Below are positions 1 to 64,000 of a stretch of DNA of 64,000 nucleotides, piece after piece (the stretch's first letter is position 1; each line of letters starts with the position of its first letter). The translations under genes and the position numbers were made by a program. The notes below the pieces were generated by a model that did no database searches, was not told the origin of the DNA, and was given only the letters and a program-made list of their open reading frames with translations. The DNA lies in assembly GCA_031655335.1 (NCBI GenBank), contig CP134226.1, positions 2,684,001 through 2,748,000 of the forward strand, read 5' to 3'. The DNA comes from Thalassospiraceae bacterium LMO-SO8 (GTDB taxonomy: Bacteria > Pseudomonadota > Alphaproteobacteria > Rhodospirillales > Casp-alpha2).

Positions 1-32
1 GCAACGTGGGCAACACGCAGCCGGCGGAGTGA
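1..32 (+). CDS. 3' end of an unidentified protein
   Basis: The third forward frame is open from the window edge and ends in TGA at 30-32, giving a C-terminus that reads NVGNTQPAE. A strong forward terminator follows 20 bases later, which supports a real gene end. Nine residues are too few to name the family. Confidence 0.4.
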   Translation, partial: NVGNTQPAE

Positions 33-52
33 TCTCGGCACAACGAACGACG

Positions 53-84
53 AAGGGCGGTCCCCGCAAGGACCGCCCTTTTTC
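53..84 (+). terminator. Rho-independent terminator
   Basis: An 11-bp inverted repeat (AAGGGCGGTCC paired with GGACCGCCCTT) with a short loop is followed by a T-run on the plus strand. It would end transcription of the gene whose last codons are at the window edge. It also lies just beyond the stop of the opposing RTX gene. Confidence 0.85.
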
Positions 85-100
85 ATGCTCAGATGGATTG

Positions 101-1294
101 TTAGGCGATGTCGTCGGCCGCCCTGTCGTTGGCGACATAGGCGTCCGGATCACCGCCGGCATAGGCGATGGTCGAGGACGCATCTAGCATCCTGCCGTCG
201 TTGAACTCGATCAACGGAAGACCCTTGGTCTGATAGTCCTTGAAGGTGACGGAGCCGCCGGCCTCGCCAAAGGAAACCGTCAGGTCGTCGCCGTTCACGG
301 CGAACGAGGTGTCTTCGAAGGTCAGGCCCTTGCCCAGTTTCAGGATGCTGCGTTCGTCGGCTCCTTCGACCGTATCGTGTCCGTCCCCGGCGTAATATTC
401 GATGTCGCCGTAGGAATCATTGAAGGTCATCTCGTCGTCGCCCAGGCCGCCGTTGGCGATCACGCGGTTTTCGACCGACGGGACAAGGCCATCCTCGGTC
501 CATTGGTAACCGACAAGCGATTGCGCATTGTCGAAGGTCATCTTGTCGTTCCCGGTGCCGCCGTAGGCCTTTACCGCGCGGCCGGAGATGCTGACGATGT
601 CGTCGCCGGCGCCGCCGAATGCGGTGCCGTACAGCAGATTGCCGTGCGATACGATGGTGTCGTTGCCGGCGCCGCCGAATATCTTGTGCGCGCCGCGTTC
701 GGCGACGATGGTGTCGTCGCCGCTGCCGCCGAAGACTTCCATCATGCCGTCCTTGCCGGTGATGACGTCGTCGCCTTCGCCGCCGTTGACCAGGCCGGCC
801 AGGCCCCGGGTGGTGATCTCGTCATTGCCGTCGTCACCGGAAATCAGGCTGGTGAAGATGGGGCCCTGTCCCGACCACGCCGAGGACGCGGAAATAACGT
901 CGTCACCGCTGCCGCCGTTCACGGCTACTCTATGGCCCCGGGCGTCGATCGTGTCGTTCCCGGCGCCGCCTTGGACGGATACGTTGATGCCGTGGGCTTC
1001 GATTTCGTCGTCGCCGTCGCCGCCATCGATCTCTTGTTTGTATTCCGCCGATCCGTTGTCAGCCTCTGCCAGCAGTTCCGGCAACACGGCCCATTTCCGG
1101 AATGCCTGGACGAAATCGATGAACTGGCCCGTCGTGGTGTCGTCCGTCTGGCTTTCCGCTGCTGAATCCGATGGCGCCGTGCCGCCGTCAGCGGCCGCCT
1201 GCGGCTCACCTTCCATGGCTTGCCGGGTCAGGGTCTCGCGGTAATAGGAAAAATAATTGAACTGGCTGTACGAATTGTAGATGGGCGTGGTCAT
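101..1294 (-). CDS. RTX-type calcium-binding repeat protein
   Basis: This 397-residue acidic protein has about eleven GGxGxDxI nonapeptide repeats between residues 91 and 310 (for example GGAGNDTI, GGSGDDVI, GGEGDDVI). Such repeats form a Ca2+-binding parallel beta-roll in proteins exported by type I secretion. There is no N-terminal signal peptide, as expected for that route. No catalytic domain is recognisable in residues 1-90 or in the roughly 85 residues after the repeats, so it may be structural or adhesive rather than a toxin. No ABC transporter or membrane-fusion partner is in the window. A sigma-54-type promoter lies 57 bases upstream and a FlbD-type palindrome about 85 bases further up. 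That makes it a candidate member of the flagellar regulon. Confidence 0.85.
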   Translation of the reverse strand: MTTPIYNSYSQFNYFSYYRETLTRQAMEGEPQAAADGGTAPSDSAAESQTDDTTTGQFIDFVQAFRKWAVLPELLAEADNGSAEYKQEIDGGDGDDEIEAHGINVSVQGGAGNDTIDARGHRVAVNGGSGDDVISASSAWSGQGPIFTSLISGDDGNDEITTRGLAGLVNGGEGDDVITGKDGMMEVFGGSGDDTIVAERGAHKIFGGAGNDTIVSHGNLLYGTAFGGAGDDIVSISGRAVKAYGGTGNDKMTFDNAQSLVGYQWTEDGLVPSVENRVIANGGLGDDEMTFNDSYGDIEYYAGDGHDTVEGADERSILKLGKGLTFEDTSFAVNGDDLTVSFGEAGGSVTFKDYQTKGLPLIEFNDGRMLDASSTIAYAGGDPDAYVANDRAADDIA

Positions 1295-1350
1295 GGGTCC
1301 CCCTCTTGCCTCTCTGTATCCCCAAGCGAGTGGTCGCAGGGGAAAACGCA

Positions 1351-1366
1351 GGCAAGAAACGTGCCT
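1351..1366 (-). promoter_or_regulatory. Sigma-54 promoter of the RTX gene
   Basis: Read on the minus strand the site is AGGCACGTTTCTTGCC. The sigma-54 consensus is TGGCACG-N4-TTGCW; the GG and GC doublets and their 10-base spacing are exact. Only the outermost bases differ. It ends 57 bases before the RTX start codon. Sigma-54 promoters need an AAA+ activator, and FlbD is encoded at 21937-23283. Confidence 0.75.
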
Positions 1367-1439
1367 TTGGGGGGTGTTTTTAAATGGTTGATAAAACGTT
1401 AATTTTTAGGGGCCGCGGGCGCACGGCCACCGCGCGGCG

Positions 1440-1455
1440 CGGCAATTTTTGCCGG
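1440..1455. promoter_or_regulatory. ftr-like palindrome (probable FlbD site)
   Basis: CGGCAA-TTT-TTGCCG is a perfect 6-bp inverted repeat around three T. The core CAAAAATTGCC on the minus strand recurs at 28702-28722 and, nearly symmetric, at 37340-37355. It lies about 85 bp upstream of the sigma-54 promoter at 1351-1366, a normal enhancer distance. Assignment to FlbD rests on resemblance to Caulobacter ftr elements and on the co-occurrence with sigma-54 promoters. Confidence 0.6.
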
Positions 1456-1575
1456 GTTGCGTTAACCTTTTCCTAGGGGAGGGGCCTCGCGGCGGCGCGC
1501 GGCGGGCGAATTCAGCGTTAAGGAAATGCCGCGTCCGGTCGAGGTGCGGGATGAGCCAGGCTCGGCGTCAGGGGC

Positions 1576-1701
1576 CTAGTTCAGACGCACGTTGCTCGTC
1601 GAATACTTCTCGCCCGCGGTCATGTTCGTGGCGTTCAAGGCGAAGCCCGCGACGACGGCGATGATGACGGCGGCAATGGTCCCGGTCCAGAATGATTGCA
1701 T
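1576..1701 (-). CDS. 41-residue single-pass membrane peptide
   Basis: A short open frame starts at an ATG preceded by AAGGGG about 7-12 bases upstream. It encodes a 41-residue product with a hydrophobic stretch at about residues 8-22 (IAAVIIAVVAGFALN), followed by a polar tail ending in VRL-N. The layout fits a small inner-membrane protein with a short N-terminal arm. It could also be a remnant of a signal-anchored protein. No family is recognised. It lies on the same strand as the RTX gene and could be cotranscribed with it, but the RTX gene has its own predicted promoter in between. Confidence 0.5.
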   Translation of the reverse strand: MQSFWTGTIAAVIIAVVAGFALNATNMTAGEKYSTSNVRLN

Positions 1702-1916
1702 GTTTCCACCCCTTCTTATCAAACCGCTGGCGGTTGTTCGCCCGGCGGCTGTAGGTATGGGTATTTTAGTGGATTGCCGCGCCGATTCAACTCACGCTTC
1801 CATGCTGTGGAAATGGGGCGTCCGGCGGCGCGGTGGAAGGGGTGCTCGCGCATGACAGGCGTGCGCCCAGGGGTTATGCTGGTCCGGTCAAATGAAAAGC
1901 CGTTAAAGGGGGTATC

Positions 1917-2276
1917 ATGTCCGACAACAGCGGCGAAGACGCGCAGGAAGCTTCGCGGATCTTCGTAAAGCATCTTGAGGATTCCGGGTTCTTCAATCAA
2001 ATCAAAGAGTTGGAGGGGAACCTCACGAAGATTGCCGAAGAGCTGCAAAGCTTCGGGAAGGCTGCCCAGGCACGCATGGAGGAATCCGAGAATTTGGCGG
2101 CTCATATCCTGGCCATCGAATCGATTCTCGCCGTTATGATCAAGTCGTCCGGCGTGACGCTGGAAGAGGTGAAGGCCGAGGTCAAGGACCGCACGGCGGC
2201 GATCTCCGGCGTCGAGGACGGCAGCCCGTCCGTCCACGCCATCGCCGAGGACATCGTCAAGCGCGGGCAGGCATGA
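1917..2276 (+). CDS. Small soluble helical protein, unknown function
   Basis: This encodes 119 residues, acidic and rich in Ala, Glu, Ile and Lys, and predicted to be almost entirely helical with no membrane segment. Residues 20-65 (EDSGFFNQIKELEGNL onward) have coiled-coil character. The start has AAAGGGGG about 5-9 bases upstream, a good ribosome-binding site. It ends directly before a bidirectional terminator and appears to be a single-gene unit. I do not recognise the family; nothing in the neighbourhood assigns a role. Confidence 0.7.
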   Translation: MSDNSGEDAQEASRIFVKHLEDSGFFNQIKELEGNLTKIAEELQSFGKAAQARMEESENLAAHILAIESILAVMIKSSGVTLEEVKAEVKDRTAAISGVEDGSPSVHAIAEDIVKRGQA

Positions 2277-2299
2277 AAACGGGGGCTTGAGCCCCCGTT
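2277..2299. terminator. Bidirectional Rho-independent terminator
   Basis: AAACGGGGGCT and AGCCCCCGTTT form an 11-bp stem with a two-base loop, with A-rich and T-rich ends on both strands. It sits between the convergent small protein (stop at 2276) and the formate dehydrogenase operon (stop at 2326). Confidence 0.85.
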
Positions 2300-2325
2300 T
2301 CCCAACGCAATTATTTTTCCTGGTC

Positions 2326-5115
2326 TTATTCCGCCGCCACCTGGGCGTCCGGCACCTTTTCCACGCGCGCCGCGCAGAATTTGAACTCGGGGATCTTGCC
2401 CACCGGGTCGAGCTGCGGGTTGGTCAGGATATTGGCCGCCGCCTCGTGGAAGCAGAACGGGATGAAGATCATGCCGTCGGCCACGTCGCGGTCGGCGCGG
2501 ACCTTCAGCTCGATTTCGCCGCGGCGGGTCGCCACCTTCACCATGTCGCCGGGCGCCAGGCCCTTTTCGCCCATGGTGTAGGGGTTCATGCTGACCACGG
2601 GTTCCGGCTCCAGCAGGTTGAGGACCGTGGCCCGGCGGGTCATCGCCCCCGTGTGCCAATGCTCCAGCATGCGGCCCGTGGTCAGGACCAGCGGAAACTC
2701 GTCGTCGGGCAGTTCATCCGGCGGCACCAGTTGTGCGGGCACCAGTTTTGCGCGGCCCGACGCCGTCGGGAAACCGTCGCCGAAGATGATGTTCTCGCCG
2801 TGGCTGTCTTCGGACTTGCACGGATAGATGATGCTGTCCTCGTTCTCCAGGCGCTCCCAGGTGATGTTGTCGAGGGACCGCATGGTCTTTTTCATTTCAT
2901 TGAACACGTCCATGGGCCCGGAATAATTCCAGTTCAGGCCCAGGCGGTTGGCGATCTCCTGGATGATCCACCAGTCCTGGCGCACCTCGCCGGGCATGTC
3001 GACCACGGGCCGCGCCATCTGGACTTGGCGGTTGGTGTTGGAGAACGTGCCCGCCTTTTCCGGGAAGGCCGAGGCCGGCAAGACGACATCGGCGTGGAAG
3101 CAGGTCTCGGTGAAGAAGATATCCTGCACCACCAGATGCTCAAGCTTGGCCAGCGCTTCGCGGGCGTGGCGGGCGTCCGGGTCGGACATGGCCGGATTTT
3201 CGCCCATGATGTACATGGCCTTGATCTCGTCGGCCAGGATCGCGTGGATGATCTCGACCACCGTCAGGCCGCGTTCCCGGGGCAGGTCGACGCCCCACAG
3301 GTCTTCGTAGGTGGCGCGGATGTCGGCGGCCTCGACCGATTTGTAATCGGGATAGACCATGGGGATCAGGCCCGCGTCGGATGCCCCCTGGACGTTGTTC
3401 TGGCCGCGCAGCGGATGCAGGCCCGTGCCGGGGCGGCCGATTTGGCCGGTGATCATGCTGAGCGCGATCAGGCAGCGCGCGTTGTCGGTGCCGTGGACGT
3501 GCTGGCTGATGCCCATGCCCCAGAAGATCAGCGAGCGGTCGGCGGTCGCGTAATCGCGGGCGACCTCGCGGATGACCTTGGCCTCGATGCCGCACACGGC
3601 CTCCATGGCTTCGGGCGAGAACTGCTTCGAGTTCTCCTTCAGTGCCTCGAAGCCCTCCGTGTTGGCCTGGACGTACTGAACGTCGGTCAGGCCCTCGTCG
3701 ATGATCGTATGGATCATGGCGTTGAGAAGGGCCACGTCCTGGCCCGCCTTGAACTGCAGGTGGCGGGTCGCGTGACGCGACAGGTCCTGGCGGCGCGGGT
3801 CCATGACGTAGAGCCGCTTCCCCTGCTTGGCGGCGTTCTTCAGGAACGTCGCGGCGACGGGATGGTTTTGGGTCGGGCGCGCGCCGATCACGATGATGAC
3901 GTCGGAATCCTTGGCGTCGTTGAACGATGCCGTGACGGCGCCGGAATTCATGCCTTCCATCAACGCCGCCACCGACGACGCATGACACAGCCGCGTGCAG
4001 TGATCGACGTTGTTGGTGCGGAAGCCCTGGCGGACCAGTTTCTGGACCATGTAGGCTTCTTCGTTCGAGCCCTTGGCGGACCCGAACCCGGCCATGGCCG
4101 AAGGGCCGTCGCGGTCGAGCACCTTCTTCAGTCCGGCGGCGGCGAGGTCGAGGGCTTCGTCCCAGCTCGCTTCCCGGAAATGGGTCAGCGGATTGCTCGG
4201 ATCGAGCTCCATTTCCCCATTTTTTTCAATGCCTTCCTTGCGGATCAGCGGTTTGGTCAGGCGGTGCGGGTGATCGACGTAGTCGAACCCGAAGCGGCCC
4301 TTCACGCACAGACGGTTTTCGTTGGCATAGCCGTCCTTGCCTTCGACATAGACGATCTTGTTGTCCTTGACGTGGAACGTGGCCTGGCAACCGACGCCGC
4401 AATAGGGGCACAGGCTGTCGACCTTGCGGTCCGGCTTGCCGACATGGACCTGCTTCTCGTCGACCATGGTCGACGGCATCAGGGCGCCGGTCGGGCAGGC
4501 CTGCACGCATTCGCCGCAGGCGACGCAGGTGCTGTCGCCCATGGGATCGTCCATGTCGAACACGATCTTGGATTTGTGGCCGCGGCCCGCCATGCCGATG
4601 ACGTCGTTGACCTGGACCTCGCGGCAGGCGCGGACGCACAGGTTGCACTGAATGCAGGCGTCCAGGTTGACGGCCATGGCGGTGTGCGAGCGGTCGGGCG
4701 CCGGGCAGGCGGCGCGGGCCTCGAAACGGCTGTCGGCGATACCGGCCTTGTCGGCCCAGTACCAGAACAGGGAGTCCGGGTCATGGGCCTCGCGGCGTTC
4801 CGGCTGGTCGGACAGCAGCAGTTCCAGCACCATGCGCCGCGCCTTGGTCGCGCGCTCGTTGTCGGTTGTGACCTCCATGCCTTCCGTCGGCTGGCGCCGA
4901 CAGCTGGGGGCCAGCACGCGCTCGCCCTTGATCTCGACCATGCAGGCGCGGCAGTTGGCGTCGGGCCGGTACCCCTTTTTCGGGCGGTGGCACAGGTGGG
5001 GGATGGTGTTGCCGTTCCGTTTGGCGACGTCCCAGATGGTCTCGCCGGCCCTGGCTTCGGCCGGCTGGCCGTCCAGGGTGAACTTGATCGTTTCGCTCAT
5101 GTCCTTGGCGCTCAT
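2326..5115 (-). CDS. fdhA: NAD-dependent formate dehydrogenase, alpha (catalytic) subunit
   Basis: This 929-residue molybdenum- or tungsten-bis-MGD enzyme oxidises formate to CO2. Domain order is: an N-terminal 2Fe-2S ferredoxin domain (Cys42, 55, 58, 72); two 4Fe-4S clusters at Cys154/157/160/164 and Cys197/200/203/207; the CPYCGVGC cluster of the molybdopterin domain (236-243 plus Cys270); and the C-terminal dinucleotide-binding domain. The metal ligand is Cys377 in RLCHAS, so it is a cysteine rather than a selenocysteine enzyme. The layout matches soluble cytoplasmic FdsA-type enzymes. The start overlaps the stop of the upstream beta subunit (ATGA), so the two are translationally coupled. 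No fdhD or small delta subunit is seen here. Confidence 0.95.
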   Translation of the reverse strand: MSAKDMSETIKFTLDGQPAEARAGETIWDVAKRNGNTIPHLCHRPKKGYRPDANCRACMVEIKGERVLAPSCRRQPTEGMEVTTDNERATKARRMVLELLLSDQPERREAHDPDSLFWYWADKAGIADSRFEARAACPAPDRSHTAMAVNLDACIQCNLCVRACREVQVNDVIGMAGRGHKSKIVFDMDDPMGDSTCVACGECVQACPTGALMPSTMVDEKQVHVGKPDRKVDSLCPYCGVGCQATFHVKDNKIVYVEGKDGYANENRLCVKGRFGFDYVDHPHRLTKPLIRKEGIEKNGEMELDPSNPLTHFREASWDEALDLAAAGLKKVLDRDGPSAMAGFGSAKGSNEEAYMVQKLVRQGFRTNNVDHCTRLCHASSVAALMEGMNSGAVTASFNDAKDSDVIIVIGARPTQNHPVAATFLKNAAKQGKRLYVMDPRRQDLSRHATRHLQFKAGQDVALLNAMIHTIIDEGLTDVQYVQANTEGFEALKENSKQFSPEAMEAVCGIEAKVIREVARDYATADRSLIFWGMGISQHVHGTDNARCLIALSMITGQIGRPGTGLHPLRGQNNVQGASDAGLIPMVYPDYKSVEAADIRATYEDLWGVDLPRERGLTVVEIIHAILADEIKAMYIMGENPAMSDPDARHAREALAKLEHLVVQDIFFTETCFHADVVLPASAFPEKAGTFSNTNRQVQMARPVVDMPGEVRQDWWIIQEIANRLGLNWNYSGPMDVFNEMKKTMRSLDNITWERLENEDSIIYPCKSEDSHGENIIFGDGFPTASGRAKLVPAQLVPPDELPDDEFPLVLTTGRMLEHWHTGAMTRRATVLNLLEPEPVVSMNPYTMGEKGLAPGDMVKVATRRGEIELKVRADRDVADGMIFIPFCFHEAAANILTNPQLDPVGKIPEFKFCAARVEKVPDAQVAAE

Positions 5116-6779
5116 TGCACGTCCTCCCGGAAGAAGCGCAGCGCCGCCTGCACCGGATTGGGCGCTGCCTGACCCAGGCCGCAGATCGATGCATCGCGCA
5201 TGGCCTGGCTCAGCTCATCAATCAGATCGGCATCCCATTTGGGCTTGTCGATCAATTTCAGCATTTTTTCGCAGCCGACACGGCAGGGCGTGCACTGGCC
5301 GCAGCTTTCGTCCTCGAAGAACCGGATCAGGTTCTTGCAGATTTCCTTGACGTCGTCCTGTTCGGAGAAGATCACGACCGCGGACGAGCCGATGAAGCAG
5401 CCGTGCTTGTCCAGGGTGCCGAAGTCCAGCGGTTCGTCCGCCAGGCTTTCCGGCAGGATGCCGCCGGACGCACCGCCCGGCAGGTAGGACTTGAAGGTAT
5501 GGCCGTCGGCCATGCCGCCGCAATAATCCTCGACCAGCTGGCGCGCCGTGGTGCCAGCGGGGGCCAGTTTGACCCCCGGCTCCTTGACCCGGCCCGAGAC
5601 CGAGAAGAAGTGGGGCCGGCCCTGGTCCTGATACCACTGAGGCCCGTGCTCGATGATCTTAGGCAGCCAGTAGACCGTTTCCACGTTGTTGATCAGCGTG
5701 GGGCGGCCCCACAGGCCCGCCTGGGCCGGGAACGGCGGGCGGTTGCGCGGCAGGCCGCGCTTGCCCTCGATGCTTTCCAGCATGCCGGATTCCTCGCCGC
5801 AGATGTAGGCCCCGGCGCCGCGCCGCACGTGCAACTCGATGTCGCCGTTCAGGCCCGCGTCCTCGACCTTCTTGATTTCGGTCAGCAGAACCTCGCGGCA
5901 GGCGGGATATTCGTCGCGCAGGTAGATATAGACGGCTGCCGCTTCGACCGACCAGGCGGCGATCAGGGCGCCCTCGATGACCCGGTGGGGGTCGGTCTCG
6001 AAACAGTGGCGGTCCTTGAAGGTGCCGGGCTCGCCCTCGTCGGCGTTGATGGCGACCAGGCGCGGCTTCGGCGCGTTCTTCATGAAGCCCCATTTGGTGG
6101 CCGTCGGAAAGCCCGCGCCGCCCAGTCCGCGCAGGCCGGATTCTTTAATGACGCCAATAGCTTCGTCACGATCGCGCGCGCCCTTGAGGCAATCGCTCAG
6201 GACTTTGTAGCCGCCTTCGGCAAGATAGGCGGCCAAGTCCTTATAGGCGGGCAGGTCCATGGTGACCTGACCGGCCTCGACGGCGGCCTTCACGCTGTCG
6301 GCGTCGGCGTGGAAGATCTGGCGTTGCTTGACCACGGCGACCGGCGCCTTATCGCAGGCACCGACGCAGGGGGCGTGGATGACGCGCACGTCCGGCCCCA
6401 GGATGGATTTCAACTGCGCCGTCAGGGCGCCCGAGCCCTTCATCTCGCAGGTGATCGAATCACAGACCCGCACGGTCAGGGCCGGCGGGGCGTCCTCGCC
6501 TTGCTTCACCACGTCGAAGTGATGGTAGAAGGTCGCGACTTCGTAGACTTCCGTCTGGGCCAGCCGCAGTTCAGTGGCCAGCGCCGCCATATGGGCGTCG
6601 GACAGGTGGCCGAAGGCGTCCTGGATCAGGTGCAGGTATTCGATCAGGTATTCGCGGCGCCGCGGCTGATCGCCCAGAAGACGTTGCACATCGGCGATGG
6701 CCTGATCGGTGACCTGGCGGCCCTTTCCGAAGGCGGCGCGCTCGCGGCGGCGTCCTTTCTGGGCGGTAGCGGTGGACAT
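5112..6779 (-). CDS. fdhB: Formate dehydrogenase beta/gamma fusion (NuoE-NuoF-like)
   Basis: This 555-residue diaphorase subunit passes electrons from the alpha subunit to NAD+. Residues 20-170 are a NuoE-like thioredoxin-fold 2Fe-2S domain with Cys106, 111, 138 and 142. Residues 200-550 are NuoF-like, with the FMN/NADH loop GLGGAGFP (218-225) and a C-terminal 4Fe-4S motif, CGQCTPCRVGC. In many FdsGBA systems these are separate genes; here they are one polypeptide. A strong ribosome-binding site (AAGGAGG) precedes the ATG. It is first in the operon, with an ATGA overlap to the alpha subunit. Confidence 0.95.
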   Translation of the reverse strand: MSTATAQKGRRRERAAFGKGRQVTDQAIADVQRLLGDQPRRREYLIEYLHLIQDAFGHLSDAHMAALATELRLAQTEVYEVATFYHHFDVVKQGEDAPPALTVRVCDSITCEMKGSGALTAQLKSILGPDVRVIHAPCVGACDKAPVAVVKQRQIFHADADSVKAAVEAGQVTMDLPAYKDLAAYLAEGGYKVLSDCLKGARDRDEAIGVIKESGLRGLGGAGFPTATKWGFMKNAPKPRLVAINADEGEPGTFKDRHCFETDPHRVIEGALIAAWSVEAAAVYIYLRDEYPACREVLLTEIKKVEDAGLNGDIELHVRRGAGAYICGEESGMLESIEGKRGLPRNRPPFPAQAGLWGRPTLINNVETVYWLPKIIEHGPQWYQDQGRPHFFSVSGRVKEPGVKLAPAGTTARQLVEDYCGGMADGHTFKSYLPGGASGGILPESLADEPLDFGTLDKHGCFIGSSAVVIFSEQDDVKEICKNLIRFFEDESCGQCTPCRVGCEKMLKLIDKPKWDADLIDELSQAMRDASICGLGQAAPNPVQAALRFFREDVQ

Positions 6780-7171
6780 GCGGGCTTCCTCCTTGGTCTT
6801 ATGCGGGTCCGGTTGATGCGGGCCTCGTTTACTGTCGCGCCGGACGTTTCGCCGACGGCGGTGAATTATGTCGCGAAACGGCGCGGGCCATTACCGAATT
6901 CTCTGGAAATTTGAGCAATAACCCCGGTTTCCGTGTTGGCATTTGGTATACCACAGGCTTTCTATAACATGATCGGGACGCTTCGGGAAGCGGTGAAAAG
7001 GCGCTTTTCGCATCCTTGAGGTGCTGGGATGCCGGTTCCGGGATGACGCTCCCCACCCGTGGCCGGGTGGCCGGGCTTGGGCCTTGTGCCCCGGGGGCGG
7101 GTCGGCAATAGTCGGTCTTGGCACCGCCTTGCGGAGGGCTGAACGGACGACGACCGAGGACATTCAGGGAC
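6780..7171. other. Divergent intergenic region between fdh and chpT
   Basis: This 392-base gap carries the promoters of the formate dehydrogenase operon (minus) and chpT (plus). Besides the palindrome at 6944-6953 it holds no convincing open frame. The TATAAC at about 6963 on the plus strand is a possible -10 element, without a well-spaced -35. No TTAA-type CtrA box was found. Confidence 0.5.
6944..6953. promoter_or_regulatory. TGGTATACCA palindrome, possible GntR/FadR-type operator
   Basis: This is a perfect 10-bp palindrome about 165 bp upstream of the formate dehydrogenase start. The shape TGGT-AT-ACCA matches the TNGTNNNACNA style of FadR-subfamily GntR regulators. No regulator gene is adjacent. 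The palindrome is short enough to occur by chance once in a few hundred kilobases. Confidence 0.35.
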
Positions 7172-7834
7172 ATGACCGCAGACATTCACCTTGCCCAGTT
7201 GCTGTGCTCGCGCCTGTGCCATGATCTGGTCGGACCGGCGGGTGCCGTCAACGCGGGTCTGGAGTTGGCTGAAGACGGTGATTTGGACGGCGATGCCCTG
7301 GATCTGGTGACCTCGAGCGCCGCCGAGGTCACGCGCCGCTTGGCATTCTTCCGCATCGCCTTCGGCGCGGCCGGCGGCAAGGCCTCCGCCGTCGGCACGC
7401 TGAGCCTCAACGAGGCCCGGGAACTGGCGGGCGAAATGCTGGCGGGCGGCAAGGCCGAACTGGGATGGCCGGAAAGCAGTCATGCTCCCGATAGTCTGCC
7501 CGCGGGCGTCGGCAAGGTGCTGCTTCTTATGATCTTGCTGGCGTCCGAATGCCTGCCCCGGGGGGGCGCGGTCACGGTTCACACGGCGGCTCTGCCTGAA
7601 GGCGCTGGCCTTGCCGTAAGCGCCCAGGGCGCCGGGGCGGTGCTCAAGCCCGATTTGATGGCGGCCCTTGACCCGGACGCGGACGAAGACGTGGTGAATG
7701 CGCGCACCGTGCATGCCCATTTTGCCCAAGTGCTGGCGCGCGCCGAAGGCGGGCGTATCGAGACCTCCGATGAAGGCGACGGCGAAATCCGCTTCATGGC
7801 GCTGTTTCCGCAGGATAGGGGCGGGCGGGAATAG
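7172..7834 (+). CDS. chpT: ChpT histidine phosphotransferase
   Basis: The 220-residue protein matches the ChpT family (HPTransfase, formerly DUF2328). It is a dimeric pseudo-histidine-kinase that relays phosphate from CckA to CtrA and CpdR. The phospho-accepting His lies in CSRLCHDLVGP near the N-terminus. The degenerate C-terminal ATPase-like domain lacks ATP-binding boxes, as in the family. I chose the ATG at 7172 over an in-frame one 18 codons upstream because the family begins a few residues before the CSRLCHDL motif. Its partner ctrA lies 6 kb away, and the CtrA inhibitor sciP is also in the window. Confidence 0.9.
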   Translation: MTADIHLAQLLCSRLCHDLVGPAGAVNAGLELAEDGDLDGDALDLVTSSAAEVTRRLAFFRIAFGAAGGKASAVGTLSLNEARELAGEMLAGGKAELGWPESSHAPDSLPAGVGKVLLLMILLASECLPRGGAVTVHTAALPEGAGLAVSAQGAGAVLKPDLMAALDPDADEDVVNARTVHAHFAQVLARAEGGRIETSDEGDGEIRFMALFPQDRGGRE

Positions 7835-8122
7835 GGGCGGGCGGTGACCGCAACCGCCCCCGATGTCGCGGCTAGGCCATCAGTCATAGTGGAATCCGGG
7901 TGAATTCATTTGCCGCCCTGTGGTGGTTTTGCTTTAATTTCCCGAGCCTTAGAAATTTTCATACCGGGAGGCGGCGCGGACGGTCGGAATCACGGCGGAA
8001 TTCGCGTGTTCTCCCGATGCGGGACTAACGTAGACGGCGTGCAATAGGCCGAAACGCCTTTGTTGCACACCAATTTATGCGGAAACTTATGTTCGGGGCC
8101 GCCGGCTCCCAGGAGCGCACAG

Positions 8123-11056
8123 ATGGACGACCTTCTCACTGAATTCCTTACCGAGACCTCGGAAAACCTTGCCGTGCTCGATGTCGAACTGGTCAAGTTC
8201 GAACAAGAACCGGACAATAAGGCAATTCTCGGGAACATTTTCCGTCTGGTCCATACCATCAAGGGGACCTGCGGGTTCCTGGGGCTGCCGCGTTTGGAAT
8301 CGGTGGCCCATGCCGGTGAGAACGTGCTCGGCAAGTTCCGCGACGGCGAGTTGGAAGTCACGCCCGAGGCGGTGACGCTCATTCTCAAATGCCTGGACTG
8401 CGTCCGCGACCTGCTGGGCAAGCTCGAAGAAACGGGGTCAGAGCCTGAAGGCGACGACCAGGAACTGATCGATGATCTGAACGCCTATGCGGAAGGTGGC
8501 GGCGCCAAGGCGGCGCCGGCGGCCCCCGCTGCTGCAGCCTCCGCGGGCGGCGCCGCCGCGGTCAATGAATTCGGTGCCCCGGTGGCGGCCGAACTGCTGG
8601 CCGAGGTCGAAGCCGCGACGGCCCAGGGGGTGAAGGCCGCATCCCAGGAGCAGCTTGAGGCTGAACTGGCCGCCGAGCGCGCCGCCGAGGCCGCCAAGGC
8701 CGCCACGCCGGCGACCAATGAACATGGCGCCCCCGTGGCCCAGGAACTTTTGGACGAGGTCGAGGCCGCCCAGGTGGCCGGCGCCCGCGCCGCGACGGAA
8801 GCGGAACTGCGCGCCGAGATGGAGCGGGAGCGCGAAGCCGAAAAGGCGTCCAAGGCCGGCGTGCCGGCCCCCGCCCCGTCCAAGGATGCGGAAAAGAAGG
8901 ACACGGGCAAGTCCGGGGGCGGTGTCGCCGCATCGTCGATCCGCGTCAACGTTGACGTTCTGGAAGACCTCATGACTCTGGTCTCCGAACTGGTGCTGAC
9001 CCGCAACCAGCTGCTGCAGATGGTGCGCGGCCTGGACGACAGCGAATTCACGGTGCCGTTGCAGCGCCTGTCGCATATCACCACGGATTTGCAGGAAGGC
9101 GTCATGAAGACGCGGATGCAGCCGATCGGCAATGCCTGGGCCAAGCTGCCGCGTATCGTGCGTGACCTGGCCGTTGAATCGGGCAAGAAGATCGAGCTGG
9201 TCATGCTCGGCGCGGAAACCGAATTGGACCGCCAGGTTCTGGAGCTGATCAAGGATCCGCTGACTCATATGGTCCGCAACTCGGCCGACCACGGGCTTGA
9301 AGACATCGAGGGCCGCCAGGCCGCCGGCAAGTCCGATACCGGGACCATCACCTTGAACGCCTACCACGAAGGCGGCCACATCATCATCGAGATCGCCGAC
9401 GACGGACGCGGCCTGAACATCGACCGCATCAAGCAGAAGGCGCTGGAAAACGGCCTGACGACCGAAGCCGACCTGGGGCAGATGACCGATCAGCAGATCG
9501 GCATGTTCATCTTCAAGGCCGGGTTTTCGACGGCGGAAAAGATCACCAACGTGTCGGGCCGCGGCGTCGGCATGGACGTGGTGCGCACCAACATCGAGAA
9601 AATCGGCGGCACCGTCGAATTGAAGACGACGCCGGGCAAGGGCTCGACCTTCACCATCAAGATTCCGCTGACCCTGGCCATCGTTTCGGCCCTGATCGTC
9701 GAGTGCTGCGGCGAACGCTTTGCGGTGCCGCAGATCAGCGTTCTGGAACTGGTCCGCGCCTCCGCGCAGTCGGAAAACGCCATCGAGATGATCAACGAAT
9801 CAGCCGTGCTGCGCCTGCGTGACCGGCTGTTGCCGCTGATTTCGCTGCGCGAGTTGCTGCGCCTTCAGGACCCGCCCGAGGCCGACAAGAGCGACGGCGG
9901 CGGCAAGGACGGGGACGCGGCGCCCAAAACCACCGACGCTCTGGTGGCGGAAGCGATCGCCGACGACGAGGAAGTGTTCATCGTCGTCACTCAGGTCGGC
10001 TCCAACACCTTCGGCATCATCGTCGACCGGGTGTTCGATACCGAGGAAATCGTGGTCAAGCCGGTGGCGCCGATCCTGCGCGACATCACCTTCTATTCCG
10101 GCAACACGATCCTCGGCGACGGCAGCGTGATCATGATCCTGGATCCCAACGGCATCGCCGAGGCCGCCGGGGAAATGGATACCGAGCACCGTTCGGAAGC
10201 CGATATCCAGGCCGTGTCGACGGACGAGGAAACGACGTCTCTGCTGGTGTTCCGTGCCGGCGGACCGGAACTCAAGGCCGTGCCGTTGGCCCTGGTTGCG
10301 CGACTCGAAGAGATCGACATGTCCGAGACCGAAACCTCGCACGGTCAGGTCATGGTGCAGTACCGCGAACAGTTGATGCCGCTGGTCCCGTTCGCCGCTA
10401 CCCATCAGTTCAAGGAAACGGGCCGCCAGCCGATCCTGGTGTTCACCGACCGCGAACGCTCCATGGGGCTGGTCGTGGACGAGATCGTCGATATCGTCGA
10501 CGACCGCCTGAAGATCGAACTGACCACGGATATCCCGGGCCTGATCGGCAGTGCCGTCATTGCCGGCAAGGCGACGGACGTGATCGACGCGGGCTACTTC
10601 CTGACTCAGGCGTTCTCCGACTGGTTCGGCTCCGCGGATACCGCGGAAATCGAAAGTGCTTCGGGGAGGCGCCGTCGCGCGCTTCTGATCGACGACAGCC
10701 CGTTTTTCCGCAACCTCCTGGCGCCGCTGCTGTCGGTCGCGGGGTGGCAGGTCACGGCGCTGCAAAGCGCCCAGGAAGCGCTGACCATGCGCGACAAGGG
10801 TGCGGCCTTTGACGTCATCATTTCCGACATCGAAATGCCGGGGATGAACGGTTTCGAGTTCGCGAGCGAAGTTCGCCGCGGCGGGGCGTGGGAAAAAGTG
10901 CCCATGGTGGCGCTGTCGGCCCGTGCCACGAGCGCCGATTTCGAACGTGGACGTGACGCGGGTTTCAATGATTACGTGGCAAAATTCGACCGTGAGGCCC
11001 TGGTTTCCAGCTTGGCGCAGACTGTCGCAGGGGCGGCGTCCGGCCGCGCGGGCTAG
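8123..11056 (+). CDS. cheA: Hybrid chemotaxis kinase CheA with two CheW domains and a receiver
   Basis: This 977-residue cytoplasmic kinase takes signals from chemoreceptors. Domains in order: Hpt (1-105, phospho-His44); an Ala/Glu-rich linker (106-265) containing a 51-residue tandem duplication (copies starting at 148 and 199); dimerisation (270-335); an HATPase with N box HMVRNSADHG and DDGRG (340-515); a first CheW-like domain interrupted by an acidic insert (517-690); a second CheW-like domain (703-835); and a receiver (850-970) with Asp857/858, phospho-acceptor Asp902 and Lys954. No separate cheW follows, so the internal pair may serve. AGGAG sits 7 bases before the chosen ATG; an upstream in-frame ATG adds an unlikely 21 residues. 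Confidence 0.93.
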   Translation: MDDLLTEFLTETSENLAVLDVELVKFEQEPDNKAILGNIFRLVHTIKGTCGFLGLPRLESVAHAGENVLGKFRDGELEVTPEAVTLILKCLDCVRDLLGKLEETGSEPEGDDQELIDDLNAYAEGGGAKAAPAAPAAAASAGGAAAVNEFGAPVAAELLAEVEAATAQGVKAASQEQLEAELAAERAAEAAKAATPATNEHGAPVAQELLDEVEAAQVAGARAATEAELRAEMEREREAEKASKAGVPAPAPSKDAEKKDTGKSGGGVAASSIRVNVDVLEDLMTLVSELVLTRNQLLQMVRGLDDSEFTVPLQRLSHITTDLQEGVMKTRMQPIGNAWAKLPRIVRDLAVESGKKIELVMLGAETELDRQVLELIKDPLTHMVRNSADHGLEDIEGRQAAGKSDTGTITLNAYHEGGHIIIEIADDGRGLNIDRIKQKALENGLTTEADLGQMTDQQIGMFIFKAGFSTAEKITNVSGRGVGMDVVRTNIEKIGGTVELKTTPGKGSTFTIKIPLTLAIVSALIVECCGERFAVPQISVLELVRASAQSENAIEMINESAVLRLRDRLLPLISLRELLRLQDPPEADKSDGGGKDGDAAPKTTDALVAEAIADDEEVFIVVTQVGSNTFGIIVDRVFDTEEIVVKPVAPILRDITFYSGNTILGDGSVIMILDPNGIAEAAGEMDTEHRSEADIQAVSTDEETTSLLVFRAGGPELKAVPLALVARLEEIDMSETETSHGQVMVQYREQLMPLVPFAATHQFKETGRQPILVFTDRERSMGLVVDEIVDIVDDRLKIELTTDIPGLIGSAVIAGKATDVIDAGYFLTQAFSDWFGSADTAEIESASGRRRRALLIDDSPFFRNLLAPLLSVAGWQVTALQSAQEALTMRDKGAAFDVIISDIEMPGMNGFEFASEVRRGGAWEKVPMVALSARATSADFERGRDAGFNDYVAKFDREALVSSLAQTVAGAASGRAG

Positions 11057-11232
11057 GGTTTTGGCCGTTCGTTCGAAACGCATGGCGTAAGGATCGTTAT
11101 TGCGATATCAGCATAAGTCCTGTTATCCAGGTTGGTGCAGTCGGCATCTGGGAGTGCAGGGAAACTTACGGATGGCAGCCGAGGTAACGGTAATCCGTAT
11201 GCAACCGAAGACGAACTGACGCGGGTGGGCTA

Positions 11233-11598
11233 ATGAAATCTTGTCTGATCGTTGACGACTCGAAAGTAATCCGGATGGTCGCGCGGAAGATCCTCGAAGA
11301 ACTCAGCTTCGAGACGATTGAGGCGGCTGATGGCCAGGAAGCCCTGGATGCGTGCAAGCAAAAGCTGCCCGACGCCGTGTTGCTGGATTGGAACATGCCG
11401 GTGATGAGTGGCATCGAGTTTTTGCGGGAATTGCGCGCGCTGCCGGGTGGTGGTGGCCCGATTGTCGTGTTCTGCACCACTGAAAACGACATCCAGCATA
11501 TCCAGGAAGCGATCGAAGCTGGTGCGAATGAGTACATCATGAAGCCATTCGACAGCGAGATTATCCAAGCGAAGTTCTCGCAGGTCGGCCTTCTTTAA
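11233..11598 (+). CDS. cheY: CheY-type single-domain response regulator
   Basis: This 121-residue stand-alone receiver has the acidic pair Asp8/Asp9, phospho-acceptor Asp52 (LLDWNMPVMSG), Thr82/83 and Lys104 (MKPF). In chemotaxis clusters such proteins carry phosphate from CheA to the flagellar switch or act as a phosphate sink. It lies between cheA and cheB on the same strand. Whether it binds FliM cannot be told from sequence. Confidence 0.93.
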   Translation: MKSCLIVDDSKVIRMVARKILEELSFETIEAADGQEALDACKQKLPDAVLLDWNMPVMSGIEFLRELRALPGGGGPIVVFCTTENDIQHIQEAIEAGANEYIMKPFDSEIIQAKFSQVGLL

Positions 11599-11657
11599 CT
11601 GTCTGCCGACCGACGGGCGGCGGATGTGGTTTATCGCGACGCGATAAGGGGTTACGG

Positions 11658-12767
11658 ATGACGAGTGACGAAGTCCGCGTCATGTTGGTCGATGATTCCG
11701 CCGTGATCCGCGGCCTGATCGCGCGCATGATCGAGGGCGAGCCGGGCTTGCGTGTCGCTGCGTCGGTCGGCAACGGCCAGATGGCCGTGGACCGCCTGAA
11801 AGCGAACCCCGTCGACGTCATCATCCTGGACATCGAAATGCCGGTGATGGACGGCCTGACGGCGATTCCGAAGCTTTTGGAGATCAAACCCGACGTCAAG
11901 ATCATCATGGCGTCGACCTTGACGGAAAAGAACGCCGACATCAGCCTGCGCGCCCTTCAGGCCGGCGCGACGGATTATGTCCCGAAGCCGACGGCGACGC
12001 GTGAGATTTCCGGCGGCGAAACGTTCAAGCACGAGCTTTTGGAAAAGATCCGCCAACTCGGCCTGATCAGCCGGCGTCCGCCGTCGACGCCGGGCGCCGC
12101 GTCGGCCGTTCCGGTGCCCAAGGAACGGGTCGCCAAGCCGCTTTACGAAAAACCTGTGCAGTTGCGGACGGACGGCGGGACGATCCGCCCGCGCATTTTG
12201 GCGGTCGGCAGCTCGACCGGCGGACCGCAGGCCCTGTTCCAGCTTTTCAAGGACATTCGGCCCGATATCAACATCCCGGTGGTGGTGACCCAGCACATGC
12301 CGGCGACCTTTACCACCATTCTGGCGGAGCATATCGCCAAGGCCAGCGGCTGGCCCTGCGCCGAGGCCACCGACGGCATGTCCCTGCAGCCGGGCCATAT
12401 CTACGTGGCGCCGGGCAATTTTCATATGACGGTTGAAAAATCCGGGACGGGCATGGTGATCCGCACCAACCAAGACCCGCCCGAGAATTTCTGCCGGCCT
12501 TCCGTGGATCCCATGCTGCGGTCGCTCGCGGCCGAATTCGGCGGCGCGGTTCTGACGGTCATTTTGACCGGGATGGGGCATGACGGCCGCGATGGCGCCA
12601 AGGTCCTGGTCGAAGCGGGTGGCACGGTTATTGCGCAAGACGAGGCCTCTAGTGTTGTTTGGGGAATGCCGGGCGCGGTTGCCACGGCCGGTTTGTGTAA
12701 TGCGGTTCTGCCGCTTAAGGATTTGGGCCCGCATGTCATGAGTAAGTTGCGCACGAGGGCCGCATGA
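11658..12767 (+). CDS. cheB: CheB chemotaxis methylesterase/deamidase
   Basis: This 369-residue protein combines an N-terminal receiver (phospho-acceptor Asp58) with a C-terminal esterase. The catalytic triad is visible: Ser186 in GSSTGGP, His213 in TQHMP and Asp309 in GMGHDG. It removes methyl groups from chemoreceptor glutamates and opposes CheR. Its stop overlaps the cheR start (ATGA), so the adaptation pair is translationally coupled. Confidence 0.96.
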   Translation: MTSDEVRVMLVDDSAVIRGLIARMIEGEPGLRVAASVGNGQMAVDRLKANPVDVIILDIEMPVMDGLTAIPKLLEIKPDVKIIMASTLTEKNADISLRALQAGATDYVPKPTATREISGGETFKHELLEKIRQLGLISRRPPSTPGAASAVPVPKERVAKPLYEKPVQLRTDGGTIRPRILAVGSSTGGPQALFQLFKDIRPDINIPVVVTQHMPATFTTILAEHIAKASGWPCAEATDGMSLQPGHIYVAPGNFHMTVEKSGTGMVIRTNQDPPENFCRPSVDPMLRSLAAEFGGAVLTVILTGMGHDGRDGAKVLVEAGGTVIAQDEASSVVWGMPGAVATAGLCNAVLPLKDLGPHVMSKLRTRAA

Positions 12768-13579
12768 AGCCGGATGATTTCCAGTTCATGTCGACGATGC
12801 TGAAGCAGCGTTCGGGCTTGGTCCTGAACGAGGATAAGGCTTATCTGCTGGAAAGCCGCCTGATGCCCGTGGCCCGTGCCCACAACATCAAGGGCGTCGA
12901 GGAACTGATCGCGGAAATCCGCAAGTCGAACAACGAGGCGATAATCGTCGAGGTCACGGAAGCGATGACCACGAACGAATCGTTTTTCTTCCGCGATATC
13001 AAGCCCTTCGACCTGTTCCGCGAGCACGTTCTGCCGCATATGCTGGAAAAGTGCGCCGCCAAGAAATCCCTGCGCATCTGGTGCGCCGCCGCGTCGAACG
13101 GGCAGGAGCCTTATTCGTTGGCCATGCTTCTCAAGGAAGCAGGGGGCCAACTCGCCGGTTGGCGGATCGAGATCATCGGCACAGACATTTCCCGCCAGGT
13201 TCTGAAGAAGGCGGAAAACGGGCTCTATTCCCAGTTCGAGGTGCAGCGCGGCCTGCCCATCACCATGCTGGTCAAGTATTTCGACAAGGTGGATGATCAA
13301 TGGCAGTTGAAGCCCGAAATCCGCGCCATGGTTCAGTACAAGTACTATAACCTTCTTGAAAACCTGGCGCCTTTGGGCAAGTTCGACGTGGTGTTCTGCC
13401 GCAACGTGCTGATCTATTTCGATCAGCCGACCAAGACCAAGGTGTTGGCCGGCGTGGCGGATCTGATGCCCGATTACGGAATGCTGTTCCTGGGTGGGGC
13501 CGAAACGGTTCTCGGCGTGTCGGACAAGTTCGCCCCGGTGGCGGGCCAACGCGGCGTCTACGCCCTGACCGGAAAATAG
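12764..13579 (+). CDS. cheR: CheR chemoreceptor methyltransferase
   Basis: This 271-residue SAM-dependent glutamate methyltransferase has an N-terminal helical domain, the conserved TNESFFFRD motif (70-78) and SAM-binding motif I, CAAASNGQEPYS (about 107-118). Later, FCRNVLIYFD is the family's NVLIYF signature. It is the last gene of the chemotaxis operon; a terminator follows about 25 bases later. Confidence 0.96.
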   Translation: MKPDDFQFMSTMLKQRSGLVLNEDKAYLLESRLMPVARAHNIKGVEELIAEIRKSNNEAIIVEVTEAMTTNESFFFRDIKPFDLFREHVLPHMLEKCAAKKSLRIWCAAASNGQEPYSLAMLLKEAGGQLAGWRIEIIGTDISRQVLKKAENGLYSQFEVQRGLPITMLVKYFDKVDDQWQLKPEIRAMVQYKYYNLLENLAPLGKFDVVFCRNVLIYFDQPTKTKVLAGVADLMPDYGMLFLGGAETVLGVSDKFAPVAGQRGVYALTGK

Positions 13580-13602
13580 GCCCCGGGCCTAATCCCTTAA
13601 AC

Positions 13603-13632
13603 AAAAAGAGGCGGGAATGCCCCGCCTCTTGT
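13603..13632. terminator. Terminator between convergent cheR and ctrA
   Basis: A 9-bp stem, AGAGGCGGG/CCCGCCTCT, has a short AATGC-type loop. On the minus strand it is followed by five T, making it a good terminator for ctrA. On the plus strand the T-run is weaker (CTTGTT), but it probably also ends the cheA-cheY-cheB-cheR operon. Confidence 0.8.
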
Positions 13633-13658
13633 TCATGGACTTGGCTGCGCGGCCGGCG

Positions 13659-14363
<705 letters not shown>

Positions 14364-14387
14364 GAACGGCCTCCTTAATCGGACGCA

Positions 14388-14477
14388 TTAACCTTTGTTA
14401 ACCATAACCTCCGCAGCGAATCGGCGCAAGTTGAGGTCCTGTCCCCAGGAATATTTCGTTATTAAGCAGAGGCTTAA
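14388..14477. promoter_or_regulatory. CtrA-type half-sites in the ctrA-fliI divergent promoter
   Basis: TTAA at 14388-14391 and TTAACCAT at 14398-14405 are separated by six bases, one short of the usual seven. TTAACCAT equals the known Caulobacter half-site. A second pair lies at 14462-14465 and 14474-14477, with eight bases between. The pairs sit at each end of the 187-base region between ctrA and fliI and could serve both genes. The off-by-one spacings keep this tentative. Confidence 0.45.
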
Positions 14478-14550
14478 CACTCCATCAACCGTTGTCCGTG
14501 ATAGTATGGTCAGGCAATAAAAACGGTATTCGGATTCGCGGTCAAAGCGC

Positions 14551-15936
14551 TTGTACACGTTCGTCAATGACATTCTGAATGAAGTCGACCGGCACACCGG
14601 GCAGATTTACTTTGGCCGGGTCGCCAACATCGTCGGCCTGCTGGTCGAGGTCGAGGGCCTTCAGGGGGCGGTCTCGGTTTCCGATCATTGCGATATCACG
14701 ACCAAGAACGGCAGCAAGATTCCCTGCGAGGTCGTCGGGTTTCGCGACGGCAAGGCGCTGGTCATGCCGTTTGGCGCCGTCGACGGCATCGGCATGGGTT
14801 GCAAGGTTGAGGTCGGCGCGTCGGAGCCGGTCATCTATCCGGTCGAGGCCTGGTTGGGCCGTGTCATCGATGCCTTCGGCCGACCCATCGACGGCAAGGG
14901 GCCGCTGCCCACGGGGGCGACCCCCTATCCGATCCATACGGTGCCGCCGCCCGCGCACGAGCGGTCGCGGATCGGTGGCAAGGTCGATCTCGGCGTGCGC
15001 GCCATGAACACCTTCCTGACCTGCTGCCGGGGCCAGCGGCTCGGCATCTTCGCCGGCTCGGGGGTCGGCAAATCGACGCTGCTGTCCATGATGGCGCGCA
15101 ACACGGACGCCGAGGTCAGCGTGATCGGCCTGGTCGGTGAACGCGGCCGAGAAGCCCGCGAATTCATCGAGGATCATCTGGGCGAAGAAGGCCTGAAACG
15201 CTCCGTGGTCGTCGTGGCGACCTCGGACGAACCACCTTTGGTGCGCCGGCAGGCGGCCTTCATGACCATGGCGGTGGCGGAATTCTTCCGTGACCGGGGC
15301 GCCAACGTGCTGTGCCTGATGGACAGCGTCACCCGCGTCGCCATGGCGCAACGCGAAATCAGCCTGGCGGTGGGCGAACCGCCGGCCTCCAAGGGCTATA
15401 CACCTTCGGTTTTCGCGCTGTTGCCGCGGCTACTGGAACGTGCCGGTCCCGGCCGTCAGGGGCAGGGCGACGTGACCGGGCTGTTCACGGTGCTGGTCGA
15501 GGGCGACGATCACAACGAGCCCGTGGCCGACGCCGTGCGCGGCATCCTGGACGGTCACGTCGTGCTTGACCGCGCCATCGCCGAACGGGGCCGCTATCCC
15601 GCCATCAATATCCTGCGCAGCGTGTCCCGAACCATGCCGGCCTGCAACACGCCGGAACAGAATGCTCTGGTCGTCCGCGCGCGGCAGCTGTTGTCCGTTT
15701 ACGAAGACATGGCGGAATTGATCCGTCTCGGCGCCTATCGCCGCGGCTCGGACCCCAAGGTCGATGAGGCAATCAAGTATTATGACGCCATCGAAGCGTT
15801 CCTGGGTCAGGAAATCGGTGATGTCACGGACCTCGACAACTGCTACCGCCTGCTGGCGGAAACCCTTGAGATGCCTGCACCCGAGCCGCAACACGCGGCT
15901 ACGGCGCCCGCCGATGGCACGGCCCCGGCGGCGTGA
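14551..15936 (+). CDS. fliI: Flagellar export ATPase FliI
   Basis: This 461-residue ATPase energises the flagellar type III export gate. Walker A is AGSGVGKST (about 168-176, Lys174) and Walker B is VLCLMDSVTR. The F1-beta-like central domain is complete. The start is unusual: the only initiation codon between the upstream in-frame stop (14518) and the conserved FGRVANIVG region is TTG at 14551, and there is no clear Shine-Dalgarno sequence. The next in-frame ATG would remove about 70 residues. It forms a small operon with fliJ. Confidence 0.93.
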   Translation: MYTFVNDILNEVDRHTGQIYFGRVANIVGLLVEVEGLQGAVSVSDHCDITTKNGSKIPCEVVGFRDGKALVMPFGAVDGIGMGCKVEVGASEPVIYPVEAWLGRVIDAFGRPIDGKGPLPTGATPYPIHTVPPPAHERSRIGGKVDLGVRAMNTFLTCCRGQRLGIFAGSGVGKSTLLSMMARNTDAEVSVIGLVGERGREAREFIEDHLGEEGLKRSVVVVATSDEPPLVRRQAAFMTMAVAEFFRDRGANVLCLMDSVTRVAMAQREISLAVGEPPASKGYTPSVFALLPRLLERAGPGRQGQGDVTGLFTVLVEGDDHNEPVADAVRGILDGHVVLDRAIAERGRYPAINILRSVSRTMPACNTPEQNALVVRARQLLSVYEDMAELIRLGAYRRGSDPKVDEAIKYYDAIEAFLGQEIGDVTDLDNCYRLLAETLEMPAPEPQHAATAPADGTAPAA

Positions 15937-15965
15937 CGCGGGCCTGACGGAGACATAGAGACCCC

Positions 15966-16409
15966 ATGGCCGCCGGTCTGAAGAACCTGATCCGCCTGCA
16001 TGAATGGACCGTCGATGAACGGCGGCGCGAGCTTGGCCAGCATATCCGCAGGCTGAATGAACTGGATCAGCAGGTCCGCGATCTGGAGGCCGAATTGAAA
16101 CGGGAACAGGCTCTTGCCGGGTCCAGTGAAATGGGCATCACCTTCGGTGCCTACTATAACCTGTTCCGTTACCGACGCGCCCTTCTCGATCAGAAGATCC
16201 GTGCCAAGGAGAAGGAGATTCTGGAGGCCCGCGACATCCTCAGCCGCGCCTTCATGGAATTGAAGAAATATCAGGTCGCCGACGAAATCCGTAAGCGCGA
16301 GGCGGCATTGGAAGAAGCGCGCCGGGAGCAGGGCGAATTGGACGAGCTCGGCCTACAGCTTTATCGCCGCCAGTCGGCGCGCCGCAAGGCGGCCCGTACG
16401 GCGGGGTGA
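15966..16409 (+). CDS. fliJ: Flagellar export chaperone FliJ
   Basis: This 147-residue, highly charged protein is predicted to be one long coiled coil, with heptads rich in Leu, Arg and Glu throughout. Size, composition and position directly after fliI fit FliJ, which forms the central stalk of the FliI hexamer. Sequence identity in this family is low, so the call rests largely on synteny. Confidence 0.85.
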   Translation: MAAGLKNLIRLHEWTVDERRRELGQHIRRLNELDQQVRDLEAELKREQALAGSSEMGITFGAYYNLFRYRRALLDQKIRAKEKEILEARDILSRAFMELKKYQVADEIRKREAALEEARREQGELDELGLQLYRRQSARRKAARTAG

Positions 16410-16423
16410 ACGCCGGCGTTCGA

Positions 16424-16810
16424 TCAGATCGAATGCAGATGTGCCAGAAGGGCCGCGTTGTTCCATTGCGGCTGGCGGTCCTCGACCAGAATTTTATGTT
16501 CCGACACATCATCCGCGGCACCTCGGCGGGTGACGACCTGGACCCAGCGCGGCACCAGTTCGTTGCTGACATCCTGTAGGATCGTCGTCGCCAGATTTTC
16601 ATGGGACGGCCAATCGCCGCCTTCCAGCGCCCGCAGGTAGGCGGCGAAGGCGGCGGGCGAGACGGTCAGCGCGTCGGGCACGTAGCGCAGCGCGACATCG
16701 ATTGATCCGCCCAGGGCGGACAGCCGGCCGCTCAGGCTCGACACGAAATCGATGTTTCGGTCCGGATTGGGGGTCGGGGCGAGGACGGCCCGCCGCTGCC
16801 ACAGGTCCAT
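16424..16810 (-). CDS. QueF-fold (T-fold) protein lacking the catalytic cysteine
   Basis: This 128-residue protein resembles 7-cyano-7-deazaguanine reductase (QueF). An N-terminal PNPDRNIDF matches the family's PNPxR start, RYVPD its YxPD strand, AAYLRAL its helix, and SHENLATTILQD its HE(x)nIxxD motif. The segment that should hold the catalytic Cys and following Asp (SLCPxTGQPDF in real QueF) reads LSALGGSIDV, so both are gone. Reductase activity is therefore unlikely; a binding or scaffold role is possible. It is the last gene of the fliF operon, 13 bases after the fliK-like gene, with GGAGA before its ATG. The homology is my alignment by eye, not a search result. Confidence 0.65.
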   Translation of the reverse strand: MDLWQRRAVLAPTPNPDRNIDFVSSLSGRLSALGGSIDVALRYVPDALTVSPAAFAAYLRALEGGDWPSHENLATTILQDVSNELVPRWVQVVTRRGAADDVSEHKILVEDRQPQWNNAALLAHLHSI

Positions 16811-16823
16811 GTTTGCGTTCTCC

Positions 16824-18533
16824 CTAGACGACCAGTCCGACGCCGCCCTTGGCCGGAGCCGGAGGGTCGACGGCGATGAAGTTTGCGGGCTGGGCTTGGA
16901 ACCCGACGCCGCCCCGGAACCCGGTGATGTCACCCGACATTTCGTAAAGATGACGGATGTCGTTGCGCATGTCCGGCGGCAAATGCGCGTCCGACCGCAC
17001 CACCATGTCCATCCGCCGGTGCGCGGTATCGACCAGGCCGTCCAATTGAATGTGTCCCAGCTTCGACAAGGTGACATCGACCACGAAGCGGGTGCCGGGG
17101 CCGTGCTCCGCGTCGTCTTCGTCTTCGCTTTGAGGACGGGTGAACAGGCGAATCTGTTCCAACTGTCCGCCGTTCAGGAACGGGATCATGAAGATGCGCC
17201 AGTCGCCTGCGGACGGCTCGTCCGCCAGGCGCGACAACTGTCCCATATCCTCGTGCATGCGGCCCAGCAATCCCGGGTTGACCCGCTGCAAGACCCGCAC
17301 GGTATTGTCGCCCAGCCAGGCGCGGACATCGCCGCCCCGCACGGCCGACAGAAAAAACAGGATGTTCGCCGTCATGTTGCCGTCCGGGCGCGGCAGGACC
17401 GCATGCAGCAAGTGCTGTGCGGTGTTGGGCGCCGCCTGGGCCAGGGTTTCGACCACTTCGCGCATGGCGGGCCACTGATGGTCGAGGAACAGGGCCTGAC
17501 GAAAGGCTAGTTTCGCATTGTCGAGAAGCGGCTCCGGCTGGGCCGGGGGCAGCGGCGCGCTGGTCACGGTCAGCACCACGCGGGCCCCCTCGGGCGGCGG
17601 GTTCGCGCCGGCAAGGGCGATCGGGCCCAGCGGCGTTTCGACAATGGGCTGGCCGCCGGCCTGGGTGCCGCTGACAATCCCGGTCAGTGTCTGTCCCAAA
17701 GCCGCAAGCGGCGGTGTCGGCCCCTGGGTCTGAGTCAGGGCTGCCGAGCCGCCCGGCGGGGCCGGTTGCAGGGCCGTGATCTGGACCGTGAACTGGGTTC
17801 CGGCCGGCAGGGTCTGGGATGGGGCGGCCTGCGGGGAGCCTGCCGAAGACGGCCCGGTGCCGGCCTGGCTTGGGCCGGGGACGCCGGCCGTCAGGGGCGT
17901 GGGGACAGAACCGGGCAGTGATCCGCCGGGGCCGGACGGTTGACCGAAGGGGGATGGAGTCCCTGTTCCCGCCGTGCCGGGAACAGCCGCCCCACCTTGG
18001 CCCGAGAGCGCGCCGGGCGCCGGGGCCGCGGGAAGAAGGGTCGGCAGCATCGGCGCCGGAATGCCCGGCGCCGGGCGCAGCAGGGTCGCGGTCAGGCTGT
18101 TGCCTTCGGCGAAGGGCGGCAGGTTGAGCGTCGCCGTCCCGGCCGTGGCCTGGGCGCCTGCCTGTAGGGACTGCGCCGCGGCGCGGAGGGCCGCGGCCGG
18201 GCTCTGGCCATTGATCGCGGTGATGATGAATTGAAGCTGTGGGCCGCGCCCGTTCAATTGCAGGGTCAGCTTGTCGCCGGGGTTCAAGTTTAATAGGGCC
18301 TGCAACTGCAATTGCAATTTACCGACCACGCCTTCGAGGGTCGCGAGCCCTTGCGGCGTCACGTTGGCGATTTGCAGGTCGAAGCGCGCCCCCAGGGCGG
18401 CGTCGAGAACCGCCTGCGGCACGGGCACCTGGGCCTGGGCGGGGGGCAGGGTGATGGCGGTCGGCGGCGGCGGCGGGGCCGTGACCGTCGGCGTCACCGA
18501 TGGGGGCGGCGGCGGTGCGGAAATTTCCGACAT
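16824..18533 (-). CDS. FliK-like hook-length control domain protein
   Basis: This 569-residue protein has a very Pro/Ala/Gly/Gln-rich N-terminal 350 residues and a folded C-terminal third. The latter has a pattern typical of the flagellar hook-length (Flg_hook) domain, including RFVVDVTLSKLGHIQLDG. A second, more typical fliK is at 35346-37169, so this is a paralogue or a divergent member. It lies between flhF and the QueF-fold gene. I start at the ATG at 18531-18533, which has GGGGG about 8 bases upstream; a TTG five codons earlier has no such site. It has no signal peptide. Confidence 0.7.
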   Translation of the reverse strand: MSEISAPPPPPSVTPTVTAPPPPPTAITLPPAQAQVPVPQAVLDAALGARFDLQIANVTPQGLATLEGVVGKLQLQLQALLNLNPGDKLTLQLNGRGPQLQFIITAINGQSPAAALRAAAQSLQAGAQATAGTATLNLPPFAEGNSLTATLLRPAPGIPAPMLPTLLPAAPAPGALSGQGGAAVPGTAGTGTPSPFGQPSGPGGSLPGSVPTPLTAGVPGPSQAGTGPSSAGSPQAAPSQTLPAGTQFTVQITALQPAPPGGSAALTQTQGPTPPLAALGQTLTGIVSGTQAGGQPIVETPLGPIALAGANPPPEGARVVLTVTSAPLPPAQPEPLLDNAKLAFRQALFLDHQWPAMREVVETLAQAAPNTAQHLLHAVLPRPDGNMTANILFFLSAVRGGDVRAWLGDNTVRVLQRVNPGLLGRMHEDMGQLSRLADEPSAGDWRIFMIPFLNGGQLEQIRLFTRPQSEDEDDAEHGPGTRFVVDVTLSKLGHIQLDGLVDTAHRRMDMVVRSDAHLPPDMRNDIRHLYEMSGDITGFRGGVGFQAQPANFIAVDPPAPAKGGVGLVV

Positions 18534-18579
18534 TGATGCGACCCCCAAATTGCGCTGCGGCCGCCCGCGCCCGAAGGGC

Positions 18580-19632
18580 TCAGCCCTCGGCCGGAAGGGC
18601 GACGTTGATCATCCGTTCGTGGTCGTCGATCAGGTCTTCCAGATCCACGTCTTCGTCTTCGAGGTCGCGCAAGGGAAGATCCGCGTTCAGGCTGAGAACC
18701 TCGCCGTACAACAGGTCCGCCAGATCAGGGGCGCCCGTCGGGAAGAAACCGTCGATGGGATCGGCCGACCCGGTGGTTCCGGCCAGGGCCAGTCCCGCGC
18801 TTTCCATGGCGGCCAGGATCGCGCCCATGCGCCCGGTGGCGTCCGTGCGGGTGACCAGCATGCGTTTGATGCCAAGCGCGCTGAACGCCATGGCCACATC
18901 TGCGGCTTCCAGCGCGTCCATGCCCGCGTTCAAAACCAACACCGGCTCGGCGGGGGCGGCGTTGACGAAATCGAACAGGTTGTCCATTTCCGTATGGGAT
19001 CGGTGGTTGACCCCCGGCGAATCGATCAGCACCACGGTGCGCTTGGGAATGCGGGCCATGAACTGGGCCAGTTCCTCGGCGGTTTCGGTGATGAAGACTT
19101 CCTGGCCCATGACCTTGGCGAAGGCGGTCAGCTGTTCGACCGCGCCGGCGCGTTTCAGGTCGGTGGTCAGAAGCTGCACGGAGCGCCGCGCCATCAGCGC
19201 CCGCGCGGCCAGTTTCACCAGGGCCAGCGTCTTGCCGGCGCCCGGCGGGCCGACCAGGATCAAGCGTTGGTTGTCGGCGGTCACGTCGATGGGCACGAAG
19301 TTGAAATCGAGGGCGAGGGTGCCGGTCAGGGCCGCGATCGGCGTGCGCGGTTCCATGTCGGCGGCGGCCTGGGACAGACGGTCGGCCAGGTTCATCGGCA
19401 CGCCGTGCAGCAGCAGGGTTTCCAGCACCTGGTCGAAGCGCTGTTCCGGCGCCATGGCGACATGACCCAGGCGCGGATCGCTGGCGTCCTGTTGGCGGGC
19501 AGCGACGATCCGCGCCTCGCCGCTGATCGGGTTGGTCTGGGTCGATACGATGGTTGCCTCGTCACCCAGTTCGCGCCGCACGAGGGTCATCGCCTGCCGC
19601 AGGTTCGCCGCCTTGAATGTGAGAAGCCGCAT
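18580..19632 (-). CDS. flhF: SRP-type GTPase FlhF
   Basis: This 350-residue protein begins with the FlhF-typical MRLLTFKAANLRQAM segment and carries an SRP-like GTPase domain with P-loop GPPGAGKTLALVK at about 127-139. FlhF places and times assembly of polar flagella. The usual G3 DTAGR reads DSPGV, and the TKLD guanine-specificity motif reads TRTD. GTP use may therefore differ from the textbook enzyme. The C-terminus is an acidic tail. It lies directly after flhA, a common arrangement. Confidence 0.85.
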   Translation of the reverse strand: MRLLTFKAANLRQAMTLVRRELGDEATIVSTQTNPISGEARIVAARQQDASDPRLGHVAMAPEQRFDQVLETLLLHGVPMNLADRLSQAAADMEPRTPIAALTGTLALDFNFVPIDVTADNQRLILVGPPGAGKTLALVKLAARALMARRSVQLLTTDLKRAGAVEQLTAFAKVMGQEVFITETAEELAQFMARIPKRTVVLIDSPGVNHRSHTEMDNLFDFVNAAPAEPVLVLNAGMDALEAADVAMAFSALGIKRMLVTRTDATGRMGAILAAMESAGLALAGTTGSADPIDGFFPTGAPDLADLLYGEVLSLNADLPLRDLEDEDVDLEDLIDDHERMINVALPAEG

Positions 19633-19663
19633 GATCGTTTCTCCTGTAGCTTTCTGCCGTACG

Positions 19664-21832
19664 TTACACCTGCCCCACGGTCTTGATCTTGGCCTTGGGG
19701 TGGATTTCGTTCTGGGACATCACGACGGTCATCGGCCGGAAACGCTCGACGATGGAACGCACGTAGGGCCGGATGGCCGGGCTGGTCAGCAGGACGGGGC
19801 TTTCGCCCATCATGGCCTGCCGTTCGAAATTGGTGCGCAGCGCGCCGATGAATTCCTGAAGCTTCGAGGGCGCCATGGAAAGCTGCTTGTCATCTTCCGG
19901 GCCGACGATCGATTCAGCGAAGGCCTGCTCCCACGGCGGCGACAGGGTGACCAGCGGAATGAAACCCTGGTCGTTCACGTTGGCATCGGAAATCTGCCGC
20001 GCCAGACGGGCCCGCACATGTTCGGTGATCATCATCACGTTGCGGGTTCCGGCGCAGGCCTCGGCGACGCCTTCCAGGATGGTCGGAAGGTCGCGGATCG
20101 AGACCCGTTCCGCCAGCAGGTTTTGCAGCGTCCGTTGCAGGCCGCCCAGGGAGATCGTGCCGGGGACGATGGAATCGACAAGTTTCTGCTGTTCCTTGTC
20201 CAACTCGTCCAAAAGCTTCTGCGTCTCCGCATAGCTCAGCAGGTCGTCCATGTTGTCCTTGATGATCTCGGTCAGATGGGTGGTCACCACCGTTGCCGGA
20301 TCGACCACCGTATACCCGCGGAACAGGGCCTCTTCGCGGTTGGCGTCCTCGATCCACATGGCCGGCAGGCCGAAGGTCGGCTCCATGGTCTTTTCCCCGG
20401 CCAGGGTGATTTCCTCGCCGCGCGGATCCATGACCAACAGCATGCTGGGCCGAAGATCGCCGCGCCCGGTCTCGATTTCCTTGACCCGGATGACGTAGGT
20501 ATTGGCGGGAAGCTGCATGTTGTCCTGGATGCGCACGGACGGCATGACGAAGCCCATTTCCGATGCCAGCTGGCGGCGCAGGGCCTTGATCTGGTCGGTC
20601 AGGCGCTGGCCGTTCTCGGGCGGCGAATTGATCAGCGACAGCAGGCCGTAGCCGAGTTCCAGACGCAGGTAATCGATGCGCAGCGCCGTCGCGATGGGTT
20701 CTTCCGCGGCCTTGCTCGGCTCCGGCGTGGAATCCTCAAGCGCCTGAATCGCTTCCTCGGCCTTGCGTTTGTCGCGGGCCGTCACGATGAAGCCCATGGC
20801 CCCCGTGGCGAAGGCCAGCAGAAGGAAGGGGAAGGCCGGAATGCCGGGCATGGCCGCCAGGCCGACCAGCAGGAAGCTCGACATGCCGAGGGTTTTCGGC
20901 TGGCCGCCGAGCTGGCGGAACAGGGTTGCTTCGGTCGGGCCGGTGATGCCGGCCTTGGTCACCATCATACCGGCGGCAGTGGAGACGATCAGCGCCGGGA
21001 TCTGACTGACCAGGCCGTCGCCGACGGTCAGGCGCGTGTACATGTCGGCGGCCTGGGCGAACGACAGATCGTTCTGCGCGACCCCGATCACCATGCCGCC
21101 CAACACGTTGATCAAGGTGATCAGAAGACCGGCGATGGCGTCGCCGCGCACGAACTTTGACGCACCGTCCATGGCGCCGAAGAACGTGCTTTCGTTCTCC
21201 AGTTCCTTGCGCCGGGAACGCGCGTCGTCTTCGTCGATCAGGCCCGAGGACAGGTCCGCGTCGATCGCCATCTGTTTGCCGGGCATGGCGTCCAAGGTGA
21301 AGCGCGCCGCCACTTCGGCGATACGGCCCGAACCCTTGGTGATGACGATGAAGTTGACGAGCACCAGGATCGCGAAAACGATGATCCCGATGACGAAGTT
21401 GTCCTGCATGACGAAGCCGCCGAAGGCCTCAATGACCTGACCGGCGGCATCCGTTCCCGTGTGCCCTTCGGCCAAAATCAGGCGCGTCGAGGCCAGGTTC
21501 AGCGCCAAGCGGATCATGGTCGCCAGCAGCAGGACCGTGGGGAACGAGTTGAAGTCGAGCGGCTTTTCGATGAACAGCGCCGTCATCAGGATCAGCACCG
21601 AGAAGGTGATGGAAAAGGCCAGGCTCATGTCCAGGAGCCAGGTCGGCATGGGCAGGATCAGCACCACCAGGATGCCGATGACGCCGAGCGCGAAGATCAG
21701 GTCGCCGCGCTTGAGAAGGTCGATCACGCCCTGGAACGGGTTGCCGCCTTCTTCCTCGGGCCCCGACTGCGGAGCGCCGCGCGGCGTGGCCGTGCGGGCG
21801 GCCGCGGTGGCGCTTTGCGTCGCCTCAGCCAT
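19664..21832 (-). CDS. flhA: Flagellar export gate protein FlhA
   Basis: This 722-residue inner-membrane protein forms the nonameric export gate. Roughly eight membrane segments lie between residues 40 and 330, with the conserved charged FHIPEP-type loop (RFTLDAMPGKQMAIDADL region) between them. The large cytoplasmic domain follows and docks chaperone-substrate complexes. Length is normal for the family. No flhB is present in the window. Confidence 0.97.
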   Translation of the reverse strand: MAEATQSATAAARTATPRGAPQSGPEEEGGNPFQGVIDLLKRGDLIFALGVIGILVVLILPMPTWLLDMSLAFSITFSVLILMTALFIEKPLDFNSFPTVLLLATMIRLALNLASTRLILAEGHTGTDAAGQVIEAFGGFVMQDNFVIGIIVFAILVLVNFIVITKGSGRIAEVAARFTLDAMPGKQMAIDADLSSGLIDEDDARSRRKELENESTFFGAMDGASKFVRGDAIAGLLITLINVLGGMVIGVAQNDLSFAQAADMYTRLTVGDGLVSQIPALIVSTAAGMMVTKAGITGPTEATLFRQLGGQPKTLGMSSFLLVGLAAMPGIPAFPFLLLAFATGAMGFIVTARDKRKAEEAIQALEDSTPEPSKAAEEPIATALRIDYLRLELGYGLLSLINSPPENGQRLTDQIKALRRQLASEMGFVMPSVRIQDNMQLPANTYVIRVKEIETGRGDLRPSMLLVMDPRGEEITLAGEKTMEPTFGLPAMWIEDANREEALFRGYTVVDPATVVTTHLTEIIKDNMDDLLSYAETQKLLDELDKEQQKLVDSIVPGTISLGGLQRTLQNLLAERVSIRDLPTILEGVAEACAGTRNVMMITEHVRARLARQISDANVNDQGFIPLVTLSPPWEQAFAESIVGPEDDKQLSMAPSKLQEFIGALRTNFERQAMMGESPVLLTSPAIRPYVRSIVERFRPMTVVMSQNEIHPKAKIKTVGQV

Positions 21833-21936
21833 TACCGTTCCCCGCCGTCATATCGTTTGTTCCCGTTGTCGTTCGTTTCGGCATTTTCTTGTCGTCGTTC
21901 ATCGGATGCCTTGGTCGGTCTGTTTCGCGTCCCGGG

Positions 21937-23283
21937 TCAGGGGGCCGGCGCCGCGCCAGCTTCGCCCGGTTGCGGCACGGAAAATCCTTCCTGGCTGTAC
22001 TGGCGCAGCTTGTTGCGCAGCGTGCGGATGGAAATGCCCAAGATGTTGGCCGCATGCGTGCGGTTGCCCAGGCAGTGATGCAGGGTGTCGATGATCAGGT
22101 CGCGTTCCACGTCCGCGACGGTGCGCCCGACCAGGGCCGCGGTTTCCATGTCCGCGTCGGAGAGACCGGCGGACGGCGCCCCCTGGGTGCCCGACACCAT
22201 GATGGTCTCTGGCCCGATTTCCGATCCGGTCGCCAGAATCACGGCACGGTGGATGGCGTTTTCCAGCTCGCGCACGTTGCCGGGCCAGCTGTGGGCCTTA
22301 AGCCGGCTCATGGCGCCTTCGGAAATCGGCCGCTCGTCGATGTGGTTGGCTTCCGAATACTTTTTTACGAAATGACGGGCCAAGAGGGGGATGTCCTGTT
22401 CCCGCCGAGCAAGCGACGGCATCACCAGGTTGACCACGTTGAGGCGGAAGTACAGATCTTCGCGAAAGGTGCCCTTGGCGACTTCGTCCTGCAGGTTGCG
22501 GTTGGACGTGGCGATGATGCGCACATCGACCTTCACCGGCTTGGCGCCGCCGACCCGGTCGATTTCGCGTTCCTGCAAGGCGCGCAGCAGCTTGGCCTGA
22601 AGGCGGGGGTCCATTTCCGAGACTTCGTCGAGCAACAGGGTGCCGCCGTCCGCTTCCTCGAACTTGCCTACGCGGCGCGACACGGCGCCGGTGAAGGCAC
22701 CTTTTTCGTGCCCGAACAGTTCCGACTCCAGAAGGTTTTCCGGGATCGCCGCGCAATTGACGGCGACGAAGGCCTTGTCCTTGCGGCGGCTTTTGGCGTG
22801 CAGATGGCGGGCCATCATCTCCTTGCCGGTGCCGGATGCGCCGGTAATCAGGACGCTGGCTTCCGACGGGGCGATCTGGTCGGCCATCTTGATGACGTCG
22901 GCCATGCCCGGGTCGTTGTAGACGATGGTGCTGGGTTCGACCGACACGGCATGCAGGACGGCGGCGATCAGTTCCGCATCCGGCGGCAGGGGGATGTATT
23001 CCTTGGCCCCGGCCTTGATCGCACGGACGGCGGCCTGGCTGTCGTTGCCGACGCCGCAGGCGATGACGGGAAGGGCGATACGCTCGCTTTCCAGCGAGGA
23101 GACCAGGCGCGCGATGTCGGCGTGCACGTCGATCATGATCAGGTCAGCGCCCTGTCCCGCGCGCAACTGCTCAAGGGCCCGATCGACCGTTTCGGCCTGC
23201 TGGACCTTGGCGCCCTTCTGCATCGCGATCTGGCTTGCGGCGCCGATTTGACCGCCGAGCGTGCCGATAATCAATAACCTCAT
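21937..23283 (-). CDS. flbD: Sigma-54 activator FlbD
   Basis: This 448-residue regulator has a degenerate receiver (1-120), an AAA+ domain with Walker A GASGTGKE and the sigma-54-contact motif GAFTGA, and a C-terminal Fis-type helix-turn-helix (GNRTHAANILGISIRTLRNK). In Caulobacter FlbD activates hook and flagellin promoters through ftr enhancers and represses fliF. Here it is the sixth gene of the fliF operon. Palindromes resembling ftr sites occur upstream of fliF, fliK and the RTX gene in this same window. Confidence 0.93.
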   Translation of the reverse strand: MRLLIIGTLGGQIGAASQIAMQKGAKVQQAETVDRALEQLRAGQGADLIMIDVHADIARLVSSLESERIALPVIACGVGNDSQAAVRAIKAGAKEYIPLPPDAELIAAVLHAVSVEPSTIVYNDPGMADVIKMADQIAPSEASVLITGASGTGKEMMARHLHAKSRRKDKAFVAVNCAAIPENLLESELFGHEKGAFTGAVSRRVGKFEEADGGTLLLDEVSEMDPRLQAKLLRALQEREIDRVGGAKPVKVDVRIIATSNRNLQDEVAKGTFREDLYFRLNVVNLVMPSLARREQDIPLLARHFVKKYSEANHIDERPISEGAMSRLKAHSWPGNVRELENAIHRAVILATGSEIGPETIMVSGTQGAPSAGLSDADMETAALVGRTVADVERDLIIDTLHHCLGNRTHAANILGISIRTLRNKLRQYSQEGFSVPQPGEAGAAPAP

Positions 23284-23373
23284 GACCGTTCTGTCCCTAC
23301 TTTGATCCGCATGTCATTCATGTCGTGTCGTTCATTCGTCTTGTGGCATTCGTCTTGTGGGGCCGTCTTTGGC

Positions 23374-24192
23374 CTAGTCGAAATAGGAGACCCGCTTTTC
23401 CGGCGGCAGGATGCTGTTCAGCAGCATTTCCAGGCGCCGGGGATTCTCCTGGCGGCCGATTGAACCGGTGGACAGGACATAGACCTGGTTCACCATGGCT
23501 TCGTCGGCGGAATTCCGTTCCAGTTTGTTGGCCATCGGCGTGAACACCATGTTGGCCAGCACCGCGCCGTAAAAAGTCGTCAACAGGGCCACCGCCATGC
23601 TTGGGCCGATGGTGCCTGGGTCCGATAGGTTGCCCAGCATCTGGACCAGGCCGATCAGGGTGCCGATCAGGCCCATGGCCGGCGCCAGTTCGGCCATGCG
23701 GCGCAGCACGTTGATGCTTTTCTGATGGCGCTGGAACATGGCCTGCATGTCGCGGCGCAGGATGGCCTCGACCTCTTCGCCGGGGGTGCCGTCGACCACC
23801 ATGCCGATGCCCTTGTGCAGAACCGGTTCCGCCTGAATGGCGCCCATCACGTTCTGCAGCGCCAGGACACCCTGCTTGCGCGCCAATTCGGCCAGTTGCA
23901 GGGTCTGGAACGCGGCGCGCGTCGGGTTGCGGTTGACCTGGATGAAGATTTTGAGCGCGACCCGAGCGGTGCGGACCATTTCATTCAGCGAAAAGCTTGC
24001 GGTGGTGATGGCGAAGGTGCCGCCGATGACGATCAGGATCGACGGAATGTTGATGAAGGATCCCGGCGATCCGCCCAGCACGATCGCCGCGGCAAGCAGC
24101 CCGAAACCCACGGCAAGGCCGAGCACCGTGGCGATGTCCACGGTGGTCCTGTTGCGCAGCGGGCCGCCGGCGTTGGGTGTTGCTTCCGCCAT
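23374..24192 (-). CDS. motA: Flagellar stator protein MotA
   Basis: This 272-residue protein has four predicted membrane segments: two near the N-terminus (about 20-65) and two after the large cytoplasmic loop (about 165-220). The loop contains the charged patch that contacts FliG. The final pair includes AELAPAMGLIGTLIGLVQML, typical of MotA/PomA. It is inserted between fliN and flbD, whereas motA usually pairs with motB. No motB is visible in the window, so its partner must be encoded elsewhere. Confidence 0.93.
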   Translation of the reverse strand: MAEATPNAGGPLRNRTTVDIATVLGLAVGFGLLAAAIVLGGSPGSFINIPSILIVIGGTFAITTASFSLNEMVRTARVALKIFIQVNRNPTRAAFQTLQLAELARKQGVLALQNVMGAIQAEPVLHKGIGMVVDGTPGEEVEAILRRDMQAMFQRHQKSINVLRRMAELAPAMGLIGTLIGLVQMLGNLSDPGTIGPSMAVALLTTFYGAVLANMVFTPMANKLERNSADEAMVNQVYVLSTGSIGRQENPRRLEMLLNSILPPEKRVSYFD

Positions 24193-24221
24193 CTTCGGTC
24201 GTCTCTCCTGGCCGGTCCGTG

Positions 24222-24584
24222 TTAGCGGTCGGTCTTGATGATTTCCGTCATGGTCACGCCCAGACGGTCTTCGACGACCACCACTTCGCCGCGCGCGACC
24301 AGCCGGTTGTTGACGTAGATGTCGATGGCCTCACCGACCTTTCGGTCGAGTTCGATGACGGCGCCCCGGCCAAGGCGCAAAAGCTGGCTGACCTGCATGG
24401 TCGCCTTGCCGAGAACGGCGGAAACCGTCACCGGGATATCGTAGACCGCTTCCAGATCACGCGCGCTTTTCGGCAGGTCGGTGACTTCCGGCAGGCCCGA
24501 GGGGCTTGCCGACGGTGCGGAACCGTCGCCGCCGTCACTGCCGTTGGACACGAATTCGCCCAGTTCAAAATCGTCTTCGGCCAT
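24222..24584 (-). CDS. fliN: Flagellar switch protein FliN
   Basis: This 120-residue C-ring component has a Ser/Gly/Asp-rich N-terminal 30 residues and a C-terminal SpoA domain (about 45-118) including LLRLGRGAVIELDRKVGE and a final RLGVTMTEII. It is placed between fliH and motA in the operon. It forms the lower C-ring and helps dock FliH. Confidence 0.95.
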   Translation of the reverse strand: MAEDDFELGEFVSNGSDGGDGSAPSASPSGLPEVTDLPKSARDLEAVYDIPVTVSAVLGKATMQVSQLLRLGRGAVIELDRKVGEAIDIYVNNRLVARGEVVVVEDRLGVTMTEIIKTDR

Positions 24585-24593
24585 GGTTCTCTC

Positions 24594-25826
24594 CTAGTCC
24601 TTCAGATCGTCTTCGAGTTCCAGATCCGCGCCGCCGATCCGTTTCGGTTCGGGCGCCGCTTCTTCGCTTGATGGGGATATGCCGTCCTGCATGCCTTCGG
24701 GGGCCGCGTCGGCGATCAGGTCGTCCGACGGCACGGGGGGGTGGCTGTCTTCTTCGCTGACCGGGGCGGCGGGTGCCTCGGCCTCGATTTCCGCCATGAT
24801 TTCCTCCGACGGCACCGGCGGGGGGCCGTCCGCGGCCGCGTCGGACGGGGAGGGGGCGGGCTCGGTCACGGGTTCGGCCCCGGGGGGCGCCGTCATTTCC
24901 GCGGTCTCGGGCAATGTCTCCGGGGTCTCGATCGCCGGTTCGGCGGTCTGATCGTTGTCCGCGCGGGTGTCGGCGGCGATGTCATCGACAGGTTCCGGGG
25001 TGATGTCGGCGGGCGTTTCCGCCGGTTGGACGGCTTCAAGCTCGGCGGCGGGAGATGCCGGCGCCTGCGCCGCGTCCGCTGCGTTCGCCGCCGACGCGGG
25101 ATCGGCCTCGGGCATTGCCGGGCTCTTCAGGTTGCGGGCGATGATGTCGTCGAGTTCGCGGGCCAGGTCGCTGGCGCTGCGCATCACGCCGCCCGACGAC
25201 CATTCCAGCCGGCAATCGCCGACGGCCAGGGCCGGATCGCCCAGAAGCTTGATATTGCCGCGGAACCCGGACATTTCCGAAACGGCCTGAATGCGGTCAT
25301 GCAGCGCTTCGGCAAGGTCCGCGGGAACGCGGACGATGACTTCCGGTTCGCCGGACAACTGGTCGAGCACCGTCTCGAGCATGGATTGCACCTGATCCTG
25401 GGCGGTCTTCTGGTTCAAGGTGGGGAACAGCTTGCGGACCAGCGCCGCCGCGACGGATATGGCGTGATGCGTCAGATTTTCGTTCGCTTCGGCCTGGGTC
25501 TCGAACAGGGATTGCGTCTGCTGCATGATCGAATTCAAGGTATCGGCGATTTGCTTATCGACCGTCGATGACGCTTCCTCCGTGCCCAACCGCTTGCCTT
25601 CGGCAAGGCCTTCCTCGCGGGCGCGGGCCAAATCGTCCTCGGAAAAGGTGGGGGCTTCCGGTTCAGGCTCGGGTTCCGGCTCGGGCTCGCCCGCTTCGCG
25701 CATGGCGGCCTCGGCGGCAGCCTTGGCACGAGCCTTCTCGCGCCGCTCCGCCAATTCGTCGAAGTCGGTATCGAACATGAACTTCTTGTAAGGGGTCTCG
25801 CCCACTATCTCTGCCTTCATTATCAT
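24594..25826 (-). CDS. fliH: FliH-like export regulator with a long acidic tail
   Basis: This 410-residue protein has a FliH-type core. A charged N-terminal helix and an EPEPEPEPE spacer are followed by a FliH/YscL domain (about 95-230) that normally restrains FliI and links it to the C-ring. About 180 further residues, very rich in Ala, Pro, Glu and Asp, are not typical of FliH (about 220-240 residues). Another start codon two codons downstream is equally possible. Position between fliG and fliN agrees with the Caulobacter order (flbE). Confidence 0.85.
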   Translation of the reverse strand: MIMKAEIVGETPYKKFMFDTDFDELAERREKARAKAAAEAAMREAGEPEPEPEPEPEAPTFSEDDLARAREEGLAEGKRLGTEEASSTVDKQIADTLNSIMQQTQSLFETQAEANENLTHHAISVAAALVRKLFPTLNQKTAQDQVQSMLETVLDQLSGEPEVIVRVPADLAEALHDRIQAVSEMSGFRGNIKLLGDPALAVGDCRLEWSSGGVMRSASDLARELDDIIARNLKSPAMPEADPASAANAADAAQAPASPAAELEAVQPAETPADITPEPVDDIAADTRADNDQTAEPAIETPETLPETAEMTAPPGAEPVTEPAPSPSDAAADGPPPVPSEEIMAEIEAEAPAAPVSEEDSHPPVPSDDLIADAAPEGMQDGISPSSEEAAPEPKRIGGADLELEDDLKD

Positions 25827-25840
25827 TGTTTTTCAGCGCC

Positions 25841-26860
25841 CTAGAACACCAGTTCGCCTTCTTCGTCGCCGGTGGCGATGACGATTTCACCGCTGTCGGC
25901 CAGGTTCTTGGCGACCTGCACGATGGCCGACTGGGCCTCGTCCACGTCCTTCAGGCGCACCGCCCCCATGGCCTCCATGTCTTCCTTCATCATCTTGCCG
26001 GCGCGTTCCGACATGTTGGAGAAGAACAGATCCTTGACCTCGTCCGACGCGCCCTTGAGGGCCAGCGCCAGCTGTTCCTTCTCGACCTGACGCAGCAGGG
26101 TCTGGATGCCGCCCGGATCGACCTTGATCAGGTCGTCGAAGGTGAACATCAACTGCTTGATGCGCTCGGCGCTTTCGCGGTTGCGTTCCTCGAGCGCCGT
26201 CATGAAGCGGTTTTCCGTGTTGCGGTCGAGGGAGTTGAAGATGTCGGCCATCAACTCGTGGCTGTCGCGCCGCGCCGTGCGCGCCAGGTTGGTCATGAAT
26301 TCGTTGCGCAGGGTGCGTTCGACGTGGTCGATCACATCCTTCTGCACGGCCTCCATGCGCAGCAGGCGCATGATCACTTCCATGGCGAAGTTTTCCGGCA
26401 ACAGGGCAAGAACACGGGCGGCATGGTCGGTACGGATACGCGACAGGATGACGGCGACGGTCTGCGGATATTCGTTCTTCAGGTAGTTGGCGAGCACCGC
26501 TTCGTTCACGTTGCCCATCTTGTCCCACATGGTGCGGCCGGCGGGGCCGCGCATTTCTTCCATGATGGCATCGACACGTTCGCCCGACAGGGCCGCGTTG
26601 AGCAGACGTTCGGCGGCGTCGATGGAGCCGACCAGACCGCCCGCCGACGACAGCTTGTCGGCGAATTCGACGAACAGGCGTTCGATGACCGAGGAATGGA
26701 CGTTGCCGAGCGACGACATGGACGCGGACAACTCGCGGATTTCCTCGTCGTCCATGCGCTCGAACAGCATGGCCGCCTGGTCCTGGTGCAGGGACAGCAG
26801 GAAGATCGCCGCTTTTTCGGTGCCCGATAGGGCTCGGTAGTCGTCCTTGATGCGGGCCAT
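25841..26860 (-). CDS. fliG: Flagellar motor switch protein FliG
   Basis: This 339-residue C-ring protein has three FliG domains. The N-terminal part contacts FliF, the middle carries the EHPQ-type motif (here EYPQT), and the C-terminal part bears the charged torque helix facing MotA. Length is normal. It follows fliF by about 65 bases in the operon. Confidence 0.97.
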
Positions 26861-26926
26861 TGACCTGCTTCTCCTCGCCCTCGTCTCTCTTCCGCGTTGT
26901 ACAGGGAAGGGGCCGGGGGCCTTCGC

Positions 26927-28567
26927 TTACGCTTCCTGGTACATCCAGGCCCGAATGATGGAAAGGGCCTCTTCCGGGTGTTTCTCGACGATCTCGCCGA
27001 CCTTCTTGACCGAGGACGCCTTGACCCGGCCCTCGACGCGGTCGATGTCGATGAGTTCCTCGAACTGCTCCTCTTCCATTTCGGCCGGGGCGGGCGCCGA
27101 CGGTCCGCCCAGAAGACCGGCGGCATGGGAACTGGTATCCGCCAGCAGGCGGCCCGCGGCCTCCTGCGCCGACGGAATGGATTCGAATGCCCGGCTGACC
27201 AGCGGCCGCACGACCAGCAGGATCACCAGGATACCCAGGATACTCAGAACCAGGATTTCCGCCAAGCGCAGCAGATCGTTCTTGCCCAGGCCGAAGAACA
27301 ATTCCAGGGGCTCTTCAAATTTGACCGGCGAGGTGAATTCCATGTTCACGACCTCGACGGAATCGCCGCGGTCGGCGTCGAAACCGATGGTCGAGCGCAC
27401 AAGGGTGGACAGCAGTTCCATTTGTTCCGCGGGGCGGGGCGTATAGGTCGGGTTGCCGTCCTTGTCCTTGCCCTGAATCCCGTTGACCAGGACCGCGACG
27501 GTAACCCGCTTGAGGGCGCCGTCGGTTTTCACGTGGTTGACGGTCTTCTTCGAGATTTCGAAGTTGACCGTTTCCTCGGTCGAGCTTTCGTCGGATTGGG
27601 CGCGGGCACCTTCGCCGCCGCCGGGGGCGGCGTCGGGCAGGTTGGTGCCCACGGTGACGGCATCGGTTTCCGATTCCTGATTTCGGGCGGCCCGTTCCAC
27701 GGTCTGGGTCGACCGCACGACCTGGCCGTCCGGGTTATAGATTTCTTCGGTGGTGGACACCCGGTCGAAATCCATATCGGCATTGACTTCGGCCCGGACG
27801 TTTCCGAAACCAACAGTCTTTTCAAGGAGTTCTTCGATCGTGCGCGCCATGCGGGCCTCGACGCCGCGGCGTCGTTCCTCATTCTTGGCGGCGATCGTGT
27901 TGACCGACTGGTCGTCTTCGAACCCGGGTGACAGCAACTTGCCCTTGTCGTCGATGATCGTGATGCGGCCCGGTTTCAGACCCGGCACGGCGGAGGCCAC
28001 CAGGTTCTGCACGGCGGAGACCTGTTCGTGGTCCAGGCGCTTGTTGCTGCGCATGGCCAGCACGACCGAGGCGCTGGGTTGCTGTTCTTCGCGGGAAAAC
28101 AGTTGCCGGCGGGGCATGACAAGATGCACGCGGGCACGATGGACGATGTCCATGGACTGAATGGTGCGGCCCAGTTCGCCTTCCAGGGCGCGGCGCAGGT
28201 TGACGTTCTGCAGGAAATCGGTGGTGCCCAGGGTGTCGGTCTCGTCGAAAATCTCGAACCCGACCTTGCCGCCCACGGGCAGGCCGCGGTCGGCCATTTT
28301 CAACCGTAATTCCAAAGCCTTATCAGCCGGAACCCAGACCGAGGTGCCCTGGTCACGGACTTCGGCGGGAAAGCCCAGACGGCCGACTTCCGCGGCGATG
28401 GTATTTGAATCGGTGGTGTTCAGTTCACTGAACAGAAGCGCCATATTGGGTTGGCCCAGCTTGGTCAGCAGGAAGATGAAGAACCCGAGCATCAGGAACA
28501 TCACCCCGCCCATCATGGCGAGGCGAACCGGTCCCAGACCGCGCATTGCTTGAGTAAGTGCTTCCAC
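26927..28567 (-). CDS. fliF: Flagellar MS-ring protein FliF
   Basis: This 546-residue inner-membrane ring protein has a first membrane segment at about 18-37 and a second at about 430-455, with the YscJ/FliF ring-building domains between. The cytoplasmic C-terminal tail contacts FliG. The start is GTG at 28567 with GGGGGA six bases upstream; an ATG seven codons later is the alternative. It leads a ten-gene operon reaching to 16424. Confidence 0.96.
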   Translation of the reverse strand: MEALTQAMRGLGPVRLAMMGGVMFLMLGFFIFLLTKLGQPNMALLFSELNTTDSNTIAAEVGRLGFPAEVRDQGTSVWVPADKALELRLKMADRGLPVGGKVGFEIFDETDTLGTTDFLQNVNLRRALEGELGRTIQSMDIVHRARVHLVMPRRQLFSREEQQPSASVVLAMRSNKRLDHEQVSAVQNLVASAVPGLKPGRITIIDDKGKLLSPGFEDDQSVNTIAAKNEERRRGVEARMARTIEELLEKTVGFGNVRAEVNADMDFDRVSTTEEIYNPDGQVVRSTQTVERAARNQESETDAVTVGTNLPDAAPGGGEGARAQSDESSTEETVNFEISKKTVNHVKTDGALKRVTVAVLVNGIQGKDKDGNPTYTPRPAEQMELLSTLVRSTIGFDADRGDSVEVVNMEFTSPVKFEEPLELFFGLGKNDLLRLAEILVLSILGILVILLVVRPLVSRAFESIPSAQEAAGRLLADTSSHAAGLLGGPSAPAPAEMEEEQFEELIDIDRVEGRVKASSVKKVGEIVEKHPEEALSIIRAWMYQEA

Positions 28568-28701
28568 TTGCGTCCCCCGTGGTTGCAGGAGTGTAAACCG
28601 GCTGGTTTCCCCAAACGGCTCCGGGCGTTATGCAGCGCCCTGAACGATCAGGAATTCCGTTATTTGCAGGTTATTGGGGGGGCGGTGAACAAGTGGTTAA
28701 C

Positions 28702-28722
28702 GGTGGGCAATTTTTGCCCACC
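28702..28722. promoter_or_regulatory. ftr-like palindrome upstream of fliF
   Basis: GGTGGGCAA-TTT-TTGCCCACC is a perfect 9-bp inverted repeat about three T, sharing the core CAAAAATTGCC with sites at 1440 and 37340. It lies 135-155 bases upstream of fliF, beside TTAACCAC, a near match to the CtrA half-site TTAACCAT. No correctly spaced sigma-54 promoter is seen here. This fits the Caulobacter scheme, in which FlbD represses fliF rather than activating it. It is also just downstream of sciP but has no T-run on that strand, so it is unlikely to be a terminator. Confidence 0.6.
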
Positions 28723-28737
28723 TGGGGACCGGCGCCG

Positions 28738-29094
28738 TCAGTTGCGGACGACGAGGTCCGGGCGCTGCGACTTGCGCTGCGCGATGTTGCGGTACACCTG
28801 AGTCCGGGTCGTGTGCAGACCCTTGAGGCCGTGATCGTCGATCAGGCGTTCCCAGGTACGGTATTCGTCCTCGGACAGGGAATAGCGCCGGCAGGCATCC
28901 TGTAGGGACAATAGCCCTCCGCGCACGGCGGAGACGACTTCGGCCTTGCGCCGGGCGACCCATCGTTTGGTGCCGGGCGGGGGCAGGTCCTCCAACCGCA
29001 TGGGTTGTCCCAGCGGGCTCAGCGGTTCGACGTTGCCGCCTCCGGCTGAACGTCCGTTCCGAGCATCCTGATTGTGGCGCTTGAGCAAGGTCAT
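28738..29094 (-). CDS. sciP: SciP-like inhibitor of CtrA (DUF1153)
   Basis: This 118-residue protein has a DUF1153 core at about residues 25-110, with PLSPLGQPMRLEDLPPPGTK and the RWVARRKAEVVSAVRGGLLS helix-turn-helix stretch. In Caulobacter SciP binds CtrA and blocks RNA polymerase recruitment at CtrA promoters. It has about 20 more N-terminal residues than Caulobacter SciP. A CtrA-type double box lies about 80 bases upstream, consistent with a negative feedback loop. It sits just upstream of the fliF operon. Confidence 0.9.
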   Translation of the reverse strand: MTLLKRHNQDARNGRSAGGGNVEPLSPLGQPMRLEDLPPPGTKRWVARRKAEVVSAVRGGLLSLQDACRRYSLSEDEYRTWERLIDDHGLKGLHTTRTQVYRNIAQRKSQRPDLVVRN

Positions 29095-29173
29095 GATGGC
29101 AACTCGTGTTCCGTCTTCCCTGGCGGCGGTGTGTCCGCTTGTCCGTTGTGAAGCCCAGTTTAGGGGCCGGATC

Positions 29174-29202
29174 TTTAAAGAAAGGCTAAAGAGCAGCGTT
29201 AA
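29174..29202 (-). promoter_or_regulatory. CtrA-type double box upstream of sciP
   Basis: TTAA-AGAAAGG-CTAA (29175-29189) matches TTAA-N7-TTAA with one mismatch, and a further TTAA follows at 29199. The 28-base element recurs almost unchanged (24 of 28) at 31910-31937. CtrA control of sciP is known in Caulobacter; here it is inferred from the motif. Confidence 0.6.
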
Positions 29203-29364
29203 TTTTTCCTGAATTCGGGATAGACCGTCGAACTTCCGGGCAAGAGTGGGGGGCGCATGCGCCGGCCACTAAGAAGGCACGACAAGGCGACCCCTTTGGC
29301 GGGTGGATCGTGGAATGAGCATGGAAATGGTGCACGACAACCCGGCCGCGCGACGGCAAAATGG

Positions 29365-30087
29365 CTAGGGCAAGGCGCGGTGGAGCCGAGAGATTTCACG
29401 CCCAAGTCGGACCATTTCCGCGAATTCTTCAGGCGTGGCGCTCAGCGCATGGTCCTTGACCACCTGCGATGCCTTGTTCAGCGTGAAATGCTTCTCGATG
29501 AATTGAGCGCCCCGGGCGATCGCCATCAGGGCTGCGGCAGACCCCTGATAATGGCAGCTGTATCCGAAATACGTATCTTCGCCGTACCGCTCGGGGAATC
29601 CCACGAGATCTTCGGGAAAGCTCGGATAGTGGGAGCGGCAGAATATGTAGCGCAGGTTTCCCCCTGGGGCACCGAAGGGCCAGTCTTCGCCGGTCCACAT
29701 GCCAAGCGAGACGAAGGTCTCTTTTCCGGAATCAATCAAGCGCCGGACCAGGTCCGGATGATCGATGACGGTGCGCGAGGCAACCTTGTATCTGGAAAGG
29801 CCCGCTGCTTCCGCAAGCGGCAGGGCTTCCGGCTTGATGATCGAGGCCAACAACTCGATTTCATGGAAATCGCACCATTTGCGCAATTCGATCGCGCGTT
29901 CCGGGGTGATGCAGTTGATTTCGTCCGGTTTGTCGCGCCAGCCAAACTGAAACTTCGCGACGTCGGCGCCGGCAGCCTTTGCGCGGCGGATCATCTCGTA
30001 CACGAGATTGAAGTTTCCGTCGTGATTAACGCCGATTTCGGCAACGAAAAGTGGAGTGGTCAATGGAGTATACCTTGTTGATGTCAC
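29365..30087 (-). CDS. NeuB-like nonulosonate synthase lacking the SAF domain
   Basis: This 240-residue TIM-barrel protein of the sialic/legionaminic/pseudaminic acid synthase family would join phosphoenolpyruvate to an amino-sugar. Visible motifs are AEIGVNHDGNF, AKFQF, CRSHYPSFPED and FIEKHFTLNKASQVVKDH. Full enzymes have about 340 residues with a C-terminal antifreeze-like (SAF) domain that reaches into the partner's active site; this one stops after the barrel. Several motif positions also deviate from the usual. It may therefore be inactive or need a partner. The GTG start overlaps the stop of the upstream glycosyltransferase/NeuA gene (GTGA). Confidence 0.75.
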   Translation of the reverse strand: MTSTRYTPLTTPLFVAEIGVNHDGNFNLVYEMIRRAKAAGADVAKFQFGWRDKPDEINCITPERAIELRKWCDFHEIELLASIIKPEALPLAEAAGLSRYKVASRTVIDHPDLVRRLIDSGKETFVSLGMWTGEDWPFGAPGGNLRYIFCRSHYPSFPEDLVGFPERYGEDTYFGYSCHYQGSAAALMAIARGAQFIEKHFTLNKASQVVKDHALSATPEEFAEMVRLGREISRLHRALP

Positions 30088-31544
30088 AAAACGTTTTCGA
30101 TGATCAGGCGAACCAGTTGGAAATCTTCCGGAGTGCGGATCCGGTAACTATGGAGCATCGGCATCAGGAAGTGGCCGACGCGGGATCCGCGAAAACTATC
30201 CTTTGTGATCGCTTCTCTCCAGGCGACCCGGATCGCCCGATTGTCCGCATAAAGGGCATCACGTTCAAACCGAAGCTGCATGTGCCGATCTCGGGAGACC
30301 GGCGTTAGGCCGTTCGAACCGTGAATGTAATGAAAGTCGGAATCCTCGTATACGCTGACGACACTGTCGGTGTTGTGGACCTGGAGTGTATTGACCGCGT
30401 TCTTGACATGGTCGGCGGTTAACAGAGGCGCGTTCGAATTGATGAATGCAACGATGTCCGGGTTCTTGCCATGGGTCGCTTCCAGGTCTTCCAACGCATG
30501 GTGAATGACGTGCTCGGCTTTGGCGAAATCGTCGCAAAGTTCCGGCGGGCGCTTGATCACCAGTACGTCGGGATGCCGCTTTTCGCAGTACTCGAACACT
30601 TCCTGGGCATCCGTCGTGACAACGATCTGGTCGAACACTTCGCTGTTGCGCGCGACATCCACAGTGTAGTCGATCAGGGGCTTGCCCTTGATTTCCCGGA
30701 GCGCAAGACCGGGCAGCCCCGGATAGCTGTATTTGGCGCCGATCAATCCTACGGTCGTGAGTTGGACGCCGTTCTGCCGCCGGCTGCTTCGATTGACGTG
30801 GGCGGCCCGGATTTCCGACTGCGCGGACAAGATCAGGTTGGTGTCGCGGCTGAGCGAGGCCCCGTGTTGCCGGTAAAAGAACAGAGGCGTGCTGACGTTG
30901 GCGACCGGATAGCGTCCAACGATCCTCAGCCAGATGTCATATCCGTCCTGCGCTTTGAGGCTTTCGTCATAACCGCCGATCGACTTCAGCACCCGCTTTC
31001 GGATCATCGTGCAGGCGCCATGAGCGGGCAGGTCTAAGACCTTGACCTCGCGCCCGATTTTTTTTCGGATGTCGACATCGATGAGTTCCCCGCCTTCGCC
31101 GACATAGAAATAATTGGGATACACCAGTGCGATTTCAGGATTTTTTATGAGGTAGGCCGACAGCACCAGCAGGGCGTTTTCATCCAGGTAGTCATCGGCA
31201 TCAAGGCGCATGATGAAATCGCCCCTTGCCTCCTGTATCGCGCGGTTGGCGCAATACTGTAGGCCCCGTGCCTCTTCGTTCTTGAAGACCCGTATCTTGT
31301 TCGGCGCGATCTGCGCGTAATGCCGTGCGATCTCTTCGCTTTCGTCCGTCGGACAATCGAGGAAGATCAAGATCTCCCAATCATCCATGGTTTGGCTGAA
31401 AACGCTTTCGATGGCCTCTCTCATGAAGCGGCCGTAGCTGCGCGTGGGTATGTAGACACTGACTTTGGGACGATGGAACGCCTGCGTTTGCGACAGGAGG
31501 GGTTTTCCCAGTCCAGCGCCAGAATGCGAATGATCGTTTTTCAT
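30084..31544 (-). CDS. GT2 glycosyltransferase fused to a NeuA-like cytidylyltransferase
   Basis: This 486-residue fusion has a GT-A family 2 domain at about residues 26-250 with DAD metal motif in RLDADDY (115-117). A cytidylyltransferase-like domain follows from about 265 to the end. The nucleotide loop, normally like PARGGSKGxPxKN, reads GAKYSYPGLPGLALREI, so the CMP-transfer activity may be altered. The fusion suggests activation and transfer of one nonulosonate-type sugar by a single protein. I use the ATG at 31544 with GGGACG upstream. A CtrA-type box lies about 370 bases upstream. No membrane segment is seen. Confidence 0.8.
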   Translation of the reverse strand: MKNDHSHSGAGLGKPLLSQTQAFHRPKVSVYIPTRSYGRFMREAIESVFSQTMDDWEILIFLDCPTDESEEIARHYAQIAPNKIRVFKNEEARGLQYCANRAIQEARGDFIMRLDADDYLDENALLVLSAYLIKNPEIALVYPNYFYVGEGGELIDVDIRKKIGREVKVLDLPAHGACTMIRKRVLKSIGGYDESLKAQDGYDIWLRIVGRYPVANVSTPLFFYRQHGASLSRDTNLILSAQSEIRAAHVNRSSRRQNGVQLTTVGLIGAKYSYPGLPGLALREIKGKPLIDYTVDVARNSEVFDQIVVTTDAQEVFEYCEKRHPDVLVIKRPPELCDDFAKAEHVIHHALEDLEATHGKNPDIVAFINSNAPLLTADHVKNAVNTLQVHNTDSVVSVYEDSDFHYIHGSNGLTPVSRDRHMQLRFERDALYADNRAIRVAWREAITKDSFRGSRVGHFLMPMLHSYRIRTPEDFQLVRLIIENVL

Positions 31545-31908
31545 GTTTCGTCCCGTCGCAGCCGCCGGAGAACATTCAGACGGCAGGCTTGTAAAGGTCG
31601 GGCAGAGATCAATCGACCGAACATCAAGGGGCGCCTGAATCCGGTTTGGAAAGCGGAATTGGCTTCCGGTTGAGCAGGGCGCCGGGGCCCATCGGGGCAC
31701 TGCTTGAGGTGGCCTTTCGACTGTTTGCAGAAATGGGCGCATCGGGCTGGAAATACCCTGCGTAAGATCAATCCGATTCGTCTCCGTCTTGTCGATTGCC
31801 CAAGGGGGGGCAGCATTTTTGCCTTGGTTTCGATACATTTGCAAATCGCTTCCACTACGAACAGCATCGGTGGAAAGATTCCACGCCGCGTATATGTTGC
31901 GATTTATT

Positions 31909-31937
31909 GTTAAAGAAAGGCTAAAGACCCGCCTTAA
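31909..31937 (-). promoter_or_regulatory. CtrA-type double box upstream of the GT/NeuA gene
   Basis: TTAA-AGAAAGG-CTAA (31910-31924) and a further TTAA at 31934-31937 repeat the arrangement upstream of sciP, with the first 18 bases identical. The only downstream genes on that strand are the GT/NeuA fusion and the NeuB-like gene, which suggests CtrA control of glycosylation. Confidence 0.55.
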
Positions 31938-31983
31938 CTTGCCCGGATTTTGAGTTCGTTTCCAATATGGAAACGGTCAAGAA

Positions 31984-32026
31984 AAAGGCCCTGGAACCCG
32001 CTGTTTCTTGGGTTCCAGGGCCTTTA
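31984..32026 (-). terminator. Terminator of the fliK-flgD-flgE operon
   Basis: AAAGGCCCTGGAACCC pairs with GGGTTCCAGGGCCTTT over 16 bp around a ten-base loop. On the minus strand it is followed by a T-run. It lies about 30 bases after the flgE stop. Confidence 0.9.
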
Positions 32027-32058
32027 TTCGTTGCCGGCGCCTAGCCAACCGTTACGGG

Positions 32059-34461
32059 TTAACGGAGCCGGACCAGTTCGTCGAGCATTTCGTCCGCCGT
32101 GGTGATGATCTTGGTGGCGGCGGAGAAGGCGCGCTGCACGACGATCATCTTGGTGAATTCTTCCCCGATGTCGACGGTCGAGGCTTCAAGCGCCGACTGG
32201 GTGATGGCGCCGGCGGGGCCGGAGTTGGCGGACCGCAGGGTCGGATCGCCCGAGGCCTGGGTCGAGTTGAACACGTTCCCCGTGCGCGAGCCCAGTTCGT
32301 TGACGTTGACGAAGGTGGCGATCGGGATCTTGAACACAGGGCGGGTTTCGCCGTTGTCGAACAGGGCGGTGATCAGGCCGTCTTCCCGCACCGTGATCCC
32401 GGCGAAGGTCCCGAATTGCGAGCCGTCCTGTTCGATGAAGCCCGGGGTGAATTCATCGCCGAACTGGGTCAGGCCGTCGGCGATGCCGATGGTCCCGAAA
32501 TCCAGGGACACCTGATCCGTGTTCGCCGGGTCATCGTCAAAGTTGGCGGCGCCGTTGGAGAAGCCCAACATCTCGATTTCCGACACCGCGATATTCGACG
32601 GAAGACCGGAGGAATCGAAGGTGATGGCGGCGGTCTTGTTGATGGTGAAGGCACTGCCGTCCGTCAGGTCCGCGCCCGTGAAGTCGATGGCGGTATTGCC
32701 GTCCGGCCCGGTCGGCAGGGTCGTCGTGCCGCCGGAGTTGGCGAAACCGCTCGAGAAGGTAACGTCATAGGTTCCCGACGTCAGGGTGTTCAGGACGAGC
32801 GTGTCCGTGATCGTGAAGTCGGCGGCTTCCGTGGCGTTGCTCGCCAAGCGGCGGCGGACGGTGGAGGCGCCGGAGGCGAACTCCGGATCGTTGGATTCAA
32901 TCGACGTTTCCAGGGCGATCAGGACATCCCGGATATTCGCCGCGGTCGTCGAGCCGGCGAGGCCCGTGATATCGACCAGGTTGGAGCCGACGATGGACTG
33001 GACCGCATCGGTATCGAATTCGTAGACGATGCCGTTGATGGTGATGGCATCGCCGTCGTCAGGTGTGCGCGTGAATTTGAATTGGAACTGGTCCTGATAC
33101 AGATTGTCGATCTGCTTGACCGTGTAGGACTCGGTCTGTTTGGTCGCCGCGGCGCCGCCCGACGTCAGCAGACCCGACGGATCGACCACGATGGATCCGG
33201 TCCCGTCCTCGGCGAACCGCACGGTCGACGCGTTGAACGGCGAGACCGAAATCCGGTTGTTCGTGAACCCGCCGTGGTTGGCGAAATCCGAGTCCGAGCT
33301 TTTCACCTTGTTGACAAGCGCGGTGACGAAGTTCGCGGTCGTCGAGGCCGAACTGGTATCGACGATCTTCAGGGTGTCGGTGTCGTCCGGGGTGATGCTG
33401 GCGCCGGTGTTCACGGGGCCTTCGTTGGCCAGCGGGCCGTCGACGGTAACGGTAAGGCCGTTGGCGCTGACCGATTGAATGATAAACGTGCCGTTGTTAC
33501 CGGCGGTGCCGGCGACCGTGATTTCATCGCCCGGCGCAAGGGCGGAGAAGGTGCCCGCCGTGACGGCCGTAATTGTTTCCGCAGGCGTGGCGAAGGTGAG
33601 GGTGTTGGTCGTGTTCGGCGTGAAGGTGCCGAAATTCTGGAACCGATATTCGATGCCGTCGATGGAAATCGACGACCGGTTGGCAGGAATGGATTGGAAT
33701 TCGACCTGGCCGCGGCTGTCGAAGGTGTTGCCGTTGGCGTCTTCCAGGGTCAGGACGTCCGTGCCCGAAGGCGGATCGACAGCCAGATCCCACTGGTTGT
33801 CGCGGCCGCCGCGGGTGTACTGGAACGAAATCGTCCGCGCGCTGCCCAGGCTGTCGAAGAACTGCACGTCCGAGCGGTGGGTCTGGCCGGCGGTCGCGCT
33901 TGCCGGCAGGTTGGCGCCGACCGCGATGCCCGTGGTCGCCGTCGCCGTGCCGCCGACCCGGTTCAGGTTCACCGTGGTCAGGAAGTCCGTCGAGATGACG
34001 TTGGTGTTGGCGATCAGGATGTCCGGGTTGTTGGGCGTGATGTTGCCGTCCGCATCCACGGGGAAGGCTTGCAGGTAGAAGCCCGCCGTGTTGCGCAGGA
34101 AGCCGTTGTTATCCTGGAAGAACTGGCCCGCCCGGGTGAACAGGTATTCGTTGGACAGCGACGGCGTGGCGGCTTCGTTGACCACGAAGAAGCCCTGGCC
34201 CGAGATGCCCAGGTCGGTCTGCGACGTGGAGGATTGCAGCAGGCCCTGGATGCCGGCGTCGGTTCGGGGCTTGGATTGCACGCCACCGGCCGAAAAGAAC
34301 GTCGACGAGGTCTGCCGGGTGACCAGGGTCTGGAAGTTGACCTGCGTGCCCTTGTAACCGATCGTGTTCACGTTCGTGATGTTGTCGGCGATGGCGCCCA
34401 TGGCGCTGGACTGCGCGGTAAGACCCGACACGCCCGAACTAAGTGCACCAAAAAGACCCAT
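32059..34461 (-). CDS. flgE: Flagellar hook protein FlgE
   Basis: This 800-residue protein forms the hook. The N-terminal rod-type motif (LSSGVSGLTAQSSAMGAIAD, then NITNVNTIGYKG) and the C-terminal helix (TKMIVVQRAFSAATKIITTA) are intact. It is about twice the length of enterobacterial FlgE, the extra being a large Thr/Asp/Gly-rich central region (about 250-650), presumably surface-exposed. AAGGAGG lies eight bases before the ATG. It is the last gene of the operon, ending in a strong terminator. Confidence 0.96.
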   Translation of the reverse strand: MGLFGALSSGVSGLTAQSSAMGAIADNITNVNTIGYKGTQVNFQTLVTRQTSSTFFSAGGVQSKPRTDAGIQGLLQSSTSQTDLGISGQGFFVVNEAATPSLSNEYLFTRAGQFFQDNNGFLRNTAGFYLQAFPVDADGNITPNNPDILIANTNVISTDFLTTVNLNRVGGTATATTGIAVGANLPASATAGQTHRSDVQFFDSLGSARTISFQYTRGGRDNQWDLAVDPPSGTDVLTLEDANGNTFDSRGQVEFQSIPANRSSISIDGIEYRFQNFGTFTPNTTNTLTFATPAETITAVTAGTFSALAPGDEITVAGTAGNNGTFIIQSVSANGLTVTVDGPLANEGPVNTGASITPDDTDTLKIVDTSSASTTANFVTALVNKVKSSDSDFANHGGFTNNRISVSPFNASTVRFAEDGTGSIVVDPSGLLTSGGAAATKQTESYTVKQIDNLYQDQFQFKFTRTPDDGDAITINGIVYEFDTDAVQSIVGSNLVDITGLAGSTTAANIRDVLIALETSIESNDPEFASGASTVRRRLASNATEAADFTITDTLVLNTLTSGTYDVTFSSGFANSGGTTTLPTGPDGNTAIDFTGADLTDGSAFTINKTAAITFDSSGLPSNIAVSEIEMLGFSNGAANFDDDPANTDQVSLDFGTIGIADGLTQFGDEFTPGFIEQDGSQFGTFAGITVREDGLITALFDNGETRPVFKIPIATFVNVNELGSRTGNVFNSTQASGDPTLRSANSGPAGAITQSALEASTVDIGEEFTKMIVVQRAFSAATKIITTADEMLDELVRLR

Positions 34462-34565
34462 GTTACTTCCTCCTTACAATGCCGGTGGAAGGGTTCCAAA
34501 TCCGGCTGTCGTCAGTCCTCGAAATTCGTCTCATGCCCCGGTGTCGGGACCGTCAGTTCACGTCC

Positions 34566-35300
34566 TCAGGTCGCGGCTTGGGGGTCCGGTTCCGGATCAG
34601 GTTCCGGCTCCGGCTCAGGATCCGGCGCCGCCGCCTGCTCCGGCTTCTGCACGGACAGGACGTTGTCCTGATCGACGCGCAGCGGGCCGATGAACAGGGT
34701 GGTTTTGCCGTCCACCACGCCGCCGCCCGTGACACGGCCGAAGGTGGTGTGGAACACGTCGAGCAGATTGCCCTGACGGTCGAAGGCCGTGACCTGCACC
34801 CGGTAAAGACCGTCCGGTTGCAGCTTGCCTTCGTTGGACGTGCCGTCCCATTCCACGGCGTGAATGCCCGGATCCGTCGACCCCTGAGCGGTGAATACCT
34901 GCTTGCCGTCCATGTTCGAGATGGTGATCTGGGTTTCGACCGAACCCAACGGCATGGCGTAGGTGAAGCGTCCGTAACCCTCGTCGAGAACAATGTCCTG
35001 GCCTTCGACTTCGACGATGTTGTCGATGAAGCCGACCAAGCTTGCGAGCTTGTTGGTTTCCTGCACGGCAAGCAGTTTTTCCAGGTTGGAGTTCTGGTAA
35101 ATCTGCTGTTCCACGCTGGCGAACTGCACAAGCTGCGAGGTGAACTGTGTCGCGTCCATGGGATCGAGCGGATCCTGGTGCTGCAACTGGGTTGTCAGCA
35201 GGGTCAGGAAACGGTTCAGGTCCTCTTCCAGGCCCTGGGCGCTTTGCCCCGCTTGGGTATCGGTGTTAACCGAGCCTGAAATTCCGTTGATGATGGACAT
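34566..35300 (-). CDS. flgD: Hook-capping protein FlgD
   Basis: This 244-residue scaffold caps the growing hook. The conserved N-terminal LTLLTTQLQHQDPLDPMD motif (about 32-49) and the FlgD Ig-like/tudor domains are present. A C-terminal PEPEPEPDPEPDP tail beyond the family's usual end is unusual. The start has AGGAAA upstream. It lies between fliK and flgE, with about 45- and 105-base gaps. Confidence 0.95.
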   Translation of the reverse strand: MSIINGISGSVNTDTQAGQSAQGLEEDLNRFLTLLTTQLQHQDPLDPMDATQFTSQLVQFASVEQQIYQNSNLEKLLAVQETNKLASLVGFIDNIVEVEGQDIVLDEGYGRFTYAMPLGSVETQITISNMDGKQVFTAQGSTDPGIHAVEWDGTSNEGKLQPDGLYRVQVTAFDRQGNLLDVFHTTFGRVTGGGVVDGKTTLFIGPLRVDQDNVLSVQKPEQAAAPDPEPEPEPDPEPDPQAAT

Positions 35301-35345
35301 CGATCCGTTTCCTATTCCATGACCTGTTCAGCCGGGGCGTACCCT

Positions 35346-37169
35346 CTACGCCCTGACGTCGATCCGGCCGTTGTGGAGGATGCCCATTTCGTGGGCGGCC
35401 ACGGCCGTTTCCATGACGTCGGACGCAAGAGTGTCGTCCTCGACTTCTTCGCCGCCTGTCTTGCCGGAGGCGAGTTGCTGCTGCTTGTTGCCGTCGTCCT
35501 GACCCTTGAGGTTGTAGTTCAGGTCGCCGGACTGCATGTCCAGGCCCGCATCCTGCAGGGCCTTCGAAAGCTGGTCGGAATCGCGGCGCAGCATTTCCAG
35601 CGTTTCCGGTTTGTCGGCGGTCACCATGGCGACCGTGCGGCCGTCGTGGGCAACTTCGAGGCGGACCTCGACGCGGCCGAGATGCTGCGGATACAGCCGG
35701 ATGTTGATCTTGTCGGCACCGGCCTTGATCGCCTTGTTGATCTGCACGGTGACCTGATCCACCACCTTGTTCTTGGCGGCGTGCTGAGGCTGCTGCTGAT
35801 GGGCCGTTTTCTGGGCCTGCTGCGCCTGATGCGAGGATTGGGTCTGGCCGGCGTTGGCGTTGGCCTGGGTGGCGTTGCCGTCGCCCGAGGTGTTGGCGCC
35901 GTGCGTGCCGGCGTTCGAGGCACCGGACGAAGCCTGCACCGGGCCCTTGGCGTCGGCGGTGATCTGCGCCGCGGTCTGGGCCTGGGTCGCCTGGCCGGTC
36001 TGTGCCTGGGCCTGAACGGCCTGGCCCTGCATCGGGTTCTGATGGCTCTGGACCAGGGCGGCCTGGGTAACCGGATTCTGGGCCTGGGTCTGCTGCGCGT
36101 TCTGCGCCTGCTGACCCGACTGCGCCGACTGCTGCTGGCTGTTCGCCAGGGCGGACGCCGCGCTCAGGGCCGACAACGGCCGGCCATTGGCCATGGCCGC
36201 GTCATCCTGAACGTTGACGTTCACCGCCAGCTTGGTATCGCCGCCCACGGCCTCGGCAATCTTGCCGGCCTGGGCTTGCAGAAGCGACTCGGCCTGCTTG
36301 GCGCCGTCCCCGTTGGCTTGTCCGTTGGTCTGAAGGTTCGCGATGTTGCGGATGTGCTGCGCCTGCTGGTTGGCGCGGATCAATTCGTGGTTCAGGGCGC
36401 GCTGATTCTGACCGGCCTGCGGGTCGGCCTTGGCCGTTTCCACGACCTCGTCACCGACTACCTGGGTGGTCTGCGTCACCTGTTTGGTTGCATCCTGGCC
36501 CTGAGCCTGAGTGGCGAGGGTGGCCAGCACGGCATCGGCCTGGCTGCCGGCAAGGGAAGCCTGGACCAGGGTTGCGTTCTCGCCCTGGTTCTGGGCCTGC
36601 GGCTGGGTGCCGGCCTGATTGCCGTTGCCCGAATCAGTCCCCGCATTGGCGTTCTGCGTGCCCGACTGGCCGTCCGAAGCCTGGACATTGTCGCCACGTT
36701 CGGCATTGCCGTCACGGTTGACCGCATCCTGGCGGCGGCCGTCGGAGTTGCCGCGGTCGTTGTCTGCCTGGGTGTTGCGGTCGGTGGCGGCAACGTCGGA
36801 CTGGTCGGCGCGACGGTCGTCGCTATAGCCGCGTCCGGCATCGTCGCTCTGGCTGACCTCGTGGTCGTTGCCGAACTGGCGCTTGCGTTCCTGATAACGT
36901 GAAGTCTGTTCCACTTCCGTGCGTTCGACGCCGCGTGAAGCGGAACGGTCACGATAAGTTTCCTGACGGTTGTCGGACGGTCGGTCCATGCGGGCGACAT
37001 CGCGCGCCGCGACCTGCTGGGTCTTGGACGCGTCCATGATCTTGCCCTGCATGTCCATGACCAGGGCCTGGAACGTGTCGAACAATTGCGAGTGGGTGGC
37101 GAACCGCCCTGCTTGGCGTGCCGCGCCTACTCCAGCAATACCCGAACTTGTGGCCGTAACGTGATCCAT
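35346..37169 (-). CDS. fliK: Flagellar hook-length control protein FliK
   Basis: This 607-residue protein has a long N-terminal part that is extremely Gln/Ala/Asn-rich (about residues 100-480), acting as a molecular ruler, and a C-terminal Flg_hook domain (about 490-590) with the family's INIRLYPQHLGRVEVRLEV segment. There are two in-frame ATGs. AAGGA lies nine bases before the second (37169) but abuts the first (37178), so I prefer the second. A sigma-54 promoter and an ftr-like site precede it. It heads the fliK-flgD-flgE operon. Confidence 0.92.
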   Translation of the reverse strand: MDHVTATSSGIAGVGAARQAGRFATHSQLFDTFQALVMDMQGKIMDASKTQQVAARDVARMDRPSDNRQETYRDRSASRGVERTEVEQTSRYQERKRQFGNDHEVSQSDDAGRGYSDDRRADQSDVAATDRNTQADNDRGNSDGRRQDAVNRDGNAERGDNVQASDGQSGTQNANAGTDSGNGNQAGTQPQAQNQGENATLVQASLAGSQADAVLATLATQAQGQDATKQVTQTTQVVGDEVVETAKADPQAGQNQRALNHELIRANQQAQHIRNIANLQTNGQANGDGAKQAESLLQAQAGKIAEAVGGDTKLAVNVNVQDDAAMANGRPLSALSAASALANSQQQSAQSGQQAQNAQQTQAQNPVTQAALVQSHQNPMQGQAVQAQAQTGQATQAQTAAQITADAKGPVQASSGASNAGTHGANTSGDGNATQANANAGQTQSSHQAQQAQKTAHQQQPQHAAKNKVVDQVTVQINKAIKAGADKINIRLYPQHLGRVEVRLEVAHDGRTVAMVTADKPETLEMLRRDSDQLSKALQDAGLDMQSGDLNYNLKGQDDGNKQQQLASGKTGGEEVEDDTLASDVMETAVAAHEMGILHNGRIDVRA

Positions 37170-37238
37170 CGTGCTCATTCCTTACGCTTCGTTGGCTATC
37201 GATCCAAAAATCGGGCGTTCTGCTCCGCGAAAGTCATG

Positions 37239-37254
37239 AGCAAGCATCGGGCCA
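37239..37254 (-). promoter_or_regulatory. Sigma-54 promoter of fliK-flgD-flgE
   Basis: Read on the minus strand, TGGCCCGATGCTTGCT matches TGGCACG-N4-TTGCW with one mismatch, and the GG-N10-GC spacing is exact. It lies about 70-85 bases upstream of the fliK start. Confidence 0.8.
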
Positions 37255-37339
37255 GTTGACGAGAAATCATCAACATATTGAAAAATAAGAATAAATTTCT
37301 GAGGTGATGCCGGGTGGACTGGGCAATACGGGGCCAACT

Positions 37340-37355
37340 CGGCAATTTTTGACCG
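37340..37355. promoter_or_regulatory. ftr-like site upstream of fliK
   Basis: CGGCAATTTTTGACCG carries the shared core CAAAAATTG (minus strand) but one arm is imperfect. It lies about 95 bp upstream of the sigma-54 promoter at 37239-37254, the usual enhancer distance for FlbD. Confidence 0.55.
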
Positions 37356-37370
37356 GCAGGGGGAAAGAAG

Positions 37371-39080
37371 TTACCGCGCGGGCGGCCAATCACGGGCTCG
37401 GCGGCAGGCATAAATGATGTCCATGGCGCGGCCATCGATCGGGGTCGGTCCCGGTCGGCGATGGGTCTCCCGCATGCCGCTTTTTTCCATGACCCTCAAC
37501 ATGCCGGTGTTGCCGGCCAGGGTGCCCGCCGTGACTCGGGCGAGGCCGAGGTCGTTGAACAGATGGGTCATCACGGCGATCCAGGCCTCGGCCCCCAGGC
37601 CGGTGCCCCAGGCCGCGCGGTCGCCGATCAGGATGCGGATGTCGCCGGTTCGCGTGCGGGGATCGACATCCGTCGAGATGTTGCCGATGTGGCAGCGCCC
37701 GCGCGTCTTGTCGCGGATCGCCCACAGGCCATGGGGCGTGCCGGCGAAGCTTGCGATGAAGTCGCGGCAGCTCTCCCGGGTATGGGTCCTGTGGCGTTGT
37801 TCGGAAAACCGCACGACCTCGGGGTCGTTCAGCCAGCCCACGTAGGTGTCGGTCAGCAGGTCGTCCGGGAACGGTTGCAGCACCAGCCGCGGGGTTTCCA
37901 GAACCGGCGGCAAATAAGGCAGCGTTCCGTCCGGGGCCGGGGGCTCGTCCCGTGCCACGGCGGCCAGGGCGCGGGCGATGCGTCCGGCGGCGGCGAAGCG
38001 CGGGGCGGCGGCGGCACGCGCGGCCATGAACCCTGCCGGATCGGTCAGGGCATGGGCCAAGGCGCCGCACAAGGCGTCGCGCGTGGTGACATGGGGAACC
38101 GGGCCGTTTTCGCCGCCGGTCAGCCACTGGATTTCACTGTTCCTGGGCAGGACGGACAACACGGCGCTGCCCATAACGGCGGCCTCGGCCAACAGCGACG
38201 TCGACAGGCCGACCACAAGGTCGGCGGCGAACACCGCCGCATGGGCGCTGCCGCCCGCGCTGATCGCCGCGATTTCGGCATCATAGGCGGCGTACAGGCC
38301 CGCCGGTGTCTTGGGATGCAGGCGGAGCGCCACATGTGCCTCCGGCGCGACGCGGGCGGCGGCGTCGAGTAACTCTTCCAAAACGATCTCGGTGCGTCCG
38401 TCGGTGTCCCCCCGGCCGTGCAGGGAATAGTCCGGTCCGCGCCGGAATTCCGCGGGGTCGAGCCCGTCGGACAGTTCGGCGAGGAACAGGATCAGGGGGC
38501 CGTCCTTGGGCAGATCGGGAAAGACCTCCCGGCGCACGGCGGCGCGGCCCTTTGCGGCCAAGGCGTCGCCCGCGTCGCGCACGCGGTCGAACACCGGATT
38601 GCCGGTCACGCGGATGCGCGCCGGATCCACGCCAAGCGCCATGTAGGCGGCGCGCACGGTCTCGTCGGTGACCAGCAGCCAGTCCGTCAGATGGGTCAAG
38701 GGCCCGTCTCCCCGGCCGCGAAGGCGCTGGTCGGCGCTGGTCGGCCCATCGATCAGACAAACGGTCGGGATGCCGCGGCGGCGTGCCGCGTCAGCCAAGG
38801 CGAAGGCGGGTGTCTCCGGATTTTCCGAAGTGCCGATGACGACCAAGGCCGGTTTCCCTCTGCTCAAGAGCTGGGGGATAGCGGGATTTTCACCGACGTC
38901 ATGCACGGCCTCTCCGCGGTCCTGGAGATAACCCAGAGCCGTGCCTGTGGCGTAGAGGGACAATTTTGCACCTTCGCCCCGCAGGGCGGCGTTCAGTCCC
39001 AGGACCATGTTGGCCGCGCCTGGGTCTTCCACGTAAACCAGAATCTCCACCAGGGTGGATGATTGTGTCGCATCGGACAT
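37371..39080 (-). CDS. GT-B-like protein fused to a GNAT acetyltransferase
   Basis: This 569-residue fusion has an N-terminal part (about 1-395) resembling GT-B-fold surface-carbohydrate proteins, beginning VEILVYVEDPGAANMVLGLN and including LRLHPKT and VVGLSTSLLAEAAVMG. The exact activity is not assigned. The C-terminal domain (about 405-560) is a RimJ-type GNAT acetyltransferase (ETPRLVLQPF, WGTGLGAEAW). The PseH-type N-acetylation step in nonulosonate pathways uses such domains. The ATG at 39080 follows the upstream stop by four bases; an upstream ATG would overlap by 23 bases. It is the last gene of the minus-strand glycan operon. Confidence 0.7.
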   Translation of the reverse strand: MSDATQSSTLVEILVYVEDPGAANMVLGLNAALRGEGAKLSLYATGTALGYLQDRGEAVHDVGENPAIPQLLSRGKPALVVIGTSENPETPAFALADAARRRGIPTVCLIDGPTSADQRLRGRGDGPLTHLTDWLLVTDETVRAAYMALGVDPARIRVTGNPVFDRVRDAGDALAAKGRAAVRREVFPDLPKDGPLILFLAELSDGLDPAEFRRGPDYSLHGRGDTDGRTEIVLEELLDAAARVAPEAHVALRLHPKTPAGLYAAYDAEIAAISAGGSAHAAVFAADLVVGLSTSLLAEAAVMGSAVLSVLPRNSEIQWLTGGENGPVPHVTTRDALCGALAHALTDPAGFMAARAAAAPRFAAAGRIARALAAVARDEPPAPDGTLPYLPPVLETPRLVLQPFPDDLLTDTYVGWLNDPEVVRFSEQRHRTHTRESCRDFIASFAGTPHGLWAIRDKTRGRCHIGNISTDVDPRTRTGDIRILIGDRAAWGTGLGAEAWIAVMTHLFNDLGLARVTAGTLAGNTGMLRVMEKSGMRETHRRPGPTPIDGRAMDIIYACRRARDWPPAR

Positions 39081-39084
39081 GATG

Positions 39085-40104
39085 TCAATCCACTGGCAGA
39101 CGCGCACCGCCCTCGGCGGCCGAGCTTAAAATCCGTTCCTTGATCTTTTCGTTGATCAAGGCGGAGGCCAGGGACGACCATGGCGCTGCCGTCCCGGCGG
39201 CGATGGCGGCCAGGTTGTCGTACATCCGATAGAGGCTGTCGCTGACGGTTGATTTCAAAATCTCGCCGGCATCCGGTGAAACTTCGTGGGCGTTTTCCAG
39301 GCCCCTGTTGTCGGCCACGGGGAAAAATGTCGCGCTTAATCCTTCGAGCAGCACCGATAGCCGCCCACGTTCCCCCCAGATGTCGAGACCCACTTCGCGG
39401 TAATGATGGAAATCGACCGTGCCGAAGGAAGCGACCGTGCTGTCTTCCAAGGTCAAGGCAAAGGGCAGTTGAAGGTCGCCCGGGACCGTGGAGTCGGGGC
39501 TCGGCACGGCGGGGCCGAGAGCCTGCACCGTCGTTACATCGCCCAGCAGCATTCGGAGAAAGTCGATCATATGGCTGCAATTGTTGGCGAGACCCTTGCC
39601 GTAGATGCCAAATACCGCCTGTGGTGCGCCGATCCGCGCCTTCAGGCCGCCGGCCGCGAGGTCGCGGAAGTTTCGGTCAGCCCGCCGCCAATAGTTGACC
39701 AAAACCGGAATGCCGCGTTCGGCGCAGATCGTGGCGAGGGCTTTCCCGTCATTGTCGTTGGGGCCGCTCAACGGTTTTTCCACAAGCACGGCCTTCAGGT
39801 CCGGCATCGCGGCGACAGCCTCTGCCCGCTGTCCGGGCGGTGTCGCCAGGACGGCGATCTCGGGCCGTACTTTTTCAATGGCGGCTGCAAGGTCCGTTTC
39901 GACGACCGGAATTTGCCATTTGTCGCGGGCACCGATAAGGGCGGCTTCACGCAGATCGACCGTGCCTAACCAATCGAACGCGGGGTGCGCCGACAGAACG
40001 GAGGCATGGCTCGCGTATTCGAAATAGCGGGCCATTTTCAGATCCTGACCCAGGCCGGACGCTATGTCCCCGAAGCCAACCATTAAGGTCCGGTACGCCG
40101 TCAT
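39085..40104 (-). CDS. Gfo/Idh/MocA-family sugar oxidoreductase
   Basis: This 339-residue NAD(P)-dependent protein has a Rossmann motif VGFGDIASG near the N-terminus, the EKPLSG catalytic-lysine motif and a C-terminal alpha/beta domain. Such enzymes oxidise or reduce sugars or sugar nucleotides; substrate is not evident. The ATG at 40104 overlaps the stop of the upstream cytidylyltransferase (ATGA), preferred over an ATG seven codons earlier. Confidence 0.85.
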   Translation of the reverse strand: MTAYRTLMVGFGDIASGLGQDLKMARYFEYASHASVLSAHPAFDWLGTVDLREAALIGARDKWQIPVVETDLAAAIEKVRPEIAVLATPPGQRAEAVAAMPDLKAVLVEKPLSGPNDNDGKALATICAERGIPVLVNYWRRADRNFRDLAAGGLKARIGAPQAVFGIYGKGLANNCSHMIDFLRMLLGDVTTVQALGPAVPSPDSTVPGDLQLPFALTLEDSTVASFGTVDFHHYREVGLDIWGERGRLSVLLEGLSATFFPVADNRGLENAHEVSPDAGEILKSTVSDSLYRMYDNLAAIAAGTAAPWSSLASALINEKIKERILSSAAEGGARLPVD

Positions 40105-40850
40105 CGAACGGGTTTCTCCTCGCAATGGCGATTGATCTCGCGAAGCGCCGGTTCTGCGGCGAAAAGGCCCAGGATTTCAGGGACACCGAAGGCGTCGCCG
40201 TATTGCGGGACAAGGCGTCCATAAATTTCCCGGATCAAGGCGAGGTCTTCCGGGTAGTCCATCTGCAAGCGTAGCTCCGGGGAGGTTTCCGACGCCGGAG
40301 CGGTCAGATGATGGATACGGTAGGTCTCTGGGTTTTCGTAGAAATACAGGGAGACATGCTCACGAATTGCCGGATCGTTCTGGGTTTCGGCGACAAACGC
40401 CAGATCGTCGAGCCGAAACACCTGGGCATCGATACCCTGGGGCCAAGTCAGGCGTTGGGTGGTGCTGACGACATCAAATTCCCCTTCGTTGAATTTGGTC
40501 ACCGCCAGGTCGATGACGCGAGGATCCAGCAGGGGGGCGTCACCGCAGATTTCGACGACGATGTCGCCGGCCATCATGCGGTGGGCGTTGACGACGCGGT
40601 CAAGTACGTCTTCCTCGCTGCCGCGATAACAGGGCAGGCGGCGTTCCGCGGCCCAGGCGGCAATGGGATCGTCGGCCGGATTGACGGTCGTCGCGAGGAC
40701 GATCGCATCCAAGGTCCGGGCCTGTTCAAGCCGCCGAACCAGGCGTTCCAACGCCGGCTCCCCGGCCACGTCCATTAAGACCTTGCCGGGTAGACGTGAT
40801 GCCGACATGCGGGCCTCGATGCTGGCGACGATACGGGGCGCGGTTTGCAT
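40101..40850 (-). CDS. SpsF-like cytidylyltransferase (copy 1)
   Basis: This 249-residue protein has the nucleotidyltransferase signature SIEARMSASRLPGKVL and EICGDAPLLDP. SpsF/NeuA-type enzymes activate sugars with CMP. It is one of three similar genes in this island (others at 42157-42879 and 45409-46149). It starts six bases after the aminotransferase stop and overlaps the oxidoreductase. Confidence 0.85.
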   Translation of the reverse strand: MQTAPRIVASIEARMSASRLPGKVLMDVAGEPALERLVRRLEQARTLDAIVLATTVNPADDPIAAWAAERRLPCYRGSEEDVLDRVVNAHRMMAGDIVVEICGDAPLLDPRVIDLAVTKFNEGEFDVVSTTQRLTWPQGIDAQVFRLDDLAFVAETQNDPAIREHVSLYFYENPETYRIHHLTAPASETSPELRLQMDYPEDLALIREIYGRLVPQYGDAFGVPEILGLFAAEPALREINRHCEEKPVR

Positions 40851-40856
40851 GTCAGG

Positions 40857-42137
40857 TCAGCCGGTTTCGGCAAGGGCGTTCAGGTCGCGGCGATGGGCGT
40901 GTACCTTGCGGATCGCGTCGACCATTTTTTCGGCCATAGCATCATCGACGTCATAGGCGCACGGTTCGAAGCAGATCGCTTCATTCTCATGCAGTCTTTC
41001 GGTGACAGGGCAGAGACCATCGTCATAACGCCGATCCGTCAGGGTGAACGGCCAGCCTTCGCGACCGATCGCCACGCGCCGTTGGAACAACGGCAGGCGA
41101 TAAAGCGGTGGCACGTAGGCGAGGTAATGGGGGAAACCCTCTGCCGCCAAGGCCTTCGAGAACAACTCGCGGCTGACGCCGATGGCCTTTGCGTCGAATT
41201 TGACGAGCCAGATGTAATAGTTGTGGCGGCAGCCCGCGCGGACCACGGGCACCGTCCAGCCTTCCAGGTCGCGGGTGCCGTTGGACAGGGTTTCGGCCAG
41301 ACGTTCGCGGACCGAGACATGGCGTTCGACATCCGCCAACTGCACCAGACCGACGGCGGCGGACAGTTCGGTCATGCGGAAATTGAAACCGACCATGTTG
41401 ACTGCGTCAGAGACGCCGTCATGTCCAACCAGGTTTTCGCCGTGGTTGCGGATTAGCTGGATGCGGCTGGCGAGATCGTCATCGTCGGTGACGCAGACCC
41501 CGCCTTCTCCTGTATGGATGTGTTTGTGATAGTTCAGGCTGGCGATGCCGATATGGCCGATCTTTCCGGTCGCCACGCCCTCTTCGGAACCCAGGGGTGC
41601 CTGGGCGTTGTCCTCGATCAGATAGATGCCGTGCCGGTCGGCGAGGTCGCGCAGTTGGCGGAGCCGCGCCGGATGGCCGAACAAATTGACGGCCACGATG
41701 GCGCGGGTCTTCGGCGTGATCTGCGCCGCGACCTTTTCCGGATCGATGCAGAAGGTTTCGTCCTCGATATCGGCGAACACGGGAATGCCGCCGTAAATCA
41801 AGGGCGACACCGCCGTCGCCGACATGGTCCAAGGCGGCACGATGACCTCGTCGCCGGGGCTCAGGCCGATGGCGCCCATGGCGGCGATCAGGCCGGACGT
41901 ATTGGAATTGACGCTGACGGCATGTTTCACGCCGAAGCGCGCGGCCCAGGCGGCCTCGAATTCGCGGACCCTGGGTCCGCCCAGGAATTCCGGCCCCGGC
42001 GAGCCGAAGAAGCCGGACAGGCATCCTGAATCGATGACCTTGCCGACGGCGGTTTTTTCCGCTTCTCCCATGGAAGAATAGGAGGGGGGTTCATTGGCGA
42101 TTACGGGCGTTCCGCCGAGGAGTGCAAGCTGGCTCAT
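40857..42137 (-). CDS. DegT/DnrJ/EryC1/StrS-family aminotransferase
   Basis: This 426-residue PLP-dependent sugar aminotransferase has its PLP lysine in NYHKHIHTGEGG. The glycine-rich N-terminal substrate loop and VNLFGHPA region fit the family. In nonulosonate pathways a PseC/LegC member installs the amino group on a keto-sugar. The usual dehydratase (PseB or LegB) is not in the window. Confidence 0.88.
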   Translation of the reverse strand: MSQLALLGGTPVIANEPPSYSSMGEAEKTAVGKVIDSGCLSGFFGSPGPEFLGGPRVREFEAAWAARFGVKHAVSVNSNTSGLIAAMGAIGLSPGDEVIVPPWTMSATAVSPLIYGGIPVFADIEDETFCIDPEKVAAQITPKTRAIVAVNLFGHPARLRQLRDLADRHGIYLIEDNAQAPLGSEEGVATGKIGHIGIASLNYHKHIHTGEGGVCVTDDDDLASRIQLIRNHGENLVGHDGVSDAVNMVGFNFRMTELSAAVGLVQLADVERHVSVRERLAETLSNGTRDLEGWTVPVVRAGCRHNYYIWLVKFDAKAIGVSRELFSKALAAEGFPHYLAYVPPLYRLPLFQRRVAIGREGWPFTLTDRRYDDGLCPVTERLHENEAICFEPCAYDVDDAMAEKMVDAIRKVHAHRRDLNALAETG

Positions 42138-42156
42138 TATCGTCGCCTATATTCCT

Positions 42157-42879
42157 TCATTCCGCCGTCGATGCTGTTAGTTCATTGCGCAAGTCGACGG
42201 TGGACAGGTGGTCGAGTGGATTGCCACGCTCCACAAGCCGGACCTTCAGCGCACGGGCAAGCGCGAGGTCTTCGGGCGTGTCGAGGGTCAGGGGCGTCGT
42301 CCGCAGGCCCGGCCGGGATGCGGAAACGTTGACGATGGAGAACGCCTCCGGGTTCTTGTAGATGAACGTCGTGACGTGTTCCCGGTCTTCGGGATCGGTC
42401 GCCGTTTCGTCGAGCCGCGCCAGACAGTTCCCGGACAGCGCCTCGACCGTAATGCCGGGCGGAAAGGTCGGGGGAAACCGGTTGGTGGTGATATCCGGGG
42501 AGGTCTCTGCGTGGCGCGACAGGACACGGTCGATAACCGCTGGGTCCATGAAGGGGCTGTCGCCGGAGACGCGGACCAGGGGGTCCAATCCGAAATGCGC
42601 CGCGCAGGCCGCAGCCCGGCCCAGAACGTCCAGGTGCGGGCCGCGAAAGACCTCGACACCCAGGTCGCGGCAGGTGGCGTCCGTGCGGCAAAATTCGGAA
42701 ATGGCGTCGTCGCCGGGCAGGTCCGATGTGGCGACGATGATCCGGGCCGGGGATGACAGGTGGGTCATGCGGTCGATCATTTCACCTAAAACGGGGCGTC
42801 CGCACAAATCCGTCAGGGACTTGCCGGGTAGGCGCGAAGATCCCATTCGCGCGAAAATAACGACTCCCGTTCGTGTCAT
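42157..42879 (-). CDS. SpsF-like cytidylyltransferase (copy 2)
   Basis: This 240-residue protein has the intact motif FARMGSSRLPGKSL and RVSGDSPFMDP. I start at the ATG at 42879, 32 bases after the upstream gene; an upstream ATG would overlap that gene by 28 bases. The presence of three copies suggests three distinct activated sugars, or one derived from duplication. Confidence 0.83.
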   Translation of the reverse strand: MTRTGVVIFARMGSSRLPGKSLTDLCGRPVLGEMIDRMTHLSSPARIIVATSDLPGDDAISEFCRTDATCRDLGVEVFRGPHLDVLGRAAACAAHFGLDPLVRVSGDSPFMDPAVIDRVLSRHAETSPDITTNRFPPTFPPGITVEALSGNCLARLDETATDPEDREHVTTFIYKNPEAFSIVNVSASRPGLRTTPLTLDTPEDLALARALKVRLVERGNPLDHLSTVDLRNELTASTAE

Positions 42880-42911
42880 GTCATCAACTCTGTCATACGC
42901 CTTCGTAAGGC

Positions 42912-44021
42912 TTATGGAAGCGGGTGACGGAGACGCCATTCATTGCCGCGGTGTTCCCAAATTTGGGGGTCGCGGTGCTTGTCGACGGCCTCCGTGAATT
43001 CGGCCTCCGTCATGCCGAGATACTCAAGATGCTCGTCATGATAAGTTACAGGAAATTCGGAATCGTATTTGCGTGCCAGTTCCAGGCCCTCTTCGCGGGA
43101 CATCTGGCCATTCTGGATCATCCGGCAGGCGTCGCGCACCGCGCGGCCGAACCCGAATTTGACGAACTGCATGTAGTAGTAGAGGTTGTCGATCTTGTCA
43201 TCGAGGCTGTCGAAGTTGGTGAAAGTGCCGTCTGTGCGGCCGTTGTCCGCCAACTGGAAATCAACCTTGTCCTTGATGAAGTCGTAATTTTCTTTCATGG
43301 ACCACCGGAAGAAATACCCGAAATACAGGGCCTTCACGCCAATCTCCTCGACCGCGCCCAGGTCCGGGTAGAGATAGGGTGCCAAGTCCTTTTCTTCGAT
43401 CTCTTCGTCCATCCAGTTGTAGGGATCGTCACCGATCTGGTGCTCCAGGACTTCCGCGAAATCGCGCATCTTCCGATGCTCTTCCGAGAGCAACCGGCCG
43501 CCATATTCGCTTTCACCGTGCTCGGCATAGAAAACCAGGGGAATGCGGTAGTTGACGGCGACCTGTAGGGGGACGGCGTTGATGCCGGCGTGCCAATGAA
43601 TCTTCGGATCGCCCCGTTCGATGAAGAAACGGCGGGCCAGGCGGCGGCAGACTTTCTGATTTGAACGCACCATCAGGTGGTCGTAGCCGAGGCGGATCAT
43701 TTCTTCCCGGTTATGGACGGCAATATCGTTGGGCATCATCGGCGAATAGGTGACGAGCAGCGGATTGAGGCCGAACTCGAACTTCAGCTTCCAGGCGATG
43801 GCGCTTGAATCCTTGCCGCCTGACCAGGGCACGACGCAGTCATAGGCGCCGTCCTTGGCGCGGTAACGATCGACGTATTCCTCGAACTCGCGGCGCCGGG
43901 CCGTCCAGTCGATGCTTTCCTTGGCCTTGGCCGTGTGGCACGCGTTGCAGACGCCATCCTCGTCGAAAACGATGCGTGGCCGGGTATCCGGCATGAGACA
44001 GGTCTTGCAGTATCTTACCAT
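42912..44021 (-). CDS. N-acetyl sugar amidotransferase (WbuX/WbpG/PseA family)
   Basis: This 369-residue protein has an N-terminal zinc-type Cys pair (CKTCLMPDTRP, CNACH) and an ATP-PPase loop PWSGGKDSSA. WbpG and PseA add an amino group to an acetamido sugar to make an acetamidino group. With HisH and WbuZ-like genes next door the full ammonia-channelling module is present. Confidence 0.9.
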   Translation of the reverse strand: MVRYCKTCLMPDTRPRIVFDEDGVCNACHTAKAKESIDWTARRREFEEYVDRYRAKDGAYDCVVPWSGGKDSSAIAWKLKFEFGLNPLLVTYSPMMPNDIAVHNREEMIRLGYDHLMVRSNQKVCRRLARRFFIERGDPKIHWHAGINAVPLQVAVNYRIPLVFYAEHGESEYGGRLLSEEHRKMRDFAEVLEHQIGDDPYNWMDEEIEEKDLAPYLYPDLGAVEEIGVKALYFGYFFRWSMKENYDFIKDKVDFQLADNGRTDGTFTNFDSLDDKIDNLYYYMQFVKFGFGRAVRDACRMIQNGQMSREEGLELARKYDSEFPVTYHDEHLEYLGMTEAEFTEAVDKHRDPQIWEHRGNEWRLRHPLP

Positions 44022-44049
44022 CGAAAGCTCTTTTGTGAGGGAATCCCGC

Positions 44050-44793
44050 CTACAATCTGACCGGAATACCTTTCTGTTTCATAAATTTTTTGGCGCTGGC
44101 GATGCTGATTTCCGTAAAATGGTAGATGTTCTGGGTGCAGACGGCGGACAGACCGCCCTGTTCGATCCCTTCGACGAAATGTTTCCAGTTTCCGGCCCCG
44201 GCCAGGCCCAGGACCGGCACGGTGACCGCCGCCGAGACCTGTCGGCAAAGATCCAGATCGTATCCCTGTAGGGAGCCATCGCGTTCGACGGAGGTCACCA
44301 GAATTTCGCCCGCGCCCAGGTCCTCGCCCTCCCTGGCCCAATCCGCTGGGGATTTGCCGGTTGGGGTCGTCGCGAAATGGGAATAGACCTCGTATCCATC
44401 CCCGGTCTTGCGCGCGTCGACGGACAGGACGACACATTGCGACCCGTAGGCCTCGGCGATCTGGGTGATTAACTGTGGGCGGACCAGGGCGCCGGTATTG
44501 ACGATAACCTTGTCGCCGCCCACGGCCATCATCTGTCGGGCGTCGTCGAGGGTCCGGATGCCGCCGCCGACGCTGAGCGGCACAAAACATTCCTTGGCAA
44601 ACTGGCTGACGACTTCATAGAAGGCCGACTTGTCGGCGGTGGGATCGCGGGTCACGTCAAGGATCACAATCTCGTCCACGGACCAGCTGTCCACGAAATT
44701 GTGCGTGTACCGATAATCCGGTTCGAACAGCTTGGTCCTGAACAAAGTGCCTTCATTGAAGGTCAGAACAGTGATGAGGCGGTTGCGCAACAC
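44050..44793 (-). CDS. HisF-like WbuZ amidation protein
   Basis: This 247-residue TIM-barrel HisF paralogue is associated with sugar amidation. The first catalytic Asp of true HisF (CLDVKDG) is replaced (VLTFNEG), as in WbuZ proteins, while the second (SVDARKT) is kept. SVGGGIRTLDDA is the phosphate-binding motif. The start is GTG at 44793, five bases after the hisH stop. It is therefore not a histidine enzyme. Confidence 0.85.
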   Translation of the reverse strand: MLRNRLITVLTFNEGTLFRTKLFEPDYRYTHNFVDSWSVDEIVILDVTRDPTADKSAFYEVVSQFAKECFVPLSVGGGIRTLDDARQMMAVGGDKVIVNTGALVRPQLITQIAEAYGSQCVVLSVDARKTGDGYEVYSHFATTPTGKSPADWAREGEDLGAGEILVTSVERDGSLQGYDLDLCRQVSAAVTVPVLGLAGAGNWKHFVEGIEQGGLSAVCTQNIYHFTEISIASAKKFMKQKGIPVRL

Positions 44794-44797
44794 GGGC

Positions 44798-45412
44798 TTA
44801 TGCTTTTTCCAGGAAATTGCGAAGTAGGGCCAGGCCGTGTTGTTGGCTCTTTTCCGGATGGAATTGCGTTCCGAACACGTTGCCCCTCTGGATGGCGGCG
44901 ACAAACCTGCCGCCGTAGTCGCAGGTCCCGGCGACCGTATCGGCGGGCGGCGAGTCGAGCCTGAATTCATGGACGAAGTAGAACAAGGCCTCGTCAGGAA
45001 TTCCGTCGAATAGAATACAGTCGCCGTGCTGCCGGACATCGTTCCAGCCCACATGCGGAAGCCGCAGAGCATCGTCGTCGGGGGTCAGGCGCGTCACCGG
45101 CGCGTCGATCCAGCCGAGCCCTTCGGTGCGGGTGAATTCGCTGCTTTCACTCCCCAGAAGCTGAAACCCGAGACAGATCCCCAAAATCGGGATGCGTTCC
45201 CCGATCACCAGGCGGTTCAGCACATCGACGAGGCCACGCGCGTTCAGGTTGGCCATGCCTTCCGGATAGGCGCCGACGCCCGGCAGGATCAGCTTCTCGC
45301 ATTTCGCCAGATCATCGGGGGCGGCGGTGATCGTGCCGGTAAACCCGACCTTGGCGATGGCCCCGGCGACGGAGGTCAGGTTCCCGAGCCCGTAATCGAT
45401 GATGCCGATCAT
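44798..45412 (-). CDS. hisH: HisH-like glutamine amidotransferase
   Basis: This 204-residue class I glutaminase has nucleophile Cys80 in GICLGFQLL and the His/Glu pair in QFHPEKS. It supplies ammonia to the HisF-like partner and on to the WbuX-type enzyme. It starts in an ATGA overlap with the cytidylyltransferase upstream. It is likely a dedicated glycan copy rather than the histidine-pathway enzyme. Confidence 0.88.
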   Translation of the reverse strand: MIGIIDYGLGNLTSVAGAIAKVGFTGTITAAPDDLAKCEKLILPGVGAYPEGMANLNARGLVDVLNRLVIGERIPILGICLGFQLLGSESSEFTRTEGLGWIDAPVTRLTPDDDALRLPHVGWNDVRQHGDCILFDGIPDEALFYFVHEFRLDSPPADTVAGTCDYGGRFVAAIQRGNVFGTQFHPEKSQQHGLALLRNFLEKA

Positions 45413-46149
45413 GAATCCCCCTGGGTTTTCTGTGGCACCCGGTAGGTGGGATCGAACAGCTTCGGCTCCCGTTCCGCCAGGGCCTCGATCTCGGTCACGC
45501 CGAATAGCGGGTTTTGCGGATAGAGGGCGTCAAAAATCTTGGAAATCCGATGGTAATCGTGAACCGTGTCGAGAAGGCATTTCAAATGGCTGCGATCCGG
45601 TTTGCGGTGGATTTCGATTTTTGGAAAGCGCTCCGGAAGCCGTTCAAAGAACGGGATCATGGTTTCCCGTTCGTACATGTCCCGGGTCTCCCGTTCCAAG
45701 GCGCGCAGCGCCTCCGTCTTCAGGACGTGGGTCTCGGTGCCTTCCGGAAAGCCTGAATTGCCAGGGTAACAGGCCCAGGCGGCGCCGGTGCTGGTTGCAG
45801 CCTGGAGCAGACCGGCCGCGAGGTCGGGGTCGGTCACAGGGCAATCCCCCCACATCCGCACCAGAATGTCCGCCCCCGTCAGGTCTGCCGCCATCAGGAA
45901 CCTGGATACCAAATCGTCGTCCGGCCCACGGACAACCTTGATCTCAGGATAATCCGCCGCCGCCTCGGCGATGGGGTCGTGGGCCTCGCCCTCGGGGATG
46001 GCGAGTACGAAATCGTCAAGCCCCTTGATGCGCAGGGCCCGATCGAAAAGATGATGGATGACCGGCCGGCCACATAGCGGCAGCAGGGCCTTCCGGGCAA
46101 GCCGGATCGAAGTAAGACGCGCCTGAATGACGCCAACGGCCTTAGTCAT
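45409..46149 (-). CDS. SpsF-like cytidylyltransferase (copy 3, altered motif)
   Basis: This 246-residue protein is related to the other two copies. Its signature, VIQARLTSIRLARKAL, has Ala-Arg in place of the canonical Pro-Gly before the Lys. RMWGDCPVTDP keeps the metal-binding Asp. Activity is uncertain. It overlaps hisH by four bases. Confidence 0.8.
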   Translation of the reverse strand: MTKAVGVIQARLTSIRLARKALLPLCGRPVIHHLFDRALRIKGLDDFVLAIPEGEAHDPIAEAAADYPEIKVVRGPDDDLVSRFLMAADLTGADILVRMWGDCPVTDPDLAAGLLQAATSTGAAWACYPGNSGFPEGTETHVLKTEALRALERETRDMYERETMIPFFERLPERFPKIEIHRKPDRSHLKCLLDTVHDYHRISKIFDALYPQNPLFGVTEIEALAEREPKLFDPTYRVPQKTQGDS

Positions 46150-46184
46150 CGGTTCCTCGCGGCGCTCCGGCCCGAATGGAGATG

Positions 46185-48032
46185 TCAGACCACGTCATGT
46201 TGATGATCCAGGAAGATACGGGCGGAGATGAAGCTGAACAAGAACTTGGAGAAGCTGTTGGAGGTCATGTCTTGATCGAGGAAGCGGGTGAACTTGTCGC
46301 GGTCGACCAGGTCGAAGATTGGGCCGTCGGCCAGAAGACGTTCCCGCGTCGCTGGATCGCGCCGGTCGACCAATGAATTGATGGAGGCGTTGAATCCCCG
46401 TTTCCGTTTGTCCAAGCGTACGGCATCGGGCACGAGCCCTTCGCCGGACCGGCGCAGCAGAAGCTTCGCGAAGCCGTCGCCAATGAGATATTCCGACGGG
46501 ACGCTGTAAAGGAATTCCGCGAGGTGCCGGTCCAGGTAGGGGGATCTGTTCTCCACGGAGTACTGCATCGAATTGCCGTCATCCTCATGAAGGATGACGG
46601 GCACGACCTCGGCGAACAGCTCGTTCATCATCCGGTTGCGGAGCAGTTCGGAGGTGAATTCGGTCTCGGCAAAAGCCTCGTGGAAGTCGACGGCGAGAAG
46701 GCTTTCGAAGACATCCTGGTCCAATAGGATGTGTTCGCGGCAATCCGGAGACTTCACGAAGGTCATGGGATCCTGGAGAAGGGGATTTTGAACGTATTGT
46801 CCGAAACTACCGTTCCAGTCCGACAACAGGGCGTCGAAGTCGACCGTCGGATCGATCTGGGCGCGTTTCCACATCTGGGCAAGCCACATGGAATAGTGAT
46901 CGTAGTATCCGGTGTACAGTTCGTCGGCCGCCGTCCCTGAAATCGACACCTTGTACCCGGCCTCGTGGATGGCCTCGGACAGAAAGGAATGGACGTAGTA
47001 GCTGATTGTCGCGATCGGAGCGTCGTGATAGGCGACCAGATCGTTCATGCGCGCGAAGAAACCTTCGGTCGAAGTATGGATGGCTGTGTGGCGGCAGCCC
47101 AAGGCCTCGACCATCAGCTGGATGTTGCGGCTTTCGTCATAGCGCTCGTCCCGGTCGATGATCGAGAAGCAGTGGATGTCATGGCCCAGCTGTTTCGTCG
47201 CGATGGCGGCTAGGGTCGAGGAATCGACCCCGCCGGAAAGACAAAAGGCGAGCGGGACATCGGCGCGGAGGCGCAGGCGGACGGAATCAAACAGTCGGGC
47301 CCGGGCGCCTTCCACTGCCTCTTCCGCCGACATGGGGCGGGGGATGTGGCGCAACTGCCAATAAAACTCAGGCACTTTCAGGGTGGCGGAATCGAGCGTC
47401 AGGTAGGTCGAGGGCGGCAATTCGAACACGCCGTCGAAGAAGGTATCGCCTTGGCTGTAGAGGGTGCGAAAGCCATTGGTCAAATAGCGCAGGATCTGGG
47501 ATTGGTTGACCGGCGGCCGACGCCCTGCCAGGGCGATCAAGGTCTTGACCTCAGAGGCGAAATACAACGTCCCGTCTTGCGGCCAAAGATACAGGGGCTT
47601 TTCGCCGAATCGGTCACGGCACAGCGTCAGGGTGCCGGCCCGGCGGTCGACCAACGCGAAGGCCCACATGCCCTCCAGCTTGTCCAGGCAGGCGGGGCCC
47701 CACCGCCGCCAGGCGGTAAGCAGCACTTCCGTGTCGGAGGAGGTCAGAAAACGCTCGCCCAGGGCTTCCAGTTCGGATTTCAGCTCCAGGTAGTTGTAGA
47801 TCTCCCCGTTGTAGGAAATCACGAGATCGCCCTGTTCGAACGGCTGGTTGGCGCGGGGGTCCAGATCGATGATCGAAAGGCGGGTGTGGAAGAGGGATGC
47901 GCGGGTCTCTCCCAAGGGCAGGTCGACGGAGCCCTGCGCGTCGGGGCCCCGACGCGCCATGGAACGCAATGCCGCCGCCGCGCGTTCGGGCGACGGCACC
48001 CTGCTTCCGATGGTTCCCGCGATACCGCACAT
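46185..48032 (-). CDS. Asparagine-synthase-like amidotransferase
   Basis: This 615-residue glutamine-dependent enzyme has an N-terminal Ntn glutaminase domain (nucleophile Cys2) and a synthetase domain with SGGVDSS. In surface-glycan clusters AsnB-like proteins amidate a sugar acid or other carboxylate rather than aspartate. Length is normal. It lies between the formyltransferase-like gene and the cytidylyltransferase on the same strand. Confidence 0.85.
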   Translation of the reverse strand: MCGIAGTIGSRVPSPERAAAALRSMARRGPDAQGSVDLPLGETRASLFHTRLSIIDLDPRANQPFEQGDLVISYNGEIYNYLELKSELEALGERFLTSSDTEVLLTAWRRWGPACLDKLEGMWAFALVDRRAGTLTLCRDRFGEKPLYLWPQDGTLYFASEVKTLIALAGRRPPVNQSQILRYLTNGFRTLYSQGDTFFDGVFELPPSTYLTLDSATLKVPEFYWQLRHIPRPMSAEEAVEGARARLFDSVRLRLRADVPLAFCLSGGVDSSTLAAIATKQLGHDIHCFSIIDRDERYDESRNIQLMVEALGCRHTAIHTSTEGFFARMNDLVAYHDAPIATISYYVHSFLSEAIHEAGYKVSISGTAADELYTGYYDHYSMWLAQMWKRAQIDPTVDFDALLSDWNGSFGQYVQNPLLQDPMTFVKSPDCREHILLDQDVFESLLAVDFHEAFAETEFTSELLRNRMMNELFAEVVPVILHEDDGNSMQYSVENRSPYLDRHLAEFLYSVPSEYLIGDGFAKLLLRRSGEGLVPDAVRLDKRKRGFNASINSLVDRRDPATRERLLADGPIFDLVDRDKFTRFLDQDMTSNSFSKFLFSFISARIFLDHQHDVV

Positions 48033-48080
48033 CTCGTCGACTGCCGGATTACGAAGGGGAGGAAATGAGATGCGGGCGGG

Positions 48081-48794
48081 TCAATTGAGTGCCTCCGTAT
48101 GGCGGCGGAATTTTTCGGCGCAGATTTCCTTGAGAACCCGGGGCATGAACGAATATTTCCGGCCGCGTTGCTGCAACGGCGTGATGATCCGCATGCGGCC
48201 CGCGGAGAACGACGCGACCGCAGCGTCGCTGATGTCGATGAAGGTTTCGGTGCTGGCGTGGCGCAATTGGTGCAGCTTCATGCCGTGGTGAAGGCGGATG
48301 GGCTTCTGTTCCAGAACAGCGCCGGTATTCAATTCCGGTGCAACATACTGAACTGTCGTGATCAACCCCTCGAAGTCTCCGTGATAGACCGCCCAAAGGT
48401 CCGTGTCGAGGCCCCGGTATTCCTGCGGCGCCCCGCAATGAAGTGTGACAAGACGCTGCCCGAGAACGGCAAGGATCGGGCCGGATAGCTTTCGCGTACC
48501 GAACACGATCGCCGCCTCGACCTTGAAGTCAGCCAGCTTCTCCGCCGCCGAAGACGTGGATAGGGACGGAAACTCGGCTGCCGGCGCAAGGTCGCCGAGC
48601 GCGGGCTCGGACCCGGAGAACCAAGTATGGCGTTCGAAGGCGTCGCGTTCGTCGTCTATCGGATGCGAGGTGTCGAAGGGGGCTGCGGGGAGGTCCGTTT
48701 CCACCAGAACGCCGGCCACCTTATGCCGTTCGGCCATGGCTGCGACGAAGCGGGCATGATGAGGCGATTGCGTTGTCAGAATGGCGATGCGCAT
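48081..48794 (-). CDS. Formyltransferase-like protein
   Basis: This 237-residue protein resembles PurN/Fmt-type formyltransferases (LHCGAPQEYRGLDTDLWAV). The catalytic His in LHC is present; the conserved Asn is not, and the Asp in DTG is Asn (ELNTG). It may formylate an amino-sugar, as VioF and related enzymes do, or use a modified chemistry. It is the first gene of the minus-strand glycan operon. Confidence 0.75.
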   Translation of the reverse strand: MRIAILTTQSPHHARFVAAMAERHKVAGVLVETDLPAAPFDTSHPIDDERDAFERHTWFSGSEPALGDLAPAAEFPSLSTSSAAEKLADFKVEAAIVFGTRKLSGPILAVLGQRLVTLHCGAPQEYRGLDTDLWAVYHGDFEGLITTVQYVAPELNTGAVLEQKPIRLHHGMKLHQLRHASTETFIDISDAAVASFSAGRMRIITPLQQRGRKYSFMPRVLKEICAEKFRRHTEALN

Positions 48795-48974
48795 GGAGCT
48801 ACCGCAGTTTGTTGCAGGTTCTGGGTGAACTTGTAATCCCTAATGAGATGGGGATCATATATCGTTGCACGCTAGCTTTAATTCCTTAAGGGGCGGTTGA
48901 CGCCCATCCCCGACCCGGGCACGAATAAGCGGCGCGCCCGGGCGCCGCTGGTTTCATCGATACGGATCCGCAAT

Positions 48975-49853
48975 ATGGCCAAGCTGACAGAGAACGACTT
49001 TTTCGAGGTTCTGGAGGCGCTGCTTCCCGAGGATGATGAGGTTGTCGCGATTTATTCCGGACTTTGGACCTTTGCCGGGGGGTTCGGCTGGCCGCCGGAC
49101 CAGATGGGGGAACGCGTCCTGCGCCTGATCGAGGACTTCCTCGGTCCTGACCGAACCTTCGTGCTGCCAGCATACAGCTTTCTGGATTTCGCCCGGTTCC
49201 GGCGGTTCGACTTGGTCCGGACCATGACGGAAACCGGTGCCTTGCCTGACGCTGCCTTGGCCTGTTACGCCGCCGGGGATCGCGGCTGGATGCGCAGCCG
49301 ATCGGCCATGAACAGTTATTTGGTTCGAGGGCCGCGGTCCGCCGACCTGCTCGCCCGGCCCTGCACGACAGCCTGGGGGGCGGATGGTGTCCTGGGGTGG
49401 CTGTGTGACGTCAATGCTCGGGTCTGCGTTCTCGGCGTGCCCTGGGTTTCTTGCAGCATGATGCACCACGCCGAGGAACTTCAGATGGTGCCTTATCGGT
49501 ACTTCAAACGGTTCGCCGGAACGCTGTTCAAGGACGGCCAGGAAATCGGCCCCTGCGTCGAGGTCATGTATTCGCGTTCCCTCCATGCCGTGCCGGAATG
49601 GGACATCACCGGGTTCGGCGCGGAACTGCGGGCCCAAGGGGCCGTCGAGGTCAGCGATAACCGGCGCATCCCCATGGAGTCCGGCCCGGCGCGGGAGGTG
49701 CACCGCGTCAACAGCGACTTGTTTGCCGCCGATCCCTACTGCTACATCACCAACAAGGATGTTCTCGAAAGCTGGATCGCCAACGGCAAGGAGGCCGAGG
49801 TCGCCGGGCTCAAGCCCGAGGAGCGCTGGCCGCAGCCCGCCGCCGCCGATTGA
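48975..49853 (+). CDS. AAC(3)-family N-acyltransferase
   Basis: This 292-residue protein belongs to the aminoglycoside 3-N-acetyltransferase family by its MMHHAEELQMVPYRYFK motif and N-terminal VVAIYSGLWTFAGGF. In surface-glycan clusters such enzymes transfer acyl groups to amino-sugars; a role in antibiotic resistance is not suggested. I use the ATG at 48975. It is divergent from the formyltransferase gene. Confidence 0.8.
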   Translation: MAKLTENDFFEVLEALLPEDDEVVAIYSGLWTFAGGFGWPPDQMGERVLRLIEDFLGPDRTFVLPAYSFLDFARFRRFDLVRTMTETGALPDAALACYAAGDRGWMRSRSAMNSYLVRGPRSADLLARPCTTAWGADGVLGWLCDVNARVCVLGVPWVSCSMMHHAEELQMVPYRYFKRFAGTLFKDGQEIGPCVEVMYSRSLHAVPEWDITGFGAELRAQGAVEVSDNRRIPMESGPAREVHRVNSDLFAADPYCYITNKDVLESWIANGKEAEVAGLKPEERWPQPAAAD

Positions 49854-49862
49854 TCGGGGGCC

Positions 49863-51242
49863 CTATGACAGGTTGGCTCGGACTTTCTTGAACCGGACGT
49901 TGTGATGCCCTTCGGCATCGACCACGACGAACCGTACCGGCACCTTGTATTTCGCCAGGCGTTCGTTGCACTGCTGGCGCAGGCGTTCCGACAGTTCGAA
50001 CGGGTCTTCCGGTTCGAACAGGGAGACCTTGGCCTGGACAACCTGGCCCATGATCGGGTGGGGGCGGGCCTCTACCGTCGCGTTGCGGATGTTGGACAGG
50101 GACATCAGCACGTTCTCGACCTCGATAGGATAGACTTTCTTGCCGCCGGTGTTGATGACCTCGGTCTTGCGGCCCAGGAACCGCATGTAACCGTCCTTGA
50201 TTTCAACCTCGTCGCCGGTGCACATCCAGCCTTCCGCGTCGAACGGGTCGGGCGCATTCAGGTAGCCCACCATGTTGGCTTCGGACCGGATCCACAGAAT
50301 GCCGTCGACCACCTTGGTTTCGAAGCCGCTGCCACCGACCTTGAGCCAAAGGGAGCCGTTGTCGCGGGATTCGGACCGTAGAACGCCCAGTTCCGACAAC
50401 CCGTAGGTCTGCTTCAGTTTGGCGTTGGGGAAGATTTCCGAGACCTGTTGCAGGGTTGCCTCGGGCATCAGTTCGGTGCCGTAGGTGATCAGTTCGACCG
50501 AAGACAGGTCATGGGCCGCGTAGATGCGGCTGGCGATCAGGAAGTTGAGGAACGTGGGCGTCGTCGGCAGCAGGGTGGCGCGGGCGGTTTCGATCGCCCT
50601 GGCCACGACAGCGGGATCCCTGACCCCTCCCAGGCATACGCCGGCACCGCCGTAGGCAAAGGTCGACAGGAAGGTGTTGAAGCCCCCGAAGTGATCCATC
50701 AGCAAGAACAGAACCGTCCGCCACCCCTTGCGCGGTGTGATGAACTTGCGCGACACCTGGGTTACGTCCTGAAGGATGCCCTTGGGCTTGCCGGTGGATC
50801 CGGAGGTAAAGACGACCAGCCCCGGATGCCCGCGTTCGCGGAATTTGGCGATCAGGTCCGGCGTTTGCGGTGAGGGGCGATGTTCGCAAGTCACCTGATC
50901 GTCGGCGTTGAATCGGTAGAGTACAACCGCGCCCGCCATGTCCAGAAGACCGCCGAGTTCCGCATCGACGTCGCCGGTCAGGGGCACGATGATGGCGCGA
51001 CGCCGAATGGCGGCGAGCATCATGGCGCTCGTCTCGGGGCTGAAGTCGCCGTACAGGGCGGCCACGTCCCCTGCATTGATGCCATCGTCGGCGAGGCGCT
51101 TGTCCCAGGCCTCTATGCGGCGCCAAAGGTCGGCATAGGTCGTTTCCATGCCGTTCCAGAACAATGCGGGGGCGTCCCCGCCGCCCTGGATGCGCGACAG
51201 GATGATGTCGTGGGCCGGAATGTCCTTGTCGCCTGAGGTCAT
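49863..51242 (-). CDS. AMP-dependent acyl ligase
   Basis: This 459-residue adenylate-forming enzyme has the A-motif VFTSGSTGKPKG and a C-terminal domain with GRKTEVINTGGKKVYP. It would activate a carboxylic acid as its AMP ester and load it onto the ACP encoded directly upstream, whose stop overlaps its start (ATGA). The substrate is unknown. Confidence 0.88.
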   Translation of the reverse strand: MTSGDKDIPAHDIILSRIQGGGDAPALFWNGMETTYADLWRRIEAWDKRLADDGINAGDVAALYGDFSPETSAMMLAAIRRRAIIVPLTGDVDAELGGLLDMAGAVVLYRFNADDQVTCEHRPSPQTPDLIAKFRERGHPGLVVFTSGSTGKPKGILQDVTQVSRKFITPRKGWRTVLFLLMDHFGGFNTFLSTFAYGGAGVCLGGVRDPAVVARAIETARATLLPTTPTFLNFLIASRIYAAHDLSSVELITYGTELMPEATLQQVSEIFPNAKLKQTYGLSELGVLRSESRDNGSLWLKVGGSGFETKVVDGILWIRSEANMVGYLNAPDPFDAEGWMCTGDEVEIKDGYMRFLGRKTEVINTGGKKVYPIEVENVLMSLSNIRNATVEARPHPIMGQVVQAKVSLFEPEDPFELSERLRQQCNERLAKYKVPVRFVVVDAEGHHNVRFKKVRANLS

Positions 51243-51484
51243 GTGAATGCGATGCCGTGTTCTTCCAAGACGATCCTGATAAGCGGGTAGTTGAGAATTT
51301 CGACCGTCTGCTCCTCGGTAAAGGAGATGTCGAATTCAGCCTCCAGGGCCAAAACCAGATTGAGATGGCGCAGAGAATCCCACTGTTCCACCGTGTCGAC
51401 GGAGGTGTCTTCGCCGATTATCGCCGCATCGATCTTGAGGATGTCCGCGATCACGCCCTTGAGCCGAGTTTCATTGCCGGTCAT
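51239..51484 (-). CDS. Acyl carrier protein (copy 1)
   Basis: This 81-residue ACP has its phosphopantetheine Ser in WDSLRHL (about Ser37). A good ribosome-binding site (AAGGA) precedes the ATG. Position between fkbH and the AMP ligase suggests it is their shared carrier. It is distinct from the ACP at 54560-54868. Confidence 0.9.
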   Translation of the reverse strand: MTGNETRLKGVIADILKIDAAIIGEDTSVDTVEQWDSLRHLNLVLALEAEFDISFTEEQTVEILNYPLIRIVLEEHGIAFT

Positions 51485-51494
51485 TTGTCGTTCC

Positions 51495-53342
51495 TTACTG
51501 CTCGTCCCCGCCGTCGTTTCCGTCGGCGAGGTGAATCCAATCCGGGATTTTTATATCCTGGCCGCCCAGGTCCAGGCGCCACGATGTTCCTTCGCCCTGT
51601 TCGGGAAATTGCGCAAATCCCCGCTTGGCGTAGAAGTCCGCGACCTGCTCATTCTTCTTGGTGGGAAGATAGGTGCCGACAATTTCCTGATAACCGTTCA
51701 TCGCGGCATCTTTGGCGATGCGCGCCATCAGGGTATCCTCGGCACCGCGCCCCAGCGCCCGGCAAGACATCAGGAAGGTGTCAATCTCCAGGCGTTCTCC
51801 GTTCTCTTGCGGCTTGGTTATGGCGACGCCGATCAGGCCGATGTCAGAGACCTTGTCACGAAGTTTCAGGTAATAGACGCCCGTGTCCGGCGCCGCGAGG
51901 AAGCGTTCGATATCGCCTTCCGTATAGCGGCGGGTGGTCAGGTTGAATTGATTGGTTTTCTGGGTCAACTGCGCGACCCGCCCGATCTCGCGCGGGCCCG
52001 GCACGCCGATCGTGGCGACGATTTCCAGGCTGCGTAGGTAATCCTCCAACGATTCCGCGGTGCTCACCATCCGCTTGCGGGTGCGTTCGGCGGCCATCAT
52101 CTCGCTGCGCTTGGCATCCTCCGCCGACAGGGTTGGCGTGTCGAAGAAGGCGCGGTCCGTCAGAAGGGTGCGGAAACCCGAGGGATCACCCGACACATGC
52201 AGGACGGCGACTTCCGGAACGGCCTGACGGATGAAGTCGCATTCGAAGGCGTTGTCATCCGCGAATACGAGCGCGTCGATGCCGATGTTCAATTCCTCGG
52301 CGATGCGCCGCAGGTTCGTCGCCTTGTCGTCCCAGTTGATCTGCGTGGCGACGAAATGCTCCTCGCGCAGGAGCATGTCCGGGTGTTCGCGCAGGACCTC
52401 GAGAACGTCCGGTTCATTGTTCTTCGAACAGATCGCCAGCATGACGCCGCGCCGGCGCAGGTTCAGGGCCTCGCGCTGAAAAGCTTGGTAGGCAGCACTA
52501 ACCTTGATGCCGTCAAGGCCGTCCTCGCCGACAATTCCACCCCATAGCGTTCCGTCGCAATCGAGAACCAAGCATTTGCGGACCTGCCCGAACAACACCC
52601 GCAACAACGCCCCGTAATGGTCGCCGAGGGGGGCAAGAATTTCCGCCGAAAGCGGGGCCCGGGCGGCGTTCCAATGGCGGTCGTTAACGGCATGCCGGTA
52701 CCCATGGGCCGCGAACAGGCTGAAGTAATCGACCCAATAGACATCGGTGATCTGCTTTGCCGCGGCGATCAGCGCCTGGTTCAGGCGGATCAGCGCATGG
52801 GTTTGATAGCAGGTGTCCTGTGCATCGAGAATGCCCATGGCGGGCGCGGCGGGAAGCGGGAAATTGTTGATCAGGATCGGGGCGTTGCTTTGACGCCGGA
52901 TGGCGGAGAGCAACATCACCGTATCCTGGCACAGCCGGTCAATTTCCGTGGCGACGTCCTGCGCGGTCAGTTCGGGAAACGCCGTCGCCAGTTGCGGGGA
53001 AAGGGTTTCCAACCAATTGGCGATGATGATCGCATCGGGGTTGTGCCGGTAAAGTCCGGCATCGGGATTATGGACCTCGGCCGCGGAGGCATCGAAATCG
53101 GCGACATAGGTTTCCGGACGTCTGCCGCATAACAGGACCTGGGCCTCGATTGCCGGCAAAACCGGCTCGATTGTGAAATTCCGCAAAACCGCCAGACGAT
53201 AGGGCGGGAATCGATCCTCGGGCGCGGCCTCCTTGGCGTTCGCAAGGGCCGAATAGGCAACATATCCGGGGTCCCGGCGCGCGCGGTCGAGGGCGGCCTC
53301 AAACGGCGACGGCGGCTTCGCGGCGACGTCGTCCGGCATCAT
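51495..53342 (-). CDS. FkbH-like HAD protein with C-terminal GNAT domain
   Basis: This 615-residue protein has an N-terminal SGNH-like region, an FkbH-type HAD domain (LDCDGTLWGGIVGEDG) in the middle and a GNAT-like domain in the final 150 residues. FkbH relatives make glyceryl-ACP from 1,3-bisphosphoglycerate. In flagellin-glycan islands of Pseudomonas similar genes occur. The ATG at 53342 overlaps the upstream methyltransferase stop. Confidence 0.85.
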   Translation of the reverse strand: MMPDDVAAKPPSPFEAALDRARRDPGYVAYSALANAKEAAPEDRFPPYRLAVLRNFTIEPVLPAIEAQVLLCGRRPETYVADFDASAAEVHNPDAGLYRHNPDAIIIANWLETLSPQLATAFPELTAQDVATEIDRLCQDTVMLLSAIRRQSNAPILINNFPLPAAPAMGILDAQDTCYQTHALIRLNQALIAAAKQITDVYWVDYFSLFAAHGYRHAVNDRHWNAARAPLSAEILAPLGDHYGALLRVLFGQVRKCLVLDCDGTLWGGIVGEDGLDGIKVSAAYQAFQREALNLRRRGVMLAICSKNNEPDVLEVLREHPDMLLREEHFVATQINWDDKATNLRRIAEELNIGIDALVFADDNAFECDFIRQAVPEVAVLHVSGDPSGFRTLLTDRAFFDTPTLSAEDAKRSEMMAAERTRKRMVSTAESLEDYLRSLEIVATIGVPGPREIGRVAQLTQKTNQFNLTTRRYTEGDIERFLAAPDTGVYYLKLRDKVSDIGLIGVAITKPQENGERLEIDTFLMSCRALGRGAEDTLMARIAKDAAMNGYQEIVGTYLPTKKNEQVADFYAKRGFAQFPEQGEGTSWRLDLGGQDIKIPDWIHLADGNDGGDEQ

Positions 53343-54292
53343 GCGTGCTCCAGCAGCGCGCAATAATTGACGGTCACCAATTCCTCTTCCCACTTTTCCT
53401 CGGGAATGTTCTCTGCCGCGAGAGCCAAATCGTGGCGGATGCGGAACCCGGACTCGGCCATCAATTGCCGGATCTCGGCAGCGGAATGGAAATGGTAGAC
53501 ATGATCCAGCGCGGGGCAGTTCGCACAGGTCGACATGTAGACGGTGCCGCCTGGGGCCAGAAGTTCTTTGGTCCGGTCCATGAAGGCTCGTGCATCGTTC
53601 ACGTGTTCGAGAACCTCGCCCATGACGATGAAATCGAAATCTTGGCCGCCGACGTCGGTGGTCAGGTAGTCGCCGTGCACGATCTTCAGCCGGTCGAGGT
53701 CGGCCTGGAAGGTCCGAAGAGTTTCCTTCGCGATGCGGATCGAGGTTTCGCTGATGTCAACGGCGGTTCCATGGATGTTGGGATAGCGCGACAGCATGGT
53801 CGAGGAGAACAGGCCGTGGCCGAGGCCGATTTCCAGATAGCGGCCAGTATTGGCGGGGGGCAGGTGTTCCAGGAAAAAACGGAACAATGCGTAATGGTTC
53901 GGCCAGAACATGTACGAAACCAAGAGGCCGATCATGTAATAGCGCATGACACTCAGGTCATTGTAGACGTGGGTCTGTGCCAGGCAGGAATTGTCGATCC
54001 GGTACTTCCCTGATTTCTTGAAGCGGATCTGTTCCGACAGGAAGTCCATGCACATCTTGTTGTATGCCCGGGCGGCCTCTGCTCGGGCGGTGTCGTCGGT
54101 CATGAAACTGTGGTTGAGAATTCGGCTCAGGCCTTCGGCGAAGGCCCAGTATTCCGGCCCGCGGGTCGCCAGGAAACCTTCGATTCGCTTCTTTTGAAGC
54201 GGGTTTTCACTGGCGATCAGATTGATAATCCGTGTCAATTCGGGGCAATCGTCTCTGCCTTGCGGCGCTTTGTCGGCGGCCATGGATGTCAT
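53339..54292 (-). CDS. SAM-dependent methyltransferase
   Basis: This 317-residue class I methyltransferase has the SAM motif LEIGLGHGLFS at about residues 145-160 and a long N-terminal helical part. It is the first gene of the minus-strand fkbH-ACP-ligase operon. It may methylate a sugar or acyl chain. An ATG three codons downstream is also possible. Confidence 0.85.
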   Translation of the reverse strand: MTSMAADKAPQGRDDCPELTRIINLIASENPLQKKRIEGFLATRGPEYWAFAEGLSRILNHSFMTDDTARAEAARAYNKMCMDFLSEQIRFKKSGKYRIDNSCLAQTHVYNDLSVMRYYMIGLLVSYMFWPNHYALFRFFLEHLPPANTGRYLEIGLGHGLFSSTMLSRYPNIHGTAVDISETSIRIAKETLRTFQADLDRLKIVHGDYLTTDVGGQDFDFIVMGEVLEHVNDARAFMDRTKELLAPGGTVYMSTCANCPALDHVYHFHSAAEIRQLMAESGFRIRHDLALAAENIPEEKWEEELVTVNYCALLEHA

Positions 54293-54559
54293 GTCTGAGC
54301 CCTAAAATTCCTGCAAAGGCCGAATTGAGGTTTCGGCTGTCATGCCATGGTGGATGGGATATGGCCTGAAATCATTGCGCCCGACCGGGCGTTATGAAGC
54401 CGAGCGTTACGAAGATAGAACCACAATCCGATTCTAACGAAATGTTCACCTTTCTCCCCTCCGATATCGCGTGGCAATTAAACCAAATGTTAGTTGCTAA
54501 AGTCTTACCCTACAGGATACTAGCAAGCACCCGTGAGAACCGGAAGGAGCGACTCCGAG

Positions 54560-54868
54560 ATGATCGACAAGCAGAAGGCGATGGCCCTTATTCAGGACAG
54601 CCTGGACAGTTTGAACCGCTCCGGCACAATCAAAAACGCCATCGCCGTCGATGGCGAGACGGTCCTGATGGGAAGCGGCGCAGACAGTGGCCTTGATTCC
54701 CTTGGCTTCGTCACCTTCATCATGGATCTGGAAGACCGGCTGATGACGGCGATCGGGGCCGATTGCGCCATCGTTCTGACCGATATCCAGGGGTTTGACA
54801 TCAACAGCCCGACACTGACGGCGGGCATTCTTGCGGACCATGTCGTGGGGCTTTCCGCAGGCGCCTGA
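54560..54868 (+). CDS. Acyl carrier protein (copy 2)
   Basis: This 102-residue ACP has its attachment Ser in GLDSLGFV at about residue 43. AAGGAG lies ten bases before the ATG. It heads the plus-strand mini-fatty-acid operon and would carry the growing chain for the KAS III and reductase genes downstream. Confidence 0.88.
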   Translation: MIDKQKAMALIQDSLDSLNRSGTIKNAIAVDGETVLMGSGADSGLDSLGFVTFIMDLEDRLMTAIGADCAIVLTDIQGFDINSPTLTAGILADHVVGLSAGA

Positions 54869-54912
54869 TCCGCATGGCGTGACGGCGGCGTGGCGTAGAG
54901 GTTGGGGGCCAT

Positions 54913-55638
54913 ATGGCTGACACAGACCAAGGCAAAAAGGTGGTGGTCGTCACCGGTGCCAGCCGGGGGCTCGGTCGGGCATTGGCCGAACACTTTTTGG
55001 CAAGGGGTTATGTAGTCGCCGGCTGTAGCCGCGGGGAGGCGACGATCTCCGATCCCGCCTACCATCACTCGACCGTCGACATCCGTAACGAAGGCGACGT
55101 CCAGGCCTGGGCGCGGGCGCTGCGCCGCGAACTTGGCGGTGTCGACATCCTTATCGCCAATGCCGGTCTGGCCCGTTCGGCTCTGTACCTGTCGCTGACT
55201 CCGGGAGACGTCTTTGACGACTTTTTGCGCGTCAATTTCGCGGGCGTGTTCTACAGCCTGCGGGAGATCAGCAAACTGATGCTGCGGCGGGAGAATGCAC
55301 GGATATTGACGATTTCTTCGACCATGGTGCCTCTGCATCAGGAAGGCACGGCCTGCTATTCCGCGACCAAGGCCGCGGTCCAGGAAATGACCAAGGTTCT
55401 GGCCAAGGAATTGGCGCCGCAAGGCATCACCTGCAACGTCATCGCGCCGGCGATGATGGATACGGAGGCGTCACAGGAACTGGCCAAGGATAACGATTGG
55501 AAGGAGCGGATGCTGCGGCTACAGACCATCCCCCGGGTGATCGCCATGGAGGAAGTCTGCCACGTCGCGGACTTTTTCGTTTCGCCCCAAAGCGCCGCGA
55601 TTACCGGCCAAGTCATCTATATCGGGTTGGTTGATTGA
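54913..55638 (+). CDS. FabG-like short-chain dehydrogenase/reductase
   Basis: This 241-residue SDR has the NADP motif TGASRGLGRA at about residues 15-25 and the YSATKAAV catalytic motif. It would reduce a 3-ketoacyl-ACP to 3-hydroxyacyl-ACP. The C-terminus is normal. The family has wide substrate range, so ketoreductase activity is inferred from its ACP/KAS neighbours. Confidence 0.88.
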   Translation: MADTDQGKKVVVVTGASRGLGRALAEHFLARGYVVAGCSRGEATISDPAYHHSTVDIRNEGDVQAWARALRRELGGVDILIANAGLARSALYLSLTPGDVFDDFLRVNFAGVFYSLREISKLMLRRENARILTISSTMVPLHQEGTACYSATKAAVQEMTKVLAKELAPQGITCNVIAPAMMDTEASQELAKDNDWKERMLRLQTIPRVIAMEEVCHVADFFVSPQSAAITGQVIYIGLVD

Positions 55639-55643
55639 ACTCC

Positions 55644-56333
55644 ATGGGGCCTGATCGAGAATGCCAGGTCGGGGACTACCGGATCGCTACGGTGAAAACC
55701 GGCCGTTGGAAGGAAAACGCCTATGTCGTTCAGCATGTGCCGAGCGGCGAGGCCGTCCTGGTCGATCCCGGCGACGATGCGGAACGCATCATGGGCGTCA
55801 TCGCGGCGTTTGACGCGTCGCCCCGCGTGATCCTGCTGACCCATGCCCATTTTGACCACATCGGCGCCTTGGATGCCTTGTGTCGTGAATACGGTCTGCC
55901 GTTCCACATGCATGGCCGCGACCTGCCCCTGCTGCGTCGTGCATCCCTCTATGCCATGAGCTTCGAGCGCCGGGTCATCACCGTGCCCGACGCGCATGTG
56001 CCGCTGGAAGGGGCGCGGCTTGATTGGAAAGGGGCTCCGATTTCCTATGTCCATACGCCGGGCCATACGGACGGCGGCGTGTGTTACCATTGGAACGGCT
56101 TATGTTTTACCGGGGACACGTTGATGAAACGCTTGATCGGCCGCACGGATTTACCGGGGTCGAGCGGCGTGGGTTTGTCTGAATCGATCACCCGTTTGCT
56201 CGAAACCTTGGCCCCGGAAACGTTGATGTTCCCGGGACACGGCGGCACCTGGACCGTGGCGGAAGCCCGGGAATGGTGGGCGGTGAACCAGGCCGATCCG
56301 CCGGAATACTTGATGGAGGGGTTTGGGCGATGA
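55644..56333 (+). CDS. Metallo-beta-lactamase-fold hydrolase
   Basis: This 229-residue hydrolase has the HAHFDHIGA Zn-binding motif and a second His in HTPGHTDG, typical of glyoxalase II-like enzymes. In an acyl-carrier operon it may hydrolyse a thioester. The ATG at 55644 is used; a TTG three codons earlier overlaps the SDR stop. It overlaps the next gene by four bases. Confidence 0.85.
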   Translation: MGPDRECQVGDYRIATVKTGRWKENAYVVQHVPSGEAVLVDPGDDAERIMGVIAAFDASPRVILLTHAHFDHIGALDALCREYGLPFHMHGRDLPLLRRASLYAMSFERRVITVPDAHVPLEGARLDWKGAPISYVHTPGHTDGGVCYHWNGLCFTGDTLMKRLIGRTDLPGSSGVGLSESITRLLETLAPETLMFPGHGGTWTVAEAREWWAVNQADPPEYLMEGFGR

Positions 56334-57334
56334 CGCGTGACCGGGACTACGGCGTCGGTGTCGTCGGTGTCGGGAAGTATCTGCCCGACGGCGTCCTGAG
56401 CAACGCGGACCTGGAAAAATCCAGCGGCATGTCGGCGGCCGATATCGAGGCCAAGACCGGCATCCGCACCCGCCGGATCGTCGGCGACGACGAAACGGCC
56501 TCGGAAATGTCCGCCGCCGCCGCCCGCGACGCCTTGGCCATGGCGGGCATTGGCCCGGAGGATCTGGGCCTGATCATCACCTGCACCTTCACCGGCGACT
56601 ACGTCTATCCGGCCGTGTCCTGCCGCATCCAGGACATCCTGGGGGCCTACAACGCGGGCGCCTTCGACATCATGGCGAACTGCACCGGCTTCCAGGTCGG
56701 GCTCGGCGTCGCGGCCGACCGCATGCTGGCCGACCCGACCATCGACTACGTCCTGGTCATGGGCACGGCCCTGCAGTCGCGCTTCATCGACCGCACCGAC
56801 GCCGCCTCGGCGATGTATTTTGGCGACGGCGCCGGGGCCGCCGTGCTCGGCCGCGTCGATGCCGGCTACGGCATCATTGCCAACGATGTCACGGCCAACG
56901 GCCGGGTGTTCGATGCCGTGCGCCTGCGCGGCGGCGGATCGTCATTTCCCATGCGCGCCGACAATGTCGACCAGGGCCTGCAGTACTATGAAATCCAGGG
57001 TCTGGAAGTCTGGAAGCAGGTCGTTCAGAATCAGCCGGTCTCCATGCGTCGGGCGTTGGCCAAGGTGGATATGACCGTGGAGGACGTGGATTTCTTCGTC
57101 TTCCATCAGGCCAATCTGCGGCTGATCGAATTCCTCATGGGGAAATTGCGCCTGCCCATGGAAAAGACGGTGATCAACGTGGACGAATACGGCAACACGG
57201 CGGACGCTTCGCAGGCCATCGCCCTGTGTGATGCGGTCAGTCAGGGACGGCTGAAGCGCGACGACATCGTGATCGTTTCCGGCGTCGGCGCCGGCTTCAT
57301 TTTCGGCACAACCGTCATGCGGTGGCAGGGATGA
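56330..57334 (+). CDS. 3-oxoacyl-ACP synthase III (FabH-like)
   Basis: This 334-residue ketosynthase III has its catalytic Cys in ANCTGF, His in FHQAN and Asn in YGNTAD, an intact Cys-His-Asn triad. It would start a chain by condensing an acyl-CoA with a malonyl-ACP. ATGA overlaps with both neighbours show translational coupling. Confidence 0.93.
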   Translation: MTRDRDYGVGVVGVGKYLPDGVLSNADLEKSSGMSAADIEAKTGIRTRRIVGDDETASEMSAAAARDALAMAGIGPEDLGLIITCTFTGDYVYPAVSCRIQDILGAYNAGAFDIMANCTGFQVGLGVAADRMLADPTIDYVLVMGTALQSRFIDRTDAASAMYFGDGAGAAVLGRVDAGYGIIANDVTANGRVFDAVRLRGGGSSFPMRADNVDQGLQYYEIQGLEVWKQVVQNQPVSMRRALAKVDMTVEDVDFFVFHQANLRLIEFLMGKLRLPMEKTVINVDEYGNTADASQAIALCDAVSQGRLKRDDIVIVSGVGAGFIFGTTVMRWQG

Positions 57335-58617
57335 GCTACAAGCGCGAAGATAGCGAAGCGAAGGAACTGCACCTGGGCGACCTGGCGCCGGGCTACACGG
57401 CCGAGTTGAACCATCAGGTAACGCAGGCGGATGTCGATGCCTTCGCCGCCTTGACCGGCGATTTCAACCCGATCCACCTGGATCCGGAGTTCGCCCGCGC
57501 CACCTCGTTCGGCAAACCGATCGTGCACGGCATGCTGACCTCGGCCTTCATCTCCACCATGGTGGGCATGCTGTTGCCGGGGAAGGGGGCGTTGTGGACG
57601 TCCCAGACTCTCAATTTCGTGCGCCCGGCCTTTGTTGGAGACACGATCACCGTGCGCTCGGAGGTCACGCAGGTTTCGCCCGCGACGAGGACACTGGTCG
57701 CCAAGGTGACGATCACCAATCAGAACGGCGCCATCGTGGTGACCGGCGACTCGACGGTTCGTCTCCTCGGTGAGGCCGAGGGTGAAACGGCGCCACCGAA
57801 ATCGGCGGCCGGGAAACCGGCTTCCGCGATAGCGCCGCGGCCTGACCTTGCGGGTAAGGCGAAAGAAACAGCGGGTTCCGTCGTGCTGGTGACCGGGGGC
57901 AGCCGGGGAATTGGCGCGGCGACGGCATTGGCCCTGGCGGCGGACGGTCATGCGGTGGCCGTCAACTTCCTGCGGGATGCCGAAGCCGCCGATGGGGTGG
58001 CGCGCCAGATCACGGCGGCGGGTGGCCGGGCCGTGACCGTTGGGGCGGACGTTTCCAACATGGCTGCGGTCGATGCCCTGTTCACGGAAATCGAGGCGAC
58101 GTTGGGTGCCGTGACCGGCATTGTCCATTGCGCGGCACCGGAACCGGTGCCGCAGCCGTTCGGCGACGTCGGATGGGACGATTTCGAGAAACAATTCCGG
58201 GTCCAGGTCGGCGGTGCTCACCATTGCGCCAAACGGGCCATTCCGGGCATGGCGGCCTCGGGGCTGGGCGGGGCACTGGTGTTTCTGGGATCGATCTACG
58301 GCGACAGTGCACCGCCGCCGCAACAATCGGCCTACGTGGCGGCGAAGGCCGGGCTGGCTGGGCTGACCCGCTCGCTGGCGTCGGAATTCGGCCCCCAGGG
58401 CGTGCGTGTGAACCTGGTGGCGCCGGGTATGACCAACACGCAGATGATCGCCAACCTACCGGACAAGGCCAAGATGCTGGCGAAAATGAACACGCCCTTG
58501 CGCCGTCTGGCGGAGCCAGAGGACATCGCCAGGGTTATTGCCTTCCTGATCGGGGACGGCGGGCGGCATATTACCGGCGAGACAATCCACGTATCAGGCG
58601 GTGTCACCATGGGATGA
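57331..58617 (+). CDS. MaoC-like dehydratase fused to an SDR
   Basis: This 428-residue fusion has an N-terminal MaoC hot-dog domain (about 10-145) with DFNPIHLDPEFA and GMLTSAF, then a linker, then an SDR (about 180-428) with TGGSRGIGAAT and YVAAKAG. The dehydratase His/Asp are in the conserved loop. One protein therefore has both hydro-lyase and ketoreductase functions, in the order opposite to catalysis. It overlaps the KAS III gene. Confidence 0.9.
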   Translation: MSYKREDSEAKELHLGDLAPGYTAELNHQVTQADVDAFAALTGDFNPIHLDPEFARATSFGKPIVHGMLTSAFISTMVGMLLPGKGALWTSQTLNFVRPAFVGDTITVRSEVTQVSPATRTLVAKVTITNQNGAIVVTGDSTVRLLGEAEGETAPPKSAAGKPASAIAPRPDLAGKAKETAGSVVLVTGGSRGIGAATALALAADGHAVAVNFLRDAEAADGVARQITAAGGRAVTVGADVSNMAAVDALFTEIEATLGAVTGIVHCAAPEPVPQPFGDVGWDDFEKQFRVQVGGAHHCAKRAIPGMAASGLGGALVFLGSIYGDSAPPPQQSAYVAAKAGLAGLTRSLASEFGPQGVRVNLVAPGMTNTQMIANLPDKAKMLAKMNTPLRRLAEPEDIARVIAFLIGDGGRHITGETIHVSGGVTMG

Positions 58618-58688
58618 TTTCGCCCCCGTGTCCGTCCGGGGCCGATCGTATTCTCTGAATTCTATACGGTATCGAGCCGCCGGTGGCC

Positions 58689-60047
58689 TCAGACGGCGTC
58701 GGCGTCCACGATCAGGCCGGCCTTCTTGAAGGCCGAGACGCATTCGTCGAACGCGAAGATCGGCAAATCGAACCAGTCGGCGATTTCCAACAGATCCTGT
58801 TCGCCGTCGACCGACGGCATCAGCGCGTAATAGGCCTCGCCGATGATGGTCGCGTTGCCGCCGACACCGGCGCCGTGCTGATAGGGGAAGACACCGTAAC
58901 GGGACAGGAAGGGGGTCGCGGTATAGGTGCCCTTGTAGCGGCGCGCGCGATCGACGGCCATGCAGGCGGCCCAGCCGATTTCCAAGGTGCCAAGCAGATT
59001 GTCGGCCGACACGAGGTCGAGATTGTCCGCTGAAGAATGATATTCGGGGTATCCTCCTTCCGTGCTCGACCCGGCGCGGGTGATGTTGGCGATTGGCAGG
59101 TCGACGCCGATCGAGTTGAAATGCATGGGATCGGAGCCGCCGAAAATATTGAATTTCCGGGAATTGATTTCCTGGCCGCACAGCAGCATGGCGTGATGGG
59201 CGGCCCGGTCGAAGACCGAATTGTTCCGTTTTGTGCGGTCAATGCGGACCGGCCGGTCGTCGCCGCAAATTCCGAACTGGTATCCGCCGATGGTCTTGGC
59301 CAGGCGATCCGGATATTTGTCGATATAAGTGATCGGCCCGATCGTTTCCGGCCAGATCACCAGCCGGTACGAATAGTACCGATCCGGCACCTGAGCCAGC
59401 AGCCGAAACAGTTCGGCCGCGACGACACAGCCGCTGAGGTTGTCGTTGGCGCCCCTGGGGTGGCAGAGATAGCTGGAAATCAGAATTTCGGTCTCGACCT
59501 CGCCGGGCAGGTAGTATTCACCCATGCGGAGGAAACCTTGGTTGTGTTCGGTGTCGATCTTGACCTTGTATTTTCCGGGTTTCAGGCGCTGCAGCATGTT
59601 GTCCGGCATGCAAAGGCCCCAGGCTTTTCGAAAGTAGGCCTGGCGCAGGGGGACGGCATCCGGCAGGTAAGGCATGGTCACCACATGCTCGAGAAGTTCG
59701 TCCTTGTCGACCTCCCCCTCGAACGGCTGCGAATAGATCCAAACGCTATAGGGCTCCTTGGCGAAATCCAAGATCCGGTTGCCGTCCGGGTCTTCGACCC
59801 AAGCCTCGTTGACCTTGAATTCCGGGGGGATGGTCCAATCGAGAACCTCTGCGCCCGTCGGGAATTCGACAATCTCGAGCGGCAGGTATTTCCGCATGAC
59901 CTCAAGGGATTGCAGGAAGCCCGGGCCGCAGAGAGAACGATAGACCGGGAACAGTTCCTCCATCTGCGCCCACATGGACTTCCGGTTTTCTGGGCCGGGT
60001 GGAATCAGTCCGGAAAACGTCTGTCGCCAATCCTCGGATCCACGCAT
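58689..60047 (-). CDS. M28-aminopeptidase-like protein (DUF4910-type)
   Basis: This 452-residue protein resembles the M28-like proteins common in polysaccharide clusters. CHPRGANDNLSG supplies His and Asp zinc ligands, and YPEYHSSADNLD a His ligand. It has no signal peptide. It may act on an amide bond in a glycan intermediate rather than on peptides. It converges with the MaoC-SDR gene and is divergent from the methyltransferase. Confidence 0.75.
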   Translation of the reverse strand: MRGSEDWRQTFSGLIPPGPENRKSMWAQMEELFPVYRSLCGPGFLQSLEVMRKYLPLEIVEFPTGAEVLDWTIPPEFKVNEAWVEDPDGNRILDFAKEPYSVWIYSQPFEGEVDKDELLEHVVTMPYLPDAVPLRQAYFRKAWGLCMPDNMLQRLKPGKYKVKIDTEHNQGFLRMGEYYLPGEVETEILISSYLCHPRGANDNLSGCVVAAELFRLLAQVPDRYYSYRLVIWPETIGPITYIDKYPDRLAKTIGGYQFGICGDDRPVRIDRTKRNNSVFDRAAHHAMLLCGQEINSRKFNIFGGSDPMHFNSIGVDLPIANITRAGSSTEGGYPEYHSSADNLDLVSADNLLGTLEIGWAACMAVDRARRYKGTYTATPFLSRYGVFPYQHGAGVGGNATIIGEAYYALMPSVDGEQDLLEIADWFDLPIFAFDECVSAFKKAGLIVDADAV

Positions 60048-60134
60048 TTCGGTCTCTGCCTTTTAAAGATCAATCGCGTCCTCGCGCAGGGTCTGAAGCC
60101 AACGCGAAGGTCGTATTGAATTAGGCGTTCCGGT

Positions 60135-60149
60135 TTAATATCGCGTTAA
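60135..60149. promoter_or_regulatory. Perfect CtrA box
   Basis: TTAA-TATCGCG-TTAA matches the CtrA full consensus TTAA-N7-TTAA exactly. It lies 83 bases upstream of the methyltransferase start (plus) and 88 bases upstream of the M28-like gene (minus), and so could control either. Confidence 0.65.
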
Positions 60150-60231
60150 TCCTAAACGCCGTAAATTCTCGACGATGTCTGAGGGCCGGGCACTCCGTCG
60201 GGACGAGCCCCAATATTCGATAGGAAGCAGC

Positions 60232-60993
60232 ATGAGCGACGATAAGACTTACCTCGACTACACGTCGGATGCCGAAGGAATGGCGCTTTACCTGAAAAAC
60301 CAGGAAAAGTTCGTAGAAGAGCCTCGGGAGTCCGACAAGGTTCTCCTGTCCCTGATCGGAAAGACCCTGGTTGAAATGGGGGCCGACGCGGAGGGGGCCC
60401 GGCTGCTCGACGCGGGCTGTTCGACCAGCAGCTTCCTCGGCCATGTGAAGGCCGCCTTTCCTGGCCTCAGTCTTTCAGGCATCGACATTGCCCCCAGCGT
60501 GATCGAAAGCAACCGCAAGAACCCCCGGCTGACGGGCATCGAGTTTTCCGAAGTCGATATGACAGTCATGCAGTTCGATGAGCCCTTCGACATCATCGTC
60601 TGCAACCGATCCATGATGTTCTTCGACACGCCGGTATTCCACACGGTGGTCAAGAACATCGCTAAGGCCCTGCGTCCGGGCGGGCGTTGGATCATGTTGG
60701 ACTACATGAATCCCTTTGAACAGGAACTGACCATCGACGACGTGTCGGTCTGGTATCCGGAGGGCAATAGGCTGCATATGCGCAGTTACAAGACCTTCCG
60801 CGGCAGCCTCCAGGAGGCCGGGTTCAAGGAGCCCGCCTTCATGCCTTTCGAAATCCCCATCGACATGCCGGAGCATCCGGATCCGTCGCAGATTTACACG
60901 CGAACGGTCACGACCACGGAAGGCAAGCGCTTGCAGTTCCGGGGGGCGATTTATCAGCCCTGGTGCTTCCTGGTAGCCGATACCCCTGCGTAG
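60232..60993 (+). CDS. Class I SAM-dependent methyltransferase
   Basis: This 253-residue methyltransferase has SAM motif I LLDAGCSTSSFLGH at about residues 57-71, followed by acidic SGIDIAPS. AGGAAG lies six bases before the ATG. It may methylate a glycan component. A perfect CtrA box lies upstream, linking it to the flagellar programme. It converges with flbT with no clear terminator between. Confidence 0.85.
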   Translation: MSDDKTYLDYTSDAEGMALYLKNQEKFVEEPRESDKVLLSLIGKTLVEMGADAEGARLLDAGCSTSSFLGHVKAAFPGLSLSGIDIAPSVIESNRKNPRLTGIEFSEVDMTVMQFDEPFDIIVCNRSMMFFDTPVFHTVVKNIAKALRPGGRWIMLDYMNPFEQELTIDDVSVWYPEGNRLHMRSYKTFRGSLQEAGFKEPAFMPFEIPIDMPEHPDPSQIYTRTVTTTEGKRLQFRGAIYQPWCFLVADTPA

Positions 60994-61023
60994 GGCAGGG
61001 CGTCGATCGGAAAGAAGACGGGG

Positions 61024-61482
61024 TTACTCCGCCTTGCCGGCGACGGCTTCCTGTTCCGCAGCGCTCGTGGCCTCGTCGATTTCCTGCATCCGTTGCTCGA
61101 ACCGGGCCACCGTATCCGACTCGTGCCGGATTAATTTCTGGGCCGCTTTCAGGGTGCGGTACTGGGTGCCTGTTTCCATCTGCGCCAGTATTTCATCGGC
61201 GATCGATTGCGCGCTGGGCGCGGCCGCGATGTACTGGTTCAGTAAATCCCGGCATTCAGCCAGATACTGTTCCGATTGAAGCGGGAAGATATATGCGCAT
61301 TGCAGCGCATAATAGACGCGCGACGCCGGTGTCAGCTTCTCCGTTCCGGAAATAATGTCCTGTTCCCGGAGGATCGAGGCTTCGTTGTGAACCAGTAGCT
61401 TTGCGTTTGCGCCGACGTTTTCGATGACTGTTCCATTGATGATCATCTTATCGCCGGACTTGAAATCTAGTTTCAGGGGCAT
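61024..61482 (-). CDS. flbT: Flagellin translation regulator FlbT
   Basis: This 152-residue protein has the FlbT core (KLDFKSGDKMIINGTVIEN and LREQDIISGTEKLTPASRVYYALQ), with a C-terminal helical segment. In Caulobacter FlbT binds the 5' leader of flagellin mRNA and promotes its decay until the hook is complete. Its usual partner gene flaF is absent here. It is divergent from the flagellin genes. Confidence 0.93.
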   Translation of the reverse strand: MPLKLDFKSGDKMIINGTVIENVGANAKLLVHNEASILREQDIISGTEKLTPASRVYYALQCAYIFPLQSEQYLAECRDLLNQYIAAAPSAQSIADEILAQMETGTQYRTLKAAQKLIRHESDTVARFEQRMQEIDEATSAAEQEAVAGKAE

Positions 61483-61547
61483 CCGTTGACATCGCCTCCC
61501 GACCGGGTAACTCGCGTGGACGATAGTGAGGAAGTTCCCGGGCTTGG

Positions 61548-61562
61548 TTAACTTGAATTTAG
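61548..61562 (-). promoter_or_regulatory. CtrA-like box upstream of flbT
   Basis: TTAA-CTTGAAT-TTAG matches the CtrA consensus TTAA-N7-TTAA with one mismatch, about 66 bases upstream of the flbT start. Such a single box is of modest significance by itself. Confidence 0.4.
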
Positions 61563-61926
61563 CCTTGCACAGTATAGTCGTTGTCGACTTACACCATCCA
61601 GCCGTCTTGCTGGGGCGACGGCGCGTGCTCGTTCGCCGCGATTTGGGCGAAGCGCTGAAATCCTTAAAATCTTACGGTTTTTCTAGGTTTGCGGGCGGTC
61701 TCGCCTCGCGCGGGGCGGTGGTGCGCCTGCGGGGCGGTGGCGGTGGGAACGGCCGCCGGGCTGGTCGGAATTGCTGAAAATGGGACAGAATCGGCCGGTC
61801 GATTCGCCCCTGGCGAGAGATGCTGTGGCCGCTCCGCAGGGCCGTTCCGGGCGGCGGCGGGCCGTGAAAACCGGCGTGCGAGGTGCGCGCGCATTCGATG
61901 GGTTTTTGTTCCTTGCGGTTTTTGTT

Positions 61927-61956
61927 TTGACAGGCGGGGAGGTGTCCGCGTATGCT
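61927..61956 (+). promoter_or_regulatory. Sigma-70-type promoter of the first flagellin gene
   Basis: TTGACA-N18-TATGCT is a good match to the housekeeping consensus. It implies a leader of about 95 bases, which includes the small stem AGACC-TAGAAAG-GGTCT at about 61970-61988. No sigma-54 promoter with correct spacing was found here, unlike in Caulobacter flagellin genes. Confidence 0.5.
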
Positions 61957-62057
61957 CCGTTCCACGTGGAAGACCTAGAAAGGGTCTGATGCGGGGCTCA
62001 AGAATGAGTCTGTGAAAATCTACGGGGCCAGTCCCCAGCTTCAGAATGGAGTGAAAA

Positions 62058-63326
62058 ATGTCTGACGTTACTCTTTCGTCCGCCGTGCGCGGATCGCTGC
62101 TTTCCCTTCAAAGCACCACTGACCTGATTGACCGGACAAACGGCCGTTTGTCTTCCGGTCTTCGCGTTGCCAGCCCGATCGACGATCCGGTGTCCTTCTT
62201 CTCGGCGAAAACCCTGAACGACCGTGCGTTCGACTTCGGCGAACGCAAAGACGGCATCGACCAGGGTGTTTCGACGGTGACGGCGGCGCTGGACGGCGTG
62301 GACGGCATCGACAGCCTGGTCCGTCAGCTTAAAGGTATTGCGAACTCCCTGAAATCGGCGACGGGTAGCCAATTTACCGACTTGGTCACCCAGTTCAACG
62401 ACATCCGTGGCCAGATCGGTGACTTGGCCAGCGACGCTGAATATCAGGGCGTCAATCTGGTTGACGGCACGTCCGCAACCTTGACGGTGAACTTCGCCAA
62501 CAACACCTCGTCGATCCTGACCGTCAACTCCACCAACCTGCGTCAATCGGGTCTCGGCATTGACGTGGCCGAACTCCGCACCGACTCCAAGGTGTCATAC
62601 GCGGCCACGACGGGCACGACGATCACCAACACGGCGACCAACTTCTCGGCCATCACGTCGTTCTCCGACGCGGGCGGCACCTTCACGGTGACGTTTAACG
62701 GCACCGGTGAGCGTGTGTTCACCACGACCGGCGGCAACAGCCTGACCATTTCCTTCGGGACTGCCTCCTTCACGATCCGGGCGGCGACGAACGCCGACGT
62801 GACCATCACTCAGGGCGCCGTCATCACCCTGCAGGTTACGACGACGGTCAACGCTTCCGACTTCCTGGCCGCCACCAACTCCACGACGGCCGTCGAAATC
62901 AACCTGGATCAGACTTCCTTGCTCGCCGTGTTCACGGGCGGGGGTATCGTTCTCGGCACCGCCGCGGCGTCAACCGGGGCGATCACCCTGACCGACTCCT
63001 CGGGAACGTTCCAGGAAGTCGACTTCGTCGGTGAAGGCCGGACTGCCGACCTTGATGCCGTCATCACCGGTCTGGACAGTGCGTTGACGACGCTCCGGTC
63101 GGAATCCCAGAAGCTGGGCTCGAACGTGGCTCTGCTGCAGACTCGTCTGGATTTCACTGAGGCGCACATCAACACCCTGGAAGAAGGTGCGGGCAAGCTG
63201 ACGCTGGCCGACCTGAACTCCGAAGGCGCCAACCTGTTGGCTCTGCAAACCCGGCAGCAGCTGGGTATTTCCGCTCTGGCCTTCGCCGGCCAGTCGGAAC
63301 AGGGCATCCTGGCGTTGTTCAACTAA
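62058..63326 (+). CDS. fliC: Flagellin (copy 1)
   Basis: This 422-residue filament subunit has conserved N- and C-terminal coiled-coil regions: NGRLSSGLRVASPIDDP at the start, and LLALQTRQQLGISALAF near the end. The extreme N-terminus (SDVTLSSAVRGSLLSLQ) is unlike enterobacterial flagellin but fits a divergent alphaproteobacterial type. The central part (about 145-330) is rich in Ser and Thr, with many candidate O-glycosylation sites. GGAG lies six bases before the ATG. A strong terminator follows. Confidence 0.95.
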   Translation: MSDVTLSSAVRGSLLSLQSTTDLIDRTNGRLSSGLRVASPIDDPVSFFSAKTLNDRAFDFGERKDGIDQGVSTVTAALDGVDGIDSLVRQLKGIANSLKSATGSQFTDLVTQFNDIRGQIGDLASDAEYQGVNLVDGTSATLTVNFANNTSSILTVNSTNLRQSGLGIDVAELRTDSKVSYAATTGTTITNTATNFSAITSFSDAGGTFTVTFNGTGERVFTTTGGNSLTISFGTASFTIRAATNADVTITQGAVITLQVTTTVNASDFLAATNSTTAVEINLDQTSLLAVFTGGGIVLGTAAASTGAITLTDSSGTFQEVDFVGEGRTADLDAVITGLDSALTTLRSESQKLGSNVALLQTRLDFTEAHINTLEEGAGKLTLADLNSEGANLLALQTRQQLGISALAFAGQSEQGILALFN

Positions 63327-63649
63327 GCATAACCCGCTCCCGCGGCATCGGCCGCGGAGTTCGGATACGAATGCGGACCGCCGCCACCTTCGGGTGGCGG
63401 CGGTTTCGTTTTTGGTGCGCGTATGGGCCTGGATTCTGTACCGTTGCGCCGATAACCGTGCGTTCCGCCGTTTTCACGCGGGAAGGGATAAGGCTTGGAA
63501 ATTTATTCTTTTTAAGGTGCTTTAAATCAAGATTTTGTTAACTACTGGCGTTTAGCCTAATATCAACCTCGTCTGCAGAATGCGCACGAACTTTCATTTT
63601 TTTTAGGTGGGTACGTAGAACACGCCACCGCTCCAGAAAGGCGCATACC
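63327..63649. other. Intergenic region between the two flagellin genes
   Basis: This 323-base gap holds the terminator of the first flagellin and the promoter and leader of the second. It becomes AT-rich from about 63490 to 63610, with TTAA at 63514, 63524 and 63538 in non-standard spacings, so a CtrA site is possible but not clear. No sigma-54 promoter was found. Confidence 0.5.
63377..63413 (+). terminator. Rho-independent terminator of flagellin copy 1
   Basis: ACCGCCGCCACC and GGTGGCGGCGGT form a perfect 12-bp stem closed by a UUCG tetraloop and followed by TTCGTTTTT. It lies about 50 bases after the stop codon. Confidence 0.93.
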
Positions 63650-64000
63650 ATGTCGGATGTAACATTGTCGGCGGCTGTGCGGAATACGCTGCTGTCGCTG
63701 CAGAATACGACTGATCTGATTAATCGAACCAATAACCGCCTGTCTTCCGGGTTGCGTGTTTCCGGCCCGGTCGACGACCCGGTGGCCTTCTTCTCCGCGA
63801 AAGCTCTGAACGACCGTTCGTTCACCTTTACCGAGCGAAAGGAAGGTATCGATCAGGGGATTTCCACGGTCACGGCGGCCTTGGACGGCGTCGAGGGTAT
63901 CGACAGTTTGGTCCGCCAACTCAAGGGGATTGCGAACTCCCTGAAATCGGCGAGTGGCGTTCAGTTCACCGACTTGGTCACCCAGTTTAACGAAATTCGC
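63650..64000 (+). CDS. Flagellin (copy 2), 5' part
   Basis: The first 117 residues are present and the gene runs off the window. About 97 of the 117 residues equal those of copy 1, including NNRLSSGLRV and the DSLVRQLKGIANSLKSA stretch. The ATG has AAAGG upstream. It has a separate leader and follows a strong terminator, so it is likely transcribed by itself. Confidence 0.93.
   Translation, partial: MSDVTLSAAVRNTLLSLQNTTDLINRTNNRLSSGLRVSGPVDDPVAFFSAKALNDRSFTFTERKEGIDQGISTVTAALDGVEGIDSLVRQLKGIANSLKSASGVQFTDLVTQFNEIR

What the first reader, a model, noticed from the sequence alone, without database searches (positions are those of the whole stretch)
48975..58617. A mini fatty-acid/polyketide pathway inside a flagellar glycan island
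Two ACPs, an AMP ligase, an FkbH-like protein, KAS III, an SDR, a MaoC-SDR fusion, an MBL-fold hydrolase and an AAC(3)-type acyltransferase form two divergent, tightly coupled operons next to sugar-activation genes. Flagellin islands in Pseudomonas encode small ACP/KAS III/reductase sets that make a short hydroxyacyl group on a dideoxyamino sugar. This set is larger, with a dehydratase, glyceryl-type chemistry and a dedicated ligase, so it may make a previously undescribed acyl group for a surface sugar.
Basis: partly seen in the sequence, partly recalled or inferred. Interest (0 to 1): 0.72.

Follow-up and report, generated by a model that had tools for sequence, protein, structure and literature searches.

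The report
Mobile acyl-making cassette for bacterial sugars
Nine genes that probably build a small, methylated, hydroxyl-bearing acid and hang it on a surface sugar sit beside the flagellin genes here, and the same nine-gene set turns up in a few very unrelated bacteria, including two in which no flagellin gene was found, so it looks like a travelling kit for decorating sugars.

Summary
Sugar genes and flagellin adjoin. The nine-gene core recurs in six other genomes, three phyla in all: two of the window's order, Polynucleobacter, two Bacteroidota, one Chloroflexi. In the six loci with readable flanks it lies near amino-sugar genes, with an N-acyltransferase gene next to the ligase. The copies' KAS III enzymes form one clade apart from the same genomes' FabH. 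Two host MAGs showed no flagellin, and one copy sits by dTDP-3-amino-sugar genes, so the cassette is not flagellin-specific. Best reading: an ACP-bound O-methylated hydroxyacyl group is built from a glyceryl unit, probably extended once by KAS III, and N-linked to an amino sugar; here it most likely reaches flagellin. Relatives: the P. syringae viosamine island and the C. jejuni di-O-methylglyceroyl pathway. The product is not determined. New variant of a known kind. The boldest link, to a polyhydroxy-methoxy-hexanoyl group recalled from Treponema flagellin, could not be tested.

The parts
48975..49853 (+). AAC(3)/Antibiotic_NAT-family N-acyltransferase, tail to tail with the ligase; proposed acyl-ACP:amino-sugar N-acyltransferase
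   Evidence: Pfam PF02522 1.2e-14; ortholog at the same place in G038, 60% identity
49863..51242 (-). AMP-forming acyl ligase
   Evidence: PF00501 1.1e-34, PF13193; ortholog next to ACPa in all seven copies, cut by the contig end in G004
51239..51484 (-). Acyl carrier protein a
   Evidence: PF00550; WDSLxHL serine kept in the six copies aligned and in L076
51495..53342 (-). FkbH protein (FkbH_N domain, HAD-IIIC/FkbH domain); proposed glyceryl-ACP loader
   Evidence: TIGR01686 294.8 bits, PF21211; PDB 3slr; HAD Asp motif and SCRALGR Cys kept in six aligned copies
53339..54292 (-).
   Evidence: PF13489 2.3e-18; model pLDDT 83, best Foldseek hits small-molecule methyltransferases at TM about 0.5 and rmsd mostly over 10 A, so a loose match
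54560..54868 (+). Acyl carrier protein b, divergent family
   Evidence: DS[LIV] serine kept in seven copies; weak sub-threshold PF00550
54913..55638 (+). SDR, FabG-like ketoreductase, YxxxK
   Evidence: PF00106 1.7e-44; nearest PDB FabG
55644..56333 (+). MBL-fold hydrolase, glyoxalase-II-like; proposed thioesterase
   Evidence: PF00753 9.9e-26; PDB 2zwr
56330..57334 (+). KAS III with Cys-His-Asn triad
   Evidence: NF006829 290.7 bits, cut-off 249; triad kept; module clade 100/99 apart from FabH
57331..58617 (+). MaoC (hydratase/dehydratase) fused to FabG-like SDR
   Evidence: PF01575 4.8e-25 and PF13561 1.3e-56; PDB 1iq6, (R)-specific enoyl-CoA hydratase, best for the MaoC part
58689..60047 (-). 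DUF4910/DUF2172/M28 zinc hydrolase (Cj1295-type, family link recalled); proposed sugar N-deacylase
   Evidence: PF16254 2.6e-66; PDB 3k9t 1.2e-65; ortholog at the same place in G038
37371..48794 (-). Sugar genes: PseG-like(inferred)+GNAT fusion, Gfo/Idh, three cytidylyltransferases, DegT, WbuX amidotransferase, HisF, HisH, AsnB, formyltransferase
62058..63326 (+). Flagellin; a second one runs over the window's end
   Evidence: PF00669/PF00700; genome search

Best explanation
A horizontally mobile nine-gene cassette that makes a short O-methylated hydroxyacyl group on acyl carrier protein for N-acylation of an amino sugar. Proposed order: (1) FkbH takes a glyceryl unit from 1,3-bisphosphoglycerate and loads ACPa; (2) the methyltransferase O-methylates a hydroxyl; (3) the AMP ligase loads a second acid, or re-loads a free one, on ACPa; (4) the dedicated KAS III extends the acyl by one malonyl-derived unit on ACPb; (5) the two YxxxK SDRs and the MaoC domain reduce and dehydrate or rehydrate; (6) the MBL protein is an editing or releasing thioesterase; (7) DUF4910 removes an existing N-acetyl and the AAC(3) protein (in other copies perhaps the PseH-like GNAT) moves the acyl group from ACP to the freed amine of an activated sugar, here a nonulosonic acid or its precursor; (8) the sugar is placed on flagellin in this organism, on other surface glycans elsewhere. 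Shown: genes, conserved catalytic residues, gene-set conservation, sugar and flagellin context. Inferred from family knowledge: every reaction, substrate and the final target.
For: Gene set. Nine core genes together in seven loci: window, G004, G038, Flavobacteriaceae L037, Chloroflexi L038, Polynucleobacter L039+L095, G551 L076. An N-acyltransferase-type gene lies next to the ligase in 6 of 6 loci where that end is visible (G004's contig ends inside the ligase): AAC(3) twice, GNAT four times; a profile of three of the four GNATs has PseH, a sugar N-acetyltransferase, as best PDB hit. Sugar genes alongside: PseB over cut-off in L037 and L038, PseC over cut-off in L037, NeuB in L039, NeuB in the window, FdtA in L076. 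KAS III: catalytic Cys, His and Asn kept, one clade 100/99, separate from the FabH-type proteins of the same genomes. The MaoC part is nearest an (R)-specific enoyl-CoA hydratase. Precedents: P. syringae viosamine island with KAS III, reductase, ACP and acyltransferase genes, where vioA, vioB, vioT and vioR mutants lack the N-hydroxybutyryl sugar on flagellin (PMC3927599; no KAS III mutant in the passages I saw); Cj1295 needed for di-O-methylglyceroyl-pseudaminic acid (PMC3068675). Flagellin lies near the set in the window and in G038.
Against: No product is known. No malonyl-transferase hit and no enoyl-reductase-type (YX6K) motif is seen in the set, so what the dehydratase achieves is unclear. 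The own genome's compact second locus (ACP, MaoC-SDR, FkbH, AAC(3), DUF4910, MT) suggests that FkbH-type acylation does not need the KAS III half. DUF4910 and AAC(3) were found only with the window and G038 copies; no M28 or AAC3 hit was reported in L037-L039 or L076, so step 7 is not universal. L037 and L038 each carry a further GNAT (L037 3012-3449, L038 1279-1803), so the ligase-side GNAT need not be the acyl-transferring one. Flagellin attachment in the window organism rests on gene neighbourhood only; two other host genomes have no flagellin hit, and in Polynucleobacter the nearest flagellin hit is over 110 kb from the cassette part on that contig. No sigma-28/sigma-54 promoter consensus was found at the operons.
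Confidence: 0.65

Rival explanations
1. Campylobacter-like system only: the delivered group is a C3 (di-)O-methylglyceroyl group made by FkbH, ACP, methyltransferase and MaoC, moved by AAC(3) after DUF4910; KAS III, ligase, ACPb, SDR and MBL make a second, unrelated small acyl group.
For: A similar FkbH/ACP/MaoC-SDR/AAC(3)/DUF4910/MT row exists without KAS III, ligase or MBL hits in the own genome's second locus (FkbH there by 29% tblastn similarity only, ACP by motif only). Of 16 stretches around distant MT relatives, some cut by contig ends, 9 show FkbH and none shows KAS III, ligase or MBL. Cj1295 is needed for di-O-methylglyceroyl.
Against: All nine core genes stay together in seven loci even where the order is shuffled, which argues for one product; the KAS III keeps a full condensing triad.
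Confidence: 0.2
2. The acyl sugar goes to lipopolysaccharide, capsule or another surface polymer in this organism, and the flagellin genes are neighbours only.
For: The cassette occurs in two genomes with no flagellin hit and beside FdtA genes in G551.
Against: Inside a flagellar gene cluster here, two flagellins and a weak PseD-like hit next door; a flagellin also lies about 16.5 kb from the copy in G038.
Confidence: 0.12
3. A secreted polyketide or lipid cluster that happens to lie in a glycan island.
For: FkbH domains are also found in natural-product clusters (dysinosin, PMC6520454, passages).
Against: Near amino-sugar genes in 6 of 6 loci with readable flanks; N-acyltransferase-type gene adjacent in the same 6; no modular synthase or exporter among the scanned genes of the set.
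Confidence: 0.03

Closest known systems
Pseudomonas syringae viosamine island (vioA, vioB, vioT, vioS, vioR, vioM, acp; PMC3927599)
   Same: KAS III, ketoreductase, ACP, N-acyltransferase and methyltransferase genes that decorate an amino sugar of flagellin with a short hydroxyacyl group
   Different: No FkbH, AMP ligase, MaoC, second ACP or MBL among its seven genes as listed in that paper; sugar is dTDP-viosamine, here nonulosonic-acid type; acyl is 3-hydroxybutyryl
Campylobacter jejuni Cj1295-type di-O-methylglyceroyl-pseudaminic acid pathway (PMC3068675; cj1302 FkbH named in PMC7099621)
   Same: Cj1295 (DUF4910-type, recalled), an N-acetyltransferase gene Cj1296/7, FkbH, pseudaminic acid, flagellin locus; the other gene assignments (ACPs, MT, FabH, ligase) are recalled, not tested
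   Different: MaoC-SDR, SDR and MBL are not known to me there; gene order differs as recalled; product there is C3 di-O-methylglyceroyl
FkbG-K methoxymalonyl-ACP pathway (recalled)
   Same: FkbH, ACP and methyltransferase side by side
   Different: No acyl-CoA dehydrogenase or 3-hydroxyacyl-CoA dehydrogenase among the Pfam hits of the set
Fatty-acid gene sets in enterobacterial and Aeromonas flagellin islands (PMC4875605, PMC7874193)
   Same: ACP, AMP synthetase or CoA ligase and 3-oxoacyl reductase inside flagellin islands; horizontal exchange of islands reported for enterobacteria
   Different: LuxC/LuxE are part of those sets; the words FkbH and malonyl occur 0 times in the main text of PMC4875605

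Membership tests
P. syringae viosamine-type acyl island | KAS III, ketoreductase, ACP and N-acyltransferase beside an amino-sugar pathway | tested here: met
P. syringae viosamine-type acyl island | 3-hydroxybutyryl on dTDP-viosamine as product | not testable with these tools
   No chemistry available; sugar genes here are nonulosonic-acid type
Cj1295-type O-methylglyceroyl nonulosonic acid pathway | DUF4910-type hydrolase, AAC(3), FkbH, ACP and MT in a flagellar island with nonulosonic acid genes | tested here: met
   that Cj1295 belongs to DUF4910/DUF2172 is recalled
Cj1295-type O-methylglyceroyl nonulosonic acid pathway | Direct sequence match to the Campylobacter proteins | not tested
   No Campylobacter record was fetched
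Cj1295-type O-methylglyceroyl nonulosonic acid pathway | di-O-methylglyceroyl product | not testable with these tools
   Needs mass spectrometry
FkbG-K methoxymalonyl-ACP pathway | FkbI/FkbK-type dehydrogenases | tested here: not met
   No such Pfam hit among the proteins of the set and the neighbours scanned
Type II fatty acid synthesis | Complete elongation set with malonyl transferase and enoyl reductase | tested here: not met
   No acyltransferase (AT) hit in the set; both SDRs carry YxxxK, not YX6K (the motif rule is recalled)
KAS III acyltransferases of the CerJ/ChlB3 type (recalled) | Third catalytic residue changed from Asn to Asp | tested here: not met
   Asn kept in GNTADAS/GNTGSAS

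The most novel reading that the evidence does not exclude
The cassette is a stand-alone miniature polyketide line that builds a C5-C6 polyhydroxy-methoxy acyl chain from glycolytic intermediates (glyceryl-ACP and an O-methylated unit joined by KAS III) and is traded between phyla as a plug-in for amino-sugar pathways. Its product would be the kind of N7 group recalled from Treponema denticola flagellin (2-methoxy-4,5,6-trihydroxyhexanoyl on a pseudaminic-type sugar), whose biosynthesis is unexplained as far as I recall. A PseH-like GNAT next to the ligase in three copies would fit N7 attachment (that PseH sets N7 is recalled).
Probability: 0.15. Interest if true: 0.8.

Novelty: new variant of a known kind. 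Interest (0 to 1): 0.56.

Why it matters
Acyl groups on bacterial amino sugars can matter for motility, phage binding and immune recognition (general knowledge), and many of their biosynthetic routes are unassigned. A compact nine-gene set that recurs in three phyla, with a different N-acyltransferase family beside it in different hosts, gives a handle for predicting and making such groups, and it separates the acyl-making kit from the sugar pathway it serves. It also offers candidate genes for unexplained polyhydroxy-methoxy acyl groups on flagellin.

Tried and rejected
Viral contigs: the MT profile found no relative (38 stretches matched a pattern, none confirmed). Promoter scan for sigma-28/sigma-54 consensus at the operons: nothing useful. 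PHROGs, three proteins: only one generic methyltransferase hit. Structure of the methyltransferase: class I small-molecule methyltransferase-like, TM about 0.5, which does not tell the substrate. Strict conservation of the Cys in CSKN of FkbH was checked and rejected: G004 has Asn there; the Cys in SCRALGR is kept in the six aligned copies. Treponema denticola could not be examined: no held paper has the acyl name, the Mol Microbiol paper is not held, five papers listed for T. denticola, flagellin and nonulosonic acid were not opened, and I had no spirochaete genome handle; that structure is recalled only. Secreted polyketide reading set low on gene neighbourhood.

Searches in print (open-licence PMC papers only): FkbH with flagellin glycosylation gave 1 paper; pseudaminic acid with ACP, flagellin, methyltransferase and acyl gave 4 (two opened by passages); FkbH with glyceryl, ACP and lipopolysaccharide gave 0; nonulosonic with ACP and ketoacyl gave 0; two of FkbH, O-antigen and glyceric acid gave 14, 12 listed, one opened. 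I say only that these searches did not show me this nine-gene set described.
Full report
OBSERVATION. On the minus strand run methyltransferase (53339-54292), FkbH (51495-53342), ACPa (51239-51484) and an AMP ligase (49863-51242). On the plus strand run ACPb (54560-54868), SDR (54913-55638), MBL hydrolase (about 55644-56333), KAS III (56330-57334) and a MaoC-SDR fusion (57331-58617). Four junctions overlap by 4 bp, and the divergent gap is 267 bp. An AAC(3)-type protein (48975-49853) meets the ligase tail to tail.

SURROUNDINGS. Upstream lie flagellar genes: FliF, FliG, FlgD, FliK-type, a flagellar rod/hook-type protein and a MotA/ExbB-type protein. Sugar genes follow: a fusion of a glycosyltransferase-like domain (weak hits; PseG-like is my inference) with a GNAT, three cytidylyltransferases, a DegT aminotransferase, a WbuX amidotransferase over its cut-off, HisF, HisH, an AsnB-type protein and a formyltransferase. 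A NeuB-family protein of 240 aa lies at 29365-30087. Flagellins lie at 62058-63326 and across the window's end, with a weak PseD-like hit, far under its cut-off, beyond (L005:2439-4439). The sugar is therefore nonulosonic-acid-like; pseudaminic versus legionaminic is not resolved, since the PseC and PseF hits are under their cut-offs.

CONSERVATION. A methyltransferase search of 61 genomes (the window's own and 60 relatives) matched 58 at E 0.001, but only the window, G004 (same genus, 79%) and G038 (same order, other family, 69%) strongly; two long matches at 28-29% (own second locus, G003) and the many weaker ones, which cover mostly the methyltransferase domain alone, were not counted as orthologs. 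In G038 all eleven genes, from AAC(3) through the core to DUF4910, lie in the same order and orientation at 49-76% identity, with sugar genes and a flagellin about 16.5 kb from the AAC(3) gene. A scan of the 84,980-species collection with a profile of three orthologs confirmed 4 of 24 candidate stretches: G004's contig (L036), a Flavobacteriaceae MAG (L037), a Chloroflexi MAG (L038) and Polynucleobacter bastaniensis (L039). The scan needs exact short peptides, so this is a lower bound. All nine core genes are present in L037 and L038; in Polynucleobacter they are split over two contigs at an IS3-type element in the MBL gene. In G004 the contig ends cut the ligase and the MaoC-SDR. G551, from a sample of the same phylum as L037's genome, holds a diverged, reordered set (SDR, MBL, KAS, MT, MaoC-SDR, FkbH, ACPa and ligase at 27-42% identity; ACPb weak, 29 bits, with the DSL serine).

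RARITY. Methyltransferase profile, genomes with E at or below 1e-45: 4 of 297 in the order, of which 3 have the cassette (the fourth, G1030, shows FkbH, MT and ACP but no KAS III, ligase or MBL on its 13 kb contig); 2 of 345 in the sample of L037's phylum (L037's own and G551); 1 of 151 in the sample of the Polynucleobacter genus; 1 of 301 in the sample of L038's phylum; 1 of 22 in G551's family. In each of the last three the one match is the genome already known. KAS III profile at E 1e-90: 1 of 270 in the class, the window's own. In a sample of 398 genomes of the phylum, 15 reached 1e-30 but only the window's own exceeded 300 bits. The next, G177 at 281 bits, shows FkbH, MT and ACP only in the 12 kb read. 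Of 16 stretches read around such distant MT relatives, 9 show FkbH and none KAS III, ligase or MBL. A set found in three phyla, yet missing from most relatives sampled, points to horizontal transfer; this is an inference from distribution and the KAS III tree.

ONE UNIT. The seven KAS III proteins form one clade (support 100/99) apart from the nine FabH-type proteins of the same seven genomes; one FabH-type row had a long branch. The Cys-His-Asn triad is kept, so it should be able to condense rather than only transfer acyl groups. Both SDRs have YxxxK. The MaoC part is closest to the (R)-specific enoyl-CoA hydratase 1iq6. FkbH keeps the HAD aspartates and a Cys in SCRALGR.

WHERE THE ACYL GOES. 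In 6 of 6 loci with that end visible an N-acyltransferase-type gene lies next to the ligase: AAC(3) in the window and G038, a GNAT in L037, L038, L039 and L076. A profile of the L037-L039 GNATs has PseH (4xpk) as best PDB hit. Against a simple reading, L037 and L038 also carry another GNAT near their PseB genes. L037 and L038 hold PseB over cut-off, and L037 also PseC over cut-off; L039 has a PseB-like and two NeuB genes. L076 has two FdtA-type isomerases and a DegT aminotransferase, a dTDP-3-amino-sugar context (that FdtA marks this sugar is recalled). No flagellin N-domain was found in the Flavobacteriaceae and Chloroflexi MAGs (completeness not told), two were found in Polynucleobacter, and 4 of 14 control genomes rang, E. 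coli, B. subtilis, Caulobacter and Thermotoga. The cassette thus follows amino-sugar pathways, not flagellin.

KNOWN RELATIVES. P. syringae viosamine island: KAS III (vioS), reductase (vioR), acp, acyltransferase (vioB) and methyltransferase (vioM); the vioR mutant's flagellin glycan has only rhamnose and the vioM mutant's sugar is demethylated (PMC3927599, passages and section 2.3). Campylobacter: Cj1295, with an aminopeptidase-like domain, is needed for the di-O-methylglyceroyl form of pseudaminic acid on flagellin, with the authors' hypothesis that it cleaves the C5 acetamido group (PMC3068675, passages); an FkbH gene, cj1302, lies in the flagellar glycosylation locus (PMC7099621, passages). 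The own genome has a second locus with a compact ACP, MaoC-SDR, FkbH, AAC(3), DUF4910, MT row, some kilobases from PseB-like and DegT genes, and a separate MT, ACP, MaoC, FkbH, HisF, HisH, PseA row; there one FkbH is known by similarity only (no Pfam hit), the ACPs by motif or short similarity, and the MT hits are weak. The window cassette looks like that core enlarged by KAS III, ligase, second ACP, SDR and MBL. Small fatty-acid sets in other flagellin islands are known (PMC4875605, PMC7874193, passages).

VERDICT. A real, coherent and rare cassette; the general function (acyl group for an amino sugar) is well supported by context, the flagellar target in this organism is likely but inferred, and the exact acyl group is open. 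New variant of a known kind.

Noticed in passing
G000:C1 about 1655500-1675600 (L033, L034): A second glycan locus in the same genome with compact FkbH/MaoC-SDR/AAC(3)/DUF4910/ACP/MT genes and a PseA/HisH/HisF/FkbH/MaoC/ACP/MT row, resembling the Campylobacter arrangement as recalled
   Followed up: partly
window 30084-31844 (-): Fusion of a family 2 glycosyltransferase with a PseF-like cytidylyltransferase (under cut-off) next to a 240-aa NeuB-family protein (29365-30087)
   Followed up: no
window 37371-39107 (-): Fusion of a glycosyltransferase-like domain (weak hits, perhaps PseG-like) with a GNAT domain
   Followed up: no
window 46185-48794 (-): AsnB-type amidotransferase and formyltransferase next to the sugar genes, both also in G038: further likely sugar decorations
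   Followed up: no
L039 end and L095 1-1836: The Polynucleobacter copy has an IS3-type transposase gene at the break in its MBL gene; the two contigs share 127 identical bases
   Followed up: partly
L037:10894-11196: Short ORF that looks like the start of a PIG-L-type deacetylase (recalled family, not scanned) cut by a stop, between MT and FkbH
   Followed up: no
L037:7579-8913 and 3533-4369; L038:4007-5383 and 3131-3994; L039:5787-7112 and 2766-3644: Class III aminotransferase-type and aldo-keto reductase-type genes (by Pfam or NCBIfam hits) near the Pse genes in all three, as in Aeromonas group I flagellin islands (PMC7874193, passages); may add another amino group to the sugar
   Followed up: no
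L005:2439-4439 (-): 666-aa protein beside the flagellins with a weak PseD-type hit (50 bits, cut-off 670); candidate flagellin glycosyltransferase
   Followed up: no
L035 (G003:C3:45001-65000): A congener in which the cassette was not found has an MT, ACP, MaoC, FkbH, HisF, HisH, PseA row like the window genome's second locus
   Followed up: no
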